Assembly (NCBI RefSeq): GCF_000265205.3
Contig: NC_018000.1
Coordinates: 5,799,001-5,863,000, forward strand
Length of the DNA stretch: 64,000 bases
Direction: 5' to 3'
From: Sinorhizobium fredii USDA 257
GTDB taxonomy: Bacteria > Pseudomonadota > Alphaproteobacteria > Rhizobiales > Rhizobiaceae
Part shown: piece by piece, positions 1 to 64,000 of the stretch
Layout of the letters: every line of letters begins with the position of its first letter
Position numbering within the stretch: the stretch's first letter is position 1
Position numbers and translations under genes: made by a program
The notes under the pieces: generated by a model
What the model was told of the DNA's origin: nothing
Seen by the model: the letters and a program-made list of their open reading frames with translations, nothing else
Database searches by the model: none

Positions 1-63
1 AACGATTGAGATCGGGCGCAGAAAAGCGGTTCTGACCATTCGTCCGGAGACGGAATGTTGGGC

Positions 64-660
64 TCAGTGGCTGACACCGGCATAGGCGCGTTCGCCCCAA
101 AGCGCTTCGACTGCCCGGTTTCGGCCGCAGCCGTTGCGATAGTACCAGTAGCGGATCGGATTCCGCCCCGCGAAATCCTGATGATAGTCCTCGGCGGGCC
201 AGAACTTCGAGGCTCCTTCGACGGGCGTGACGATCGGCCTGCCGAGTTCGGCCTCGGCCTTGATCTTCTCGGCCTTGGCCTGCATCGCCTGCTGCTCGGT
301 GAGCGCGTGGATCGCCGTCGTGTAGGAGAAGCCGCGATCGCAGAACTGGCCGCCGCCATCGGTCGGGTCCGTCGTGTGGAACAGCACCCCGACGAGATCC
401 GCATAGGAGATCTTGTCGGGATCGAACTTGATCCGCACCACCTCGCGGTGTCCGCCCTTCGCATAGTTTTCGTAGGTCGGATTCTCGCTCTTGCCGCCGG
501 CATAGCCGGAAATCGTCTCGAGAACGCCGGCCACGTCGTCGAAGTCGCTCTCGACACACCAGAAACAGCCGCCGGCGAAGATCGCATACTGCGGCTCGGC
601 CGCCCGCGCCGGCGACAGGAAAAGGCAGCTCACGGCGATTCCGAAGGCCAAGCGAAGCAT
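64..660 (-). CDS. msrA: Peptide methionine sulfoxide reductase MsrA, exported
   Basis: Reduces the S-epimer of methionine sulfoxide in oxidised proteins. The 198-residue product starts with a hydrophobic signal peptide (about residues 1-21, ending ARA) and then has the family motif GCFWC at 31-35, with Cys32 as the catalytic cysteine. The signal peptide indicates action in the periplasm rather than the cytosol. The C-terminal part has the usual EDYHQDF segment. It lies downstream of sdhB in the same orientation, separated by a hairpin at 753-771, so it probably has its own promoter in 661-750. Confidence 0.93.
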   Translation of the reverse strand: MLRLAFGIAVSCLFLSPARAAEPQYAIFAGGCFWCVESDFDDVAGVLETISGYAGGKSENPTYENYAKGGHREVVRIKFDPDKISYADLVGVLFHTTDPTDGGGQFCDRGFSYTTAIHALTEQQAMQAKAEKIKAEAELGRPIVTPVEGASKFWPAEDYHQDFAGRNPIRYWYYRNGCGRNRAVEALWGERAYAGVSH

Positions 661-752
661 GGGCGACCCTCCACCTTCTATTACCTATGCGCCTCGCGAC
701 GGCTTTCAAATCACTTAGCGACACGTCGATGTGAGTGCCGTGATACGCAAAC

Positions 753-771
753 GGCGGGCTCAGAGCCCGCC
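753..771 (-). terminator. Hairpin downstream of sdhB
   Basis: Perfect 8-base arms (GGCGGGCT / AGCCCGCC) around a 3-base loop. Read on the minus strand the hairpin is followed by GTTTGCG, a weak T tract. It lies 35 bases past the sdhB stop, so it is a likely terminator of the sdhCDAB operon. Confidence 0.6.
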
Positions 772-805
772 GCCGGATTGGCATCGATTGTTGGAGCTGC
801 GCCAC

Positions 806-1585
806 TCAGAACCGGCGCTCGACCAGCATCTTCTTGATCTCGCCGATCGCCTTGGCCGGGTTCAACCCCTTCGGACAGGCCTGGGCGCAGTTCATGATCG
901 TGTGGCAGCGGTAAAGCCGGAACGGATCCTCGAGGTTGTCGAGGCGCTCGCCGGTCGCCTCGTCTCTGGAGTCGATCAGCCAGCGATAGGCCTGCAGCAG
1001 AACGGCAGGACCCAGATAGCGGTCGCCGTTCCACCAGTAGCTCGGACAGGAGGTCGAGCAGCAAGCACAGAGAATGCACTCGTAGAGCCCGTCGAGCTTC
1101 TGGCGGTCTTCGTGGCTCTGCCGCCATTCCTTGGCCGGCGTCGGCGACACGGTCTTCAGCCACGGCTCGATCGAGCGGTGCTGGGCGTAGAAATTGGTCA
1201 GATCCGGCACTAGGTCCTTGACGACCGGCATGTGCGGCAGCGGATAGATCTTCACCGACCCGTTGATCTCGTCCATGCCCTTCGTGCAGGCGAGCGTGTT
1301 GGTCCCGTCGATGTTCATCGCGCAGGAGCCGCAGATGCCCTCGCGACAGGAGCGGCGCAGCGTCAGCGTCGGATCGATCTTGTTCTTGATGTAGAGCAGG
1401 CCGTCGAGGACCATCGGGCCGCAATCGTCGACATCGATATAGTAGGTATCGACCCGCGGGTTCTTTCCGTCGTCCGGATTCCAACGGTAGACGCGGTATT
1501 CGCGGAGCTTCGTCGCGCCGACCGGCTTCGGCCAGACCTTGCCTTCGGTGATCTGCGAGTTCTTGGGAAGAGCGAGTTCAACCAT
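806..1585 (-). CDS. sdhB: Succinate dehydrogenase iron-sulfur subunit SdhB
   Basis: Iron-sulfur subunit of respiratory complex II, passing electrons from the SdhA flavin to ubiquinone. The 259-residue protein has the [2Fe-2S] cysteines C80, C85, C88 and C100 (within [10 protein letters not shown]), then CILCACC...SC and [12 protein letters not shown], which bind the [4Fe-4S] and [3Fe-4S] clusters. Length is normal. It is the last gene of sdhC-sdhD-sdhA-sdhB, 18 bases after sdhA. Confidence 0.97.
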
Positions 1586-1603
1586 GTGCCTTAGTCCTCG
1601 ACA

Positions 1604-3445
1604 TCAGTAGACGCGCGCCTTCGGCTCGATCTTTTTGGGATCGATGCCGTCGGCGATAAGCTCGGTATGGACCGGACGATATTCGAGCCGAACCTCGCCG
1701 GTGTCGTTGACCCAGGCGAGCGTGTGCTTGCGCCAGTTGACGTCGTCGCGGCCGCCGAGCGGGCCGTCCTTGTAGTCCTCGCGGGCATGCGCGCCGCGGC
1801 TTTCCTTGCGCGCCTCGGCGCCGTAGACCGTGGTGATGGCGTTGGCCATCAGGTTCTCGAGTTCCAGCGTCTCGACCAGGTCGGAGTTCCAGATCATCGA
1901 CCGGTCGGTGACCTTGACGTCCGGCAATTCCTTCCAGATGGCGGAGAGGCGCTGGCAGCCGGATTCGAGCGACTCCTGGGTGCGGAATACGGCCGCGTCT
2001 TCCTGCATGGCGCGCTGCATCTTGTCGCGCAGCGCCGCCGTTGAGGTGCCGCCCCTGGCATGGCGCAGCCGGTCGAAGCGCTCCATGATCCGGTCGGAGG
2101 CAGCCGTGTTGATCTCCGGCACCGCCTCGTTGCGGTCGATGACCTGGCCGGCTCGGATCGCCGCGGCGCGACCGAAGACGACGAGGTCGATCAGCGAGTT
2201 CGAACCGAGGCGGTTGGCGCCATGCACCGAGGCGCAGCCGGCTTCGCCGACGGCCATCAGGCCGGGCGCGAGGCGCTCGGGGTTCTGAGCGTCGGCGTTC
2301 AGCACCTCGCCCCAGTAATTGGTGGGGATGCCGCCCATATTGTAGTGGACGGTCGGCAGCACCGGGATCGGTTCGCGGGTCACGTCGACGCCTGCAAAGA
2401 TCTTCGCCGATTCCGAGATGCCGGGCAGCCGCTCGTGCAGCACCGCCGGGTCGAGATGGTCGAGGTGCAGGAAGATATGGTCCTTGTTCTTGCCAACGCC
2501 GCGGCCTTCGCGGATTTCCATCGTCATGCAGCGCGAGACAACGTCGCGCGAGGCCAGATCCTTGGCCGACGGGGCGTAGCGCTCCATGAAGCGCTCGCCT
2601 TCCGAATTGACGAGATAGCCGCCCTCGCCGCGCGCTCCTTCGGTGATTAGACAGCCGGCGCCGTAGATGCCGGTCGGGTGGAACTGCACGAATTCCATGT
2701 CCTGCAGCGGTAGGCCGGCGCGCGCGATCATGCCGCCGCCGTCGCCGGTGCAGGTATGCGCCGAGGTCGCCGAGAAATAGGCGCGGCCATAACCGCCGGT
2801 CGCCAGCACCACCATCTTCGCTGCGAAGCGGTGGATCGTGCCGTCATCGAGGTTCCAGGCGACGACGCCGGTGCAGCGCCCGTCATCCGACATGATCAGG
2901 TCGAGGGCGAAATACTCGATGAAGAATTCGGCGTTGTTCCTGAGCGACTGGCCGTAGAGCGTGTGCAGGATCGCGTGGCCGGTGCGGTCGGCGGCCGCAC
3001 AGGTGCGCTGCACCGGCGGGCCTTCGCCGTAGTTCTGCATGTGGCCGCCAAAGGGCCGCTGGTAGATCTTGCCTTCCTCATTGCGCGAGAACGGCACGCC
3101 GTAATGCTCGAGTTCGTAGACCGCCTTCGGCGCCTCCATGGCAAGGTATTGCATGGCGTCCACGTCGCCGAGCCAGTCGGAGCCCTTGACGGTGTCGTAG
3201 AGGTGCCACTGCCAGCTATCGGGCGTCATGTTCTGCAGCGAGGCGGCGATGCCGCCCTGGGCCGCGACCGTGTGCGAGCGCGTCGGGAAGACCTTGGTGA
3301 TGCAGGCGGTCTTGAGGCCCTGTTCGGCCATGCCGAGGGTCGCACGCAGGCCTGCGCCGCCGGCGCCGACGACGACGACGTCGAAGGCGTGATCGACATA
3401 TTGATAGGCCTTGCCGTTTGCAGCGGGGGAATTGATCGATGCCAT
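1604..3445 (-). CDS. sdhA: Succinate dehydrogenase flavoprotein subunit SdhA
   Basis: Catalytic subunit oxidising succinate to fumarate in the TCA cycle and respiratory chain, on the inner face of the membrane. The 613-residue protein has the dinucleotide-binding GAGGAG at 27-32 and SHTVAAQGG at 57-65, where His58 is the expected covalent FAD attachment residue. The start 7 bases after sdhD fits a tightly packed operon. Confidence 0.97.
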
Positions 3446-3452
3446 GACGAAA

Positions 3453-3833
3453 TTACCCTGCGAAAGCGATCTTCAGGACGGCGAAAAGACAGAGCCCGCC
3501 GATCGCGATCGCAAAAAATGTATTGAGGATGAGAAGCGCGATCTTGGCGCCCTCCGCATGAACGTAATCCTCGATAATGACTTGCATGCCGAGCCGCATG
3601 TGGACGAGCGCGGAGGTCACGACGAGACCCATGATCACCGCGACGAACGGATTCGACAGGGCCGCGACGACATCCGCGTGCGGCGCCCCGGCATAGCGGG
3701 CCACAAAGAAGACGAAGAAGATCAGGAGCGGAATATTGGAGACGGCCGTCAGGCGCTGGCGCCAGAAATGGTCCGTGCCTTCCTTGGCCGAGCCGAGACC
3801 GCGAACTTTGCCGAGGGGTGTGCGCATATCCAT
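3453..3833 (-). CDS. sdhD: Succinate dehydrogenase membrane anchor SdhD
   Basis: Hydrophobic membrane anchor of complex II, 126 residues with three predicted membrane segments (about 30-48, 57-78 and 98-122). Its family is poorly conserved in sequence, and identity rests on size, membrane topology and position between sdhC and sdhA. The spacing to sdhC is 14 bases. Confidence 0.92.
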
Positions 3834-3847
3834 GGTAAGTCCCCTCG

Positions 3848-4240
3848 TTAGCGAAGCAGAGAGCCGATGATCCAGATGACGAGCGTCAGCGTCACCGATC
3901 CGACGAGCATCGCCTTGGCCACCTTGGTCGCGAAGTGCTTTTCATAGCCGTAGCCGAGGTCCCAGACGAGATGGCGGAGCCCGCCCAGCATGTGGTGCAT
4001 CAGCACCCAGGTGTAGCCGAAGAGCACGAGCTTGCCGATCAATGTTCCGAATAGCCAGTTCACCCAGTCGTAATAGGCCGCGCCCGAAGCCGCGGCGATC
4101 AGCCACCAGGCGACCAGGATCGTGCCGAAATAGAGTGCGCCGCCGGTAATGCGGTGCATGATCGACATGACCATGGTGGGGATTGGCTTGTAGATTTGAA
4201 GATGCGGCGAAAGCGGCCGGCTTCGTGTGACATTCGTCAT
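3848..4240 (-). CDS. sdhC: Succinate dehydrogenase cytochrome b556 subunit SdhC
   Basis: First gene of the operon, 130 residues. The N-terminal SPHLQIYKP and the MHRITG segment are typical SdhC signatures. The stretch [15 protein letters not shown] holds the histidine expected to ligate heme b. Three membrane helices anchor SdhAB and contribute to the quinone site. Confidence 0.96.
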
Positions 4241-4545
4241 CGGAACCTCACGTAATGACCGGAATTCACGCCCTTAAAGTAGACTATATTCATCCGGTAT
4301 CGCACCCGATTGTGCGCAATTCAGTCATCCGGACCTTTAATCACCATATTGCTTAACGACAAGTATGTTTGCGGTGCAAAATAAATAAAATCGATTAGAC
4401 GAAAAGCGGCATTTTCCTGCCCGCCGGAGACATCCGGGCGTTAACGATGTGGGCGGAAAAGCCAATCGAATCCGTGACATTTCCCGGCTCTTGCATCAGG
4501 ATGCGGTTAAGAATTCGTTAACCGCAATCCGGAGGGCAGGACAGT
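4241..4545. promoter_or_regulatory. Divergent intergenic region between sdhC and a secreted-protein gene
   Basis: The 305 bases must hold the promoter of sdhCDAB (minus) and that of the gene at 4546 (plus). The stretch around 4330-4400 is markedly richer in A+T than the flanks. No operator, iron-responsive box or further gene could be identified with confidence. A GGAGGG ribosome-binding site lies just before 4546. Confidence 0.5.
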
Positions 4546-5190
4546 ATGAATCTGCGTGCAGTCCATACGGCCAAAATTCTACTCCTGGCCTTCACGCTGG
4601 CTATCCCGGTCGGCCTGCCTGCGACAGCCGGGAGTGGTGAGGGTCTGCCGGAAGTAGAGACGCGCGTACGGCATGTCCGGCTCAAGCATCGCCCCCCACA
4701 CCATTCCTGGCGCAAGGCGCGACATCATCGTCATTTCGCCGGCCATCGACGCCACCGCTCCGTCAACGCCAGCATCGATGATTTTTCGTCCTTCGAGACA
4801 GGCGGCCTGGGCGACATTCAAACCCGCACCCGCCATATCCGGCGGAAGCACTGGCCCTTCCACGCCGCACGCCGTGACCGCAATCGCGGTCCCGTGGTAG
4901 TCATAGTAGGAAGGGGCTACGACGCCGGCAGCTACAGCGGCGGCATCGATGGCGGCTATGATTTTCCGTCCGGGATTCCCGGCCTCGGCACCTATGCCGG
5001 CAACCTTTCGGCCTACCAGCAGCCGGGCAATGGCATCTATTTCAGCCAGGCCGGCAGCTATTCCTATTTCGCCGAGGACGACGTCGAGCCGGCCTCGCCG
5101 GCGGAGCGTCCGAAGATCATCGTCGTCTCGCCGCAAACCAATGCCAGCGCCTGCTCATGGGAACACGGGATCTGCGTCATTCGGCCATAG
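4546..5190 (+). CDS. Secreted basic protein of unknown function
   Basis: 214 residues with a signal peptide (about 1-28, ending ATAG). The mature N-terminal half is very rich in His and Arg and contains two copies of a short motif, ETRVRHVRLKHRP near 38 and QTRTRHIRRKHWP near 95. The second half is Gly/Tyr/Ser rich and ends with a Cys-containing tail (SACSWEHGICVIRP). I do not recognise the family. The His/Arg repeats could bind metals, polyanions or the envelope, which is inference only. A GGAGGG site about 10 bases before the ATG fixes the start. Confidence 0.75.
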   Translation: MNLRAVHTAKILLLAFTLAIPVGLPATAGSGEGLPEVETRVRHVRLKHRPPHHSWRKARHHRHFAGHRRHRSVNASIDDFSSFETGGLGDIQTRTRHIRRKHWPFHAARRDRNRGPVVVIVGRGYDAGSYSGGIDGGYDFPSGIPGLGTYAGNLSAYQQPGNGIYFSQAGSYSYFAEDDVEPASPAERPKIIVVSPQTNASACSWEHGICVIRP

Positions 5191-5202
5191 CAGTTCCGGC
5201 CG

Positions 5203-5865
5203 TCAGCGGTCGACGACGGAGGAATCAAACCGCCAGACCGTCGTCCGCTTCACGTCGCTATCCTCGAGCGCCCTTGTGACCGGCACCTCATAGGTCGCAA
5301 GCGCGGTCATCCGCTGGCGCGGGCAATAGGCGCGCCCCGGATCGCCGACGATGACCAAGGCGCCGGCGCGTTTGAGCGCGTCGAACCACGGCTGAAGCAG
5401 ATCGGCAAAGCCCTTGTCGTAGAAGACGTCACCGGCGAGATAGACGTCGGCGGCGCGCTCGCGGCCGATGATGTCCTCGCGGAGGAAGCGCACCGAAACG
5501 CCATTCAGTTCCGCATTGAGCCGGACGGCCGTCTCCGCCCAGGGATCGATATCCACGGCGAGCACTTCGGCAGCGCCGGCCAGCATGGCGGCGATGCCGA
5601 CGAGGCCCGAGCCGGAGGCGAAGTCGACGACGCGGCGGCCGCGCACAATTTCCGGATGATCGAGGACATAGCGGGCGAGCCCCTGCCCGCCGGCCCAGGC
5701 AAAAGCCCAGAAAGGCGGCGGCAGGCCGACCTCCTCCAGCTCCTCCTCGGTCTTCAGCCACAGATCATGCGCTTCGCTCGCGAGGTGCAGACTGACCTCC
5801 GGCACATGCGGCGGTGACAGAATGCCGGTATTGGCACGGATGAAGCTTTCCGGAACGGTTTTCAA
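5203..5865 (-). CDS. Class I SAM-dependent methyltransferase (ETFB-lysine / nicotinamide methyltransferase-like)
   Basis: 220 residues with a Rossmann methyltransferase core. The SAM-binding motif I is VVDFASGSGLVGIAA, followed by the acidic motif AVDIDPWA. The arrangement, with PPFWAFAWAGGQGLARY upstream, resembles the COG3897 group that includes ETFB lysine methyltransferase. The substrate cannot be read from sequence; a protein lysine is the best guess. It ends the minus-strand run tsaD-gpsA-YciI-EVE, 43 bases downstream of the EVE gene. Confidence 0.82.
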   Translation of the reverse strand: MKTVPESFIRANTGILSPPHVPEVSLHLASEAHDLWLKTEEELEEVGLPPPFWAFAWAGGQGLARYVLDHPEIVRGRRVVDFASGSGLVGIAAMLAGAAEVLAVDIDPWAETAVRLNAELNGVSVRFLREDIIGRERAADVYLAGDVFYDKGFADLLQPWFDALKRAGALVIVGDPGRAYCPRQRMTALATYEVPVTRALEDSDVKRTTVWRFDSSVVDR

Positions 5866-5908
5866 GACTGGAGACTCAGAGTATGACCGAGGCGGGAACG
5901 GTTCCGGC

Positions 5909-6340
5909 TCACCGCGGCGGATTGTCGAACCCGCCCATGCGGCAGACCTCGATCCACTCGTCCTCGGTGACCGGCTGCACGGAGAGGCGCATGGAGGTCA
6001 CCAGCGACATCTTGGCGAGCTTCGGATTTTCCTTGATCTCCTTCAAGGAGACCGGACGCGGCACGTCCATGACGGCGCGGATGTCGACGCAGTCCCAGCG
6101 GGCATCGCCTTCGGCGGTCGAATCCGGATGCGACAGGGCGCAGACCTCGGTAATGCCGACGATCTCCAGCCCCTCGTTGGAGTGGTAGAAGAAGCCCTTG
6201 TCGCCGATCTTCATCGCCCGCATGTTGTTGCGTGCCAGATAGTTGCGCACGCCGGTCCATTCGGTTCCCTTGGCACCGGCGTCCTTCTGCATCTGCCAGG
6301 ACCATTTGTTCGGTTCGGATTTGTAGAGCCAGTAAGCCAT
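5909..6340 (-). CDS. EVE-domain protein
   Basis: 143 residues that are essentially one EVE domain, a PUA-like fold that recognises modified bases in DNA or RNA. Visible family features are the N-terminal AYWLYKSEP, WTGVRNYLARNNMR and GFFYHSNEG. Stand-alone EVE proteins are common in alphaproteobacteria. It lies 6 bases after the YciI-like gene, so the two are co-transcribed. The modified base it reads is unknown. Confidence 0.9.
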   Translation of the reverse strand: MAYWLYKSEPNKWSWQMQKDAGAKGTEWTGVRNYLARNNMRAMKIGDKGFFYHSNEGLEIVGITEVCALSHPDSTAEGDARWDCVDIRAVMDVPRPVSLKEIKENPKLAKMSLVTSMRLSVQPVTEDEWIEVCRMGGFDNPPR

Positions 6341-6346
6341 TGCCCC

Positions 6347-6640
6347 TCAAGCCTCCGGATTGTTGAAGACCCAGTTGTAGGCCTTGATCTCGACCTTCGA
6401 AAAGAGGCCCGCCTTCGCATAGGGGTCGGCTTCGGCGATCGCCTTCGCCTCTTCGATCGTATCGGCCTTGACGATCACCAAGCTTCCCGTCGGCTTGCCG
6501 TCCTCGCCGAGAAAGGGGCCGGCAATCCTCAGGATGCCCTTGACATTGAGCTCGTTGAGATAGGCAACGTGGTCGGGCCTGGTGTCGAGCCTGAGCTGCA
6601 GGGCGCCCGGTTTGTCCGTGCATAGAAGTGCGAAGAGCAT
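6347..6640 (-). CDS. YciI-like protein
   Basis: 97 residues with the ferredoxin-like alpha/beta fold of the YciI/YCII family: LFALLCTDKPGA at the N-terminus, the HVAYL segment, GPFL near the middle and the C-terminal DPYAKAGLF. The family includes small dehalogenase-like and stress proteins, but the role of this one is not known. It is followed closely by the EVE gene. Confidence 0.88.
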   Translation of the reverse strand: MLFALLCTDKPGALQLRLDTRPDHVAYLNELNVKGILRIAGPFLGEDGKPTGSLVIVKADTIEEAKAIAEADPYAKAGLFSKVEIKAYNWVFNNPEA

Positions 6641-6663
6641 GGTTCCTCCTGACTATATTGATT

Positions 6664-6716
6664 GGCGCGGGATGGGGCGGAAAACCGCTTTGCACTTTTC
6701 CCTATCCCGCCGCCGG
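6664..6716. repeat. Rhizobial-type intergenic palindromic element
   Basis: Between gpsA and the YciI gene there is an imperfect palindrome with outer arms GCGGGAT (6667-6673) and ATCCCGC (6704-6710) and an inner hairpin GCGG-AAAA-CCGC (6677-6688), followed by TTTGCACTTTTCC. The GCGGAAAACCGC...CACTTTTCC pattern resembles mosaic intergenic repeats that I recall as common in Sinorhizobium genomes. It may act as a transcript-stabilising hairpin. Confidence 0.6.
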
Positions 6717-6734
6717 ATTATTCCCGGGTCCGGA

Positions 6735-7736
6735 TCATTCCTGGGTGATCGGCCGCGACATTAATTGTTCGAGCGCGGTGCGGACATCGAGCCTGCCGTC
6801 GATGATAGCGGCAACCGCCTCGGTAATCGGCATCTCGATGCCGAGGCCCTTTGCCACGCGCGCCGCCACCGACGCGGCAAAGGCGCCCTCGACGAGCTCG
6901 CCGCCGCCCCCGTTGGCGCGGCCGTTCTTGCCGAGCGCGATGCCGAAGCGCAGGTTGCGCGACTGGTGGCTCGTCGCCGTCAGCACCAGATCGCCGAGCC
7001 CCGACAGGCCGCGCACCGTGTCGCCTTCGCCGCCCCTTGCGGCGATGAAGCGCGACATTTCCGCAAGGCCGCGGGAGATCAGCGCCGCGCGGGCCGAATC
7101 GCCGAGGCCCGCCCCTTCGACGATGCCGCAGGCGATCGCCAGGACGTTTTTGAGGGCGCCACCGAGCTGGACGCCGATGCGGTCCGTTGACGGGTAGAGC
7201 CGGAAGGTCGGTCCGGAAAGGGCCTCGGCCAGTTCCGTCGCAATTGCCATATCAGGCGCGGCGACCACCATCGCGGTCGGCAGGCCCTTGGCGATGTCGG
7301 CGGCAAAGCCGGGACCGGAGAGAACTCCGACACTGTGGCCGGGCAACTCCTCGCCAAGCACGTCCGTCAGGAGCTGGCCCGTCGATTGCTCCATCCCCTT
7401 GGCACAGGTGACGATCGTCGCATCGGCGCTGATCGCCGCGCCATAGGCCTGCGCCGCAGCGCGATGCTCCTGCGACGGCATGGCGAAGAGCACGATATGG
7501 GCTCCGGCAAGCACGGCGGCATCGGAGGAAAAGGCAAGACCTGCCGGAAGCGCAATGCCGGGCAGAGCCTTTTCGTTGCGGCCGGTCCGGCGGCATTCGG
7601 CGGCGACGTCGTCGCGTCGCGAAAGCAGCGTCACGTCCGCCTTGTTCTTTGCCGCCGCGACGGCGGCAAGTGCCGTTCCGAAGGCACCCGCACCGACGAC
7701 GACGATCTTGGTCACGATCGTTGGATTATCGCTCAT
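6735..7736 (-). CDS. gpsA: Glycerol-3-phosphate dehydrogenase [NAD(P)+] GpsA
   Basis: Makes sn-glycerol-3-phosphate from dihydroxyacetone phosphate for phospholipid synthesis. The 333-residue protein has the N-terminal Rossmann motif [10 protein letters not shown], the [10 protein letters not shown] region, [15 protein letters not shown], and the catalytic-lysine segment [11 protein letters not shown] with [11 protein letters not shown]. It lies 10 bases downstream of tsaD in the same orientation. Confidence 0.96.
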
Positions 7737-7746
7737 CTTCTGTCCA

Positions 7747-8841
7747 TTATGCCTTGGCGCCGCGCTTGCCGGAGCCGATCAAAGCGTGTGCCCGGGTGTC
7801 GAGCGGCCAGCGCGAACGCGGCGCGACGTCGAGGCCGTCGGCCGGCAGCCCCGCCGCCAGCCGTTCTGCCCCTGCCCAGGCGATCATCGCCGCATTGTCC
7901 GTGCAAAGCTCAAGCGGCGGCGCGACAAAGCGGAAGCCGTGGGCGTCGCAAAGCGCCTGCAGCGTCGCCCGGAGCGTCTGGTTCGCGGCCACACCCCCGG
8001 CAACGACAAGCGCCGGCAGATCGACCGAGGCATATTCCGCCTTGAAGCGCTTCAGCCCGCGACCGACCCTATCCTTCAGCGTGCGCGCGATGGCGCGCTG
8101 GAACGAGGCGCAGATGTCGGCGATATCCTGTTCCGTGACCGGTTCGAGGGATTGCGCCGCCTGCCGCACCGCCGTCTTCAACCCGGAGAAGGAGAAATCG
8201 AGCCGGGCATCGCCGACGAGTGGCCGGGGAAAGTCGAAGCGCTCGGGATCGCCCGTCCTGGCCGACCGCTCCACGGCAGGCCCGCCGGGATAGGGTAGGC
8301 CGAGCAGCTTTGCCGTCTTGTCGAAGGCCTCGCCGAGCGCGTCGTCGATGGTCGTACCCCAGCGCTCGTAGTCGCCGACGCCCTTTACGAGGATCAGCTG
8401 CGTGTGGCCGCCCGAAACGAGCAGCATCAGATAGGGAAAGGAGAGCCCGTCCGTCAGCCGCGCCGTCAGCGCATGGCCTTCGAGGTGGTTGACCGCATAA
8501 AGCGGCTTGCCGGTCGCCCGAGCGATCGCCTTGCCGGTCATCAGCCCGACGATCAGACCGCCGATCAGGCCGGGACCGCTCGTCGCGGCGATCGCATCGA
8601 TGTCCTTGAGCGTCACGCCGGCCCGCAGGAGCGCTTCCTCGATCAGCGTGTCCAGCGCCTCGACATGGGCGCGCGCAGCGATCTCGGGCACGACGCCGCC
8701 ATAGGCGCTGTGCTCTTCGAGCTGGCTCAGCACCACGTCGCCGAGAATCCGGCCGCTGCCATCTTCATCGCGCAGCACGACGGAAGCCGCGGTTTCGTCG
8801 CAGCTTGTCTCAATGCCGAGGATGCGCACAGGCGGGGACAT
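7747..8841 (-). CDS. tsaD: tRNA N6-threonylcarbamoyladenosine transferase TsaD
   Basis: Transfers the threonylcarbamoyl group to A37 of ANN-decoding tRNAs, together with TsaB and TsaE. The 364-residue ASKHA-fold protein has the N-terminal [14 protein letters not shown], the metal-binding [12 protein letters not shown] (two histidines), SGGHTQL and, near the C-terminus, [12 protein letters not shown]. It is divergent from hemC, and gpsA follows 10 bases downstream. Confidence 0.97.
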
Positions 8842-9017
8842 TACGTGGTATACTCAAAGATTGCGGTCACCGTGAAAGGTGGGTACACGGAACTCATACA
8901 GCGCCGTGCGTCTTTCAGACGCACAAAGGACGCTGTAACGCTTTGAAGTGCTGCATGGTTTTATCCTTAAATCGATTCCGATTTAAGGAACGATGCAGTA
9001 ACAACGGATGGCCAGGG
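8842..9017. promoter_or_regulatory. Divergent promoter region tsaD / hemC
   Basis: The 176 bases must serve the promoters of tsaD (minus) and hemC (plus). An upstream in-frame extension of hemC to 8805 is possible, but it would overlap the tsaD start and lacks family similarity. I could not place -35/-10 elements with confidence. Confidence 0.45.
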
Positions 9018-9947
9018 ATGCAAACAAAACCTTTCCGCATCGGCACGCGCGGCAGCCCGCTGGCGCTCGCCCAGACCCATGAGACGCGCGACCGCCTGGC
9101 CGCCGCGCATGGTCTGCCGCCGGAAATGTTCGAGGTTGTCGTGCTCTCGACGAAGGGCGATCGAATCACCGACCGGCCGCTCGCAGAAATCGGCGGCAAG
9201 GGCCTGTTCACCGAGGAACTCGAACAGCAGCTTCTGTCGGGCGATCTCGACTTCGCCGTCCATTCGTCGAAGGACATGCCGACGAAGCTGCCCGACGGAC
9301 TGTTCCTCTCCGCCTTCCTGCCGCGCGAGGATATCCGCGACGCCTTCATCGGCGGCACCGCACCGAGGCTCGTGCAACTGCCTGAGGGCGCCACCGTCGG
9401 TTCGTCGTCGCTGCGCCGCCAGGCGCTGATCCGCCGGCTGAGACCCGACATCAATGTAATCACCTATCGCGGCCAGGTCGAAACCCGGCTGCGCAAGCTC
9501 GCCGAGGGTCAGGTCGACGGCACGCTGCTCGCCTATGCCGGCCTGAGGCGGCTCGGCATGACCGACGTGCCGACCGAACTGCTTGATCCGAAGGAGTTCC
9601 CGCCGGCACCGGCCCAGGGCGCGATCTGCATCGAAAGCCGCGTCGGTGACAATCGCGTCAACGCGCTGCTCGCCGCGATCGACGACCCGCGCACCCATGA
9701 GGCTGTCGCCTGCGAGCGCGGCTTCCTGGCAACGCTCGACGGCTCCTGCCGTACGCCGATTGCCGGCTACGCCCAATCGGACGGTACGCATATCCGCTTC
9801 TCCGGCATGATCCTGACGCCCGACGGCACGACCTGCCACCGCATCGAAATCGACGGCAAGGCTGCAGACGCGACGGAGCTTGGACGCAGGGCCGGCGAGG
9901 AGATCCGCGCCAAGGCCGGACCGGGGTTCTTTTCGAGCTGGGCCTGA
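9018..9947 (+). CDS. hemC: Porphobilinogen deaminase HemC
   Basis: Polymerises four porphobilinogens to hydroxymethylbilane in heme and cobalamin synthesis. The ATG at 9018 gives 309 residues beginning [19 protein letters not shown], the typical family start, and an AGGG precedes it. Further signatures are [39 protein letters not shown] and the cofactor cysteine in [12 protein letters not shown]. hemD follows after 3 bases. Confidence 0.96.
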
Positions 9948-9950
9948 CCG

Positions 9951-10661
9951 ATGCGCGTGCTCGTCACCCGTCCGCGTCCGGCAGCCGAAAGAACAGCGCT
10001 GAAGCTTGCAGCGATGGGACACCAGCCGGTCGTCCTGCCACTGATGCAGGCGCAACATTTTGCCGGTGCGGTGCGCGCCGGGTTCGAGCGCCGCCATGAC
10101 GCGATTGCCGTGACCAGTGCGGAAGCCGTCCACGCTCTGGCCGGGCTAGGTCCCGCACTTGACGCGCATCTGGCGACACCGTTTTTCGCCGTCGGCTCGG
10201 CGACGGCGCGCGCCGCCGCCGAGCTCGGCTTCGCCGACATCCGGGTCGGGGCAGGAACGGGAGAAGCGCTCGCCGAGACTGTTGCCGGCTTACTCGGCCC
10301 GGAGACGGGATCGCTTCTTTATTTCGCCGGCTTGCCGCGCGCCGATGGTTTCGAGCATGCGCTGCGTGAGCGGTCGATCGACCATGTGACCGTCGAATGC
10401 TACCGGATGAGCCCCGTCGGCCACGCGCCGGGAACACTGCCGGCTCTCGTCCAGTCCGGCCCATTTGACGCGGTGCTGCTCTACTCGCGCGAAACGGCTC
10501 GGCGCCTTGTCGCGCTCCTGCGCGAGAGCGGCCTTGATTGCGCCGACGTTTCCGCCCGTTACCTTTGCCTCAGCGCGTCTGTCAAAGAGGTGCTACCGGC
10601 CGGCGTTGCAGCGGATGTTGCAGCAGCACCGGACGAGAAAAGCCTGCTGAGCCTCCTCTGA
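9951..10661 (+). CDS. hemD: Uroporphyrinogen-III synthase HemD
   Basis: Cyclises hydroxymethylbilane to uroporphyrinogen III. The 236-residue protein has the weakly conserved two-domain HemD pattern: MRVLVTRPRPAAERTA at the start, AVTSAEAVHAL, FFAVGSATARAA, and the second-domain segment DAVLLYSRETARRLVAL. Identity is supported by its position directly after hemC. Confidence 0.92.
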   Translation: MRVLVTRPRPAAERTALKLAAMGHQPVVLPLMQAQHFAGAVRAGFERRHDAIAVTSAEAVHALAGLGPALDAHLATPFFAVGSATARAAAELGFADIRVGAGTGEALAETVAGLLGPETGSLLYFAGLPRADGFEHALRERSIDHVTVECYRMSPVGHAPGTLPALVQSGPFDAVLLYSRETARRLVALLRESGLDCADVSARYLCLSASVKEVLPAGVAADVAAAPDEKSLLSLL

Positions 10662-10823
10662 GACGGGATCAGCAAAGACGGCGCCGATTTTCCGCTCACT
10701 TCGCGGGGGTTGGTGGGGTCATGTGAGGCAAATGCCGCAAAAACGGGACACAGGGACTTTCCCTGGTGCGCTTCCCTGACTAGGTTTGGCTGAAGAGCCC
10801 GACAGAACGGTAAAGAGGTCACT

Positions 10824-12128
10824 ATGGTATCGGAAAAGCCGCCGCGCCGCTCGCAACCGGAAAAGGAACCGCTGACGATCGACCTCGAGGCGGAGAGAAC
10901 CGTCACCGAAGAGACCGAGTCGATCGCCAGCCAGGAGCCGGTGACCGACGAGCCGGCGGAGATCTCAGCGACACCGGACACGACGGAGACGGTCGCGGGC
11001 GACGCCGACGCGGATGAGGCCCAGAAGGATGAGGTCAAGGCGGATGAGGCGGGGAAAGAAGACGCCGAGCTGAAGGCGGAGGCAGAAGAAGACCGCGCCG
11101 GCGCAGCCGCCGCCGCGTTCGACGAGGAGCCTCCGCATCTGAGCAACCGCACGACTCTCGAGCCCGGGAGAAAACAGGCGACGAGCGCCGGGGCGCTTGC
11201 CGCCGGCATTTTCGGCGGTCTCGTCGCGCTTCTCGGCGCCGGCGTGTTGCAATATGCCGGCTATGTTCCTGCGCCTGGGCCGGATCGCAGCAACGGATCG
11301 GTCGAGCAGAACCTGGCGAGCGAAATCGAAGCGATCAAGGCCGAGCTTCAATCGCGCCCGGATGCCCCGGCAGCCGCCGTCGATATCGCTCCCCTGGAAA
11401 GCCGCCTTGCCGCACTTGAACAGGCGGCCCCCTCCGGTGCGACCGCACCCGATGTCACGGCGCTCCAGGCCGATGTCGCCAACCTGAGCAAGGAAATCGC
11501 CGCACTGAAAACCGAGCTTGCCGATGCCCGGCAGTCGGCGGACGCCGCCAAGGCCGAACTTGCCGGCCGCATCGATCAGGCGGAGCAGAAACTCAACGAA
11601 CCGGTCAACGACATCGAGATGGCGAAGGCCGTCGCCGTGACCGCACTGAAGACGGCGATCGATCGCGGCGGACCGTTCGTCGCCGAGCTCGACGCGCTGC
11701 GCAGCATCGCGCCCGAGGATGCGGCGGTAAAAGAGCTTGCCGACGACGCCGCGACCGGCGTCGCCACGCGAACGGAACTGCGCAGTGAGTTTCCGACCGT
11801 GGCGACGGCGATGCTCGACGCCCTGCATCAGCCCGACCCGAACGAGGGCATCCTTTCCCGTCTCTTTTCGAGCGCCATGTCCGGCATTCGCGTCCGGCCG
11901 GTCGGCAGCGTCGAGGGCGACACGCCGGAGGCGGTGATCGCCCGCATCGAGGACAAGCTCAACAATGGCGATCTCAAGGGGGCTTCGCTGGAATGGGAAA
12001 GCCTCCCCGAGTCAGCGAAAACCGCCGGTCAGGATTTCAAGACGAAGCTCGACCAGCGATTGCGCGTCGAGACCGCCATCGGCGCGGCCGTGGCGGCGAC
12101 CATGACGCGAACCGGCACGCAAGGCTAA
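10824..12128 (+). CDS. Mitofilin/Mic60-like inner membrane protein
   Basis: 434 residues. An acidic, low-complexity cytoplasmic N-terminus (1-120, rich in Glu, Asp and Ala) is followed by one membrane segment at about 121-147, then a coiled-coil region at about 160-270 and a C-terminal domain resembling the mitofilin signature region (AKAVAVTALKTAI through the PEAVIARIEDKLNNGDLKGA segment). Alphaproteobacterial Mic60, the relative of the mitochondrial crista protein, is known to be encoded next to heme genes, as here between hemD and hemY. It likely shapes or tethers the inner membrane and contacts outer-membrane proteins. Confidence 0.78.
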   Translation: MVSEKPPRRSQPEKEPLTIDLEAERTVTEETESIASQEPVTDEPAEISATPDTTETVAGDADADEAQKDEVKADEAGKEDAELKAEAEEDRAGAAAAAFDEEPPHLSNRTTLEPGRKQATSAGALAAGIFGGLVALLGAGVLQYAGYVPAPGPDRSNGSVEQNLASEIEAIKAELQSRPDAPAAAVDIAPLESRLAALEQAAPSGATAPDVTALQADVANLSKEIAALKTELADARQSADAAKAELAGRIDQAEQKLNEPVNDIEMAKAVAVTALKTAIDRGGPFVAELDALRSIAPEDAAVKELADDAATGVATRTELRSEFPTVATAMLDALHQPDPNEGILSRLFSSAMSGIRVRPVGSVEGDTPEAVIARIEDKLNNGDLKGASLEWESLPESAKTAGQDFKTKLDQRLRVETAIGAAVAATMTRTGTQG

Positions 12129-12146
12129 GAAAAGGAAGAAGACTAC

Positions 12147-13772
12147 ATGGTCCGGATACTGTTCTTCATCCTGCTCGTCCTCGCGCTCGCGCTCGGCTTT
12201 GCCTGGCTCGCGGATCGGCCGGGGGAATTATCGCTGATCTGGCAGGGCCAACGCATCGAGATGAGCCTGATGCGCGCCGCCACCATCCTGATTTCGCTCT
12301 TCGCCGCGATCCTTATCGTCGCCTGGCTGATCCGTACGATCTGGCTGTCGCCGCACACCGTGACGCGCTACTTCCGCGCCCGCAAGCGCGATCGCGGCTA
12401 CCAGGCGCTGTCAACCGGACTGATTGCTGCAGGAGCGGGCGACGCGACACTGGCCCGCAAGATGGTAGGCCGCGCGCGCGGTCTGATCCGCATCGACCAG
12501 GAACCGCTCATTCATCTGCTGGAGGCGCAGACGGCGCTGATCGAAGGCAAGTATGACGACGCGCGCAAGAAATTCGAGCTGATGGCGGAAGACGCGGAGA
12601 CGCGCGAGCTTGGCCTGCGTGGCCTCTATCTCGAGGCCAAGCGGCTCGGCGCCAACGAGGCCGCCCGCCAATATGCCGAACGGGCGGCCGAAAAGGCGCC
12701 GCATCTGTCCTGGGCGACCCTGGCGACCCTCGACCAGCGCAGCCAGGCGGGCCAGTGGGACGAAGCGATCCGTCTTCTGGACCAGAGCCGCGCCGCCAAC
12801 GTCCTCGACAAGAAGGAAGCGAACCGGAAGAAGGCCGTGCTGCTCACCGCGCGAGCGACGAGCAAGCTTGAGGCCGATCCGAAAGCCGCCCGGGACGACG
12901 CGCTCGCGGCGCTGAAGCTCGACGATCGGCTGGTGCCGGCAGCGCTCGTCGCCGCGAAGGCGCTGTTTCGCGAGGACAACCTGCGCAAGGGTGCTTCGGT
13001 CCTCGAGAAGATCTGGAAACAGGACCCCCATCCGGAGGTGGCCCGGCTTTACGTGCGGGCGCGCGGCGGCGATTCCGCCGTCGACCGGCTGAAGCGCGCC
13101 AAGAGGCTCGAAACCCTGCGCGGCAACAATGCGGTTAGCCTGGCAACGGTCGCCGAGGCAGCGCTCGAGGCACGCGAGCTGGAGCTCTCCCGAATCAAGG
13201 CCGAAGCGGCCGCAAGGCTGGCGCCGAGCGAGAGCATCTTCCTGCTGCTTGCCGACATCGAGGAGGCCGATACCGGTGACGAGGGCCGCATCCGCCACTG
13301 GATGGCGCAGGCGCTCAGAAGCCCGCGCGACCCGGCCTGGACCGCCGACGGCGTGACCTCGCCGACCTGGCTGCCGGTGTCGCCGGTGAGCGGTCGGCTC
13401 GACGCCTTCGAATGGAAGGCACCCCCCTCGCCACTTGCCGGAACGACCGAGAACGGTCGTCTCAGCGGCGACGACGCGATCCGCAGCCTGCCGCCGGTCG
13501 CTCCCGACCAGCAGATGGCCATACGAGAAGCGCCGCCAACGGCCAAGGCCGAAGAAAGCCGGCCAGTGCTGGAAGCGGAGCTCCCAACGCCGACACCCAC
13601 CCTGATAAAGGTGCCTGAGCGCAAGGAACCTGTCGCCCCGCCCGCTAAGAGCGAAGAGACTCGCCCCGAGGAAGAAGAGGAGGCGCCCTTCTTCGGGCGG
13701 CCGCCGGACGATCCCGGTGTTCGCGAGCGAGCTGTGGAGGAAGGCAACAAGGCCGGCCTCCGGCTGTTCTGA
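12147..13772 (+). CDS. hemY: HemY-type TPR membrane protein
   Basis: 541 residues. Two N-terminal membrane helices (about 3-20 and 41-63) are followed by the HemY N-terminal domain and TPR-like helical repeats to about residue 390, then a proline-rich acidic tail. This is the proteobacterial HemY of unresolved function encoded with hemCD, not the Gram-positive protoporphyrinogen oxidase of the same name. It starts 18 bases after the Mic60-like gene, so the two membrane proteins are probably made together. Confidence 0.9.
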   Translation: MVRILFFILLVLALALGFAWLADRPGELSLIWQGQRIEMSLMRAATILISLFAAILIVAWLIRTIWLSPHTVTRYFRARKRDRGYQALSTGLIAAGAGDATLARKMVGRARGLIRIDQEPLIHLLEAQTALIEGKYDDARKKFELMAEDAETRELGLRGLYLEAKRLGANEAARQYAERAAEKAPHLSWATLATLDQRSQAGQWDEAIRLLDQSRAANVLDKKEANRKKAVLLTARATSKLEADPKAARDDALAALKLDDRLVPAALVAAKALFREDNLRKGASVLEKIWKQDPHPEVARLYVRARGGDSAVDRLKRAKRLETLRGNNAVSLATVAEAALEARELELSRIKAEAAARLAPSESIFLLLADIEEADTGDEGRIRHWMAQALRSPRDPAWTADGVTSPTWLPVSPVSGRLDAFEWKAPPSPLAGTTENGRLSGDDAIRSLPPVAPDQQMAIREAPPTAKAEESRPVLEAELPTPTPTLIKVPERKEPVAPPAKSEETRPEEEEEAPFFGRPPDDPGVRERAVEEGNKAGLRLF

Positions 13773-13803
13773 GTTCTGGTTTCGATGGCTGTGGGCACAA
13801 GGC

Positions 13804-14289
13804 ATGTTTGAACGGTTTCGAGCGTTTCTCGAGGAACTGACGGTTCCGTCCGCGCGTATCGACAAGGACGATCCGCGCGTCGCGGTGATCGGGCTCTGTT
13901 TCCAGGTGATGGAGGCGGATGGCGCCATCCGTACTTCGGAGCGGCGCAAGATGCGCAAGATCATCAAGGAGCACTACGAGCTCGACGATGCCGCCCTCAA
14001 TGCCCTGGTCGCGGCGGGCGAAACGGCCGAGAGCGAGGCGATCGACTTCTACCGCTTCACCTCCGAGATCAAGCGCCACCTCTCGGAGGACCAGCGCGTC
14101 GAGCTTGTCGGCATGTTGTGGGAGATCGTCTACGCCGACGGCGCGCGCAGCGAAATGGAGGACCACGCTATCTGGCGGATCGCCGATCTCCTCGGCGTAT
14201 CCGGCCGCGACCGGGTCTTGAAACGGCGGGAGGCAGCCGCCAAGATCGACATGGTCGAGGAGGAGAACGAGGCACAACAGGAAAGCTGA
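13804..14289 (+). CDS. TerB-family protein
   Basis: The ATG at 13804 gives 161 residues (MFERFRAFLEEL). An in-frame extension back to 13717 would overlap the hemY end and adds no recognisable sequence. The acidic all-helical body, with DPRVAVIGLCFQVMEADG and GMLWEIVYADGARSEMEDH, is the TerB/DjlA-like fold linked to tellurite resistance and envelope stress. It is 31 bases after hemY and 2 bases before the next gene. Confidence 0.85.
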   Translation: MFERFRAFLEELTVPSARIDKDDPRVAVIGLCFQVMEADGAIRTSERRKMRKIIKEHYELDDAALNALVAAGETAESEAIDFYRFTSEIKRHLSEDQRVELVGMLWEIVYADGARSEMEDHAIWRIADLLGVSGRDRVLKRREAAAKIDMVEEENEAQQES

Positions 14290-14291
14290 CG

Positions 14292-15038
14292 ATGCCGCCA
14301 GAAGCCGCCGACGACAAGAGACCGATCCTCATCGTCCTTCACCAGGAGCGTTCGAGCGCAGGCCGCGTCGGCCATATTCTTGAGCAGAAGGGCTTTTCGC
14401 TCGATATCCGGCGGCCGGCGCTTGGCGACGAGCTGCCGCCGACGCTCGAGGGTCATTCGGGAACAATCATCTTCGGCGGGCCGATGAGCGCTAACGACGA
14501 GGAGGAATTCGTTCGCCGCGAGATCGATTGGCTGTCGGTGCCGCTCCTTGAAAACAAGCCCTATCTCGGCATCTGCCTCGGGGCCCAGATGCTCGCCCGC
14601 AATCTCGGCGGCAAGGTCGCTCCCCACCACGAGGGCATGACCGAGATCGGCTGGTATCGGCTCGAGGCCACCGAAGCCGGCAAGGCGCTCCTCGACTGGC
14701 CCGCCATGGTCTACCACTTCCACCGTGAAGGCTTCGACCTTCCGAAGGGCGCCGAGTTGCTCGCGACCGGCGACACCTATCCGAACCAGGCCTTCCGCTA
14801 CGGCGAGAACGCCTGGGGCATCCAATTTCACGGCGAACTGACGCGGGCGATGATGCATCGCTGGGTGGTGCACGGCGCCCACCGCTTCGTCCTGCCCGGC
14901 GCCCAGATGGGCAAGGCGCATCTCGAGGGCCGGATGATTCACGACCACCCCTTGCGGACCTGGATGGAGAATTTTCTCGAGCTGATCTTTTTGGGTGGCG
15001 ACAAGGGGATCACTGCAACCGGGGAAAAGCTGGCGTAA
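14292..15038 (+). CDS. Class I glutamine amidotransferase (GMP synthase-like)
   Basis: The ATG at 14292 gives 248 residues. The fold matches the stand-alone GATase class I proteins annotated as GMP synthase-like. The nucleophile elbow is YLGICLGAQML and the His/Glu pair lies in GIQFHGELT. It has no synthetase domain, so it needs a partner or acts as a gamma-glutamyl hydrolase. The substrate is unknown. It is the last gene of the hemC-started run, followed by the G-rich hairpin at 15070-15104. Confidence 0.86.
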   Translation: MPPEAADDKRPILIVLHQERSSAGRVGHILEQKGFSLDIRRPALGDELPPTLEGHSGTIIFGGPMSANDEEEFVRREIDWLSVPLLENKPYLGICLGAQMLARNLGGKVAPHHEGMTEIGWYRLEATEAGKALLDWPAMVYHFHREGFDLPKGAELLATGDTYPNQAFRYGENAWGIQFHGELTRAMMHRWVVHGAHRFVLPGAQMGKAHLEGRMIHDHPLRTWMENFLELIFLGGDKGITATGEKLA

Positions 15039-15069
15039 CGGACGGCTTGCGGGGGAGCTTGCAATTTCA

Positions 15070-15104
15070 CCCCTCCCCACCTGTGGGGAGGGGTTGGGGA
15101 GGGG
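15070..15104. repeat. Perfect G-rich hairpin with G-quadruplex pattern between convergent genes
   Basis: Arms of 11 bases, CCCCTCCCCAC (15070-15080) and GTGGGGAGGGG (15083-15093), pair around CT. The right arm continues so that four GGGG runs stand at 15085, 15090, 15096 and 15101 with loops of 1, 2 and 1 bases. It lies between the stops of two convergent genes, so a bidirectional terminator role is likely. The motif resembles short repeats common between rhizobial genes. Confidence 0.75.
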
Positions 15105-15108
15105 CCTG

Positions 15109-16359
15109 TCACTGCCCTTCCCGCTGCCCCTCCGGCACGTCCAACCTGTCGATCCGGCGCAGCTGCGGGAAACCGATCGCCCAGAGCAGCGATACGAGAA
15201 GCGTGCCGAGCCCGCCGAAAACGACGGCGAAGACGGCGCCGAAGCCCGACGCCATCGTGCCGGCGCGGAATTCGCCGAGCTCGTTGGAGGCGCCGACAAA
15301 GACCGCGTTGACGGCATTCACCCGGCCGCGCAACTCGTCCGGGGTCCAAAGCGCGATCAGGCTCTCGCGCACATAGACCGAGATCATGTCCGCCGCACCC
15401 ATGACGACGAGCGCGGCAATCGAGATCCACGGCGTCGCCGACAGGCCGAAGACGATCGTGGCAAGGCCAAAGAGGGCGACGCCAATGAACATGTAGAGGC
15501 CTGCGCGGTTATGGACCGGGTGGGCGGCGAGCCAGATGGCCATGCCGACGGCGCCGACGCCGGGGGCGGCGCGCAACAGACCCAGCCCCCATGGCCCGAG
15601 CACCAGGATATCGCGGGCAAAGACCGGCATCAGCGCCACGGCGCCGCCGAGCAACACCGCGAAAAGATCGAGCGAGATTGCCCCGAGCACCACCTTCTCG
15701 GCCTTGATGTAGCGGAAGCCGGCGGTGATCGTCTGCCAGCTCTGTGCCGAGGCGGGCGTGCGCTGGGCAGGCTTCGGCACGGCGAACACCATCAGCGCCG
15801 CCGCCGCGAAGAAGCAGAGGCTGACCGTATAGGGCACCGTCGGTCCAAAGCCGTAGATCAGCCCGCCCACCACCGGCCCGACGATCGTCGCCGTCTGCCA
15901 GGAACTCGAGTTCCAGGCGATCGCATTCGGCAGATCCTCGGCCGGCACGAGATTGGGCGCCAGCGATTGCGCGGCCGGCGTCAGAAAGGCCCGCTCGATG
16001 CCGAAGACGATGAGGATTGCGTAAACCGGCCAGGGAGCGAACAACCCGGACACCGTGAGGATCAGCAGTGCCGCGGCGCAGAGCGTGCCGACGAGCATGC
16101 AGAGCCCCATGATGACGCGGCGATTATAGCGATCCGCCACGCTGCCGGTGACGAGAATGAGGACAAGCGACGGCAGGAATTGGAAGAGGCCGATCAGGCC
16201 GAGTGCGAAAGGATCCCGCGTCAGATCGTAGATCTGCCAACCGACCGAGACCGACATGATCTGCACGGCGAAATAGGCAAGGAAGCGCGAGAAGAAATAG
16301 CGCCGATAGCCGACATGCCGAAAGGCGGCAAAGCGATGCGCGTTGTGGACGGCCGACAT
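15109..16359 (-). CDS. MFS transporter, Enterobactin-exporter (EntS)/MFS_3 type
   Basis: The start at 16359 gives 416 residues (MSAVHNAHRFAAFRHVGYRRYF); the longer frame to 16449 is basic and unlike the family. There are twelve membrane helices with the loop 2-3 motif GSVADRYNRRVIM, and the NLVPAEDLPNAIAWNSSSWQ segment typical of the EntS-like group. The family exports siderophores and drugs; the substrate here is not known. It is divergent from the YggT gene. Confidence 0.86.
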   Translation of the reverse strand: MSAVHNAHRFAAFRHVGYRRYFFSRFLAYFAVQIMSVSVGWQIYDLTRDPFALGLIGLFQFLPSLVLILVTGSVADRYNRRVIMGLCMLVGTLCAAALLILTVSGLFAPWPVYAILIVFGIERAFLTPAAQSLAPNLVPAEDLPNAIAWNSSSWQTATIVGPVVGGLIYGFGPTVPYTVSLCFFAAAALMVFAVPKPAQRTPASAQSWQTITAGFRYIKAEKVVLGAISLDLFAVLLGGAVALMPVFARDILVLGPWGLGLLRAAPGVGAVGMAIWLAAHPVHNRAGLYMFIGVALFGLATIVFGLSATPWISIAALVVMGAADMISVYVRESLIALWTPDELRGRVNAVNAVFVGASNELGEFRAGTMASGFGAVFAVVFGGLGTLLVSLLWAIGFPQLRRIDRLDVPEGQREGQ

Positions 16360-16486
16360 GACGGAACACTCCCCGGGAAAACTACGCCCCCGCATCGTTA
16401 AACATGATGGCGCCGGGCAAAGCGTCGTACTTGCTCGTTTGGTTCCCAATGTCTACATGTCTGGCGACAAAGAATTGGAGACGGGC

Positions 16487-16780
16487 ATGATTGCTGTCAT
16501 CGGCACCTTGAATTTCATCATCAACATCGCGTGGTTCCTGATCATCGCGTCGGCGATCTTCTCCTGGCTCTATGCCTTCAACGTGATCAACGTGAACAAC
16601 CAGGCAATCAACATGATCGGCCGCTCGCTCTATCAGCTGACCGAGCCGCTTTACCGACCGATCCGCCGTTTCCTGCCGGACATGGGCGGCGTCGATCTTT
16701 CGCCGCTCGTCGTCCTGGTGATCCTCTATTTCATCCAGCTCTTCCTGAACACGACGATCGCGCCGGCGCTGATCCGCTGA
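16487..16780 (+). CDS. YggT-family membrane protein
   Basis: 97 residues with two hydrophobic segments (about 4-30 and 72-94) and the family core LYQLTEPLYRPIRRFLPDMGGVDLSPLVV. The ATG at 16487 has a GGAG seven bases upstream; an in-frame ATG at 16457 is less likely. The YggT family is linked to osmotic or potassium tolerance and to division genes. It is followed 4 bases later by the DUF167 gene, a conserved pairing. Confidence 0.92.
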   Translation: MIAVIGTLNFIINIAWFLIIASAIFSWLYAFNVINVNNQAINMIGRSLYQLTEPLYRPIRRFLPDMGGVDLSPLVVLVILYFIQLFLNTTIAPALIR

Positions 16781-16784
16781 CGGC

Positions 16785-17105
16785 ATGCGCGGCGCGCTGA
16801 CCAGCTTCGGCGATCATGTGCGCCGGACGGTGCGGCTGACGCCGAACGGCGGCAGAGACGCGATCGCCGGCCTGGAAACGGCGGCCGACGGCGAGGAGCA
16901 TCTCAAGGTGCGGGTGCGGGCGGTGCCGGAAAAGGGCAAGGCGAACCGGGCCCTGATCGCCCTGCTGGCCAAGTCGCTCGGCCTCGCCAAGAATAGAATC
17001 GCGCTCGTTTCCGGCGACACGCAGCGCAAAAAAATCCTCCGGATCGAGGCCGACCCGGAGGAAATCAGGAAGCGTCTGAGCGAACTCGTGAGAGAGACTG
17101 GCTAG
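16785..17105 (+). CDS. DUF167/YggU-family protein
   Basis: 106 residues of the DUF167 fold: VRLTPNGGRDAIAG, LKVRVRAVPEKGKANRALIALLAK, and LVSGDTQRKKILRI near the end. A small cytosolic protein of unknown role, classically encoded next to YggT as here. It is convergent with ppa; the two stops are adjacent. Confidence 0.92.
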   Translation: MRGALTSFGDHVRRTVRLTPNGGRDAIAGLETAADGEEHLKVRVRAVPEKGKANRALIALLAKSLGLAKNRIALVSGDTQRKKILRIEADPEEIRKRLSELVRETG

Positions 17106-17639
17106 TTACTTCTTCGCCTTGGCGCGTTCGACCGCTTCGCGGATCAGCTGCTTGGCGACAACCGCATCCTTCCAGCCGAAGATCTTCACCCACTTGCCGG
17201 GCTCCAGATCCTTGTAGTGCTCGAAGAAGTGCTCGATCTGCTTCAAGGTGATTTCCGGCAGGTCGGTGTAGTCGTGAACCTTGTCGTAGCGCTGGGTCAG
17301 ATGACCCGAGGGGACCGCGATGATCTTCTCGTCCTGGCCGGAATTGTCTTCCATCATCATCACGCCGATCGGGCGGACGTTGATGACGCAGCCCGGCACC
17401 AGCGGGCGCGTATTGCAGATCAGCACATCGATCGGATCGCCGTCATCGGAAAGCGTGTGCGGGACGAAGCCGTAATTGCCCGGATAGGTCATCGGCGTGT
17501 AGAGGAAGCGGTCGACGACCAGTGTGCCGGCTTCCTTGTCCATTTCGTACTTGATCGGATGCCCGCCGACCGGGACTTCCACAATCACGTTGACATCTTC
17601 CGGTGGGTTTTTTCCGATGGAAATCGCGTCGATCCGCAT
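17106..17639 (-). CDS. ppa: Inorganic pyrophosphatase
   Basis: Hydrolyses pyrophosphate to drive biosynthetic reactions. The start at 17639 gives 177 residues ([17 protein letters not shown]) with GGAGGTGCT immediately before the ATG; the longer frame to 17753 lacks family similarity. Active-site segments are [22 protein letters not shown] and the metal-binding [10 protein letters not shown]. Length matches bacterial family I enzymes. Confidence 0.96.
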
Positions 17640-17881
17640 GAGCACCTCCAGGGTCGTTTGAAAAGTCGCCCGTCGGATAAAGGGAAACATGCCGCGATGC
17701 AACATGACTTTCGTCCCGGGGGCGGAAATGCTGTAGGCAGGCGGCGCGGCCAAATATGGGCAGAGCGGATTTTTGTCCTGGAAAAAGGCAATGGGGTGGG
17801 GGAGCGCCGGGAGACCTCTAACCCTGCACAGTCACACCCTGTGACGAAGCCATGGGCTTAAGGAAACAGGCGGGGGAGCGC

Positions 17882-18388
17882 TTACTTCCAGACGAGGCCG
17901 ACCTTCTTCAGGTATTTCTCGCCGAAGTCTTCCATGCCCTCGGCAATATCGCGACCACCGGCCGACAGGAAGAAATTATAGGCGAGGTCGCTGTCCTCGA
18001 GGCACCAGACGACCAGCCCCTCGCAACCGAGCGATTTCAGTAGGCTTTTCGCCTCGCCGAACAGCATGCGCCCGAGACCGAGGCCCTGATATTCGGGGCG
18101 AAGATAGATTTCGTAGATCTCGCCTTCCTGCGGGAGCGCCCTTGCGCGGCTCAGGCCCAGCGTCGCATAGCCGGCTATCGTTCCGGCTACATCGACTACG
18201 AGCAGCGTCGCCGGCCCGCGCGTCGCCTTCCTCCACCAGGTCTCGTCGCGCCGGTTGACCATCTTGACCAGCGGGCGGTGCGGGATGATGCCGCCATAGG
18301 CCTGCAGCCAGGAAGCGCGATGCACATCGGCGATCGCCGCCGCCTCATGCGGCTCTCCGGGCCTGACCTCGATCGAAACAGTCTTCAT
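17882..18388 (-). CDS. GNAT-family N-acetyltransferase
   Basis: 168 residues. The GNAT fold shows the start VRPGEPHEAAAIADVHRASW, the beta-4 segment EIYEIYLRPEYQGLGLGRML (acetyl-CoA loop Q-G-L-G-L-G) and LVVWCLEDSDLAYNFF. The acceptor substrate is unknown. It stands alone between ppa and typA. Confidence 0.9.
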   Translation of the reverse strand: MKTVSIEVRPGEPHEAAAIADVHRASWLQAYGGIIPHRPLVKMVNRRDETWWRKATRGPATLLVVDVAGTIAGYATLGLSRARALPQEGEIYEIYLRPEYQGLGLGRMLFGEAKSLLKSLGCEGLVVWCLEDSDLAYNFFLSAGGRDIAEGMEDFGEKYLKKVGLVWK

Positions 18389-18536
18389 GACCTGACTCTA
18401 AACACACGACACGGCGAACCGGAATCCCGCCAGGCTGCCGCGCCACGTTAACCCACAGGCAACTTTAACGGCATCCGTTCGAAGGTTAACGTGTTTTAAC
18501 TTTATCCGCAAGCCGCCCGCGAAAGGCACACACAGC

Positions 18537-18562
18537 AAAAAACCCCGGATCGCTCCGGGGTT
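18537..18562 (-). terminator. Rho-independent terminator of typA
   Basis: Stem CCCCGGA/TCCGGGG with a short loop. On the minus strand it is followed by TTTTTTGC. It lies 29 bases after the typA stop, in the correct direction and with a proper U tract. Confidence 0.9.
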
Positions 18563-18590
18563 CTCATGCATCTGTCGATTTTCTCGAATT

Positions 18591-20417
18591 TTACGCCGCG
18601 CCGGCCGTACGGGTCTTTTCGAAGCGCTTGCGCTCATTCGGATCGAGATACATCTTGCGGAGCCGGATCGATTTCGGCGTGACTTCTACAAGCTCGTCAT
18701 CCTGGATCCATGAAAGCGCGCGCTCCAGAGTCATGCGGATCGGCGGCGTCAGGCGAACGGCTTCGTCCTTGCCGGCGGCACGCATGTTTGTGAGCTTCTT
18801 GCCCTTCAGAACGTTGACTTCCAGGTCGTTGTCACGGGTGTGAATGCCGATGATCATCCCGGCATAAACCTTTTCGCCCGCCTCGATGATCATCGGGCCG
18901 CGATCCTCAAGGTTGAACATGGCGTAAGCCACGGATTCGCCGGCATCGTTGGAGAGCAGAACGCCGTTGACGCGGCCGCCGATCTCGCCCTTGTAAGGCT
19001 GGTAGTCGTGGAACAGGCGGTTCATGATCGCCGTGCCGCGCGTGTCGGTCAGGAGTTCCGACTGGTAGCCGATGAGCCCGCGGGTCGGCGCGAAGAACAC
19101 CAAGCGAACGCGATTGCCGCCGGAGGGACGCAGCTCGACCATCTCGGCCTTGCGCTCCGACATCTTCTGCACGACGACGCCGGAATGCTCGTCGTCAACG
19201 TCAATGACGACTTCTTCGATCGGCTCCAGCAATTGCCCGCTTTCGTCCTTGTGCATGACGACGCGTGGACGCGAAACGGCAAGCTCGAAGCCCTCGCGGC
19301 GCATCGTCTCGATCAGCACGGCAAGCTGCAATTCGCCGCGGCCGGAGACGAAGTAGGAATCCTTCTCGGACGATTCCTCGATCTTCAGCGCGACGTTGCC
19401 TTCGGCTTCCTTGAACAGGCGGTCGCGAATGACACGCGAGGTCACCTTGTCGCCCTCGGTGCCGGCAAGCGGCGAATCGTTGACGATGAAGGACATGGTG
19501 ACGGTCGGCGGATCGATCGGCTGGGCTGTCAGTGCCTCTGCCACGGACGGATCACAGAAGGTGTCGGCGACGGTGCCCTTGGTGAGACCGGCGATTGCGA
19601 CGATGTCCCCGGCATGGGCCTCCTCGATCGGCTGACGCTCGATGCCGCGGAAGGCGAGGATCTTCGAGATACGCCCGGATTCGAGCAGCTTGCCGTCCTG
19701 GCCCAGCACCTTCACGGCCTGGTTCGGCTTGACGGAACCGGAGTGGATGCGACCGGTGATGATGCGCCCGAGGAAGGGGTTTGCCTCCAGGATCGTGCCG
19801 ATCATGCGGAACGGGCCTTCGGCAACCGTCGGCTCGGGAACATGCTTCAGAACCAGATCGAGCAGCGGTCCCATTCCCTGGTCCTTCGGACCTTCGGGAT
19901 TGACGTTCATCCAGCCGTCACGACCCGAACCGTAGAGGATCGGGAAATCGAGCTGTTCGTCGGTCGCGTCCAGCGCGGCGAAGAGGTCGAAGACCTCGTT
20001 GATGACTTCCTCGTGGCGGCCGTCCGGCCGGTCGATCTTGTTGATCGCGACGATCGGCTTCAGGCCGACCTTCAGCGCCTTGCCGACCACGAACTTGGTC
20101 TGCGGCATCGGGCCTTCGGAGGCATCGACCAGCACGATTGCCCCGTCGACCATCGACAGGATGCGTTCGACCTCGCCGCCGAAGTCGGCGTGGCCAGGGG
20201 TGTCGACGATGTTGATGCGCACGCCCTTCCACTCCACCGAGGTCGCCTTGGCGAGAATGGTGATACCGCGTTCTTTTTCCAGATCGTTGGAATCCATGAC
20301 GCGTTCGGCAACGCGCTGGTTTTCGCGGAACGAGCCCGACTGCTTCAGAAGTTCGTCGACGAGCGTGGTCTTCCCATGGTCGACGTGCGCGATGATCGCG
20401 ATGTTACGAATGCTCAT
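18591..20417 (-). CDS. typA: Ribosome-associated GTPase TypA/BipA
   Basis: Translational GTPase that binds 70S ribosomes under stress and cold and helps 50S assembly. The start at 20417 gives 608 residues (MSIRNIAIIAHVDHGKTTLV); the frame can extend 12 codons to 20453 but the family begins here. P-loop AHVDHGKT is at 10-17, followed by GITILAK, DTPGHADFGGEVER and NKIDRP, and the C-terminal TypA-specific domain has GRGELQLAVLIE. It is single with its own terminator. Confidence 0.96.
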   Translation of the reverse strand: MSIRNIAIIAHVDHGKTTLVDELLKQSGSFRENQRVAERVMDSNDLEKERGITILAKATSVEWKGVRINIVDTPGHADFGGEVERILSMVDGAIVLVDASEGPMPQTKFVVGKALKVGLKPIVAINKIDRPDGRHEEVINEVFDLFAALDATDEQLDFPILYGSGRDGWMNVNPEGPKDQGMGPLLDLVLKHVPEPTVAEGPFRMIGTILEANPFLGRIITGRIHSGSVKPNQAVKVLGQDGKLLESGRISKILAFRGIERQPIEEAHAGDIVAIAGLTKGTVADTFCDPSVAEALTAQPIDPPTVTMSFIVNDSPLAGTEGDKVTSRVIRDRLFKEAEGNVALKIEESSEKDSYFVSGRGELQLAVLIETMRREGFELAVSRPRVVMHKDESGQLLEPIEEVVIDVDDEHSGVVVQKMSERKAEMVELRPSGGNRVRLVFFAPTRGLIGYQSELLTDTRGTAIMNRLFHDYQPYKGEIGGRVNGVLLSNDAGESVAYAMFNLEDRGPMIIEAGEKVYAGMIIGIHTRDNDLEVNVLKGKKLTNMRAAGKDEAVRLTPPIRMTLERALSWIQDDELVEVTPKSIRLRKMYLDPNERKRFEKTRTAGAA

Positions 20418-20553
20418 TTTTTGTCTCGGAAAGTTCGTGGGCACGCGCGACAAGGCGGGTACCGCTTTTCAGTTGCCGCGCTCATACAGGTTTTTTTGCG
20501 ATTGCGAAAGGGGGCGGCGCTTGAGACCGGGCCCGCACGAACCGCTGCGGCAC

Positions 20554-22116
20554 TCAAGCGACGGCCGCCGGATCGAGCGTCACGCGCCACAGCTCCTTAT
20601 CCTGCCGGTCCATGAGCCGCACGGTCAGTTGCTCGGTCTGGCCGTTGACATCGACGATTCCGAAGAATTGCAGGCCCGCCGACGGCGGCAGATTGCTGTC
20701 TGCGCCGCCGGCCGACGCCTTGATGAAGCGGACTTCCGGTCCGAAGGTCATATCGAGTTCCTTCGGCCCATAGGTGCCGGAATGCAAGGGGCCGGAGACG
20801 AACTCCCAGAAAGGCAGGAAATCCTTGAAGGCGGCACGCGACGGGTCGTAGTGATGGGCGGCGGTGTAATGCACGTCGGCCGTCAGCCAGACGATGTTGT
20901 CGACCCCATTGTCGCGGATGAAGCGCAAGAGATCGGCAAATTCCGTCTCGCGCCCCCCCGGCGCGCCGCCGTCACCATTGGCGATCGCGTCCGATCCACG
21001 CTTCCTCGAATAATCGTCCCAGACGACGAGACCGATCGGCATGTCGCAGGCGATCACCTTCCAGGTGGCGCGCGAGGCGGCGAGCTCACGCTTTAGCCAA
21101 TCGGTCTGTCGCCATCCGAAAAGCCCGGCATCCCCCTCCCCCTGGTTGGGGCCGCGATAGGAACGCAGATCGACGAAGAAGACGTCGAGCAGTGGACCAT
21201 AGGCGATCTTGCGGAAGATGCGCCCCGGCTGGGTCGGCAGGGTGCGGATCGGCGTCATCTCGTGGAAGGCGCGCGCCGCACGGGACGCATAGACGGCCAC
21301 GTCCTTCTCCGGATAGCGCGGATCGTCGCGAAGGTCGGTGGAGGCCGACCAGTTGTTCAGGACTTCGTGGTCGTCCCATTGATAGAAGGTCGGGCAGACG
21401 GCGTTCAAGCCGCGCACATGCTCGTCGAGCAGATTGTATTTCCATTGGCCGCGATATTCCTCGAGCGTGCGGGCGACGTCGCGCTTCTCCGGCGTGACGA
21501 TGCGATTCTTCCACATGCCGCCGTCGCGAAGCTTGATCTCGTCGGGGATTGGGTTGTCGGCATAGATCGTGTCGCCGGAATGGATGAAGAAATCCGGCTC
21601 GTGCAGCCGCATGGTCGAATAGGTCTTCATGCCAACCTCGTCGATGCCCCAGCCCTGACCGGCCGTGTCGCCGGACCAGACGAAGCGCACCGAACGCCGG
21701 CGCAAGGGCGCGGTGCGAAAGCGCCCGACGATCGGCTCGGAAACGCGGTTGCCGTCATAGAGATCGGTGGCGGTGAAGCGGTAGAAGATGTCCTGGTCCG
21801 GCAGCAGATTGTCGAGCCGGCACTTCACCGCGCAATCGGTCTGCGGCGTCGCATCGATATCGGCAAGCCGGATGGCACTCGAGAAGCTCTCGGTGGTCGA
21901 ATATTCGACCACGACGCGCGACGGGCGGTCCACCCGCGTCCAGATCATGCCTGATTGCGGATCGACATCGCCGGACTGGACGCCATGCAGGAATTCCGGC
22001 CTCCCGTAGCCGCGCGCATAGAACGGTGTGGCAAGGCCGGAGGACGCCACGAGGCCGGCGGCGCCGGTCGATAAGAGAAAAGAACGCCGGGTGAGCGTGT
22101 CTCGAACTGCGGCCAA
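20554..22116 (-). CDS. phoD: PhoD-type alkaline phosphatase, Tat-exported
   Basis: Releases phosphate from phosphomono- and diesters in the periplasm. The 520-residue precursor has a twin-arginine signal (TRRSFLLS at 9-16), a PhoD N-terminal beta domain, then the metallophosphatase domain with WSGDTAGQG, DFFIHSGDTIYAD, WDDHEVLNNW and LTADVHYTAAHH as metal ligands (Fe/Ca type). Phosphate-starvation control would be expected, but I could not place a Pho box. Confidence 0.94.
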   Translation of the reverse strand: MAAVRDTLTRRSFLLSTGAAGLVASSGLATPFYARGYGRPEFLHGVQSGDVDPQSGMIWTRVDRPSRVVVEYSTTESFSSAIRLADIDATPQTDCAVKCRLDNLLPDQDIFYRFTATDLYDGNRVSEPIVGRFRTAPLRRRSVRFVWSGDTAGQGWGIDEVGMKTYSTMRLHEPDFFIHSGDTIYADNPIPDEIKLRDGGMWKNRIVTPEKRDVARTLEEYRGQWKYNLLDEHVRGLNAVCPTFYQWDDHEVLNNWSASTDLRDDPRYPEKDVAVYASRAARAFHEMTPIRTLPTQPGRIFRKIAYGPLLDVFFVDLRSYRGPNQGEGDAGLFGWRQTDWLKRELAASRATWKVIACDMPIGLVVWDDYSRKRGSDAIANGDGGAPGGRETEFADLLRFIRDNGVDNIVWLTADVHYTAAHHYDPSRAAFKDFLPFWEFVSGPLHSGTYGPKELDMTFGPEVRFIKASAGGADSNLPPSAGLQFFGIVDVNGQTEQLTVRLMDRQDKELWRVTLDPAAVA

Positions 22117-22266
22117 ATCCTGCCTCCGGTCCCGTTTCGCGAATCATCGTCTTCGCAAGCGGACCTTTGGCGAGCCGCATGTCAGCGGCTTTACAGATGG
22201 ATGAAACTATTTGAACGGATTGGCGACAGTTCTGTGAAGGCGCCGGAACGGCGGGACCGGCGATGC

Positions 22267-22482
22267 TCAATGCACGAAATCGTAATGGTCCCGTATGCGG
22301 TGGTTGAAGTAGCCGCCAGCCGAGTCCGCATCCGCGAGTTCCTCGTAAACGCGCTCCGGAACGTCGAGGTAATGGTACGGGCGATCATTGCCGACGAACC
22401 AGATGCTCAAGATTCGACGGGGCACATCGTACTTTGCCTGCCTGATTGCAGAGGAATCCAAGAACGATTGCAGCAATGGCAT
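22267..22482 (-). CDS. KTSC-domain small protein
   Basis: 71 residues, nearly all one KTSC domain (YDVPRRILSIWF, PYHYLDVPERVYEELADADSAGGYFNHRIRDHY). KTSC domains occur alone or fused to nucleic-acid enzymes, and their function is not settled. The Lys of the name-giving signature is replaced here (DSAGGYF in place of a KTSC-like string), which may be ordinary variation. It stands alone between phoD and the amidase gene. Confidence 0.82.
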   Translation of the reverse strand: MPLLQSFLDSSAIRQAKYDVPRRILSIWFVGNDRPYHYLDVPERVYEELADADSAGGYFNHRIRDHYDFVH

Positions 22483-22622
22483 TGACCCCTCCCGACTGGA
22501 TACCAGAAGTCGCAGGACGTTGATTATATATCAAATCGCGCAACTTATGAACGATAGCCACTTCGACTGTCGTCCATGCGCCTGCTATGAAGGAAGGCCG
22601 GCGCCGCGCCTAACGAGGTCCT

Positions 22623-23939
22623 TTGCCTTTGACCCGATCGAACACGCCCTCATCCAGTGACCGGCTCGAAGCCATTCTCGCGCGTCTGGAGCAGCGCCGG
22701 GACGAAGAACGCGTTTTCATGAAGATCTATGCCGAATCCGCCCGCGCCGCAGCGGCAGCCGCCGACCGCAGGCGGCAGGAAGGAACGGGCCTCGGCCCGC
22801 TCGACGGCCGCATCGTCTCGATCAAGGACCTCTTCGACGTGGCCGGCGAGCCGACCCTTGCCGGCTCGATCATCCGCCGTACTGCGCCGCCGGCGTCGGC
22901 CGATGCAACAATCGTCCGACGCTTGCGCGCCGCCGGCGCCGTCATCGTCGGCAAGACGCACATGACCGAATTCGCCTTCACCGCCGTCGGCCTCAATCCG
23001 CATTATCCGGTGCCGGGCAATGCCCTCGATCCGAAGCTCATTCCCGGCGGTTCCTCCTCGGGCGCTGGCGTTTCGGTGGCGGAAGGCACGAGCGAAATCG
23101 CCATCGGCTCCGATACCGGCGGCTCAGTCCGCATCCCCGCCGCCCTGCAGGGCCTCGTCGGCTCCAAGCCGACCGCCCGCCGCATGCCGCTCGACGGCGC
23201 CTTCCCCCTGTCGCCGAGCCTCGATTCGATCGGCCCGCTCGCGCTCAGCGTCGCCGATTGTGCGCTGGCCGACGCCATCATGGCCGGCGACACGCCGAAG
23301 CCGCTTAGCTCCCTGCCGCTCGATGACCTGAAGTTCGGCATTCCGAGAGGCGTTCTGCTGGAAGGCCTCGCGCCCGATATCGCCGGAGCTTTCGAGGCAA
23401 GCCTGCAACGGCTCGCCGGCGCCGGCGCAAAGCTCGCCGAATGCGAGATAGACGATCTCCTCGCCCGCTTCGGCGAAGCCACCGCAATCGGCTCCCTCGC
23501 CGGGCTCGAAGCAAGCCGCATCCATGCGGACTGGCTGATGGGCGAGAATGTGCCGGTCGATATCCGCGTGAAATCCCCGCTCCGCCGCCGTCTCGCCGTT
23601 CCCGACGCGGCGCTCGAAAGCCTGCTGCAGACGCGGCGCGCGCTCGCCCGCGCCATGGACGAGCGCTTGAAGCATTTTGACCTGGTCCTGCTGCCGACGA
23701 CACCGATCCCCGCCGTCCCCATCGCCTCCGTGGTGGATGACAAACAGGAATATCGCCGTATCGAGGGTCTGCTGTTGCGCAACACCGAGGTCGCCAACCA
23801 GTTCGACCTCACGGCAATCACCCTGCCGATGCCCGGCACCGCGCTGCCGGCGGGACTGATGCTGATGGGGCGAAACGGTGCCGACGGAACGCTGCTGCAG
23901 GCGGCTGCTTCCGTGGAGCGTGTGTTACAGGACGCCTAG
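22623..23939 (+). CDS. Amidase signature-family enzyme
   Basis: 438 residues if translation starts at TTG 22623, preceded by CGAGG; an upstream in-frame ATG at 22587 hits a stop at 22611, so TTG or a later start is needed. The Ser-cisSer-Lys triad is visible: the Lys in SIKDLFDVAG, GGSSSGAGVS, and SDTGGSVRIPAAL. The family hydrolyses amides. It is not GatA, because no gatB or gatC is nearby and length is short. The substrate is unknown. Confidence 0.88.
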   Translation: MPLTRSNTPSSSDRLEAILARLEQRRDEERVFMKIYAESARAAAAAADRRRQEGTGLGPLDGRIVSIKDLFDVAGEPTLAGSIIRRTAPPASADATIVRRLRAAGAVIVGKTHMTEFAFTAVGLNPHYPVPGNALDPKLIPGGSSSGAGVSVAEGTSEIAIGSDTGGSVRIPAALQGLVGSKPTARRMPLDGAFPLSPSLDSIGPLALSVADCALADAIMAGDTPKPLSSLPLDDLKFGIPRGVLLEGLAPDIAGAFEASLQRLAGAGAKLAECEIDDLLARFGEATAIGSLAGLEASRIHADWLMGENVPVDIRVKSPLRRRLAVPDAALESLLQTRRALARAMDERLKHFDLVLLPTTPIPAVPIASVVDDKQEYRRIEGLLLRNTEVANQFDLTAITLPMPGTALPAGLMLMGRNGADGTLLQAAASVERVLQDA

Positions 23940-23987
23940 CGCATGTGCACCTGAAAAGACGCGCGGCGCTGTAGCCCGCCGACCGCC

Positions 23988-24143
23988 TCAATGCATCGTC
24001 TGGGCATCCTCGCCGAGGATCCGAAAGGCATGTTCGAGCGCAGCGACCAGAATATCGGTAAGCTCGTCGCCGTCATTGTCCATCAGGTAGAGGGCCACCC
24101 TGGCGTCCTGCGGGTCGCTGTAGTGCTCAATAGTGTCAGACAT
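23988..24143 (-). CDS. Small acidic protein of unknown function, 51 residues
   Basis: A 52-codon frame reading MSDTIEHYSDPQDARVALYL at the start and ending GEDAQTMH. AAGGAC lies 6-12 bases upstream of the ATG. The product is acidic with two amphipathic helices (DELTDILVAALEHAFRIL). It is convergent with the amidase gene, with 48 bases between the stops. I do not recognise the family. Codon use looks normal, so I judge it real. Confidence 0.6.
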   Translation of the reverse strand: MSDTIEHYSDPQDARVALYLMDNDGDELTDILVAALEHAFRILGEDAQTMH

Positions 24144-24366
24144 TCATTGTCCTTTCTTCGCCACTTCACATCCGGCTGTTGGCGCGATGATAGGAAGGTC
24201 GGCTTGTGCAGAGCTTGACGTGCGCAGCCCTCATCCACGGCGTTTCATTCAAGCACGGCAGCCGCGAGTTGCGCCGTCCCACCTGGACGTACAAGGCGGC
24301 TCATGTTTTTCCTCGCCCGCGCCTCTCGGGCAGGGTAGATGACATGGAAATCGAGCCTCGAGATTC

Positions 24367-24879
24367 ATGATGTCGAAGAAAACCAAGCGCGATGACGTCC
24401 ACCTGGAGCGGCTGAAGACCGAGTTTCCGGACATCCATCGCGCCCTCCTCGCGGGTGAGATCGCCTCGGCGCGCAAAGCCTTCGTCATCGCCGGCATCAC
24501 GCCGGAGCGCACCCGCCTCGAGAAGCTCAAGAACTCCTGGGCGAAAGCCACGGAAAGCGAGCGTGACGCTTTCCTGACCTGGGTTTCAGCCACGGGCGCG
24601 AGCCCGGCGACGGCGGCATCATTCTCCCCTCCTCCCTCTTCAGATTCGCGGAACGCGGAAACGCCTATCGCGAGCGGCCGCTATCTGCTGCCCTCCACCA
24701 TCGCCGAGATCCAGGCGATCATGGTCCGGCGCAGGCTGACGCCTCGGGATGTGATGCACGAGATGGGATTTGATCCCGACGGCCAGTCCCTCGCCGGCGC
24801 GATAGCCCGCGGCGCGAGCCTCAGACTGTCGGTGATTGCTGCCCTGGAGGGCTGGCTGCGCATCAACCAGCAGAGCTAA
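24367..24879 (+). CDS. Conserved-looking hypothetical protein
   Basis: 170 residues with no signal peptide or membrane segment. A charged helical N-terminus (LERLKTEFPDIHRALLAGEI, RTRLEKLKNSWAKA) and a Pro/Ser-rich linker near 85-98 are followed by a C-terminal helical region (STIAEIQAIMVRRRLTPRDVMHEMGF) that reads like a helix-turn-helix or DNA-associated segment. I do not recognise a family. It starts upstream of the DUF429 gene by 70 bases in the same direction, so the two may be linked. Confidence 0.65.
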   Translation: MMSKKTKRDDVHLERLKTEFPDIHRALLAGEIASARKAFVIAGITPERTRLEKLKNSWAKATESERDAFLTWVSATGASPATAASFSPPPSSDSRNAETPIASGRYLLPSTIAEIQAIMVRRRLTPRDVMHEMGFDPDGQSLAGAIARGASLRLSVIAALEGWLRINQQS

Positions 24880-24949
24880 GTTGATCGGTACGGCCCTCGG
24901 ACAGGGGCGCCGCCTTCTCGCGGGATCTCGATGCGATGGAGCAGAAAAG

Positions 24950-25726
24950 ATGAGCTTCGACAAACTGCTCGGCATCGACGTCGGCTACTCCCGATCCCGC
25001 CCGACCACCGGCGTTGCCTGGAACCTTGGCGAGGAGTTCGGCTCGGCCAGGACGCACAGCGACTGGGAGCGGCGACAGCGAAGCATTCCCGCCTCGGCCG
25101 CATTCGCGGTGATAGCAATCGACGGACCTTTGACGCCGCCGGAGGCGCCCGACACCCTCGATCGCTTCTGTGAGCGTCTCTTCATCCGCGGCACCTTCCA
25201 GACGCGCTGCAAGCCGGGCCTCAGTCACCATGGTCATGGTCGCGATCTCCGGAAAGCTGCCGCGGAGACGGCCGCGCAAGTCAGGCACCTCGCAGCCGCC
25301 CCGATCGGCAGATCCGTCATCCCCGGCGCCGCGATCATCGAAGCCTTCCCCAACGCCTTTCTCGGCGTTCTCTTGGAGGACGAGCGGTTTGCCATGACGA
25401 GAGCCGCGAAGCGCAAGAAGTTCGACTGGCTTTACGACCATGCCGTCGAGTCGGGCGTTATCAAACACCTCCTCGATTTCATCGGCTGGAACAATGAGAG
25501 GTTGCTCCAGCAAATCGCCGTCGAAGGCGACCACGAAAAGCGAGCGGCCTGGATCTGCCTGCTGACGGCCGCCTGCGCCGCCGCCGGCAAATCGGAAGTC
25601 GTCGGGGACGAGAAAGGAGGCTGGTTCTGGCTGCCGCCGGCAGAGCTCTGGGCGGATTGGGCGAGGGAGACATTGGCGAGGAACAGGGCGGCGATCGCGG
25701 CGAGCGCGATTTTGGGGGCTGGTTGA
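24950..25726 (+). CDS. DUF429 protein, RNase H-like fold
   Basis: The ATG at 24950 gives 258 residues (MSFDKLLGIDVGYSRSRPTTGVAWN). DUF429 proteins are predicted RNase H-fold nucleases. The N-terminal GIDVGYS, the AIDGPLTPP segment and IEAFPNAFLGVLL match this layout and hold the conserved acidic residues. No biochemical role is established. An in-frame extension back to 24836 overlaps the previous gene and is not supported. Confidence 0.8.
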   Translation: MSFDKLLGIDVGYSRSRPTTGVAWNLGEEFGSARTHSDWERRQRSIPASAAFAVIAIDGPLTPPEAPDTLDRFCERLFIRGTFQTRCKPGLSHHGHGRDLRKAAAETAAQVRHLAAAPIGRSVIPGAAIIEAFPNAFLGVLLEDERFAMTRAAKRKKFDWLYDHAVESGVIKHLLDFIGWNNERLLQQIAVEGDHEKRAAWICLLTAACAAAGKSEVVGDEKGGWFWLPPAELWADWARETLARNRAAIAASAILGAG

Positions 25727-26038
25727 GTATGTTTAATGGCGGAGAGGGGTCGTTCGTTGCGGGCAATAATTAGAACCGTAGTCGTGCTGCCTGCCGCCGC
25801 CCGCCCGCGCGATGTCATCTAGCTATGCCTCGGCACATCCGTGCGATCAGCGACACTCCACCATAAATTTGTACTGACACAGTCCGCGCGCGTGCGAAGG
25901 TGTTTGCTTCCGCCGGCCTTCCAATGCCGTGACGCAATGGCCAGAGCTGGATCGGGAAACTTGGACAGGGGTTATAAGTGGAATTTCTGCCTGAACACGG
26001 TATAGAAGCCGGGAACAGGAGTTTTCTAAGTGACGCGA
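25727..26038. other. Intergenic stretch with no gene seen
   Basis: 312 bases between convergent genes (DUF429 and the cyclase). Only shadow frames cover it. No strong terminator hairpin with a T tract and no repeat was found. Confidence 0.5.
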
Positions 26039-27814
26039 TTATTCTTCGATCAGACGCTTCTTCCCCGGGGGGAGCCCCTGCTCGATCAACCTGTCGAGGT
26101 AGTCGCAGTAAGGACTGCCTTCATAGAATGGGTGGGCCGCCTCTCGGACGTATTCCGCATTCAGGTTTGGAAACTTCTTCAAAGCATCAGAGATCCAGAT
26201 CTTCACTTCATCGGTATTGCCCGCCCTGAGAGCGAGCAACGCTGCCCCAATGAATGGATAATAGGTTGTGCGTTCGAAGGATGCCCCTTCCCGTAGATGC
26301 ATCCGGGCCGTTGAGAGGTCATCGGGCTCGCCTCTCAGCATCAAGCCAATACCGAGTAGTGTCTTGAACGCAAACATAGACGGATCGTGAGGACTGAGAT
26401 CGATGGCATTTTGTGCGGCTCTAATCGTCGTATCGGCGTCCCTGAGCCGCACGGCTGCCATTCCATGTGCGAAGTGAAGAAACGCGTAGTTGGGATTTAA
26501 TGCAAGGCCCAGTACAGCGACAGGGATGGCCTCAGCCGCTCGCCCGTCCACCGTAAGAAGGAGCGACATCATCGCATACGCGATATCGCTACGCCTGTCG
26601 ATTTCTAAGGCCTTCGTGGCGAACGATAGTCCTTCCTTGACAGCAACAGGCACGTCTGCGGCACGCCCCCAAAGGACGAGTGCGTATCGGTGGCGAGCTA
26701 AATAGGCGTAGGGAAGTGCGAAATTCGGATCGTGTTCGAGCGCTTGTCGAAGGAACCTCTCGGCAGTGGCTTGAGAACCTGCTTCGAAGGAAAGCAATTC
26801 AGCAAAGCCGCGGTGACAAAGTTCCCAAGCAGTAAGGTTGTCCGTCGATTTGGCGAGGGCGAGGCCCCGTTCGTGCGCTCCCAGTTCTGGTTCGATGCCC
26901 GCGATAATCCGGCGCGTTATCTCGTCCTGCACATCAAAAAAATCGGCGATCGGACGATCCCACCGCTCGGCCCAGATGTGTGCTCCGGACAGCGCGTCGA
27001 TTAGCTGTACAGTGATCCTCAACCGATCACCGGACCGCCGAACCGATCCTTCCACGACATAGCGCACACCAAGTTCCCGGGCGATCTTGCGTACGTCCTT
27101 GGCTGTTCCCTTGTAGGCGAAAGTCGAGTTGCGAGCGATCACGAACAACCATCGAAAGCGACTTAGTTCCGTGATGACGTCTTCGACCAGTCCGTCGACA
27201 AAGAAGTCCTGATCGGGCGTGGCAGAAAAATTCTGGAATGGGAGAACCGCGATCGAAGCACGTTCCTGTCCAGAGAGCCTAACCGGGCTGGGCGCCGTGC
27301 CGTCCAGCTCGACCTGCCACACGTCAATTGGTTCGGGGATGTTCTTAACGGACTGTGGCCCGAGCCACGTCATCCCAGCCTCTATCTTGCCTTTCACATG
27401 ATCGTAGATTGCACGAGATATGCAGATGCCTCCGGCGGGTGCGATGGTTTCTAAACGCGCAGTGATGTTGACGCAGTCGCCGAGGATGTCGTCCCCATCG
27501 ATCACCACGTCTCCCAGATGAATACCAATCCGGAAACGCAGACGTCGGTCTTCCCTTTGAGGAGACTCGCGCGAGATCAAGTTGCGCTGCATTAGAAGAG
27601 CCGCTCTTACCGCTAACACTGGCGATGGGAAATCGACTAGGAGCCCGTCGCCCATGGTTTTGACGATGCGGCCACCGCCTTCCATAATTGCCGGGTCAAT
27701 CACGTAGGTTCGCGCATCGCGCAGCCGCGAAATGGTGCCTTCCTCGTCTGCCGCCATGAGACGAGAATAGCCGACCAAATCGGCAGCCATTATTGTGGTA
27801 AGGCGACGTTCCAC
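26039..27814 (-). CDS. Class III adenylate/guanylate cyclase with TolB-like and TPR-like regions
   Basis: 591 residues. The cyclase homology domain is at about 1-170 (TIMAADLVGYSRLMAADEEG, GRIVKTMGDGLLVDF, FRIGIHLGDVVIDG, GDCVNITARLE); both metal-binding aspartates are in place. Residues 190-320 form the FlgO/TolB-like domain (SIAVLPFQNFS, VRYVVEGSVRR, GAHIWAERWDR). The rest is TPR-like helices. Sinorhizobia carry many such cyclases, whose cAMP acts through Clr/CRP-type regulators. There is no membrane segment, so it is cytosolic. The nucleotide product cannot be told from sequence. Confidence 0.9.
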   Translation of the reverse strand: MERRLTTIMAADLVGYSRLMAADEEGTISRLRDARTYVIDPAIMEGGGRIVKTMGDGLLVDFPSPVLAVRAALLMQRNLISRESPQREDRRLRFRIGIHLGDVVIDGDDILGDCVNITARLETIAPAGGICISRAIYDHVKGKIEAGMTWLGPQSVKNIPEPIDVWQVELDGTAPSPVRLSGQERASIAVLPFQNFSATPDQDFFVDGLVEDVITELSRFRWLFVIARNSTFAYKGTAKDVRKIARELGVRYVVEGSVRRSGDRLRITVQLIDALSGAHIWAERWDRPIADFFDVQDEITRRIIAGIEPELGAHERGLALAKSTDNLTAWELCHRGFAELLSFEAGSQATAERFLRQALEHDPNFALPYAYLARHRYALVLWGRAADVPVAVKEGLSFATKALEIDRRSDIAYAMMSLLLTVDGRAAEAIPVAVLGLALNPNYAFLHFAHGMAAVRLRDADTTIRAAQNAIDLSPHDPSMFAFKTLLGIGLMLRGEPDDLSTARMHLREGASFERTTYYPFIGAALLALRAGNTDEVKIWISDALKKFPNLNAEYVREAAHPFYEGSPYCDYLDRLIEQGLPPGKKRLIEE

Positions 27815-28547
27815 ACTTGCCCCTCCGCCAAGAAAATACAGTACCGCCTGATAAGCAAATGCGAAAGCGCTCTGGAACCGGGCGAATCAGGATAGGTACG
27901 AAAAATCCAGATTGAATGCCCTGATGTCGCACCCAAAGGGATCCGCTTCTCTCTTCGGCTTTCCGATGCCGAGCGGGAATGGTGGCAGCGTAGAAAGAGC
28001 AGCGACTGCGGCGCGTCCACAGCGGCAGCGCGGGTCGTCTGGTTGTGCTTGCACTGGAGGGGCTTGGCGTTTTCGTTCTTGTTCCTCTTCTCGTTCTGGG
28101 CAATGCAACCTAACAACCCGACGAGCCGTTGCTCGAGCGCAGACGTTCGCAGCCAAAGCTCCGAACGGCGGCACGCGGCCAGGAGCCTGCTTATATGCTG
28201 GAGATGGAGAACGTTACGATCCGACCCTAAGCGGCCGCACGTCCACGCGATCCGGAGGACAGCAGTGGGGTCAGAAAACGGACGCACGAGAACTACGGAA
28301 AGGACAAGGGTCACCTCCTTCGCATCGAACCGCTGGAACTCGCCGGTTAGGACACCGATCGACACCTCACCTCGGCACGTCTGGGCATAACTTGAACGAC
28401 GGCCATCGCGCCAGCAGGCCGCGACCGCGAAAATCAGCAGCACGATCCGCCGTTTCCGCGATAATCGAGCGAACCACCCGATTGGTGACGAGGCCATCGC
28501 CGGCCGCAACTGGCTTGGTCAAACGGTGTCGCCGTCCAGATGACTGC
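27815..28547. other. Long stretch without a convincing gene; possible decayed gene
   Basis: A minus-strand frame from ATG 28497 to 27790 would encode about 235 residues with a signal-peptide-like start (SRKRRIVLLIFAVAACW) but then loses all pattern, is Arg/Cys rich and overlaps the cyclase start. Plus-strand frames here are also compositionally odd. I see no known domain in any frame. The stretch may be a decayed secreted-protein gene or simply the upstream region of two divergent units. Confidence 0.35.
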
Positions 28548-28550
28548 AAC

Positions 28551-28563
28551 GTTATTACGTAAC
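28551..28563. promoter_or_regulatory. Distal Zur-like box
   Basis: GTTATTACGTAAC. It shares 11 of 13 bases with the proximal box core (GTAATAACGTAAC), 29 bases away in the same orientation. Tandem boxes of this type upstream of a metal-importer gene suggest two Zur dimers. Confidence 0.5.
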
Positions 28564-28579
28564 TTTCCATTTGACGATT

Positions 28580-28597
28580 GTAATAACGTAACATATC
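28580..28597. promoter_or_regulatory. Proximal Zur-like box upstream of the ABC importer
   Basis: Reads GTAATAACGTAACATATC, or on the minus strand GATATGTTACGTTATTAC. From memory, the Zur box of Agrobacterium tumefaciens znu/zinT promoters is GATATGTTATTTCATTAC; these agree at 15 of 18 positions. It lies 63 bases before the ATG at 28660. Inference: zinc represses this operon through Zur. Confidence 0.62.
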
Positions 28598-28659
28598 GAG
28601 GGAGCAGACACATGCACTCTGCAGCCAGCTTAGTCACAGGAAAATATTTGGAGGTCTGA

Positions 28660-30180
28660 ATGCGCACACTGCGCGTGCTCTTCACTGCGGTTGCACTCGG
28701 CGTCACCGCAGCGCTTAACCCGGCCCATGCCGCGGTGCTCAAGGTTGCCGGCCCATGGGAGATTGCCGGCACTGATCCAGCCCAGACAGGTTATGTCTTC
28801 AGCAGATTGCAGGTCGCCGAAACGCTTGTGACCGCCAACCACGAAGGCAATCTCGTCCCGGCCCTCGCTAAACAGTGGAGCGTCAGCAGCGATGGTCTCA
28901 TATGGCGCTTTACGCTCCGAGAGGATGCCCAGTTTCACGATGGCACGCCGGTGACCCCGCAAGCGGCTGCCGCCAGTCTGAAGCGAGCCCTTGCAGGTGT
29001 CGGCGTGCTCTCTCAAGCGCCGCTTGGCGAGATCACCAGTCAAGGGCGGGACGTCGTGATCCGGCTGACGAAACCGTTCTCTGCCCTGCCCGCCTATCTC
29101 GTCCATTTCAGCACGATCGTGCTGGCGCCTTCGTCATTTGATGCGGCGGGCAAAGTTACGCAGATCGTTGGATCCGGACCCTACAAGGTGAAGAGCCTCA
29201 CCGCTCCGGCACGGCTGGAGTTGCAGGCCTCAGGCCGCTGGTGGGGCGGCAAGTCCGCGATCGAGGAAGTCAGCTATCTCGCAGTGGGACAAGGCGAAAC
29301 CCGAGCGCTGATGGCGGAAAGCGGCGAAGCCGATTTGGTCTTTTCGATGCTGCCGGTCTCGGTGAATCGTTTGAAAGCCAATCCGAAACTCGATGTGCAG
29401 ATTGCCACCATCCCCCGCACGCGCATCCTCAAGGTCAATGCGGCGTCCCCATTTTTCGACCAGATTGAGGAACGGCAGGCGATCAGTGCAGCGATTGATC
29501 GGGCCGGTCTCACCAAGGTGATCCTGCGCAACGCCGATCTTGCTGCAACCCAGCTATTCCCGCCTGCGATGAAGGGCTGGAATTCCCCCGAGGTTCAGCC
29601 GCTCGTGCGTGACGTCGACAAGGCGAAGGAACTCCTGGCCACGGCCGGCTGGAAAGCCGCCAGCGACGGTATTCTGGAAAAGGACGGCAAGCGGTTCAGC
29701 GTGACACTGCTTACCTATTCGAGCTGGCCTGAACTGCCGCCGATCGCGACGGCACTCCAGGCCCAGCTTAGACAGGTGGGAATCGAGGTAAAAGTATCCG
29801 TCGGCAACAGCTCGGAGATTCCGGCGCGCCATCAGGACGGAACGCTGGAGATGGGGCTGATCTCGCGACTCTATTCCATCGTGCCGGATCCCGTCGGAAC
29901 GCTGCTCCAGGACTATGGTCCCGGCGGAAGCGACTGGGGTTCGATGGGCTGGGACAACAAGGAAATCCAGAGCGTCGTCGAACAACTTGCGGCGACGAGC
30001 GATGCGGCGGCCCGCGCTCCGCTTCAGAGTCGCGCGGTGGAGATCCTGCAGCGAGAGCTGCCAAGCATTCCAGTGACCTGGTCGGAGCTCGCCATCGTCT
30101 CGAACAAGAGGATCACCGGAGTCCAGGTCGACCCCCTCGAAGTGAATTACGGCTTGTCGGCAATCCGCTGGGCAGAGTGA
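28660..30180 (+). CDS. Family 5 extracellular solute-binding protein (peptide/nickel/metallophore type)
   Basis: 506 residues with a signal peptide (about 1-24, ending AHA). The periplasmic binding protein has typical family-5 segments: LVPALAKQWSVSSDGLIWRFTLREDAQFHDGTPV, RQAISAAIDRAGL, and LQAQLRQVGIEVKV. The family carries oligopeptides, nickel and metal-chelator complexes. The Zur-like boxes upstream favour a zinc-chelate ligand here. GGAGG precedes the start. It is the first gene of a four-gene operon. Confidence 0.88.
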   Translation: MRTLRVLFTAVALGVTAALNPAHAAVLKVAGPWEIAGTDPAQTGYVFSRLQVAETLVTANHEGNLVPALAKQWSVSSDGLIWRFTLREDAQFHDGTPVTPQAAAASLKRALAGVGVLSQAPLGEITSQGRDVVIRLTKPFSALPAYLVHFSTIVLAPSSFDAAGKVTQIVGSGPYKVKSLTAPARLELQASGRWWGGKSAIEEVSYLAVGQGETRALMAESGEADLVFSMLPVSVNRLKANPKLDVQIATIPRTRILKVNAASPFFDQIEERQAISAAIDRAGLTKVILRNADLAATQLFPPAMKGWNSPEVQPLVRDVDKAKELLATAGWKAASDGILEKDGKRFSVTLLTYSSWPELPPIATALQAQLRQVGIEVKVSVGNSSEIPARHQDGTLEMGLISRLYSIVPDPVGTLLQDYGPGGSDWGSMGWDNKEIQSVVEQLAATSDAAARAPLQSRAVEILQRELPSIPVTWSELAIVSNKRITGVQVDPLEVNYGLSAIRWAE

Positions 30181-30191
30181 CGGGTAAGGTT

Positions 30192-31130
30192 ATGAGAAAC
30201 TTCCTTCTAGCGCGCCTGCTCCAGGCGGGGCTAGTGGCCATCGTGGTCGGCGCCTTGTGTTTCGTGCTCATGCGCGTGCTGCCCGGTGACGCCGCCATGC
30301 GCATTGCTGCCGGCCGCTACGGGCCGGATGCACGGATTGCCGAAGCGGCAGAAAAGGTCAGGCTCGAACTAGGCCTCGATCGGCCGCTTGCAGCCCAGTT
30401 CCTGGAATGGCTAGGCAGCCTCTTGCGCCTTGACCTCGGACATTCGCTCGTCACGGGTTCGCCGGTCGTCCATGAGCTGAAGGTGCAGCTCGGCGCTTCC
30501 GTGTGGCTTGCCGCATCGGCGCTCGCGCTATCGCTTCTCATCGGACCAGTCATTGGCCTCTTCTCGGGACTGAAGGCGGGCGGCGCGATTGACCGACTGG
30601 GCTTGGCGGGTGCGGCAATTTTCCGCGCCATTCCGCCGTTCGTGCTGGGTCTGATGCTGATGCTGGTCTTTTCGAAGCAGCTCGGCTGGTTACCGCCAGC
30701 CGGTTTTGGCTCGCCGCGTGAGATGCTGCTTCCCGCGCTGACGCTCGCACTCGGGCTTGCGGCCATGTCGAGCCGGGTGATGCGCAACTCGGTCGCTGCC
30801 GTTGCTAAGGCACCCTATTTCGCCTTCGCCCGATACAAGGGGCTGCCGGAATCCGTTGTCGTCCTTCGGCATGGGCTTCGCAACGCCGCCATCCCTGTCG
30901 TTTCCTATACCGGACTGCAAGCCGTGTACCTCGTCGAAGGCGTCGTCGTCGTGGAATCGCTCTTTGCCTATCCGGGCATCGGCCACGCGCTGGTCCATGC
31001 GGTTGTCGAACGGGATATTCCCATGGTGCAGGGGACGGCGTTGCTGATGGGGCTGATGTTCGTCGTCATCGCCACCATTGTCGACCTTCTGACGCAGTGG
31101 CTCGATCCGCGTGTGAGGAGAACGGCATGA
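30192..31130 (+). CDS. ABC transporter permease (DppB/NikB type)
   Basis: 312 residues from ATG 30192; a GTG at 30177 overlapping the previous stop is an alternative. Six membrane helices are predicted. The family start FLLARLLQAGLVAIVVGALCF and the MRVLPGDAA, LGLDRPLAAQFLEWLG and C-terminal GRD-like loops (VVVESLFAYPGIGHALVHAV) match NikB/DppB. The cytoplasmic EAA-type loop is HGLRNAAIPVVSY. Confidence 0.9.
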   Translation: MRNFLLARLLQAGLVAIVVGALCFVLMRVLPGDAAMRIAAGRYGPDARIAEAAEKVRLELGLDRPLAAQFLEWLGSLLRLDLGHSLVTGSPVVHELKVQLGASVWLAASALALSLLIGPVIGLFSGLKAGGAIDRLGLAGAAIFRAIPPFVLGLMLMLVFSKQLGWLPPAGFGSPREMLLPALTLALGLAAMSSRVMRNSVAAVAKAPYFAFARYKGLPESVVVLRHGLRNAAIPVVSYTGLQAVYLVEGVVVVESLFAYPGIGHALVHAVVERDIPMVQGTALLMGLMFVVIATIVDLLTQWLDPRVRRTA

Positions 31131-31951
31131 GTACGACCGACGAGCTGTCCATTTCTCGGCCGGACCGGCGACTGACCAGGGGGCGCATGTTCGGCGCCGG
31201 CATTCTAAGCCTGGTCGGTGGCTTTGCGTACATCGGGCCGGTGCTCATTCCTGCCGATCCTGCGGCGCAGGATTTTAGCGCCAGCCTCGCTCCGATCGGC
31301 GGCGACTACTTGCTCGGAGCCGATCATTACGGGCGCAGCCTCCTCGCGCGTCTCGCCCACGGCGCTCGTCTTTCCTTCGGCCTCGCACTCCTGACCATGC
31401 TCTCGGCCGCGATCCCAGGCGTTCTCTTCGGTCTTGTCGCCGCCTGGAAAGGCGGCTGGACAGAACGGTTCCTGGAACTGACGGCCACAATTGTGCTGGC
31501 ACTGCCCGGTTTGATGCTGGTGCTCCTGCTGCTAGCCTTCGCGCCCGGCAATTATGGCCCGCTGTTCCTGGGCCTGTCGCTTACCCTGTGGGTAGAGTTC
31601 TATCGTGTAACGAAGGCGACGACGAAGACCATCCTCGCGCAGCCGCATATCGAGGCGGCGCGCATGCTCGGCTTTGGCTCGCGCTACATCCTTGTCAACT
31701 ATGTCTTGCCGGTGATCGCACCGATGATCGCAACGCTTTCGGCCTTTGCTATGGCGACGGCGATCATCGCCGTGTCGACATTGAGCGCCATCAGCGTTGG
31801 GCTGCAGCCTCCCACGCCCGAACTCGGCAGCATGATCGTGGAGCTCTTGCCGTATTACGCGGAGGCGCCGGTGCATGTGCTGCTGCCGGCATTGCTGATC
31901 TTCCTGCTCGTCCTCGGCCTCCAGCTTCTCGCACAGGGAGATCATCCATGA
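31127..31951 (+). CDS. ABC transporter permease (DppC/NikC type)
   Basis: 274 residues from ATG 31127, which overlaps the previous stop by ATGA and has GAGGAG just upstream. It has an N-terminal helix, LLGADHYGRSLLARLAHGARLSFGLAL typical of DppC, and the EAA loop (AARMLGFGSRYILVNYVLPVIAP). It pairs with the upstream permease to form the channel. Confidence 0.9.
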   Translation: MSTTDELSISRPDRRLTRGRMFGAGILSLVGGFAYIGPVLIPADPAAQDFSASLAPIGGDYLLGADHYGRSLLARLAHGARLSFGLALLTMLSAAIPGVLFGLVAAWKGGWTERFLELTATIVLALPGLMLVLLLLAFAPGNYGPLFLGLSLTLWVEFYRVTKATTKTILAQPHIEAARMLGFGSRYILVNYVLPVIAPMIATLSAFAMATAIIAVSTLSAISVGLQPPTPELGSMIVELLPYYAEAPVHVLLPALLIFLLVLGLQLLAQGDHP

Positions 31952-33369
31952 ACGTGCGCCCCGGAATCCAGGAACTTTCCATAGCCGCACTCTCCGTGGA
32001 ATGGGGCGCAGGGCGGATCGTTTCAGACGTCTCCTTCACGGTCGGCAGAGGGCGCCCGTTGGCGTTGCTCGGCGAGAGCGGGTCGGGCAAGTCGCTTGTG
32101 GCGCAGGCCATTATGGGAAATCTGCCGACCGAACTGCGGGCCACTGGAAAGGCGCTGCTCGACGGTGTTGATCTCTTGGCTGGTTCGCCGCCCGAACGAC
32201 GCGCGCGTTGGGGACGCAGTATCTCGCTTCTCCCTCAGGAACCGTGGCTGGCGCTCGACCCAACAATGCGAATTACGCCGCAAATATCCGAGGTCCACCG
32301 GTTTGTGAAAAAGAAGAGCCGAGGGCTGAGCCGTTTGCTGGCTAGAGACAATCTTGCCGAAGTCGGTCTTGGACATGCCGGCCAACTCTATCCGTTCGAG
32401 ATGTCGGGTGGAATGTCCCAGCGCGCCGCAATCGCGATCGCCCACGCGGCCGAGAGCGATCTGTTGATCGCTGACGAACCGACGAAAGGACTTGATGTGG
32501 CGCTGCGTGATTCCGTTACCGCGCGGCTGCGGCAAGAGGTCGAGCGGGGACGTTTGCTGCTGACGATCACCCATGACGTCGCGGTTGCACGGGCGCTGGG
32601 CGGAATGGTAGGAGTGATCCTGGACGGGCGGCTTGTTGAATACGGGCCTGTGGAAAAGCTGCTCGCGGCGCCAGCGCATCCCTACACCCGCGCATTGGTC
32701 GGCGCCGATCCGGCAAGTTGGCATCGACAGAGACCGACCGCCTCGGGTGGGCCGGTACTTGCCGGGCGTCGATTGGCGAAAGCCTTCGGAGAAAAAGTGC
32801 TGTTTTCTGAACTGAATATTGAGATTCGTGCCGGCGAGATCGTCGCGATCGCCGGCCAGAGCGGTTGCGGCAAGACCACGGTCGGAAACATTCTGCTCGG
32901 GCTTACGGCAGCCGATTCAGGCACCGTCGAACGGCAAACGGGTGTTTCGCCGCTAAGATATCAGAAGCTCTACCAGGATCCGCCCGCCGCTTTCGCGCCG
33001 CGTCAAAGCATTCGCAAGGGACTGACCGATCTGGTCACATTACACGGACGCGATTGGATCGATGTAGAGAGACTACTTGCCCGGATTCGGCTGTCGGCAA
33101 ATTTGCTCGATCGCCTGCCAAGTGAGATCTCTGGCGGCGAGCTGCAGCGCTTCGCCATCCTTCGGGCGCTTTTGCTCGACCCAGTGTTTCTGTTTGCGGA
33201 CGAAGCCACGTCGCGCCTCGATCCGGTCAGCCAGAAGGACGTCATTGAATTCCTGCTCGAAATCGTCCACGAGACCGGCCTCGGTGTGTTGCTCGTTACC
33301 CACGATCGCCATCTCGCCGAGCGCGTATCGAGTCGGATCATTGATATGGGCGAGGCTAGAGAAAAGTAA
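31948..33369 (+). CDS. Fused double ABC ATPase (DppD-DppF type in one chain)
   Basis: 473 residues with two complete nucleotide-binding domains in one protein. NBD1 has Walker A GESGSGKS, Q-loop LPQEPW, signature MSGGMSQR and Walker B LLIADEPT. NBD2 (from about residue 270) has GQSGCGKTT, YQDPPAAF, ISGGELQR and VFLFADEAT. Most peptide/nickel importers use two separate ATPases. Its start overlaps the previous stop (ATGA). Both NBDs look able to bind and cleave ATP. Confidence 0.92.
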   Translation: MNVRPGIQELSIAALSVEWGAGRIVSDVSFTVGRGRPLALLGESGSGKSLVAQAIMGNLPTELRATGKALLDGVDLLAGSPPERRARWGRSISLLPQEPWLALDPTMRITPQISEVHRFVKKKSRGLSRLLARDNLAEVGLGHAGQLYPFEMSGGMSQRAAIAIAHAAESDLLIADEPTKGLDVALRDSVTARLRQEVERGRLLLTITHDVAVARALGGMVGVILDGRLVEYGPVEKLLAAPAHPYTRALVGADPASWHRQRPTASGGPVLAGRRLAKAFGEKVLFSELNIEIRAGEIVAIAGQSGCGKTTVGNILLGLTAADSGTVERQTGVSPLRYQKLYQDPPAAFAPRQSIRKGLTDLVTLHGRDWIDVERLLARIRLSANLLDRLPSEISGGELQRFAILRALLLDPVFLFADEATSRLDPVSQKDVIEFLLEIVHETGLGVLLVTHDRHLAERVSSRIIDMGEAREK

Positions 33370-33477
33370 ATCGCCAGCATCAGTGTAACGCTCCGCGCGG
33401 CATATCCGCTGCTGCGGGCAGGCTAAGGTGTAGCCACGTCGTCAGCGATGAGGTGAGGTCCGCGTTTGCGGGAGCAG

Positions 33478-34854
33478 TTACTTCGCCGCGAGTCGCCGGT
33501 CGAGCGCGTCGAGGACCCGGCGGGTCAAGGCGGGGTAATCTTCGTCGAAATGGTGGCCGCCTTCGATGGCGACCACGTCGACGCCGGAGGATTTCAGCCC
33601 CGGACAGGCGTCGTCTTCCTCTTCCGTGCCGTAGATGCATTGGACCAGCGACGGATCGATCGCCCTGACATCATCGACCGGATCGCCCGCGCTCGCCTCG
33701 CCCTCGGCGCCGAACCAGCCAAGGACGGAAATCTTGAAATCCGCCCGATGTGACATAGCCATCAGCGTCACCTGGCGCACGCGCGCGCGGGTGGCGGCGG
33801 GCAGCAGGTTATAGGTGCGCGGCAGGATATCGGCACCGAAGGAATAACCGACCAGCAGCACGTTGCGGACATTCCAGCGCTTTCGATAATAGCTGATGAT
33901 CCGGGCGAGATCGTCGGCGGTCGCCTGCGGCTGGCGCTCGGACCAGAAATAACGGAGAGAATCGATCCCGACCACCGGCACACCCTGCTGCTGCAGGGCA
34001 TTACCGACCTCCTTGTCGATGTCGCGCCAGCCACCATCGCCAGAATAGATCACGGCCACGGTGTCGCGTGACGGTTTCGCGTCGAGGACGGTGAGCGGCA
34101 GACCGAACGGGTTGTCTGTTTCGTCGCCCTCCTGCAGATATTCCGAGAGTGCGCCGGACAGGGCGGCATAGGCGTCGTCCTCCGTGTCCGTGGTCTCGAT
34201 GTCCGGGTGCTTGTCGACCAGCGCGGCGACATGTTGGCGCCCCTCGGCGGACGCCGCGGGTGAGAACGTGACGCTGACCGGGTCCGGCAAGGGTCCGTCG
34301 GTCAAGCCATAGACCAGACGATCACCCTTGCGGGTCTTCTCGGCCGGCGTGCAGAGCTGCCTGGTCAAGGCAATGCCCTCTTCGGGATCGACTGCGAGGG
34401 TCTTGCCGATCGTTGCGGCGGGAGATTGGGCGGCGATAGCCAGCGCCATGGCACCGCCAGCGCCGACCCCGGCGACGACCGGCGGCCGGTAGGCACCGCT
34501 AGCGGCGGCGCGCTGAACCTGCTGGCTCAAGGATTCGATATCCGAGACGGTGTAAATGCACTCTCCGTCGTCCTTGGCGAGCGCTGCCAGATAGGCCTTG
34601 AGATCGATGCCGACGACGAGTGCATTCTCCCCGGAAAGGGAGCGCGCAACAGCATCTTCCTTTTCCGTCCAGCCGTCCGCGCCGGAAAGCAGCACGACGA
34701 GCCCGGATGCGTCCTGCTTCGGGAACAATATATGCGGCGACGGGATCATGCCGGTGTCGAATCTCGCCTCTTCGGCCGCTGAGGGGAGGCTTGCCGCCGC
34801 AGCAATCAGCGTCGCCAAGGCAGCGCCTTTCCAGATTCTTGTCATGCGGATCAT
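33478..34854 (-). CDS. acvB: AcvB/VirJ-family periplasmic lysyl-phosphatidylglycerol hydrolase
   Basis: 458 residues with a signal peptide (about 1-28). It is an alpha/beta hydrolase with the nucleophile elbow GYSFGAD in the C-terminal half and a histidine in EGGHHFDEDY; IYSGDGGWRDIDKE is the VirJ signature. In Agrobacterium AcvB cleaves lysyl-phosphatidylglycerol made by LpiA, limiting its level and supporting acid tolerance and virulence. Here it overlaps the lpiA stop by four bases. Confidence 0.93.
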   Translation of the reverse strand: MIRMTRIWKGAALATLIAAAASLPSAAEEARFDTGMIPSPHILFPKQDASGLVVLLSGADGWTEKEDAVARSLSGENALVVGIDLKAYLAALAKDDGECIYTVSDIESLSQQVQRAAASGAYRPPVVAGVGAGGAMALAIAAQSPAATIGKTLAVDPEEGIALTRQLCTPAEKTRKGDRLVYGLTDGPLPDPVSVTFSPAASAEGRQHVAALVDKHPDIETTDTEDDAYAALSGALSEYLQEGDETDNPFGLPLTVLDAKPSRDTVAVIYSGDGGWRDIDKEVGNALQQQGVPVVGIDSLRYFWSERQPQATADDLARIISYYRKRWNVRNVLLVGYSFGADILPRTYNLLPAATRARVRQVTLMAMSHRADFKISVLGWFGAEGEASAGDPVDDVRAIDPSLVQCIYGTEEEDDACPGLKSSGVDVVAIEGGHHFDEDYPALTRRVLDALDRRLAAK

Positions 34855-37460
34855 TTCTTGATCACTCCCTTGATGCCGCCACCGATCAGGAACGTCGCGT
34901 CCATCAGCGCGAGGATCGGATTGAGACCGCCGCTCGCCGCCAGATAGCGCGGCTGCCAGTGCGGGTGGAACTTCGACTTGAAGGCGCGCAGACCTTTGAA
35001 ATTGTAGAAGCGCTCGCCGTGCTCGTAGAAGGTCCGGCCGGCGCGATCCCAGACCGGCGCCGTGCTGCGGGAGGACATGCCGGAAAGCGGCGCCATGCCG
35101 AGATTAAAGCGCCGGTAGCCTTGCGCCTTGAGGTATTCCATCAGTTGAGCGAACAGGAAGTCCATCGACCCGCGCGGCGCCTCCGGGGAGAAACGCATGA
35201 GGTCGACAGAGCCCTCTACCTTATTGGCGGTGACCAGTATGTTGGCGAAGGCGACGATGCGCCCCTCACACTTGAGGATCGCAACCGGCTGCGTCACCAG
35301 ATATTGTGGATCGAAGGCGCCGAGCGAGAAGCCTTTCTCCCGGGCGCTGTGATGGTCAAGCCAGGCATCGGAAATAGCGGCGAGCTCCGGCAGGATCGCC
35401 GGTACGTCCGCGGGCTCCACCACCGAGAACTCCAGACCATCGCGCTGGCCCCGGCTTACCTGGTGGCGCAAGGTCGCCCATTTGCCGCCCTTCATCTCGA
35501 AGCGCGTGAGATCGACCTCTGCAAGCTCACCGAGGCGGAAAGCCCTGAGGCCTGCATCGGCGTAATAGGCAAGGCCGCGCGGCGAAATCTGGTAGAAGAC
35601 GGCACGGCAGCCATTGGCGCGGGCCGTCTCGATGAACTGCCAGATGAGGTCCGGCCAGGCCTCCACCGGGCCGACGGGATCGAAAAGCGCGATCCACGAG
35701 CGGCCCCAACGGCCGTACATGATGAAGGCGCGGCCGTCGGCAGAGAACATGATGCTCTTGTCGCCCATCCGCACGAGATTGGCGTCGGACATGTCCTGCG
35801 TCTCGACGATGGCGAGCGCCCGCTCCATATCCTCGTCGGAGGCAGGCGCGATCGCAGTCGCGGCCGGACGCATCAGGCTCCAGATGGCCACGGCGGTCGC
35901 GCCGATCGTCACTCCGAGCAGCGCGCGAAGACCGCGCGGCGCCTCCGCCGAGAATTCGAACTGCCACCAGAGTTCGTGGCTGTACTCGACGTTGCGATAA
36001 ACGAAAAGCAGGACGACGAAGGCACCGAGGCAGATGACGCCAAGGGCAGTAAGCCAGGGCAGCGTCAGCGCCTGGCCGAAGAGCGAAGCCGGACGAACGA
36101 AGAGACGGCGGCTCGCGAGCAGTCCGACAAGGAAGAAGGCGAGCATGCCGGCCTCTCCGAGCGCTACCGCCTTCACCAATGAGAGCAGGAGCGCCGCGAG
36201 CGCGATCACGATCGCCGCCCACCAGGCGCCATCAAGCCGCAGCGCCAGCCCTCGCGCCACAATGAAGAGCGCCAGCCCGAGCAGGCTCGCGAGGAAATGC
36301 GCTCCTTCCACGATCGGAAGAGAGACATAGTTCGCGAGGAAGGCCAGATTCTCGTCCGGCGTCGGCGTCACACTCGACAGCACCAGCATGAGGGAAAGCA
36401 CCAGTGCAAGCGTGGCAAGCAGAAGCGGCGTCATGCGGCCGCCGGCTCGGCGCAGGCTGGAGGCGACCGGATGGCCGGCAAACTGGCGCAGCTCGATTCC
36501 GACGATGGCGACGATCGCGATCAGCAGCGGCAGCACGTGGTAGATGACGCGATAGAGGACGAGCGCACCGAGCACCGCGTCGACATCGGCCGCTTGCCCG
36601 AGTGTCGCGACGATCACGGTCTCAAAGACGCCAAGGCCCGCGGGCACATGGCTGAGCACGCCGAGACCGACTGCGACGGAATAGATCGCAAGGAGAGCCG
36701 GCCAACCGATCGTTCCGGCCGGAAGTAGGACGTAAAGGACAGTCGCGGATGCGGCGAGGTCGAGCGCCGTCACCAGGAACTGTCGCGACGACGTTCTCGA
36801 ATCCGGCAGCCGCAGAGTGAGGCGGCCGATGTGGACTTCATGGGCGCTGCGCGCCGCGACCATGATCGCGAGCATGCCGGCAAGAACGACGACGGCTATC
36901 GTCCTGAGCCAAAAGGCATCGAGCCCGATGAGCGGTGCGACATACTCGCCGACCGCAAGCAGACTCAGGCAGGCGACTGCCGCGAGGCCCAGTCCGAAAG
37001 CGAGCGTAACGAATGCGATGACGCGGGCAATCTCGTCCGGTTCGAGCCCGAGACGCGAATAGGAGCGATATCGGATCGCGCCGCCGCTCAGCGCCCCGAA
37101 ACCGGCTGTGTTGCCGACCGCATAGGCGCAGGCGGCCGTGAGCGCGACATCGGCATAGGGCAGCTTGCGCCGAATGTAGTCAAGGGCGCTGACGTCGTAG
37201 AAGGTGAGCGCCAGGAAACTCAAGCCGGTGAACAGAATGGCCGCAACCACTGAACGCCAGCTCGTTTCGGCCAGTGCCGAGACGACGTCGTCATATCGGA
37301 CCTCGGCAGTCAGATGGAAGATCGCGGCACCGAAAAGAGCAATCAGGACGAGCGTGCCGATGGCGGAAAGATAGCGCTGGTTGCGCCTCAGCAACGGCCG
37401 CCACCCGGTTCCAGCCATTTGCGCCTGATTTGCTTCAGCCCTGCCTGAGAAAAACGTCAT
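34851..37460 (-). CDS. lpiA: Lysyl-phosphatidylglycerol synthase/flippase LpiA (MprF)
   Basis: 869 residues. The N-terminal 500 or so form about 14 membrane helices of the flippase domain. The C-terminal cytosolic domain (about 545-860) is the GNAT-like aminoacyl transferase that uses lysyl-tRNA (MYGRWGRSWIALFDPVGP, CRAVFYQISPRGLAYYADAGL, RRFNLGMAPLSGM). Lysyl-phosphatidylglycerol lowers membrane charge and protects against cationic peptides and acid. Its start overlaps the RND stop (ATGA) and its stop overlaps acvB. Confidence 0.95.
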   Translation of the reverse strand: MTFFSGRAEANQAQMAGTGWRPLLRRNQRYLSAIGTLVLIALFGAAIFHLTAEVRYDDVVSALAETSWRSVVAAILFTGLSFLALTFYDVSALDYIRRKLPYADVALTAACAYAVGNTAGFGALSGGAIRYRSYSRLGLEPDEIARVIAFVTLAFGLGLAAVACLSLLAVGEYVAPLIGLDAFWLRTIAVVVLAGMLAIMVAARSAHEVHIGRLTLRLPDSRTSSRQFLVTALDLAASATVLYVLLPAGTIGWPALLAIYSVAVGLGVLSHVPAGLGVFETVIVATLGQAADVDAVLGALVLYRVIYHVLPLLIAIVAIVGIELRQFAGHPVASSLRRAGGRMTPLLLATLALVLSLMLVLSSVTPTPDENLAFLANYVSLPIVEGAHFLASLLGLALFIVARGLALRLDGAWWAAIVIALAALLLSLVKAVALGEAGMLAFFLVGLLASRRLFVRPASLFGQALTLPWLTALGVICLGAFVVLLFVYRNVEYSHELWWQFEFSAEAPRGLRALLGVTIGATAVAIWSLMRPAATAIAPASDEDMERALAIVETQDMSDANLVRMGDKSIMFSADGRAFIMYGRWGRSWIALFDPVGPVEAWPDLIWQFIETARANGCRAVFYQISPRGLAYYADAGLRAFRLGELAEVDLTRFEMKGGKWATLRHQVSRGQRDGLEFSVVEPADVPAILPELAAISDAWLDHHSAREKGFSLGAFDPQYLVTQPVAILKCEGRIVAFANILVTANKVEGSVDLMRFSPEAPRGSMDFLFAQLMEYLKAQGYRRFNLGMAPLSGMSSRSTAPVWDRAGRTFYEHGERFYNFKGLRAFKSKFHPHWQPRYLAASGGLNPILALMDATFLIGGGIKGVIKK

Positions 37461-40400
37461 GAATAGTCCTCCCGCTCACCCGTGGCTAACCGCATCGGTC
37501 GGGTGACGGTTTGCCTCGCGGTTCGAGCATTGAACAGCCGTTTGATACCGTCGGCGAGCTTCTCCATGTAGAGATAGATCACCGGCGTGACGAAGAGCGT
37601 CAGCGGCTGCGAGACGAGCAGCCCGCCCACCACGGCGACGCCGAGCGGCTGGCGCAATTCCGCGCTGGCGCCAGTGCCGAGCGCGATAGGCAGCGTGCCC
37701 ATGAGCGCGGCGAGCGAGGTCATCATGATCGGCCGGAAGCGCATCAGGCAGGCGCGGTGGATCGCCTCTGCGGCAGGCATGCCGGTGCGCTGGAAAGACA
37801 GCGCCACGTCGATCATCATGATCGCATTCTTCTTCACGATGCCGATGAGCATCAGAAGACCGATCACCGCGATGATCGACAGGTCGAAGCCCCCGAGGCT
37901 GATCGCCAGCAGCGCCCCCGAGGCTGCCGAGGGCAGGCCGGAGAGGATCGTCAGCGGATGGATGAAGCTCTCGTAGAGAATGCCCAGGACGATATAGATG
38001 GTGAGGATCGCTCCGAGGATGAGCCAGGCCTGGTTGGACATCGCATCCTGGAAGAGCTGTGCCGTGCCGTAGTAGCGCGTCGTGACCTCCGACGGCATGC
38101 CGATTTCGGTCTTCAGGCGGCTGATCTCGTCGACGCTGTTGCCGAGCGCCACGCCGGCGGGGAGATTGTAGGAGATGGTAACTGCCGGCAACTGCCCAAG
38201 CTGGTTGACGGTGAGTGGCCCGGGAGACGTGTCTATGCGGGCAAATGCGCCAAGCGGCACCAGCGTGTTGGCGGCGGTCGGCACCTGCAATTGCGCGAGC
38301 GCGGCAGGAGACCAGTTCTTCGCCGGATCGAGCTCCATGATGACCTCGTAGCTGTCGCCCGAGGTGTAGATGGTCGAAATCTGCTCGGAGCCGAAGCCGC
38401 CATAAAGCGTCGAGCGCAGCACGTCTGCCGTGATCCCGAGTGCGGCGGCCTTGTCGCGGTCGATCACGAGCTCTGCCTGGGGCGCATTGTTCTGCAGATC
38501 GGAGTTGACATCGGTGAAGAAGGCGCGGTCCTCGCGCATCGCTTCCGTCAGCTTGTCCGCCCACTCGTTCATCAAGCTTTGATCCAGGCTCTGGACGACG
38601 AGCTGGTATTGGCTGGCGGAGCTGCGTGCGCCGACGGAGAGGTTCTGCACGGGCGTGATGTAGCTCCGGATGCCGGCAATGTCGCCGAGTTGCGATCGCA
38701 GTTCGGAAAGGAGCCTGGGCAATGCCGGCCGTTCGCTTGTCGGTTTCAATTCGACGAAGAGTCTTCCCGAATTCGAGGCCGAGGAGCCGCCCGTGCCGAC
38801 CGAACTCGCCACATGGGCGACATAGGGCGAATGCGCAAACACGTCTTCGACCTTGGCCTGCAGTGCCGACATCGCCGCGAAGGAGATGTCCGGCCGCGCC
38901 TGCGTCGTCACCTGCAGCTGGCCGATATCCTCCTGCGGAAAGAAGCCCTTCGGAGTCGTCCTCACCTGGTAGATCGTCAGACCGATGGTGGCGAAGAAGA
39001 GGATGAGGACGGCGAAGCGATGGCGCATGCAGAACTTCAGGAGACGATCATATCCGCGGAGCATCGCCTCAAAGCCGCGCTCGAGCCGCGCATCGAGCCC
39101 ATGCCTTTCCTGATCATGCTTGGGCATCTCCGGCAGGCGTGCCGCAAGCATCGGCGTCAGCGTCAGCGACACGAATGCCGAGGCGAGAATCGCGATCGTG
39201 ACGACCACGGCAAACTCGTTGAAGATCTTGCCGATCACGCCGCCCATCAGGAGCACCGGGATGAACACGGCGACAAGCGACAGCGAAATCGCGATGATCG
39301 TGAAGCCGATCTCCCTTGAGGCGGAGATCGCCGCCTCGAAGGCGCTTTGTCCTTTTTCCTCCATATGCCGGACGATGTTCTCCAGCATGACGATGGCGTC
39401 GTCGACGACGAGGCCGACGGAAAGCGTCAGCGCCATCAGCGAAACATTGTCGATCGAGAACCCCAGCGCATACATGGCTGTGAAGGTGGCGATGATCGAG
39501 ATCGGCACGGCGAAGGCCGGAATGAGCGTTGCCCAGAGCCGACGGACGAAGAGGAAGATCACCAGGATCACCAGCCCGATCGTGATGGCCAGGGTGAGTT
39601 CCACATCGTCGACAGCGCCGCGCACGGACTGGGAGCGGTCGTTGAGCATCTCCAGCGACGCTGCCGCCGGCAGGGACTGGCGGAACGATGGCAGCATCGC
39701 CTTCACCATGTCGACCACGGCAACCGTATTCGCGTCCGGCTGACGCTGGACGGCAAGGATGATCGCGCGCGAGCCGTCATGCCAGCTCGCGGTCTGAGTG
39801 TCCGCAACCGAGTCGATGACCTTGGTCACGTCGCCGAGCCGAACGGCCTTGCCGTCCGCGCTCTTGACGATCAGCTTGGAGAAGGCGGCGGCATTGTCGA
39901 GTTGCGTGTCGGCGACGATCGTCATCTGCCGCCCGGTGGATTGCATGGTGCCGAGCGGCGAATTGTCGTTTGCCGCCGCGACGGCCGTCTTGAGAGCGTT
40001 AAGCGAAATGCCGCGGGCGGCGAGCGCGTCGGGATCGATCTCGATGCGAACGGCAAACTGCTGGCTGCCGAATATCGAGACTTCCGCGACGCCGTCGAGC
40101 GTCGACAGCGCCGGCGAGATCACCTGCTCCGCCAGCGCGTCGAGTTTGGTGAGAGGCACGGTATCGCTCTTCAATGCGAGCAGCAGCACCGGCGCATCCG
40201 CCGGGTTCACCTTGCGGAAGCTCGGCGGCGAGGGCATGTCCTGCGGCAGCGTGCGCAATGTGCGGGTAATGGCCGCCTGAACGTCGGCGGCAGCGGCGTC
40301 GATATCGCGGCTAAGTTCGAACTGGATGGAGATCGAGGTGGAACCGAGGGCGTTCGTCGTCGAGATGCTGTCGATTCCCGCGATCGTGTTGAACTGCTTG

Positions 40401-40603
40401 ATGAGCGGCGTCGCGACGGAGGTCGCCATCGTCTCGGGGGAAGCGCCCGGCAAGGTGGCGGAGACGTTGATCACCGGAAAATCGGTCCGCGGCAGCGCCG
40501 CGACCGGGAGCACCGTATAAGCAAAGAAGCCTGCCGCCACGAGTGCCAGGGACATCAGCAGCGTGGCGACCGGGCGGCGAATGCAGAATTCGGAGATGGA
40601 CAT
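37457..40603 (-). CDS. RND efflux pump inner membrane subunit (HAE1/MdtBC-like)
   Basis: 1048 residues, the normal length for AcrB/MdtB-type pumps. Twelve membrane helices with two large periplasmic loops; FCIRRPVATLLMSLALVAAGFFAY at the start, LVVDDAIVMLENIVRHMEE in helix 4 (proton-relay aspartates), and GGFDLSIIAVIGLLMLIGIVKKNAIMMID. It pairs with the membrane-fusion protein upstream. No outer membrane factor is encoded nearby, so it would share a TolC-like channel. It is translationally coupled to lpiA. Confidence 0.93.
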   Translation of the reverse strand: MSISEFCIRRPVATLLMSLALVAAGFFAYTVLPVAALPRTDFPVINVSATLPGASPETMATSVATPLIKQFNTIAGIDSISTTNALGSTSISIQFELSRDIDAAAADVQAAITRTLRTLPQDMPSPPSFRKVNPADAPVLLLALKSDTVPLTKLDALAEQVISPALSTLDGVAEVSIFGSQQFAVRIEIDPDALAARGISLNALKTAVAAANDNSPLGTMQSTGRQMTIVADTQLDNAAAFSKLIVKSADGKAVRLGDVTKVIDSVADTQTASWHDGSRAIILAVQRQPDANTVAVVDMVKAMLPSFRQSLPAAASLEMLNDRSQSVRGAVDDVELTLAITIGLVILVIFLFVRRLWATLIPAFAVPISIIATFTAMYALGFSIDNVSLMALTLSVGLVVDDAIVMLENIVRHMEEKGQSAFEAAISASREIGFTIIAISLSLVAVFIPVLLMGGVIGKIFNEFAVVVTIAILASAFVSLTLTPMLAARLPEMPKHDQERHGLDARLERGFEAMLRGYDRLLKFCMRHRFAVLILFFATIGLTIYQVRTTPKGFFPQEDIGQLQVTTQARPDISFAAMSALQAKVEDVFAHSPYVAHVASSVGTGGSSASNSGRLFVELKPTSERPALPRLLSELRSQLGDIAGIRSYITPVQNLSVGARSSASQYQLVVQSLDQSLMNEWADKLTEAMREDRAFFTDVNSDLQNNAPQAELVIDRDKAAALGITADVLRSTLYGGFGSEQISTIYTSGDSYEVIMELDPAKNWSPAALAQLQVPTAANTLVPLGAFARIDTSPGPLTVNQLGQLPAVTISYNLPAGVALGNSVDEISRLKTEIGMPSEVTTRYYGTAQLFQDAMSNQAWLILGAILTIYIVLGILYESFIHPLTILSGLPSAASGALLAISLGGFDLSIIAVIGLLMLIGIVKKNAIMMIDVALSFQRTGMPAAEAIHRACLMRFRPIMMTSLAALMGTLPIALGTGASAELRQPLGVAVVGGLLVSQPLTLFVTPVIYLYMEKLADGIKRLFNARTARQTVTRPMRLATGEREDYS

Positions 40604-40698
40604 GACCGTTTTCCGTCTCTTGCGGCGAACCTCGCTTCGACCGCGGCTTCAAAATATCGGGGCGGACGGGTGCTGTGCCCCGTCGCGCTGGCCGAAAG

Positions 40699-41912
40699 TC
40701 ACTGCTGCTCCGCAACCCGCGCCTTGTCACCGGCCATGAGATTGTTCTGGCCCTCCGTCACCACCGTGTCGCCCGCCGCAAGGCCTGAGGTGATCGCAGC
40801 CTCCTGGCCGTCATTGGCCGCGACGACGACCGGGCGAACTTCGACCGTGTCTTCGGAGGTGACCCGGTAGACGAATTCGCCTTTTTGGCCGATCTGGACG
40901 GCAACGGCGGGAATGACAGCGGCTTGCGGCAGGGTCTTTTGCTCGATGTCGACCTCGACATATTGCCCCGGCCACAGCTTCTGTTCGCCATTGTCGAACT
41001 TGGCGCGCATCATCACCGTCCCTGTCGCCGTATCGACGGCGGAATCGATGAAGTCGAGCACGCCCGCGCCGACGACCTTGCCGCTACCGCTCAGCCGCGC
41101 CTTGACCTGCGGGGGGAACCGGCGTCGAGCCGCGACTTGAAGCTCTGCAGATATTCCTCCGGCAAGTGGAAAGCGACTTCGATCGGATCGATGGAGGTGA
41201 TGGTGACGAGGCTCGTCGGCGAGCCGCTGCCGGAAGTGCCGACGAGATCGCCGATCGTCATTTGGACGGCACCGAGCCGGCCGTCGATCGGTGCACGAAT
41301 GCTCGTATAGCTGAGTGCCACCTTGTCCGCGTCCACAGTCGCCTGATCGGCGTCGACGGTCGCCTTGGCGGATTGCTGGGCGGCGAGCGCCGTATCATAG
41401 GCCTGCTGCGTGCCGCTTTTGTCGTCGCGCAGCGTTCGTGCCCGGTCGAGTTCGATTCCGGCATCGGTCAGGATGGCCGTGTCCTTCGCCAGTATGGCCT
41501 GGTCGCGGTCGAGTGCAGCCTTCAAGGCGCGGTCGTCGAGCGAGAACAAGAGATCGCCCGCCTTGACCATCTGACCGTCCTTGACATGGATCTCGGTGAT
41601 CTGGCTCGAGACGCGAGCGTTGACCGTCACGGTCTCCGGAGCGTTCACATTGGCGAAGGTTCTGACGACGACGGGAAAGTCCTGCGCTTTCACTTCGGCG
41701 ACTTCGACCGACGCTCCCCGAGGGCCGCCGCCGGATGATTTGCTACCGCTGGACCGCAGTGTCGAACCCTGTGCACCTGAGCCCTGTGGATCGGTGCTGG
41801 CGCCGTCGCCGGTGGCGAGAAGTGCCGGCACCTTGGCCGCGAGCGGCGCGATCGCTATTCCGCCGAGCATCGAGCCGAGAGCGACCATGGCGATGACAAC
41901 ACGGCTATACAT
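40699..41912 (-). pseudogene. Membrane-fusion protein of the RND pump, frameshifted
   Basis: The gene is read in two frames. The first 265 or so codons (start ATG 41912, preceded by GGAG) give a signal/anchor helix, the biotinyl-lipoyl motif and coiled coil (VNARVSSQITEIHVKDGQMV, SIRAPIDGRLGAVQ), then run into a stop at 41091. The rest (MLDFIDSAVDTATGTVMMRA to the end at 40699) is in another frame. Adding one base to the six-G tract at 41111-41116 restores a continuous 404-residue protein. It could be a sequencing error, a real loss, or slippage at a homopolymer. Confidence 0.85.
41111..41116. other. Six-G tract at the frameshift
   Basis: GGGGGG on the plus strand (CCCCCC in the gene). Seven bases would give AGSPPQVKARLSGSGKVV, the expected linker between the barrel and membrane-proximal domains. 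This is where a one-base change must lie. Confidence 0.8.
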
Positions 41913-42078
41913 TACATGCACTCCGCTTTTCCGGGAGCGAGGCATGAGGAGATCATGCTCATTCCCTTCTATGATAAGGACCCGGTTCCATGAATTCAGA
42001 GGCTCGCGCCGAGCCCACAAAGCTGTGGACACCCGCTGCATCTCAGAAGAACTGGGTCGGCAGATCGAGGGGTTAGGT

Positions 42079-42100
42079 GCAGCCCGCATGTGCGGGCTGC
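42079..42100. promoter_or_regulatory. Perfect 22-base palindrome upstream of the pump operon
   Basis: GCAGCCCGCA TG TGCGGGCTGC, 10-base arms. It lies 167 bases before the membrane-fusion protein start and 79 bases past the degP stop. It could be a repressor operator for the pump/lpiA operon or a transcription end for degP; neither strand has a T tract following. Confidence 0.45.
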
Positions 42101-42130
42101 ATATGCTGGAGTCCCTCCAATCCAAGACAA

Positions 42131-42159
42131 CTAACGAGCCCCGGGTTCGGGCCCGTTAG
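42131..42159 (-). terminator. Hairpin downstream of degP
   Basis: Arms CTAACGAGCCC and GGGCCCGTTAG pair with one mismatch around a 7-base loop, 20 bases after the degP stop on the minus strand. The following sequence (TTGTCTTGG) is only moderately T rich, so it is a probable but weak terminator. Confidence 0.5.
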
Positions 42160-42178
42160 GAATGAGCCTGCGCCTGGC

Positions 42179-43651
42179 TTACGCGTGGTCGAGAGGCAGT
42201 GCGACGAAACGGGTGGTGCCGCCCGACTGGATCCGCACCAGCGCAGCAGACTTGCCTTCCTTCCGGAGCGACATCAGGTCCTGGCGGAAATCCCTGGCAT
42301 TCGACACCGCCTTGCCGCCGACGTCGAGGATGATGTCGCCAGCGGAGAGACCATGCTGTGCGGCCTCCCCGTTCGGATCGACGGCGACGACGACCATGCC
42401 TTTTTGGTCGGTACCGGCGACCTTGCTTGCCGGAGCAATCAGAAGACCGAGATTTTGCTCGTTGGGCGGTACGCTGCCGCTGTCGTTCGCCGCGACGACC
42501 TCAGGAGGTCGATCGGCGGGCATCGTGCCGAGTGTCAGCGAGATGTCCTGCATTGCGCCATCGCGGAGCACGGTCAAAGTCGCTGAACTGCCTGGCGCCA
42601 TCTTGCCGATCTTCTGCGCCAGTTCACGCGGATCGTTGATCGCGGTGCCGTCGACGGCGGTAACGACATCGCCCGGCTTGACGCCGGCCTTCGCCGCCGG
42701 GCCATTCGGCTCTGCCTCGTCGATGAGCGCGCCCTTAGCCTGCTTCAGGCCGAGGCTGTCGGCCATATCCGGGGTGATCTGCTGTTGTTGGATGCCGAGC
42801 CAGCCGCGCGTGACATGGCCCTTGTCCTTCAATTCGGCGATCACCGCCTTCGCCGTATCGGCCGGAATGTCGAAGCCGATGCCGACCGAACCTCCGGACG
42901 GCGAGAAGATCGCCGTGTTGACGCCGATGACATCGCCATTGACGTCGAAAGCCGGCCCGCCCGAATTGCCGCGATTAATCGGCGCATCGATCTGGATGAA
43001 ATCGTCATAGGGACCGGCGCCGATATCGCGCCCCTCGGCGGAAACGATGCCGGCCGTGACCGTGCCGCCGAGACCATAGGGATTGCCGATGGCGATTACC
43101 CAATTGCCGACACGCGGGCGCTCGTCGGCAAAATTGACATGCGGAAAATCGCTGCCCTCGACCTTGATCAAAGCGAGGTCGGTCTTCGGATCGGTACCAA
43201 CGACCTTTGCGCTGTAATTCTGCCCGTCATTGGTCGTGACCTCGACCAATTTGGCATGATCGACGACATGATTGTTGGTCACGGCATAGCCGTCCGCCGA
43301 GATGAAGAAGCCGGAGCCCTGCCCGATCATCACCCCGCTTCCACCGCCACTATCGGGAGAACCGTCTTGACCGTCGTCTGCGGTCTGTTGCGTTCCATCA
43401 AGCTCCACCCGCACGGAAATGACCGCAGGCTTCACCCGCGCGACGATGCCGGCAAAGTCGCCCGGCTCGGCTGCGGCTGGCGGCGTCGCCGCCTGCGCGG
43501 CGGCATTCCAGCCGAGCGCATTAGGATGGTGCAGCGCGACGGGTTCCATCACGATCGCTGCGAGGCTCAGCACGGAGACGGACGAAAGGGCCGCCAGAGC
43601 CGCCGTCAAGCGGCGAGCCCGCGAGTTCTTGGTTTTTACAGATCTGGCCAT
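42179..43651 (-). CDS. degP: DegP/HtrA-family periplasmic serine protease
   Basis: 490 residues with an N-terminal export/anchor helix (about 15-36). The trypsin-like domain has the triad H128 (TNNHVV), D158 (KTDLALIKVE) and S230 (RGNSGGPAF), followed by two PDZ domains (GWLGIQQQQITPDMADSL and the LGLLIAPAS region). It degrades or refolds damaged envelope proteins. A sigma-54 type promoter at 43705-43720 and an upstream activator-like site at 43774-43788 suggest control by the neighbouring NtrC-family regulator. Confidence 0.94.
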   Translation of the reverse strand: MARSVKTKNSRARRLTAALAALSSVSVLSLAAIVMEPVALHHPNALGWNAAAQAATPPAAAEPGDFAGIVARVKPAVISVRVELDGTQQTADDGQDGSPDSGGGSGVMIGQGSGFFISADGYAVTNNHVVDHAKLVEVTTNDGQNYSAKVVGTDPKTDLALIKVEGSDFPHVNFADERPRVGNWVIAIGNPYGLGGTVTAGIVSAEGRDIGAGPYDDFIQIDAPINRGNSGGPAFDVNGDVIGVNTAIFSPSGGSVGIGFDIPADTAKAVIAELKDKGHVTRGWLGIQQQQITPDMADSLGLKQAKGALIDEAEPNGPAAKAGVKPGDVVTAVDGTAINDPRELAQKIGKMAPGSSATLTVLRDGAMQDISLTLGTMPADRPPEVVAANDSGSVPPNEQNLGLLIAPASKVAGTDQKGMVVVAVDPNGEAAQHGLSAGDIILDVGGKAVSNARDFRQDLMSLRKEGKSAALVRIQSGGTTRFVALPLDHA

Positions 43652-43704
43652 GACGTGTTTCCTTCTAGTAAGTCGAAGTTGCCGATCGCGGCTGTCAAGG
43701 GTGA

Positions 43705-43720
43705 TGCAGACGGTATGCCA
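43705..43720 (-). promoter_or_regulatory. degP: Sigma-54 type promoter of degP
   Basis: On the minus strand it reads TGGCATACCGTCTGCA. It has the required GG-N10-GC spacing and TGGCA at -24, with CTGC for TTGC at -12. It lies 54 bases before the degP start codon and 54 bases downstream of the GTGG-N7-CCAC site. Confidence 0.65.
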
Positions 43721-43773
43721 GATACTAGATGATTGATTTTACGTGATGTTTTCCGAGTGATTCGCGAGTGGCA

Positions 43774-43788
43774 GTGGATATCAACCAC
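43774..43788. promoter_or_regulatory. GTGG-N7-CCAC site A, probable activator site for degP
   Basis: GTGGATATCAACCAC, embedded in a wider inverted pair GAGTGG (43766) and CCACTC (ending 43790). It shares GTGGATATC with site C and TCAACCAC with site B. It lies just past the stop of the hybrid regulator gene and upstream of the degP promoter. Confidence 0.65.
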
Positions 43789-43798
43789 TCGGATCGGG

Positions 43799-44866
43799 CT
43801 AATCCACCACTCGCGTGGCATCGCCTCCGGTAAAATCGATGACGACCCGCGTTCCGCGGTCGCTTGCGTGGACGGTCACAACGGCCCCGAGCTTCATCGC
43901 CATCGCCTCTATGATGAGTTGTCCAAGCCCCGTGGAACCCTCTGCGGAACGCGATCGGCTACCTGTTCCATCGTCCTCGACGCAAAGGCGAATATCGCTT
44001 CCGGACGACGCATGCAGAGCCACGCGAACGGGACCGTTCCCGGAGGCGTATGCGTGTTTCATCGCATTGATGATCAATTCGGTCACAATAACGCCCACCG
44101 CTACCGCACGGTCCGGGTCAAGCACGACCGGATCGGCCGCAAGCGAGAGCCAGCCTTCCTCGTTCGCGGAGGCGCCAATGTCGGCGACGAGCGCATGGAG
44201 ATAGTTGTCGAGCGCGACTGTGCGCACATCGTCCGACGTATAGAGGCGTTTGTGCACCTGGGCGACAGCAAGCACGCGGCCATAGGCGGAGGCGAGAGCT
44301 CCCTTTACGTGCGCATCATGGCTCACGTCGCTTTGCATCAGGAGGAAGGAAGAGACGAGTTGCAGACTGTTGCCGACCCGATGGTTCACTTCGCGAAGCA
44401 GCACGGCTCTTTCGGCCGCGAGCGACTCGAACCGATCACGCGCGGCGCGGACCTCCGCTTCCGCCGCCTCCTTCTCGCGCCGCAGCTTCGCCTGAGCCAG
44501 GGCACCTTCAATCGCGACCCGCAACAGCGCGAGAAACTCGCCCCCGACATCCTTGATGACGTAGTCTGCCGCGCCTGCCTTGAGTGCGGCGATCGCCACA
44601 CGACCCTCGTCCGAGCCGGTCACGTATACCACCGGCGGAGCTTCAGGATCGACGCGGATGGAAGCGAGGGTCTCAAGCCCATCCTGCCCCGGCATGTAGT
44701 GATCGAGCGCCACGACATCGATCCCGCCTGCGCGCAAGCGGCGAAGCCCCTCCTCGCCTGTCGTTGCAAGCTGGACGCTATAGCCGTGCCGCTCGAACTC
44801 CTTGCTGACCAAGCGCCGAAGGGCGGGATCGTCGTCTATGTAAAGGAGCCGGATGGGCGCCATCAC
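43799..44866 (-). CDS. Receiver plus HisKA_2 histidine kinase hybrid
   Basis: 355 residues. An N-terminal receiver (acidic pocket D11-D13, phospho-acceptor D55, K105) is followed by a coiled linker and a HisKA_2 kinase with phospho-His162 in LREVNHRVGNSLQL, and an ATPase domain (ELIINAMKHAYA, DDGTG, GLGQLIIEAMAMKLG). Such kinases typically take part in general-stress or branched relays in rhizobia. It has no sensor or membrane part, so input would come from another kinase phosphorylating D55. It overlaps the receiver gene by four bases. Confidence 0.9.
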   Translation of the reverse strand: MMAPIRLLYIDDDPALRRLVSKEFERHGYSVQLATTGEEGLRRLRAGGIDVVALDHYMPGQDGLETLASIRVDPEAPPVVYVTGSDEGRVAIAALKAGAADYVIKDVGGEFLALLRVAIEGALAQAKLRREKEAAEAEVRAARDRFESLAAERAVLLREVNHRVGNSLQLVSSFLLMQSDVSHDAHVKGALASAYGRVLAVAQVHKRLYTSDDVRTVALDNYLHALVADIGASANEEGWLSLAADPVVLDPDRAVAVGVIVTELIINAMKHAYASGNGPVRVALHASSGSDIRLCVEDDGTGSRSRSAEGSTGLGQLIIEAMAMKLGAVVTVHASDRGTRVVIDFTGGDATRVVD

Positions 44867-45300
44867 GAATTCTCCGCCACTTGTATGACCGAGAAAAAGA
44901 GCCCCAATTGCCGGATGGAATGGGCGAAGCTTTCATATTCGACCGGCTTGGTGATGTAGACGTTGCAGCCAAGATCATAGCACCGCTTGATCTCGTCCTG
45001 ATCGTCCGTTGTTGTCAAAATCACCACGGGCGAGCGCTTCAGATGCTCGTCTGCCTTGATGCGTTTCAAAATGTCGACGCCTGACATGTCGGGCAGGTTG
45101 AGGTCGAGCAATATGAGCAGTGCCCGGCCGGCATGCGCAGTTCCCGCGCCATCCCGGCCGAACAGATAGGCAATCGCGCTCGTGCCGTCGCGGAACGCGA
45201 CAATGTCGTTGCGTACGCCGGCCCGCCTAATATTTTTCTCTATGAGGCGCGCGTGGCCCTCATCGTCCTCAATCATCACGATCGTGACGTGCGTTGTCAT
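44863..45300 (-). CDS. Single-domain response regulator (Rcp1-like)
   Basis: 145 residues, only a receiver: acidic residues E11, D12, D13, phospho-acceptor D66 (LLDLNLPDMSG), T96 and K118 (ITKP). The longer frame to 45669 lies inside the kinase gene and is not real. The layout (long insert before the aspartate, YDLGCNVYITKPV) matches Rcp1/SMa0114-like receivers that pair with kinases through phosphotransfer. Its start overlaps the kinase stop and its stop overlaps the hybrid start, both by ATGA. Confidence 0.93.
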   Translation of the reverse strand: MTTHVTIVMIEDDEGHARLIEKNIRRAGVRNDIVAFRDGTSAIAYLFGRDGAGTAHAGRALLILLDLNLPDMSGVDILKRIKADEHLKRSPVVILTTTDDQDEIKRCYDLGCNVYITKPVEYESFAHSIRQLGLFFSVIQVAENS

Positions 45301-46793
45301 GGGTTTTTCTCCGGCAAAGCGCCCGGTGCGTGGCGCGGCAGCGTCATCGTGAAGGTGCTCCCGCGGCCAGGGTCGGAACGGACGGTAATGGCGCCGCCAA
45401 GGCGGCGGACAAGAGTGCGTACATATGTGAGGCCAATTCCCTCCCCTGGACGGTCCTGGGGCCCTGACCGGCGGAATATCTCGAAGATACGTTCGCGGTC
45501 CTTCGGGTCGATGCCGCGTCCGTTGTCGTTCACCTCGTAGACGACCTCCGACGGCATCGCCCGACCAGTCACCCGGATCTGGCCGGGTGTGTCGTCGCGA
45601 AGGTACTTCAGGGCGTTCTCCAAGAGATTGGCGAAAATCTGCTCGAGAGCAAGGCGGTCGCCGACGCATGGCGGCAAGGACTCGATGATGATTGAGGCCC
45701 CCGACTCCTGCGCCTGGTAGCTGAAGCCGTCGGCCGCTGTTCGGGCCAGCTCCGTCATATCGATCAATTCCAGGCGGAGCTCGCGGCGGCCTTCGCGGGT
45801 GAGCTTGAGAATGGCCTTGATCAGCCGATCCATGCGCGTGATCGAGCTCTTGATAAAGCCCAGCGCTTCATCGAATTCGTGCGCAAGCCGCTCATCCGGT
45901 TCGGAATCGACTTCAGGGCGTGCTCTGAGCAAGGAAATGCGTCCAAAGAGCTCCTTGCGTAGGACCTCCAGCTCACCTGTAAAGCCCATGATGTTGACAA
46001 GCGGGGAGCGCAAGTCGTGGCTTACGATGTGGGCGAAGTGCTGGATTTCCTCATTGGCTTGCCGCAGTTCGGCGGTGCGTTTCGCAACGGTTGCCTCGAG
46101 TGACTCGTTTGCCTCTTCCAGCGCCCTCTGGGCAGTCTTCAGCCGTCCGGTCGAGTGACGCACCAGAGCGACCGAGATCGCGGCCAAGGCAATGATCAGC
46201 GATGCCCCGAAAAGACTCGCGACCAGGAGCAAATGCGCCGTGCTCTGCGAAGCGCCGATCGCTTGTGAAAGCAACTGCTGTTCGTGCCGGACAAGCTGCG
46301 CAACATTTGTCCTAATGTCCTCGGCTCGCGACTGCACCAACGCATCACTTCCAAGAGAGGGGGAACGCTCGAGCTCGCCGCTTTCCCGTTTGGCAACGGC
46401 CTCTTCGAGAAGAGCGAGTTCCGCCGTTACGGCCGCGTCGAGCTTTGTGACAAGCGGCAGACGGCTTTCCTTCCCCACATTACCAGATAGCGCCGCCTTC
46501 GCTTCAGCCAGTGCAATTTTCACCGCCTCCAGGTCGGCGAGAAATGCGTCACGATAACGTTCAGCTCCGGTAAGCAGCAATCCGCGCTGATCGCTTTCGG
46601 CCCGCCAGATCTGACCCTGCAAGTCAAGAAGTTTTTCCTTGGCGTTGAGGGTCCAGATCACCTGCCTGGAATCACCGCGCGACTGGGCCACCAACCATAC
46701 GGATGTTCCGCTGATCATCACAAGGATCGCGAAGCCGAGCGCGAGAAGGAAGGGTTGGCTGGCGGCGAGAGAAGGAGAATATCTCGACATCAT
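45297..46793 (-). CDS. CHASE3-type membrane sensor histidine kinase
   Basis: 498 residues. Two membrane helices (about 14-37 and 187-212) bound a helical periplasmic sensor typical of CHASE3 (LQGQIWRAESDQRGLLLTG). The cytosolic part has a coiled coil, HisKA with phospho-His near 260 (HFAHIVSHDLRSPLVNIMG), and HATPase motifs NLLENALKY, DNGRGID and GIGLTYVRTLV. The start could be either of two adjacent ATGs. It leads the three-gene signalling operon and follows the MFS gene by 106 bases. Confidence 0.92.
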   Translation of the reverse strand: MMSRYSPSLAASQPFLLALGFAILVMISGTSVWLVAQSRGDSRQVIWTLNAKEKLLDLQGQIWRAESDQRGLLLTGAERYRDAFLADLEAVKIALAEAKAALSGNVGKESRLPLVTKLDAAVTAELALLEEAVAKRESGELERSPSLGSDALVQSRAEDIRTNVAQLVRHEQQLLSQAIGASQSTAHLLLVASLFGASLIIALAAISVALVRHSTGRLKTAQRALEEANESLEATVAKRTAELRQANEEIQHFAHIVSHDLRSPLVNIMGFTGELEVLRKELFGRISLLRARPEVDSEPDERLAHEFDEALGFIKSSITRMDRLIKAILKLTREGRRELRLELIDMTELARTAADGFSYQAQESGASIIIESLPPCVGDRLALEQIFANLLENALKYLRDDTPGQIRVTGRAMPSEVVYEVNDNGRGIDPKDRERIFEIFRRSGPQDRPGEGIGLTYVRTLVRRLGGAITVRSDPGRGSTFTMTLPRHAPGALPEKNP

Positions 46794-46899
46794 GTTGGCA
46801 CTCCCCCTTCAAATCCGCGCGATTGCAAGCTGCCACGGCTCACTGTTGATCGAGGTCGGGCATTACGCACAGCAAACATGTTCCACAACGGTTCCACGA

Positions 46900-48180
46900 T
46901 CAGGACGGCGCGACGGGGCCTGTTTCCAACCGGCTGCTATCCCCGCTCCTATTATCGTCTTGCGCTCTTCCGAATTCGACTCCTTTCGCCTCCACACCGA
47001 AGCCGGCCAGAAGCACAACAGCGACGGCGACGACGCCGACGACCATGGCGAGGGCGAAAGCATAGTCACCGTTGTAGTGCTCGGCGAGCCCAGCCTGCAG
47101 AGTTGCATTGGCGGAGGCGAGGAGGTTGCCTAGTTGATAGGTGACGCCCGGGAACGTGCCGCGGATTTCGTCGGGCGACAGTTCGTTAAGGTGCGCGGGG
47201 ATGATGCCCCATGCGCCCTGGACAGCGAACTGCATGAGGAACGCGCCGAGCGCCAGCAGCAGCGGACCGGATGAGTACACCCAAAGCGGAATAACGGGAA
47301 TGGCAAGCAGGGCTGCGAACACGATAGCGCGCCGGCGGCCCATCCTTTCCGACAAGAGGCCGAAGGTGATGCCGCCAAAGATCGCGCCGATATTGTAAAC
47401 CACGGCGATCGCTCCAACGGTCGTCGTTGAGAACTTTTGCTGCACCTCGAGGAAGGTTGGATAGAGATCCTGCGTGCCGTGGCTAAAGAAGTTGAAGGCT
47501 GTCATCAGGAGAATCGTATAGATCGCCAAACCCGCATGCCGCCGCAGTGTGCGCCACAAGGCGCTCCGATCGGGCTTTTGGCGGCGCGCCAGGAAGACGG
47601 GCGATTCGTCGATATTCGAGCGGACATAGAACACGATGAGCGCAGGCAGCACGCCGATCATGAACATGCCCCGCCAACCGACCAGCGGAAAAAGCAGGTA
47701 GAAGGCAAGAGAGGCGAGGAGATAGCCCGCCGGGTAGCCGGCCTGTAGGAACCCGGAAACGAGGCCGCGAGTCTTCGGCGGGATCGTCTCCATCGTCAAT
47801 GACGCCCCAACGCCCCATTCACCGCCCATCGCGATGCCATAGAGCGCTCGCAGAATGATGAGCATGGTCAAGGTCGGTGCGAAGCCGGACGCGAATTCAA
47901 GTGCCGAATAGAGGAGGATGTTGACCATCAGTACCGGCCGGCGGCCAAAGCGGTCGGCAGCGTAGCCGAAGATGAGCGCTCCCAAGGGGCGCATGGCCAG
48001 CGTCAGCGTGAGAGCGATGGTGACCCGTTCAATGTCTGTCCCGAATTCCTCAGCCACATATTTCATGACAAAGACAAGGATGAAGAAGTCGAATGCGTCG
48101 AGCATCCAACCAAGAAAACTCGCGACGACGGCGTTGCGCTGCGGCGAAGTCAGGGAGCGCAGATCTGATAGTATGGGCAT
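46900..48180 (-). CDS. MFS transporter, SHS (sialate/lactate:H+ symporter) type
   Basis: 426 residues from ATG 48180, preceded by GGAGGAAAAC. It has twelve helices, with WMLDAFDFFILVFVM in helix 1, GYAADRFGRRPVLM in the 2-3 loop and GGEWGVGASLTMETIP in helix 4, which are features of SHS carboxylate permeases. Lactate, pyruvate or a related monocarboxylate is the likely substrate. Encoded with a two-component system, it recalls how dicarboxylate uptake is controlled by DctBD. The C-terminal 25 residues are hydrophilic. Confidence 0.85.
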   Translation of the reverse strand: MPILSDLRSLTSPQRNAVVASFLGWMLDAFDFFILVFVMKYVAEEFGTDIERVTIALTLTLAMRPLGALIFGYAADRFGRRPVLMVNILLYSALEFASGFAPTLTMLIILRALYGIAMGGEWGVGASLTMETIPPKTRGLVSGFLQAGYPAGYLLASLAFYLLFPLVGWRGMFMIGVLPALIVFYVRSNIDESPVFLARRQKPDRSALWRTLRRHAGLAIYTILLMTAFNFFSHGTQDLYPTFLEVQQKFSTTTVGAIAVVYNIGAIFGGITFGLLSERMGRRRAIVFAALLAIPVIPLWVYSSGPLLLALGAFLMQFAVQGAWGIIPAHLNELSPDEIRGTFPGVTYQLGNLLASANATLQAGLAEHYNGDYAFALAMVVGVVAVAVVLLAGFGVEAKGVEFGRAQDDNRSGDSSRLETGPVAPS

Positions 48181-48538
48181 GTTTTCCTCCTGGTTAGGCG
48201 GTTCGCGGCGGCACTGAGTTGGTGCGGCGTCGCTCGCGATCATGTGACGCAGACCCAGCGCGCCGGTTTGTCCAGGATGATGGCGCGCATCTTTTTTGCC
48301 TCATTAGCGCTGCCGCCGTGGACCAGGATCACCAATCAAGGAACGGGCCAACAGCCCGATTGGGGCTTTCGATCAGCTTTTCCAAGCAAACCCGCATCGC
48401 CGAACCTTTACGGTCCCGCCTGCGATGGTTTTCGGATCTGGGCCACTTCAGCCAATTGGTGGTTTTCAACCACCTCTGTAGGAGGTAGCGTAAACAAACC
48501 ACAGCCAGGATCGCGCAGCCGCCGAAAGTCGAAGTACG
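48181..48538. promoter_or_regulatory. Divergent region between the MFS transporter and the NtrC-type regulator
   Basis: 358 bases without a gene. It carries site B (48459-48473). A poor -24/-12 match (AGGCAAAAAAGATGCG on the minus strand, 48286-48301) has correct GG-N10-GC spacing and would direct transcription to the MFS gene, 158 bases from site B. No good plus-strand sigma-54 element was found for the regulator. Confidence 0.5.
48459..48473. promoter_or_regulatory. GTGG-N7-CCAC site B upstream of the NtrC-type regulator
   Basis: GTGGTTTTCAACCAC, within the perfect 17-base inverted repeat GGTGGTT-TTC-AACCACC at 48458-48474. It lies 65 bases upstream of the regulator start, so autoregulation or control of the divergent MFS gene is possible. 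Confidence 0.65.
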
Positions 48539-49933
48539 ATGAGTGACGAGCTTCTGATCATCGAGGACGACGCCATGCTAGGCATCGACCTCAAACGATA
48601 TTTCGAACGCGTGGGCTGGAGGACGCGCCTCGTCCGCAGCCTCGAGGAAGCGGGCTCTTTCGTCTTCGGATCTGGCTATGAAGGGCTCGTCGTGCTTTCG
48701 GATCTGCACTTGCCCGACGGTAACGCGCTCGACCTCTTGGAACGCGCCCGCGGCGAGGGCGACAGCCGCGAATGGATATTCCTCACCGGCTTTGGCGAGG
48801 CACCGGATGCGGAGCGAGCCAAGCGTCTCGGCGCCTTCGACTTTCTGACAAAGCCAATGGATCGCGAGCGGCTCGAGCGCATCGTTGCCGCAGCGCGGCG
48901 CGGCGCGCGCGCCCAGAGGCGGATCGCCGACGAAGCTTCGCAGCAGCGCAATCGCTACATCCCGGCCGCCTTCATCGGTCGCAGCAAGGATGCCGCGCGC
49001 GTACGCGATACACTTGAAAGGCTGTGCCAAATCCCGCTCAGCAGTGTCATCATCTCGGGGGAGACCGGCACCGGCAAAGGCCTTGCGGCGCGGATCCTGC
49101 ATCACAGCGGCACGCGCGCCGACGGCCCCCTCGTCGAGGTTAACTGCGCAGCCTTGCCGCGCGACCTCGTGGAGTCCGAGCTTTTCGGCCATGAGGCCGG
49201 TGCCTTTACCGGAGCGAAAGGCAGCCATCGCGGCTTCATGGAACAGGCGAGCGAAGGCACACTGTTTCTCGACGAGATCGGCGAACTCGATCTCGACCTT
49301 CAGGCAAAACTCCTCAAGGCGCTCGAAGACAAGGCAATCCGCCGAGTCGGCGGCGAGCGGATGATACCCGTCGACGTGCATGTCGTGGTGGCGAGCAACC
49401 GAAATCTGCCGGAACTCGTGGCCGAAAAAGCCTTTCGGGCGGATCTCTATCACCGGCTCAACGTTTTCCAGCTCGATCTGCCTCCATTGCGGGCCCGCAA
49501 GGCGGACATCGACGAGATCGTCGACGGTCTCATTCGCGAGTTCAACGCGATTGCCGGCAAGCGGGTTAAACGCGTTCCTCAATCCGTGCACGCGCTCCTT
49601 GCCGCATACGACTGGCCCGGAAACGTCCGCGAACTGCGCAATGTGGTGGAGCGGTCGGTGCTTCTTTCCACCGGCGAAGAGCTGTCGGGCGAGTGGTTGC
49701 AGATCGCGCCGGGCGGTACCCTCGCGAAGACGATGGCTGCAGGCGACGTCATCTCTCTTCCGTTGGACGGCTCCATGACGTTCGATGCGATGGAGAAGTT
49801 GATAGTGGAGTCGATCCTGCAGCGCGAAGGCTACAATGTCCTGGCGGCAGCGCGGAGGCTTGGCCTCACGCGCGAAACCCTGCGGTACCGCATGGCTCGG
49901 CATGACCTGCAGCGGCAGAACGCGCCGCGCTGA
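48539..49933 (+). CDS. NtrC-family sigma-54-dependent response regulator
   Basis: 464 residues. Receiver (E9-D11, D55, T83, K105), then an AAA+ domain with Walker A GETGTGKG (174-181), intact GAFTGA (221-226), which contacts sigma-54, Walker B GTLFLDEIGE, and the R-finger region. A C-terminal Fis-type helix-turn-helix ends the protein (NVLAAARRLGLTRETLRYRM). It is a transcription activator, likely phosphorylated by the adjacent kinase. Its predicted targets carry GTGG-N7-CCAC. Confidence 0.94.
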   Translation: MSDELLIIEDDAMLGIDLKRYFERVGWRTRLVRSLEEAGSFVFGSGYEGLVVLSDLHLPDGNALDLLERARGEGDSREWIFLTGFGEAPDAERAKRLGAFDFLTKPMDRERLERIVAAARRGARAQRRIADEASQQRNRYIPAAFIGRSKDAARVRDTLERLCQIPLSSVIISGETGTGKGLAARILHHSGTRADGPLVEVNCAALPRDLVESELFGHEAGAFTGAKGSHRGFMEQASEGTLFLDEIGELDLDLQAKLLKALEDKAIRRVGGERMIPVDVHVVVASNRNLPELVAEKAFRADLYHRLNVFQLDLPPLRARKADIDEIVDGLIREFNAIAGKRVKRVPQSVHALLAAYDWPGNVRELRNVVERSVLLSTGEELSGEWLQIAPGGTLAKTMAAGDVISLPLDGSMTFDAMEKLIVESILQREGYNVLAAARRLGLTRETLRYRMARHDLQRQNAPR

Positions 49934-49955
49934 GCGCCACGCAAGCCACCGATGA

Positions 49956-49970
49956 GTGGTGGATATCCAC
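49956..49970. promoter_or_regulatory. GTGG-N7-CCAC site C, probable activator site for the DUF1614 gene
   Basis: GTGGTGGATATCCAC, part of a larger symmetric block with GAGTGG at 49954 and CCACTC ending 49979 and the perfect core GGTGGATATCCACC (49958-49971). It ends 56 bases before the -24 element at 50026, the same distance as at degP. Confidence 0.7.
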
Positions 49971-50025
49971 CTTCCACTCTCCTGTCCCACCCCAATAGCT
50001 TAACCCAACCAAAAGCTTAGCTCTC

Positions 50026-50041
50026 TGGCGCGGCGCTTGCT
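50026..50041 (+). promoter_or_regulatory. Sigma-54 type promoter of the DUF1614 gene
   Basis: TGGCGCGGCGCTTGCT: exact GG-N10-GC spacing with TGGC at -24 and TTGC at -12, one clear deviation (G for A in TGGCAC). Start of transcription would be about 50053, 100 bases before the ATG. Confidence 0.72.
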
Positions 50042-50153
50042 TCCATTGCTGTGGCGGGCCATTCCGGTTGCCCGCGCGCGGTAGCCGTTGAATGGAGGCA
50101 AATCGGTGCCGGCCATTCCGACAGAACACTCGCCCGTATATCAGGAGGCTTCG

Positions 50154-50936
50154 ATGCATTTGAGCCAACTTCACTACCTCCCTCTTCCTGCGCCTCTTTT
50201 TTCCGCCCTGGCGCTGTCGTTCCTTGTTCTGGTGGCGCTGATTCAGCTCGGAGTGCTGCAATATGCGTATACACGCCTGGGCATCAGCGCCCGTGCTGCG
50301 CTGCTCCTTCTCCTCGGCTCCCTTCTCGGCAGCTACCTCAATCTTCCTTTGGCGGAATTGCCTGGTCAGGAAGTCCTCTCCGGCCGAGTGGTGGATTACT
50401 TCGGCATGCGTTACGTCGTGCCAGTCTTCGTCGATTGGCCTGGGACCATCATCGCGGTGAATGTCGGTGGGGCGCTCATCCCGACATTGATGTCGATCTA
50501 TCTGCTTTCGAAAAACGGGCTGTGGGGCCGCGGCTTGCTGGCGACCGCCGTCGTCGCCGCCGTCTGCCACTGGCTCGCTCGACCGGTGCCCGGCCTCGGC
50601 ATTGCGTTGCCGGTGTTCGTTCCCGCGATCAGCACCGGTCTCGTGGCTCTGCTGCTTTCCCGGCAACATGCGGCGCCGCTTGCTTACGTCGGCGGCAGCC
50701 TCGGCACCCTCGCCGGGGCAGACCTGCTCAATCTCGGAAATCTGCGAGGTCTGGGCGCTCCCGTCGCCTCGATCGGTGGCGCCGGAACATTCGATGGGAT
50801 TTTCGTCACTGCGATCCTTGCCGTGCTCATCGCGAGCCTCTCGCGCGGCTCGCCGTTGAGCCGGCTGTCCTCAGCCGCGACAATGCCGGAAGCGCCCACA
50901 TACGGACCCCCTGAGGCTGGTGGTCGTCACCCATGA
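50154..50936 (+). CDS. DUF1614-family membrane protein
   Basis: 260 residues from ATG 50154 (AGGAGG six bases upstream); an extension to 50088 is not supported. There are about seven hydrophobic segments; LLLGSLLGSYLNLPL, VDWPGTIIAVNVGGALIPTLMSIYLL and SIGGAGTFDGIFVTAILAVLIAS are the conserved features. The family is predicted to be membrane-embedded and of unknown function. Transcription appears to be sigma-54 dependent. Confidence 0.85.
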   Translation: MHLSQLHYLPLPAPLFSALALSFLVLVALIQLGVLQYAYTRLGISARAALLLLLGSLLGSYLNLPLAELPGQEVLSGRVVDYFGMRYVVPVFVDWPGTIIAVNVGGALIPTLMSIYLLSKNGLWGRGLLATAVVAAVCHWLARPVPGLGIALPVFVPAISTGLVALLLSRQHAAPLAYVGGSLGTLAGADLLNLGNLRGLGAPVASIGGAGTFDGIFVTAILAVLIASLSRGSPLSRLSSAATMPEAPTYGPPEAGGRHP

Positions 50937-51018
50937 CCTGGGCGCAATCACCAAGTCAGAATGGGCTGGGCGACGTGAATAAGGCCGAACTCTCAACGGA
51001 AACGGGGTGTTGCTGCAC

Positions 51019-51034
51019 TGGCACGTGGCTTGCT
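51019..51034 (+). promoter_or_regulatory. Full-consensus sigma-54 promoter of the DUF1003 gene
   Basis: TGGCACGTGGCTTGCT matches the TGGCACR-N4-TTGCW consensus at every defined position. Transcription would begin near 51046, 70 bases before the ATG. I see no GTGG-N7-CCAC site within the preceding 80 bases; the nearest is site C, about 1 kb upstream. Confidence 0.85.
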
Positions 51035-51116
51035 TGATGATATGGCAACCCTACTACCGACAGGAGCTATCTCTCCCCGGTGACTGACATCGCTGCTTCG
51101 AAGTGCGGAGACGAGA

Positions 51117-51683
51117 ATGCAAAACAAGACTATTACCGAACTGGCGGACCGCTGGATGGATGAGGATCCAGGCGACCTCACTGAACTCGAGCAGACGGTT
51201 TTGCAAAGCGCCATTGAGAAACGCGCGGTTTCCAGGGATCGCAACGAGGCCTATGAGAAGGAACTGACATTTGGCGAACGCGTAGCGGACGCAATCGCCC
51301 GGGTAGGCGGCTCGTGGACGTTCATCTTCGCCGCCTTGGCATTTCTGTTGCTGTGGACTGTCGGAAATAGCCTGCTGCTCGGGCGCGACCAGTTCGATCC
51401 GTATCCTTACATCCTGCTCAACCTCGTGCTGTCGATGCTCGCTGCACTTCAGGCGCCGGTGATCATGATGTCGCAGAACCGGCAGGCAGCGCGCGACCGT
51501 CTGGATGCCGCGCACGACTATCAGGTCAATCTCAAGGCTGAGATCGAGATTTTGGCGCTGCACGACAAACTCGATGAACTGCGGCGCAACGAGATCCTGC
51601 AGATACGCGACCAACTAACTGAACTGGCGACCCATCTGCAGCGCATCGATAAAAATGCAATCGCGGGGAGCCGGCCGGAATAA
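51117..51683 (+). CDS. DUF1003 membrane protein
   Basis: 188 residues. A soluble N-terminus is followed by FGERVADAIARVGGSWTFIFAAL, two membrane helices (about 64-85 and 98-120), the family core DPYPYILLNLVLSMLAALQAPVIMMSQNRQAARDR and a C-terminal coiled coil. The function is unknown; members often sit with stress genes. Its start has GGAGACGAGA upstream and follows a consensus sigma-54 promoter. Confidence 0.9.
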   Translation: MQNKTITELADRWMDEDPGDLTELEQTVLQSAIEKRAVSRDRNEAYEKELTFGERVADAIARVGGSWTFIFAALAFLLLWTVGNSLLLGRDQFDPYPYILLNLVLSMLAALQAPVIMMSQNRQAARDRLDAAHDYQVNLKAEIEILALHDKLDELRRNEILQIRDQLTELATHLQRIDKNAIAGSRPE

Positions 51684-52119
51684 CGGAGAGGGTTCAACTA
51701 TGGGAGTCCCGACCGTGCTTGTTTCGCTGCAGACCTGGGCACGACTGGTGGTTCCATCGACTCTGAGGAATACATGAAGAAGCACGATACAAATTACACT
51801 TTCACTGCCCGGCCTGTCGCGATCCCTCCTTTTTTATCGAGACGAATGATGGAGACATCTTTATTTTTCGCCCACATCAGCCGACGCCTTACAATAACAC
51901 TCTACATTCACTAATAACGCATACCAATTGTCGGCAAATATGGCGAATATTTGATGAACAATAGTTATATTGTATTAATTATTATTAAGATGACAGAGTG
52001 GAGGTGGCTAAATATTCTTTTTCTAGAGGCTGAATACTGCTGAACGAAGATCGCAAAGCGGCAGTATGAGACAGCCCCGACTGGAAGCTCATGCTTCCCC
52101 AATTCTAGGAGACTCAAAA
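51684..52119. other. AT-rich intergenic stretch upstream of a secreted-protein gene
   Basis: 436 bases without a gene. From about 51880 to 52020 the sequence is unusually rich in A and T for this genome (runs such as TTATATTGTATTAATTATTA). Such regions often bind MucR/Ros-type or nucleoid proteins in rhizobia. No sigma-54 element with correct spacing was found here. Confidence 0.5.
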
Positions 52120-52578
52120 ATGCGCTCGTTCATCAAGACGTCTGCAATCGCTGCTCTCGCCCTGTCAATAGCCGCAGGCGGCGCCTTCGCAGCCAACCAT
52201 CATGGGCACGAGGATCGTGGCATTTCCTCGCGGGGCCCTGAAAACGGGGATTACTACCAAGGGGTATTCGGCGACGACGACGGGACAGCGCCGCCGGTAC
52301 CGGTATACCAAACCACAGCATCCGTCGCCGTACATACACCACGGCTCGGCAATATTCTCGGAGAGCTTCGCGCTGCCAATCATCGCATGGATACCAAGCG
52401 CTCGGAGGGCGAACTCAGTGCAGTGACCTTTAACTGGCTGCGGCGCGAGGAAGCCAACATTCGCGCACGAACTGTCCAGGTGGCGGACCAGCACGGTGGC
52501 ATGATTCCAAAGGAATTCTACGCACACCTGCAAAAGGACGTTCGTCGGCTTGACGGAGAGATTGCCCGCTCAGCCTGA
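52120..52578 (+). CDS. Secreted small protein of unknown function
   Basis: 152 residues from ATG 52120 (AGGAG 8 bases upstream), with a signal peptide ending GAFA at residue 24. The mature part starts His-rich (ANHHGHED), has a proline/tyrosine region and a helical C-terminus (LGNILGELRAANHRMDTKRSEGEL). I do not recognise the family. It follows an AT-rich region and ends at a strong terminator, so it is a single transcript. Confidence 0.75.
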   Translation: MRSFIKTSAIAALALSIAAGGAFAANHHGHEDRGISSRGPENGDYYQGVFGDDDGTAPPVPVYQTTASVAVHTPRLGNILGELRAANHRMDTKRSEGELSAVTFNWLRREEANIRARTVQVADQHGGMIPKEFYAHLQKDVRRLDGEIARSA

Positions 52579-52647
52579 TGGCCGGATGCTAGGCCCGTAA
52601 ACCTGTCTGCGAAGCCGGTCTGTTTCGGCGGAACCGGCCATCTAGAG

Positions 52648-52676
52648 AACCGCCGCAGCTTAGCTGCGGCGGTTTT
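52648..52676 (+). terminator. Strong Rho-independent terminator
   Basis: Perfect 13-base arms AACCGCCGCAGCT / AGCTGCGGCGGTT with a single-base loop (in practice a shorter stem and larger loop), followed by TTGCTG. It lies 70 bases after the stop of the secreted-protein gene. Confidence 0.85.
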
Positions 52677-53251
52677 GCTGATTCTCAGCTGCACCCGTTC
52701 TGGACTGAGCAGCGGAATACCGGAATACATTGTGCGATCTAATGAGCACGAACGAGAACATCTGCCGCTGCGAGCCTCACGCGGAGGTAAGGCCGCTCTC
52801 GGACCCGTTGCGGACATCCGGACCGAAGCACCGAATGACAAAAAGGTACGCTCAAGGCGGACGTTGATTTCTCGCCTTAGTCGGCTCCAAGCAGTCACCC
52901 ATAAATTCGATGAAGCGTTGCGTCGTTGCCGGAGCAGGCGCGTTTCAATGGCGGCGAAGACAGAGCGGCAGCACGTGAAGCAGACGGCCATCGGCCAAAT
53001 CCTCGGCGACGATTTCCTCCGCCAGAAGGGCGATGTCTAAGTCGAGCGTGGCCAGCTATCCGACATGCGGCGCATGCAGCCGATTTGAGGAATGTCGAAG
53101 TGGCTTAACTGCCAGCGGTCTCGAACATGAGCGCTCGAAAACAGGACCGCCGCACTGCTCGTTCGTCGGTATTGCCTCGGCGTTCTCGTCGCATCGGATG
53201 CAAGGAGACGCGAAGGGCGAGCAGGCGGTTGCGTTACACATTGCTCAGGCG
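52677..53251. other. Region with no supported gene
   Basis: Frames up to about 157 codons exist on both strands, but they are Arg/Ser-rich, lack ribosome sites and show no recognisable family. It marks the junction between the sigma-54 cluster and the catabolic locus. Confidence 0.45.
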
Positions 53252-54295
53252 TCAGTTCAACTCAATACGTTCTCCCGTTGCCGCCGAGCGTTTTACCGCA
53301 TCGATTACCCTCACGGTTTCGAGCCCCTCACGCCCGCTGACAAGCGGCGGTTCGTCTCCGCGGATCACCTTGCAGAATTGCCTGATCTGCAGGACGAGCG
53401 GGTCCTCGTCGTCGACCTCGATACGCTTTTGGTCAAATGGCTCCCACCAGCTCCGTTTACCAGGATTGCGCCAGACTTCGAGCGACGGAACAGCCAGCGA
53501 CCCGTGCGTTCCTCCTATCATGTAACAGGATTGCTCCGTTTTGGGGTAGGCCGGATTCTCCCCGGTTGTCATCTCCCAGCTCCACGGTGCGACCACCGAG
53601 TCCGAGACTGTCGCAGTTCCCAAAACTCCATTCTTGAACTCGATCAGGATCACAGCCGTTTCCTCAACTGCGTTGCCGCGCACTGCGTTGGACTCGCGTG
53701 CCTGAACCGCGGCCACATCGCCGAAAAGGTAACGCAGATTATCGACATCGTGGATGAGATTGAGGAGAACCGGCCCCGCACCGCGCTCACGACGCCACGA
53801 GATGTCGAAGTAATCGTCGGGCTTGAACAGCCAGAACATCGCATTGACAACAAGAACGCGGCCGAGCTTTCCGCTTTCGATGATTTCCTTTGCCTTCTGC
53901 ATCACCGGATTGTGTCGGCGGTGATGGCCGGTCAAAAGAGGAACACCTTTTGCCTCAGCCGCTGCGATCAGCTTTTCCCCGGATATAATGTCGTCGGCGA
54001 TAGGCTTCTCGATGAGTGCGGGAACGCCTGCTTCAACGGCTTCCAACCCGTTCTGGACGTGAGCCTGGTTGGGCGTAGCCACGATGATCCCGTCAGGTCG
54101 GTCTGCGGCAATCATGTCCGCGAAGCTTGTAAACCACTTCACGCTGGCTTCCTTGGCAATAGTCTCGCCAACCGGCGTGGGATCGACCACGGCACTGAGT
54201 TGCGCCGAGGGCTCGGCCAGGACGTGCTGAATATGGCGCTTACCGATGAGGCCTGCGCCAAGTACGGCCAGCTTAACCCGTCGGGTCATGGTCAC
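53252..54295 (-). CDS. Gfo/Idh/MocA-family NAD(P)-dependent oxidoreductase
   Basis: 347 residues. The N-terminal Rossmann domain starts VKLAVLGAGLIGKRHIQHV, with the conserved EKPIADD lysine motif and the C-terminal alpha/beta domain (NLIHDVDNLRYLFGDVAAVQA), which contains the catalytic-type histidine. The family oxidises sugars, inositols and related polyols. Set among quinate/shikimate enzymes it could oxidise a hydroaromatic ring alcohol. It is the last gene of a ten-gene minus-strand run, one base after aroQ. Confidence 0.88.
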   Translation of the reverse strand: MTMTRRVKLAVLGAGLIGKRHIQHVLAEPSAQLSAVVDPTPVGETIAKEASVKWFTSFADMIAADRPDGIIVATPNQAHVQNGLEAVEAGVPALIEKPIADDIISGEKLIAAAEAKGVPLLTGHHRRHNPVMQKAKEIIESGKLGRVLVVNAMFWLFKPDDYFDISWRRERGAGPVLLNLIHDVDNLRYLFGDVAAVQARESNAVRGNAVEETAVILIEFKNGVLGTATVSDSVVAPWSWEMTTGENPAYPKTEQSCYMIGGTHGSLAVPSLEVWRNPGKRSWWEPFDQKRIEVDDEDPLVLQIRQFCKVIRGDEPPLVSGREGLETVRVIDAVKRSAATGERIELN

Positions 54296-54296
54296 C

Positions 54297-54746
54297 TCAG
54301 CCCTTGCTCGCCGCCTTGATCATTGTCGCCGCGCGCCGGATGCCAAGCTGGTATCCTTCTGTTCCAAGGCCGCAGATCACGCCGTCCGCGCGGTGCGAAA
54401 CGAACGAATGGTGTCGGAAACTTTCGCGCTTGTGCACATTGGAGATGTGGATCTCGATCACAGGCCCTTCAAATGTGTTCAGAGCGTCGAGGATGGCGAG
54501 TGAGGTATGGGTAAAGGCTGCCGGATTGATGACGATGGCCGCACCGTCCTCGCGCGCCTCATGAATCCAATCGATGAGCTCGTATTCCCGGTTACTCTGA
54601 TGAAAGCGGATTTCATGGCCGAGTTCGGCTGCCAGTTTGCGGCAGTCCGCCTCTACGTCTGCAAGCGTTTCATGCCCGTAGATGTGCGGCTGGCGTTTGC
54701 CAAGCAGATTGAGGTTTGGTCCATTGAGAACGTAGATCAGGCTCAT
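54297..54746 (-). CDS. aroQ: Type II 3-dehydroquinate dehydratase
   Basis: 149 residues. Converts 3-dehydroquinate to 3-dehydroshikimate. The family motifs are [17 protein letters not shown] (catalytic Tyr), [27 protein letters not shown] and [11 protein letters not shown] (catalytic His). In this setting a catabolic role in quinate breakdown is more likely than a biosynthetic one. It is 33 bases downstream of the CHMI gene. Confidence 0.94.
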
Positions 54747-54779
54747 AGTATATTTTCCTTCTTGAGCACGCTGTCCTGG

Positions 54780-55148
54780 TCAGACGAACGCGATTGCTTG
54801 AACAGCAAAATCAGGGTCCGACTCGTAGAGATCTGCGCGCAAGCCGAGCCTTCCCGCTTCGAGAGCAGGCGCGGCGATCGCCCGCGCGGCGTCGAGAACG
54901 GCAGTGAGAAGCTTCTGCTTGGTCTCTGCAGCACGACCCGGTGCCATCCGCACGATAATTTGGATGAAATGATTATCGACATGCTCATCGCCCACGCAGG
55001 AGTATGTCGCCTCCCGCGCAAGCGTGCGCACGGCGGAAGGTTTCACAAGGCCGCCATCGCGAACGCAGCGATGCACGCTCAGCGTGAGCCGGTCCATGGC
55101 TACATGCTCGCCTGCGCCCCGGCTATAATCGATAATGATATGCGGCAT
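54780..55148 (-). CDS. 5-carboxymethyl-2-hydroxymuconate isomerase-like (tautomerase superfamily)
   Basis: 122 residues from ATG 55148. The product starts MPHIIIDYS, so processing exposes Pro1, the catalytic base of the superfamily, as in CHMI (HpaF). The length and ending (LGLRADLYESDPDFAVQAIAFV region) fit CHMI rather than short tautomerases. In the homoprotocatechuate pathway it isomerises a ring-cleavage product. The true substrate is uncertain. A longer frame to 55490 overlaps the dehydrogenase gene. Confidence 0.82.
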   Translation of the reverse strand: MPHIIIDYSRGAGEHVAMDRLTLSVHRCVRDGGLVKPSAVRTLAREATYSCVGDEHVDNHFIQIIVRMAPGRAAETKQKLLTAVLDAARAIAAPALEAGRLGLRADLYESDPDFAVQAIAFV

Positions 55149-55162
55149 TTGGGATCTCCCCA

Positions 55163-56023
55163 TCAAGCCGACAGGCGGCACAAGTCCATAAAGTGACGGG
55201 ACATGCGCTCTGCGTCGGGTGCTATCCCGGTGAACAATTCGAAAGCCGCTGCTGCCTGGTAGACGGTCATGCCGCCGCCACGAAGGGTCCGGCAGCCTCT
55301 TCTTTCGGCGAGAGCAAGGAGCTCTGTGACGAGCGGCATATAGACGATGTCGGCGACCCAATGCCGTGGCAGAAGCCATTCCGGGTCGATCGGCAAACCA
55401 GGATGGCTCTTCATACCCGTCGGTGTCGCGTGAATAAGGCCGTCCGCGGAGCGCAGGGTGCTGCCGACATCCGTCGTGGCACGAGCGCAATCCCTTGAGA
55501 ACCGATCGTTCAACTGCCCAGCCAAGGTTTCTGCTCGTGTCGAATCCTGGTCAAAGATCGATAATCGCTTAATACCGAGCTTGATTGCGGCATGCGCCAC
55601 GGCGACACCGGCGCCGCCGGCGCCAAGCAGGACGGCATGCGACTTCGCGACGTGAGGAAGGCCGCGCTGGAAATTCTCGTAGAAACCGTACCAATCAGTG
55701 TTGTGGCCGATCCTCTCGCCGTCACGAAAGACCACGGTGTTGACCGCACCGAGCATCCCTGCATCCTCGGAAAGGCGGCTGAGGTGGGCGATCACCGACT
55801 GCTTGCACGGATGTGTAATGTTGCTTCCGGCAAAACCGCGCCGCCCTTCCTCGTCGAGGAGGTCTGGTAGCGCCGAGGCAGGAAGGCCTCGCTCGGCCAG
55901 ATCGAGAAGCTCGTAACGGTAATCGAAGCCCTGATGTCGAGCCTCCGTTTCGTGGAGCGCCGGGGACTTTGACAGTTGGATGTCGGCCCCGATCAGTCCC
56001 ACGAGGAATTTCTTGTCGTGCAT
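55163..56023 (-). CDS. Quinate/shikimate dehydrogenase (AroE/QsuD-like)
   Basis: 286 residues. The substrate domain has LSKSPALHE, NITHPCKQ (catalytic Lys) and HNTDWYGF (catalytic Asp), and the nucleotide domain has GAGGAGVAVAHA. The sequence reads closer to the catabolic QsuD type of Corynebacterium (GLIGADIQLSKSPALHE, VADIVYMPLVTELL) than to biosynthetic AroE. Its place beside aroQ and a TIM-barrel protein suggests quinate or shikimate breakdown. Confidence 0.88.
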   Translation of the reverse strand: MHDKKFLVGLIGADIQLSKSPALHETEARHQGFDYRYELLDLAERGLPASALPDLLDEEGRRGFAGSNITHPCKQSVIAHLSRLSEDAGMLGAVNTVVFRDGERIGHNTDWYGFYENFQRGLPHVAKSHAVLLGAGGAGVAVAHAAIKLGIKRLSIFDQDSTRAETLAGQLNDRFSRDCARATTDVGSTLRSADGLIHATPTGMKSHPGLPIDPEWLLPRHWVADIVYMPLVTELLALAERRGCRTLRGGGMTVYQAAAAFELFTGIAPDAERMSRHFMDLCRLSA

Positions 56024-56041
56024 TGGTATCGCTTTCGAACG

Positions 56042-56815
56042 TCAGTGGTGGGCAAGGATTTCGCCGAGGAAGGTTTTCGTGCGTTCGTGCTTGGGAGACT
56101 TGAAGAAGATCTCCGGTTCGGCCTCTTCGACGATTTCTCCTAAGGCCATGAAGATGACGCGATCAGCGACCTGACGGGCAAAGCCCATTTCGTGCGTGAC
56201 ACAGATCATCGTCATGCCGTCACGGGCGAGCCCGATCATGGTGTCGAGCACCTCCTTCACCATTTCAGGATCGAGGGCAGAGGTTGGTTCGTCGAAGAGC
56301 ATGACCTTCGGCTCCATGCAGAGCGCGCGAGCGATGGCAACGCGTTGTTGTTGCCCGCCGGATAGCTGCGCAGGATACTTTTCAGCCTGGTCAAGGATTC
56401 GAACGCGCTCGAGATATTTTCGAGCCAGTCGCTCTGCGTCAGCGTGGCTTGTGCCCCGAACACGCATCGGGGCGAGTGTACAGTTCTGAAGTACGGTCAT
56501 GTGCGGGAAGAGATTGAAGCTCTGGAAGACCATTCCCACTTCGCGCCGTATCGCATCGATGGATTTGGTGCTTCCGTCCAGTACCTGACCCTCGACGACG
56601 ATCTTGCCTTCCTCGATCGTTTCGAGGGCATTGATGCAGCGGATTAACGTCGATTTCCCGGAGCCTGACGGCCCGCAGAGGACGATTTTTTCGCCTTTGC
56701 GGACCGACAGACTGATGGATTTCAAGGCATGGAAAGCGCCGTACCACTTCTGCACGTCCTCAAGGGAAATCAGCGTCGGTCGATCGTTTGCGGAATTTAG
56801 CACGGAACCCTCCAT
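56042..56815 (-). CDS. Polar amino acid-type ABC transporter ATPase
   Basis: 257 residues from ATG 56815. Walker [11 protein letters not shown]-loop [15 protein letters not shown], signature [15 protein letters not shown] and Walker [13 protein letters not shown] are all intact. The sequence is of the GlnQ/HisP group. It is 7 bases after the solute-binding gene and 18 before the dehydrogenase. Confidence 0.92.
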
Positions 56816-56822
56816 TTGGGCT

Positions 56823-57647
56823 TTAATTGACGGTGAACGGGATGTTCGGAATGGATTCCGGGAACTGCGGCAGATCGATCGCCATCCACTTCTTCGTGAT
56901 GGCGGCAAGCTCACCATTGGCCTTGATCTTCTCGATGAAGGCGTTGACGGCTTCGTTCCAGTCCTTCTCGCCGAGACGGGTTCCGACGCCGTTGTAGGTC
57001 GTCAGAAAGTTAATCTTGCGCTCATAGGTGCCGGCACTCGCCGCATCCAGACGCTGACCATAGAACTGGTTGCCGCCAACCGCCTTTACCTGTCCGGAGA
57101 TCAGAGCCTGGATGGTTGCAGCGTCGTCATCAAAGCGGCGAACCGTTGCGGTGGATCCGACGGCGTCCGTTACTGCCTTATCCTGCGAACTGGACTTCGG
57201 AACGCCGATCTCCCATCCCGCAATGTCCTCAGGCTTCGTAACCGTGTCGGACTTCGCGGCATAAAGCGAAATCGTGTTGGCGGCGTAGGGCTTGCTGTAT
57301 TGAATTGATTTCGCACGCTCTTCCGTCATTGCCATCGTTGCGAACAGGATGTCGACTTTGCCGGTCGTTAGCGCGGGAATGCGGTTGGCAACGGCGAGCG
57401 GCTGGAATTGAACCTTAACGCCCAACTCCTTTGCAAAGAGGTTGGCGACGTCAGCGTCGAAGCCGTCCTGCTGGCCGCTCGTATTGACGAAACCCCAAGG
57501 CGCGTTGTCGCCCTGGATGCCGACGACCAGCGTGCCCTTTGCCTTGATTTCTTCTACAGTTGCCGCAGAGGCGGCGGCAGCGCTGACGGTTGTGAAGGCA
57601 ACAGTTGCCAGTGCAAGTCCGAGAAAATTCCGACGATTGGTATGCAT
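56823..57647 (-). CDS. Family 3 solute-binding protein
   Basis: 274 residues from ATG 57647, with a signal peptide (about 1-28, ending SAA/ASA). The body has the type II fold: [66 protein letters not shown]. Family members bind amino acids or small carboxylates. Because its operon encodes hydroaromatic enzymes, the ligand may be a cyclic carboxylate. The frame can extend to 57752 but without a better signal. Confidence 0.9.
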
Positions 57648-57688
57648 AAGTATGCTCCTCCTCCAGGGTTTTGCTTCCAGCGAAGCGG

Positions 57689-58339
57689 TTAGCGGACGGC
57701 TTTCGACATCCGTTTTTCGAGGCCACTTCCGGCATGGGAGAGGGGCCAGCAAATGATGAAGTAGATTGCGGCGACGATCCCGAAGACGAGCAGCGGACGA
57801 TAGGTCTGGTTTGAAATGATCTGGCCGGCGCGAGTCAGTTCAATGAAGCCGACGATTGCTGCTAGCGACGTGCCCTTGATGAGCTGGACAAGGAAGCCGA
57901 TCGTGGCCGGCATCGAGATTTTCAGGGCCTGCGGCAGGATGACGTCTTTCATCCGCGAGACATAATGCAGACCGAGGGCGTTGGCGGCTTCCGTCTGGCC
58001 CTTCGGCACAGCCTCGATGGAGCCGCGCCAGATCTCTCCCAGGAAAGCACTGGCATGGAGCGTGAAGGCGATTGCGACCGCGATCCACGCGTTGACCTCG
58101 ATGCCCAACAGCGCAACGCCGTAATAGACAACGAAGAGCTGCATCAGAAGGGGCGTGCCCTGGAAGACACCGATATACCCTGCGGTGATCGTCCGGGCGA
58201 CCTTCGTCTTCGAGGTGCGCAGCAGCGCTATCAGGATTCCGAATATCCCCCCACCGATGAAGCCCACGATCGCGAGCAGGACGGTCCATTTCAAACCCTG
58301 CATCAAAAAGAAGAATTCATTTTCGCCGATGGGACCCAT
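57689..58339 (-). CDS. Amino acid-type ABC transporter permease
   Basis: 216 residues with about five membrane helices. The HisMQ signature EAANALGLHYVSRMKDVILPQALKISMP is the EAA loop that contacts the ATPase. It forms the channel with the next upstream permease, 9 bases away. Confidence 0.92.
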   Translation of the reverse strand: MGPIGENEFFFLMQGLKWTVLLAIVGFIGGGIFGILIALLRTSKTKVARTITAGYIGVFQGTPLLMQLFVVYYGVALLGIEVNAWIAVAIAFTLHASAFLGEIWRGSIEAVPKGQTEAANALGLHYVSRMKDVILPQALKISMPATIGFLVQLIKGTSLAAIVGFIELTRAGQIISNQTYRPLLVFGIVAAIYFIICWPLSHAGSGLEKRMSKAVR

Positions 58340-58348
58340 GGCTGCCTC

Positions 58349-59017
58349 CTATCGCGTCGGGTAGTTGAAGTAGTGACGAGAAATGAGGGCAAAGAGGCCC
58401 ATCATCAGTGTGGAGATAACCAGGTAGATAGCGGTCACCGTGAAATAGACTTCAAAGCTGCGGAAGGTGTCAGACTCAATGCGCTGAGCGGCCGAGGTCA
58501 GTTCGTAGGCGGCGATTGACGTGCAGACAGACGTTGTCAGTGTCAGCATGATGAATTGGCTGGTAAGCGAGGGATAAATCGCCCGAAGTGCCGGCTTGAG
58601 CACGATGAGCCGGAAGACGTCCGCCTTGTGGAGTCCGAGGGCGAAGCCAGCCTCGATCTGGCCGCGCGACACGCTCTCGACCCCGCCTCGGATGATCTCG
58701 ATTGCGTACGCCCCACCATTGATGCCGAGAGCAATGATCGCCGTAACGGTCGGATTGAGGCGTATGCCCATGAGAGGAAGGGCAAAATATATGAAGAAGA
58801 TCTGCACGAGGAATGGCGTGTTTCGCACGACCTCGACGAACACGATCACCGGAGTGCGCGCAATTCTGCTCTTGGAAGTCCTTGCAACGACGCCCAGGAT
58901 TCCGATGACGAGTGCGAGAAGCATCCCGGCCAACGCAAGGCCAAGCGTCCCAAACGAAGCCCAAAGCAATTCAGGGGCGCGGTCAAGGACCGCACCGAAA
59001 TCAAACCTATAACCCAT
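58349..59017 (-). CDS. Amino acid-type ABC transporter permease
   Basis: 222 residues from ATG 59017 (MGYRFDFGAVLDRAPELLWAS); extension to 59059 gains only a basic tail. It has the same fold as its partner, with EAA loop IEAGFALGLHKADVFRLIVLKPALRAIYP. It begins 46 bases after the TIM-barrel gene. Confidence 0.92.
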   Translation of the reverse strand: MGYRFDFGAVLDRAPELLWASFGTLGLALAGMLLALVIGILGVVARTSKSRIARTPVIVFVEVVRNTPFLVQIFFIYFALPLMGIRLNPTVTAIIALGINGGAYAIEIIRGGVESVSRGQIEAGFALGLHKADVFRLIVLKPALRAIYPSLTSQFIMLTLTTSVCTSIAAYELTSAAQRIESDTFRSFEVYFTVTAIYLVISTLMMGLFALISRHYFNYPTR

Positions 59018-59063
59018 GTATGACTTCCTCCTCCCGACCGGCTCGCGCCGCGTCGGCACCGGA

Positions 59064-59885
59064 TCAATGATCCGGTCTCAGTAGTCCCACTGCGCTGTCG
59101 TGGAGATGTTTCAGGTGTGCCTGTGGGTCCACCGACCCGACGAGCGGCACTTCAACCGAGATAGCGGCGCTATCCTTGGCTGTGGTCCAGAGCTCCTTCA
59201 ATGGCAATTCGCCTTCTCCAGGAGCGAGCCTGCCGCTTCTCGCCTCGGCGATCATTGCGTCCGATGTTTTGGGAGCAGGCCCGCGGACGTCGCAAAGCTG
59301 GACGTGTTTTACCTTCCCTGCGTTTGCGCGAAGTTCGTCGATCGAGGCGCCATTTCGGAAGAAGTGAATCCCATCAACGAGGGCACCGGCGTTCTCTGCT
59401 CCGCAGGAATTCACGACCGCTACGCTGTCGCGAAAGGTTCTTACCGTCCGCCAGCCCATGTTTTCGATGTCGACTGACATGCTATATCGCGCCGCGAGGG
59501 CGCAAAACTCAGAAAGGTTTGTGGCAAGACGGCCGCCGTCTCGATCATCGCCGCAAACACTCAGCCGGCGCGCCCCTATGTTCGCAGCGGCTGCGACGGT
59601 CGCCTCATGGGAGGCCGCAACGAAGCTCTCATCGATCACGAAGAACTCGATATCGAACACCTTGATGCCTTCGCCATCGGCAATTGCCTTGAACTCCTGG
59701 GCACTCTGGCTGCCCACCGGCAACTCGTAGAAAGGGGCTCCGGGAAAGGCGGGGTGCAGACGCAGACCTATCGACGCAAAACCCGCCCGAGCAGCTGTCA
59801 CGGCGAATTCTTTGGGCGGCAGCGCGATGGATGAAAAATGCGCCACGCCCAGTTCAAGGCCCGGTCTTGGCGTCGCGACGGTCAT
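59064..59885 (-). CDS. TIM-barrel isomerase/epimerase-like protein, possible 3-dehydroshikimate dehydratase
   Basis: 273 residues from ATG 59885, which overlaps the GntR stop by one base. The xylose-isomerase-like barrel has four candidate metal ligands in order: Glu in DIENMG, Asp in LVDGIHFF, Gln in HVQLCD and Glu in SVEVPL. This is the ligand set of QuiC/AsbF-type 3-dehydroshikimate dehydratases, which give protocatechuate. With aroQ and a QsuD-like enzyme this role fits, but sugar epimerases look similar, so it is an inference. Confidence 0.78.
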   Translation of the reverse strand: MTVATPRPGLELGVAHFSSIALPPKEFAVTAARAGFASIGLRLHPAFPGAPFYELPVGSQSAQEFKAIADGEGIKVFDIEFFVIDESFVAASHEATVAAAANIGARRLSVCGDDRDGGRLATNLSEFCALAARYSMSVDIENMGWRTVRTFRDSVAVVNSCGAENAGALVDGIHFFRNGASIDELRANAGKVKHVQLCDVRGPAPKTSDAMIAEARSGRLAPGEGELPLKELWTTAKDSAAISVEVPLVGSVDPQAHLKHLHDSAVGLLRPDH

Positions 59886-60622
59886 CACAAGATCCCCTTT
59901 GTCGCGAGGTGATTGCGCAGATTGGTTCCCGTGCGGTGAATATGCTGACGCAACATATCGCACGAATAGTCCAGATCCCGCGCGACGGCTCCCTGAGCGA
60001 TCTCGCTGTGCTCCTGGCTGACGTTGCGGTCACCCGACGTGCGGGTCAGAAACACCCGGCGATAACGGTCGTTGAGATTAAGAAGCAATCTGCAAAAATG
60101 GAGCAGGATCGGCTTCCCGCAGCCAGATATGAGTGTCAGATGAAATTCGCGGTGGAGCTCTTCCCAGCGCTCCAGTGTCTCTGGCCGAGCCGCGTCACGC
60201 TCGGTGCGGTTAAGGCGATGCAGCGCGCGCATGACGTTGCCCTCCCACTCCACATCGCCGAGCCGCATGGACTCGCGAAGCGCAAAGACTTCAAACTCTT
60301 CGCGCAGGGTGGTGATCTCTTCCAGATTGGCCAAGGAAATTGATGAAACGCGGTAGCCGCGATTGTCCTCGAACTCCACTAGACCGTCCGATATCAGCCG
60401 CGCCAACCCTTCACGCAGCGGACTGAGGCTTACGTTGAACGTCTTGCGCGCCTTGTCGAGATTGATCTTGCTGCCGGCCTGAAGCTCGCCGGAGATGATC
60501 GCTTCACGAAGACGGGATGCAAGCTGGCTCCCAATTGTGTTTTTGCCGTCATCGAGAAAGCCAGAAGACGACGGAGCATCTTCTGTCGTCGGAGCAAATG
60601 CGCCGTCGTCATCCGGTACCAT
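59885..60622 (-). CDS. GntR/FadR-family regulator
   Basis: 245 residues from ATG 60622 with GGGAGG upstream (a TTG at 60634 is an alternative). A winged helix at about 28-92 (GSQLASRLREAIISGELQAG, LSPLREGLARLISDGLV) is followed by an FCD ligand domain (residues 100-225, with Asp and His metal-type positions). Likely a repressor of the divergent catabolic operons, released by a pathway acid. It is translationally coupled to the TIM-barrel gene. Confidence 0.92.
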   Translation of the reverse strand: MVPDDDGAFAPTTEDAPSSSGFLDDGKNTIGSQLASRLREAIISGELQAGSKINLDKARKTFNVSLSPLREGLARLISDGLVEFEDNRGYRVSSISLANLEEITTLREEFEVFALRESMRLGDVEWEGNVMRALHRLNRTERDAARPETLERWEELHREFHLTLISGCGKPILLHFCRLLLNLNDRYRRVFLTRTSGDRNVSQEHSEIAQGAVARDLDYSCDMLRQHIHRTGTNLRNHLATKGIL

Positions 60623-60668
60623 TGTTCCTCCCAAGGCTCCCCCGAACTAATTGTCGATGATCGATACA

Positions 60669-60680
60669 ATAAACGATTAT
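60669..60680. promoter_or_regulatory. Candidate GntR operator 1
   Basis: ATAAACGATTAT, one mismatch from the perfect palindrome ATAATCGATTAT at 60832. It lies 47 bases upstream of the regulator gene start, suited to autoregulation. Confidence 0.5.
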
Positions 60681-60831
60681 TCGTGTCAACTTGAGAGCGC
60701 TGAAATCTACACAAAGTTAAGCCTCAGCTTCCTCTTCGCAAACGATATATAATAGAATCAAGGTATTGCATGCAAACGTCCTGTTTCTTTTGGCTTATTG
60801 GCGCCGCGAGAATGCACGGCGGCCTTGACAG

Positions 60832-60843
60832 ATAATCGATTAT
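60832..60843. promoter_or_regulatory. Candidate GntR operator 2
   Basis: ATAATCGATTAT, a perfect 12-base palindrome 33 bases upstream of the dioxygenase start. It is near-identical to operator 1, 163 bases away on the other promoter, consistent with one regulator controlling both divergent operons. Confidence 0.6.
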
Positions 60844-60876
60844 TTTGATAGGCGGGGAAATCGGGAGGTAGCCCAC

Positions 60877-61770
60877 ATGGTGATCAAAACTGAAAGCGAT
60901 CTGACGCCAGCCGTCCTCGCTGTGATGAATCGCACTGAAGACCCCCGCCTGCGAGAAATCCTCGTCGCGATGGTCAAGCATCTTCATGCCTTCGTGCGCG
61001 AGGTTCGATTGACGGAGGTCGAGTTTCGGGAGGCGACAGCCATGCTGAATGAGATCGGGAAGCTGCATACTGATCACCACAACGAGTTTGTGCTGATGGC
61101 CGGTTCTCTTGGCGTGTCCTCACTTGTCTGCCTGCTGAACAATGGCGACAGAGGACAGACTGAGACCTCCCAGTCGCTGTTGGGCCCATTCTGGCGCCTC
61201 AACTCTCCGCGAGTCGAAAATGGCGGGTCGATTATCCGATCCGAGACACCGGGCACTCCCTTGTTCGTGCATGCCAAGGTCGTTGACCGCGACGGTAAGC
61301 CAATTGCCGGCGCGGAAGTGGATGTGTGGCATGCCTCTCCCGTCGGTCTTTATGAAAACCAGGACCCGGACCAGGCCGAGATGAACTTGCGCGGCAAATT
61401 CATGACCGACGAGCAAGGTCGGTTCTGGTTCAGGACCGTGAAGATGGTCGGGTATCCCATACCAGTCGATGGCGTGGTCGGACGCCTGCTCAAAGCTCAG
61501 GGACGCCACCCGTACCGACCAGCGCACCTGCACGCACTGATCTTCAAGCACGGATATAAGACGCTGATTTCCCAAGTCTTCGATCCCAGCGACCCGAACA
61601 TCGACTCCGATGTTCAGTTCGGTGTCACGGCAGCGCTGACCGGCGACTTCATTCGCCATGAGGAGCCCCATCCGACCGAAACGGATATTCCTGGTCCGTG
61701 GTTCTCGCTCGACTACACCTATGTCATGGAACCCGGCGAAGCCGTTTTGCCGCGTCCCCCGATCAAATAA
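60877..61770 (+). CDS. Intradiol ring-cleavage dioxygenase, hydroxyquinol/catechol 1,2-type
   Basis: 297 residues. The N-terminal helical linker domain is followed by the catalytic domain with the four iron ligands in expected order: Tyr159, Tyr193, His217 and His219 (within HPYRPAHLHALIF). The LLGPFWRLNSPRVENGG and GAEVDVWHASPVGLYENQD segments fit hydroxyquinol 1,2-dioxygenases. It would cleave a trihydroxybenzene or catechol to a muconate-type acid. It is the first plus-strand gene of the locus. Confidence 0.92.
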   Translation: MVIKTESDLTPAVLAVMNRTEDPRLREILVAMVKHLHAFVREVRLTEVEFREATAMLNEIGKLHTDHHNEFVLMAGSLGVSSLVCLLNNGDRGQTETSQSLLGPFWRLNSPRVENGGSIIRSETPGTPLFVHAKVVDRDGKPIAGAEVDVWHASPVGLYENQDPDQAEMNLRGKFMTDEQGRFWFRTVKMVGYPIPVDGVVGRLLKAQGRHPYRPAHLHALIFKHGYKTLISQVFDPSDPNIDSDVQFGVTAALTGDFIRHEEPHPTETDIPGPWFSLDYTYVMEPGEAVLPRPPIK

Positions 61771-61794
61771 ATCACGATCAGCAGAGCAAACGAT

Positions 61795-62577
61795 ATGATC
61801 ACCGAAGAAGAACGCCAGGCCGCGGCAGACGCGCTGCTCAAAGCTGAAATCGAGCGCAAGCCGATCATACAGCCCAGCGAGACCTACCCGAACCTCGAGC
61901 TTGAGGACGCCTACCGGATTCAGGCTTTATGGGCGGAGGCGAGGGTGGCGAAGGGCGCACGGATCGTCGGGCATAAGATTGGCCTGACGTCACGCGCAAT
62001 GCAGATGGCTTCGAAAATGACGGAGCCGGACTACGGCTGCATTCTTGACGATGCCCTTTACAACGACGGAGCGCAGATCAGGGCTGACTTGTTTATCAAG
62101 CCGCGCCTCGAGGTCGAGCTGGCCTTTGTTATGGGTGAGGATCTCGTCGGACCCGGCACCAGGATCTATGACGTCATGCGTGCGACCGAATTCGTTGTCC
62201 CGGCGCTCGAGATTATCGACTACCGGACCGAAGTCCCTCGAGCGATCACCGACACCATTGCGGACAACGCAGCTTTCGGCGCCCTCGTCGTTGGCGGCCG
62301 TATAATTCGCCCGATGGACATTGATATCCGTTGGGTCGGAGCGACTCTTTCCAAGAACGGCATCATCGAGGAGTCGGGCGTGTCGGCGGCGATCATGGGA
62401 CATCCGGCAGCCGGCATCGCGTGGCTGGTCAACAAACTTCATGCTGTGGGCGGTGGCCTGAAGAAGGGACAAATAGTCCTGGCCGGCTCCTTCACGCGTC
62501 CTGTCGATATCGCGAAAGGTGATGTCATTCAGGCCGACTATGGCCCTGTTGGCTCCATCGGCGTGTCGTTCGTGTGA
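61795..62577 (+). CDS. 2-oxo-hept-3-ene-1,7-dioate hydratase-like (HpaH family)
   Basis: 260 residues. It has the hydratase/decarboxylase fold with a Mg site: VGHKIGLTSRAMQ, EPDYGCILDDAL, KPRLEVELAFVMGEDL and VPALEIIDYR. In the homoprotocatechuate pathway HpaH hydrates 2-oxohept-3-enedioate; related MhpD enzymes act on 2-oxopent-4-enoate. It is 24 bases after the dioxygenase gene and 8 before the aldolase. Confidence 0.9.
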   Translation: MITEEERQAAADALLKAEIERKPIIQPSETYPNLELEDAYRIQALWAEARVAKGARIVGHKIGLTSRAMQMASKMTEPDYGCILDDALYNDGAQIRADLFIKPRLEVELAFVMGEDLVGPGTRIYDVMRATEFVVPALEIIDYRTEVPRAITDTIADNAAFGALVVGGRIIRPMDIDIRWVGATLSKNGIIEESGVSAAIMGHPAAGIAWLVNKLHAVGGGLKKGQIVLAGSFTRPVDIAKGDVIQADYGPVGSIGVSFV

Positions 62578-62585
62578 GGTGCTAG

Positions 62586-63377
62586 ATGGAACATCCTGTC
62601 AATCGGTTCAAGCAGAAGCTTCTTGCTGGTCAAAGTCAGATCGGCCTGTGGTGTGGCCTGCCGGGAAACTACGCCGCGGAAATCGTCGCGCCTTCAGGTT
62701 TCGATTGGCTCCTGTTCGACACGGAACATTCTCCGGGTGACGTTCTGACCGTCCTGCCACAATTGCAAGCGGTCGCACCATACGACGTTTCCCCAGTCGT
62801 CCGCCCGGCCATCAACGACCCCGTTCTCATCAAACGTTTCCTGGATATTGGCGTTCAGACACTGCTCATTCCCTACGTTCAGAACGCGGAAGAGGCGAAA
62901 GCCGCAGTCGCGGCGGTGCGATATCCTCCGGATGGAATTCGTGGTGTTTCTGCCCTGACGCGCGCCACTCGTTTCGGCCGAGTTGCGAACTATGCGCAAA
63001 ATGCGGAACGGGAAATTTGCCTGTTGCTGCAAGTTGAGACGCGGGAAGCGCTTGGCAACCTCGAGTCGATTGCCTCGGTAGAGGGAGTGGATGGGGTATT
63101 CGTAGGACCGGCAGACCTGGCAGCGAGTTTCGGACACAGGGGCCAACCGAGCCACCCGGAGGTGGTCGATGCAATTGTCGACGCGATTGAACGCCTGAAA
63201 GCGTTGGGCAAGCCTGCGGGCATTCTTACCCCGGATGAGAAGTTTGCGGCGCGGTGCATCTCACTGGGAACACTATTTACTGCCGTTGGTGTCGATGTCG
63301 CTGTTCTGGCAAGGGGATCGGAAGCACTCGCGGCACGATTTGCATCGCAAGGAGCGGGCCGCGATGCCGGAACGTGA
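62586..63377 (+). CDS. HpaI/HpcH-type class II aldolase
   Basis: 263 residues. The barrel has the family motifs [31 protein letters not shown] (catalytic His and metal Glu/Asp region), [29 protein letters not shown] and [14 protein letters not shown]. HpaI cleaves 4-hydroxy-2-oxoheptanedioate to pyruvate and succinic semialdehyde, so it can follow the upstream hydratase. Its end overlaps the next gene by 14 bases. Confidence 0.92.
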
Positions 63378-64000
63378 TGAACTCCTCACTGAAATCGCAC
63401 CGACGGGAGTCATCAGAGCGGCGGTCAACATGTCGAATGCCGCACTTGTCCAACTCGATCCAGTGACAGGCTCTCTAACAGGGCCGAGCGCGCAGATCGC
63501 GATCGCACTTGCGGCAGAACTCGACTGCAGTTTGTCGCTGGTTCGATACGGATCGGCCGCTGACATTCTCGCGGCTGCCGAAGGCAACGAGTGGGACGTT
63601 GCGTTCATTGCTTCCGATCCATCGCGTGCCGACAGGTTCTCCTTCTCGCCCTCCTATACCACGGTGACCGCCAGCTTTCTGGTGTCAGACAGTAGCCCGC
63701 TGGGCAGCGTCGAGCATGTCGACGTCAAAGGGGTACGCATTGCCGCCGCCAGAACCGCTGCGTATACAAAGCAGCTTGAGCGACAGATTAGAAATGCAAT
63801 CCTCCTCCATACCGAAAATCCCGCCTCCGCCCTGGACATGCTTGTATCCTCCCAGTGCGATGCGGCTGCGGGCTTGACCGAGTCCCTGTCACGTTTCTGC
63901 GAAGAGAAACCAGGTTTCCGCGTTGTTGAGGGGACATTCTCGAAAGTGCCTCAGGCGATCGCTGTGCATCGGAGGTGCGTTCACGCTTCAACCTTCCTGT
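63364..64000 (+). CDS. Family 3 solute-binding-like protein without signal peptide (partial)
   Basis: The open frame from ATG 63364 runs off the window, giving at least 212 residues. It reads [20 protein letters not shown], then [22 protein letters not shown], the usual PBPb type II core ([24 protein letters not shown]). There is no hydrophobic signal peptide; it starts [10 protein letters not shown]. Members of this kind may act as cytosolic or otherwise exported sensors, or the true start may differ. It overlaps the aldolase end by 14 bases, so it is co-transcribed. Confidence 0.78.

Follow-up and report, generated by a model that had tools for sequence, protein, structure and literature searches.

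A window of 64,000 nucleotides from Sinorhizobium fredii USDA 257 contains a predicted, well-supported local regulon under an NtrC-family activator, in which a TcsA-TcrA-FsrR relay and an orthologue of EbpA likely act through the 14-bp palindrome GGTKGAWWTCMACC on the sigma-54 promoters of degP, an MFS transporter gene and two genes for DUF1614 and DUF1003 membrane proteins (Table 1). Through these repeated DNA switches, one activator probably turns on acid- and envelope-stress genes together. Specifically, in a putatively acid-responsive phosphorelay, the sensor kinase TcsA would signal to the receiver TcrA, this to the receiver-kinase FsrR, and FsrR to EbpA; phosphorylated EbpA would then bind GGTKGAWWTCMACC upstream of a sigma-54 promoter, on a fixed helix face, and activate the RpoN-polymerase there, switching on the four targets and, upon read-through of a hairpin, the pump genes and lpiA-acvB behind degP. 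The initial annotation of this DNA knew of no description of the operator; the pathway is already known, because the cluster and the activator are orthologues of acid-response genes of Sinorhizobium medicae, where they form the TcsA-TcrA-FsrR/RpoN acid pathway, and to this the analysis likely adds the predicted operator, the distance kept between operator and promoter, and a larger regulon.

Table 1. Features computed for the regulon and its surroundings (positions within the window; operators scored as matches to the 14-bp palindrome)
Feature	Position	Strand	Remarks
acvB	33478..34854	-	named from its position and its VirJ domain
lpiA (LPG synthase, MprF type)	34851..37460	-	90% identical to S. 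medicae LpiA
AcrB-family RND pump gene	37457..40603	-	
HlyD-type membrane-fusion gene	40699..42125	-	reading frame interrupted, two pieces
Terminator-like hairpin	42131..42159	-	directly after degP
degP (Do-family periplasmic protease)	42179..43651	-	
Sigma-54-type promoter of degP, CTGGCATACCGTCTGCA	43705..43721	-	sigma-54 site scoring
Operator A, GGTTGATATCCACT	43773..43786	-	13/14; upstream of degP
Weaker second operator-like site	43795..43808	-	10/14; 22 bp further upstream of degP than operator A
fsrR orthologue	43799..44866	-	receiver, HisKA_2, HATPase
tcrA orthologue	44863..45300	-	single receiver domain
tcsA orthologue	45297..46793	-	CHASE3 histidine kinase
MFS transporter gene	46900..48180	-	
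Sigma-54-like element facing the MFS gene, TTGGCCCGTTCCTTGAT	48335..48351	-	-12 part TTGA; conserved
Operator B, GGTGGTTTTCAACC	48458..48471	.	13/14; MFS-ebpA intergenic region
ebpA orthologue	48539..49933	+	receiver, Sigma54_activat, HTH_8 (domain matches); GAFTGA
Operator C, GGTGGATATCCACC	49958..49971	.	14/14, perfect palindrome
Sigma-54-type promoter of the DUF1614 gene, CTGGCGCGGCGCTTGCT	50025..50041	+	sigma-54 site scoring
DUF1614 membrane protein gene	50154..50936	+	ATG 50154 after AGGAGG
Site D, degenerate operator	50919..50932	+	10/14; S. medicae counterpart 12/14
Sigma-54-type promoter before the DUF1003 gene, CTGGCACGTGGCTTGCT	51018..51034	+	highest-scoring sigma-54 site in the window
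DUF1003 membrane protein gene	51117..51683	+	

The CHASE3 kinase, the single receiver and the receiver-HisKA_2 kinase stand in TcsA-TcrA-FsrR order and are 84-94% identical to their counterparts in S. medicae WSM419, which identifies the cluster, by sequence, as the tcsA-tcrA-fsrR acid-response cluster known from that species. WSM419 has the same regulatory genes in the same order, and the promoter regions align with single-base gaps only. In that strain, TcsA-TcrA-FsrR reportedly controls lpiA-acvB together with RpoN and an enhancer-binding protein, as is said to be described in Reeve 2006 and Tian 2017. The paper listings and excerpts searched, which lay outside these two works and so are not evidence of absence, give no description of the operator of the activator. 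The presence of fsrR-tcrA-tcsA in the S. fredii genome, a sister species and two other rhizobial genera contrasts with the statement, in an excerpt of PMC9048898, that these genes are absent from species other than E. medicae. Acidity limits nitrogen-fixing symbioses, according to an excerpt of PMC4941405, and a defined operator would make the gene targets of this acid pathway a question of sequence, naming promoter targets in S. fredii and in other genera.

The activator belongs to the NtrC family, with PF00072, PF00158 and PF02954 all above cut-off and, as the initial annotation had it, an intact GAFTGA motif (residue 221). It is 91.6% identical to its counterpart on a plasmid of S. medicae WSM419, and orthology and synteny equate it with the sigma-54 regulator beside the S. 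medicae fsrR-tcrA-tcsA genes, for which the name is presumably EbpA. The named NCBIfam equivalogs (NtrC, NtrX, AtoC, ZraR, GlrR, NorR, FlbD) all leave it below cut-off; none of the best 25 of 62 models passes, the highest score among them being that of AtoC (319 against 714). EbpA orthologues form a clade with support of 100/99, in which the recognition helix reads TRETLRYR in 15 of 25 rows and keeps L/V-RYR in all 25, whereas RYR occurs in 1 of 16 control regulators. Known systems resemble the regulon in part. ZraS-ZraR, the enterobacterial envelope-stress system, likewise couples an NtrC-family activator and sigma-54 promoters to periplasmic protection, but its kinase design and targets differ, and the S. 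fredii activator scores 259 against the ZraR cut-off of 760. NtrC itself acts from palindromic upstream sites of -24/-12 promoters, on one helix face and sometimes in pairs, a layout that the predicted operators share, but its palindrome differs from GGTKGAWWTCMACC and its model gives the activator 318 against a cut-off of 558.6. In E. coli, degP is likewise under a two-component system, although its regulator CpxR is of the OmpR family and is not known to use sigma-54.

De novo motif discovery at the loci of EbpA orthologues recovered GGTKGAWWTCMACC as a 14-bp palindrome: at width 14, rhizobial loci outside Sinorhizobium gave a log-likelihood of 166, against 39-44 in five shuffled sets. In this run the sigma-54 cut-offs were 21.0 for rhizobial, 20.5 for distant and 22.3 for control loci, the last yielding only 20 promoters; the site weights are background values and are not fitted, genes in related loci were called mechanically as ORFs, and the loci are the best 80 among the matches listed. 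Some orthologues may have escaped the searches of the family and the order, in which only the 4-5 best candidates of each genome were scored, at E <= 1e-120. When a single sigma-54 cut-off of 20.4 is applied to all sets, the seven EbpA loci from rhizobia other than Sinorhizobium contribute 43 sigma-54-type sites, 12 of which have an operator of at least 13/14 lying 30-110 bp upstream, whereas none of the 150 sites from the 65 loci that belong to other NtrC-family regulators has one; for at least 11/14, the counts are 23/43 and 9/150, and 200 shuffles of the 43 sites give a mean of 0.9 and a largest value of 4. At distant loci (gamma-proteobacterial and others) the motif is weak, with no clear lead over the controls, and it is not claimed there: at width 14 the values are 59 against 38-45 in shuffles, with controls at 55 against 37-49, at width 17 they are 79 against 48-53, with controls at 70 against 48-55, and the operator reaches at least 13/14 at 1 of 39 sigma-54-type sites and at least 11/14 at 7 of 39.

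The starting point for this motif was the claim that three sites reading GTGG-N7-CCAC mark an NtrC-type local regulon. The regulon is well supported, by the conserved sites and by the de novo motif in other genera; the motif was mis-specified. The window contains this pattern exactly three times, at 43774, 48459 and 49956, and the three sites are real, with the third about 3 bp out of register with its true core (49958-49971). It was abandoned as the operator for want of enrichment in the genome, where it occurs at 97 places against 91 for a reversed control. These figures feed the explanation that three GC-rich palindromes fell into one cluster by chance, as does the expectation for the window (0.64 sites for the 3 observed, a number reached by 3 of 100 shuffles); that explanation is barely credible, being contradicted by conservation amid diverged flanks, by the de novo recovery and by the control counts. 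The aligned intergenic regions keep the operators despite diverged flanks, all 4 Sinorhizobium sequences in the alignment share an identical core at operator A, and the palindrome adjoins ebpA itself at each of the 7 loci compared. The initial annotation had named non-conservation in other Sinorhizobium species as grounds for giving up the regulon; the proposal survives because the orthologous regions of both other Sinorhizobium lineages found with the activator gene keep the three sites. The window holds three more 12/14 operator matches, at 29576, 33586 and 57401.

Predicted sigma-54-type promoters face degP and the DUF1614 gene, as first proposed; their distances to the near end of the respective GTGG-N7-CCAC site are 53 and 55 bases. 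Their spacing is TGGC-N7-TTGC; the TGGC-N8-TTGC pattern offered at first finds neither and was dropped. The two-promoter scheme also overlooked the best sigma-54 match of the window, before the DUF1003 gene, and the candidate promoter that faces the MFS gene from the middle site. GG-N10-GC in a TGGCAC-N5-TTGC context is found in the degP (with CTGC), DUF1614 and DUF1003 promoters, and is lacking in the MFS-facing element, where TTGA replaces TTGC. The latter conforms to TGGCC-N6-TTGA, a pattern chosen post hoc on viewing the alignment; all 7 orthologous intergenic regions contain it, where about 0.005 occurrences per region would be expected. The predicted operators of the window would serve degP, the MFS-facing element, the DUF1614 gene and, weakly, the DUF1003 gene. 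Of 21 operator-promoter pairs, 19 have a start-to-start distance of 64-98 bp, and the spacing is helically phased, with a period of 10.5 bp and an R of 0.68, a value as high as which arose in 0 of 20,000 simulations; the predicted operators are, like enhancers, conserved dyads at helically phased distance. Together with the recognition helix shared across the clade, this phasing yields binding predictions for EbpA.

The palindrome could alternatively belong to a regulator other than EbpA, such as a repressor or a global factor, with a different enhancer-binding protein driving the sigma-54 promoters. This is improbable: the phasing speaks against it, as do the constant operator beside ebpA and the motif itself, which in other genera turns up where an EbpA orthologue is encoded and not beside other NtrC-family regulators, even though operator B is paired only with a non-canonical promoter and the forward-oriented pattern of operator plus sigma-54 promoter occurs in 16 of 33 genomes of the genus, only 3 of which have ebpA. 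The reverse-oriented pattern occurs in exactly these 3 of the 33, at one orthologous promoter. The forward pattern was dropped as a genome-wide detector, being unspecific both by the 16 of 33 genomes and by the 1 of 20 listed places that lies at an ebpA locus; it misses the DUF1614 promoter of genome G012, which reads TGGT, and the pair of G004, which is spaced beyond its limit, and at its one other match in the S. fredii genome no sigma-54-type site reaches 17.5. The S. fredii genome has 22 operators with at most one mismatch. Around the 19 that lie beyond the window, sigma-54-type sites within 160 bp score 18.4 at most; these near-matches, which lack a convincing promoter, were rejected as further regulon members.

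Control by EbpA leaves the nature of the signal to be weighed. The same regulon may answer to envelope or another stress, in which case the acid response of lpiA would be a single output of a broader membrane-stress system. TcsA carries a CHASE3 sensor domain, and the genes linked to predicted operators include degP, ftsH, patatin phospholipase, BON and YflT/DUF1269 genes, that is, general envelope or stress genes. This reading is nonetheless unlikely, since related loci place YfdX and HdeA, which are acid-stress proteins, behind predicted operators, although mostly weak ones. In addition, excerpts of PMC5613336 and PMC4674904 state that acid-activated expression of lpiA in S. medicae requires fsrR or the tcsA-tcrA-fsrR cluster, and an excerpt of the former that lpiA is essential for enhancing the survival of this species under lethal acid. 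Acid stays the favored signal for the relay to EbpA. Related loci also pair the predicted operator with genes for LpiA, carbonic anhydrase, FtsH, YfdX and patatin, and another genus has a YflT-carbonic anhydrase-LpiA operon.

The window adds lpiA-acvB, behind degP, to what the initial annotation had covered. The hairpin that follows degP argues against simple co-transcription of lpiA in S. fredii, which would depend on read-through, although the region, with 11 terminator-like hits, shows no excess over shuffles, which average 12.5. It is suggested, tentatively and with slightly more doubt than confidence, that EbpA is the founding member of a widespread clade of regulators with an operator of its own, GGTKGAWWTCMACC, commanding an old sigma-54 acid and envelope response (the lipid synthase LpiA, the acid chaperones YfdX and HdeA, periplasmic carbonic anhydrase, DegP, FtsH and patatin lipase), and that S. 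medicae gained acid activation of lpiA by two deletions and no new promoter, the first removing the hairpin and the pump genes behind degP and the second degP itself, which fused lpiA to the degP promoter. This offers a concrete history for the capture of lpiA by a stress promoter. The deletion scars of S. medicae show the route by which lpiA came to adjoin the degP promoter: in the window, degP and the pump genes stand ahead of lpiA, whereas WSM419 retains, ahead of lpiA, only 27 degP codons and a short piece from the end of the pump gene.

Operators A to D, 14-bp palindromes graded here by the number of matching positions, form with their predicted sigma-54 promoters a regulon that sequence comparison indicates to be genuine and conserved, and whose kind is already known. 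The initial annotation had proposed a local regulon of an NtrC-type activator, and its conservation upholds that part, but GTGG-N7-CCAC does not stand as its motif, nor is the pathway undescribed, since it has already been published in S. medicae, where Tian et al. reportedly outlined an acid pathway with RpoN and an enhancer-binding protein. As far as the literature searched shows, the candidate operator, its phasing, the putative additional targets, the occurrence beyond S. medicae, and the apparent deletion history are new; EbpA binding, the transcript starts, and acid dependence in S. fredii are predictions. The activator combines receiver, AAA+, and Fis-type HTH domains and, as first noted, carries an intact GAFTGA motif (residue 221); among the best 25 of 62 NCBIfam models matched, none passed. 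We take it to be the orthologue of the sigma-54 regulator beside fsrR-tcrA-tcsA in S. medicae, and EbpA to be the name of the latter.

Features of the locus (window positions)
Feature	Position	Strand	Remark
HlyD-type membrane-fusion gene	40699-42125	-	two reading frames; between degP and pump gene
Terminator-like hairpin	42131-42159	-	11 pairs; directly 3' of degP
Sigma-54-type promoter facing degP	43705-43721	-	consensus scan
Operator A (degP)	43773-43786		
CHASE3 kinase, lone receiver, receiver-HisKA_2 kinase	within 43799-46793		three genes; domain content
Operator B (MFS/ebpA)	48458-48471		
ebpA	48539-49933	+	activator
Operator C (DUF1614)	49958-49971		
Sigma-54-type promoter facing DUF1614 gene	50025-50041	+	consensus scan
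Site D (DUF1003)	50919-50932		
Sigma-54-type promoter facing DUF1003 gene	51018-51034	+	consensus scan; top score in whole window

In the annotated S. medicae record CP140906, the same series of kinase and receiver genes is named tcsA, tcrA, and fsrR, and adjoins lpiA and a sigma-54 regulator without a gene name. The S. medicae regulator is 91.4-91.8% identical to the window activator in 13/13 plasmid records found, all of S. medicae. The locus sits on a 6.48-Mb contig in the window genome and is plasmid-borne in S. medicae (replicons of about 1.0-1.6 Mb). Acid activation of lpiA requires or implicates fsrR or the tcsA-tcrA-fsrR cluster, according to three papers (PMC5613336, PMC4674904, PMC9048898).

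The pattern GTGG-N7-CCAC does occur where it had been reported, at 43774, 48459, and 49956, and the window holds no further copy (0.64 expected; three reached in 3/100 shuffles). Genome-wide, the pattern gave 97 matches versus 91 for the reversed control and in this form is therefore hardly informative. The genome holds 22 operators with at most one mismatch (reversed control, 4). These include A, B, and C; around the remaining 19, no sigma-54-type site within 160 bp exceeds a score of 18.4. The consensus scan, with weights based on the sigma-54 literature, recovered both promoters initially assigned to degP and DUF1614, and also the DUF1003 promoter, absent from the initial annotation although it is the best match of the window.

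The operator was also recovered de novo by a two-strand search of width 14 on the 105 bases upstream of each above-cut-off sigma-54-type site in related loci, blind to any operator. Twenty-six sites from rhizobial genera other than Sinorhizobium gave GGKnGATATSMACC (log-likelihood 166 versus 39-44 in five shuffled sets), and when the search was confined to the three rhizobial loci that are most distant, their 12 sites yielded GGTTnATWTCCACC (99 versus 36-42). Distant loci, most of them gamma-proteobacterial, contributed 34 sites and gave a weak similar motif (59 versus 38-45); 20 control sites, from loci of other NtrC-family regulators, gave a different one (55 versus 37-49). Widening the search to 17 positions again left the distant set (79 versus 48-53) not clearly above the controls (70 versus 48-55). 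Because of these comparisons, the palindrome GGTKGAWWTCMACC is claimed as the putative operator of EbpA-type loci for rhizobia only.

Among sigma-54-type sites scoring at least 20.4, an operator of at least 13/14 stands 30-110 bp upstream of 12/43 in seven non-Sinorhizobium rhizobial loci (six genomes, five genera), 6/18 in three Sinorhizobium loci, 1/39 in 15 distant loci, and 0/150 in 65 control loci. At 11/14 or better, the counts are 23/43, 7/18, 7/39, and 9/150, respectively; when the seven rhizobial loci were shuffled 200 times, the mean at this level was 0.9 and the maximum 4 of 43. Within the genus, the reverse-oriented operator-promoter pattern matches exactly the three genomes with ebpA, in each case at the promoter of degP or lpiA. 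The forward pattern matches 16/33 genomes, and only 1 of 20 places among the matches listed is at an ebpA locus, which counts against relying on that pattern alone.

Start-to-start distances from operator to promoter were taken for 24 operator matches of at least 12/14 in Sinorhizobium and other rhizobial loci, and 21 remained after removal of three homologous copies of window promoters; these cluster at 64-67, 75-79, 84-88, and 96-98, and the two left over are 57 and 109. A period of 10.5 bp fits best (R 0.68; reached by 0/20,000 random draws), for pairs that are partly dependent, some being divergent promoters with a common operator and some coming from related genomes. Such phasing is what an activator bound on one helix face would be expected to leave.

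Across the window genome, a sister species, and two S. medicae types, the alignment of operator A and the degP promoter needs nothing larger than single-base gaps, and all four sequences have a weaker second site 22 bp upstream. The region between the MFS gene and ebpA contains operator B and is, across seven aligned loci of three genera, poorly conserved apart from B and a TGGCC-N6-TTGA element facing the MFS gene, 120-157 bp away. The element, a pattern picked after viewing the alignment, occurs in 7/7 loci versus about 0.005 expected per region; its spacing is that of a sigma-54 promoter, and its -12 base is unusual. At one of these loci (L097) the MFS gene is reduced to a remnant. In S. 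medicae WSM419 (L104:13368-14609), it matches in four separate pieces and looks broken; operator B and the promoter-like element persist. Operator C, a perfect palindrome upstream of DUF1614, stands before a patatin lipase gene instead in the sister species, and site D is degenerate in the window (10/14) versus 12/14 in S. medicae.

Other candidate targets have an operator and promoter upstream in comparison genomes: YflT-carbonic anhydrase-LpiA (12/14) and the divergent FtsH and YfdX-Sel1 protein (13/14) in G195; YflT (12/14), with LpiA about 1 kb beyond, in G709; carbonic anhydrase (12/14) and patatin (13/14) in G121; DUF1269, patatin, and a sensor kinase beside ebpA (14/14 each) in G239; and YfdX, with operators of only 11/14, in G053 and G515. 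Distant bacteria offer weak single cases, namely BON proteins (11/14, 12/14) and an HdeA-family protein (11/14). YfdX and HdeA are acid-stress proteins, and their recurrence behind predicted operators, some of them weak, fits acid as the signal. A cytochrome oxidase subunit I gene at locus L105 is preceded by a strong sigma-54-type site, with a perfect operator (17996, minus strand) 66 bp from that site, which is contained in a mechanically long ORF before the gene. At locus L101 (7091-7498, minus strand), an operator (13/14) and sigma-54-type site face a gene that lies opposite the sensor kinase gene; its small product has an apparent signal sequence and matches no Pfam family.

In the window, lpiA and acvB share a strand with three genes that precede them: degP, the broken membrane-fusion gene, and a pump gene of AcrB type. 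The degP promoter of WSM419 leads into the initial 27 degP codons; next come about 85 bases, in which two short stretches match the pump-gene end (47/55 and 24/31 bases), and then lpiA. S. medicae T2 and ml49 have a complete degP, a 104-residue pump-gene piece, and lpiA; by coverage, a third strain resembles these and ten, WSM419 included, are of the WSM419 type. The sister species keeps degP and the pump gene, with lpiA a 28-residue stub. Deletions from a window-like ancestor explain all these arrangements. The first may have opened a path from the degP promoter into lpiA, because T2, where degP joins the pump-gene piece, lacks the hairpin after degP; terminator-like hairpins are no commoner in the region than in shuffles. 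An S. meliloti record with lpiA and no EbpA match has no comparable operator or promoter before lpiA (best operator 11/14, about 1.1 kb from lpiA; best sigma-54 score 17.7).

At E <= 1e-120 the activator is rare, with 3/33 genomes in the genus, 5/297 in the family, and 2/397 in the order, window genome included, and 1/3 and 2/16 in the genera of two matches. The 15 nearest loci among the matches listed (named genome contigs; closer kin may exist) are 50-57% identical and comprise 11 gamma-proteobacteria and one each of beta-proteobacterium, myxococcote, spirochaete, and Nitrospinaceae. In a tree of 41 rows, 25 EbpA-like proteins form a single clade (support 100/99); the recognition helix is TRETLRYR in 15/25 and ends in LRYR or VRYR in 25/25, versus 1/16 controls. 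G195 has two EbpA copies on separate contigs (L096, L097) with operators at each, and its operator-bearing FtsH and YfdX-Sel1 genes lie about 6 kb from one copy.
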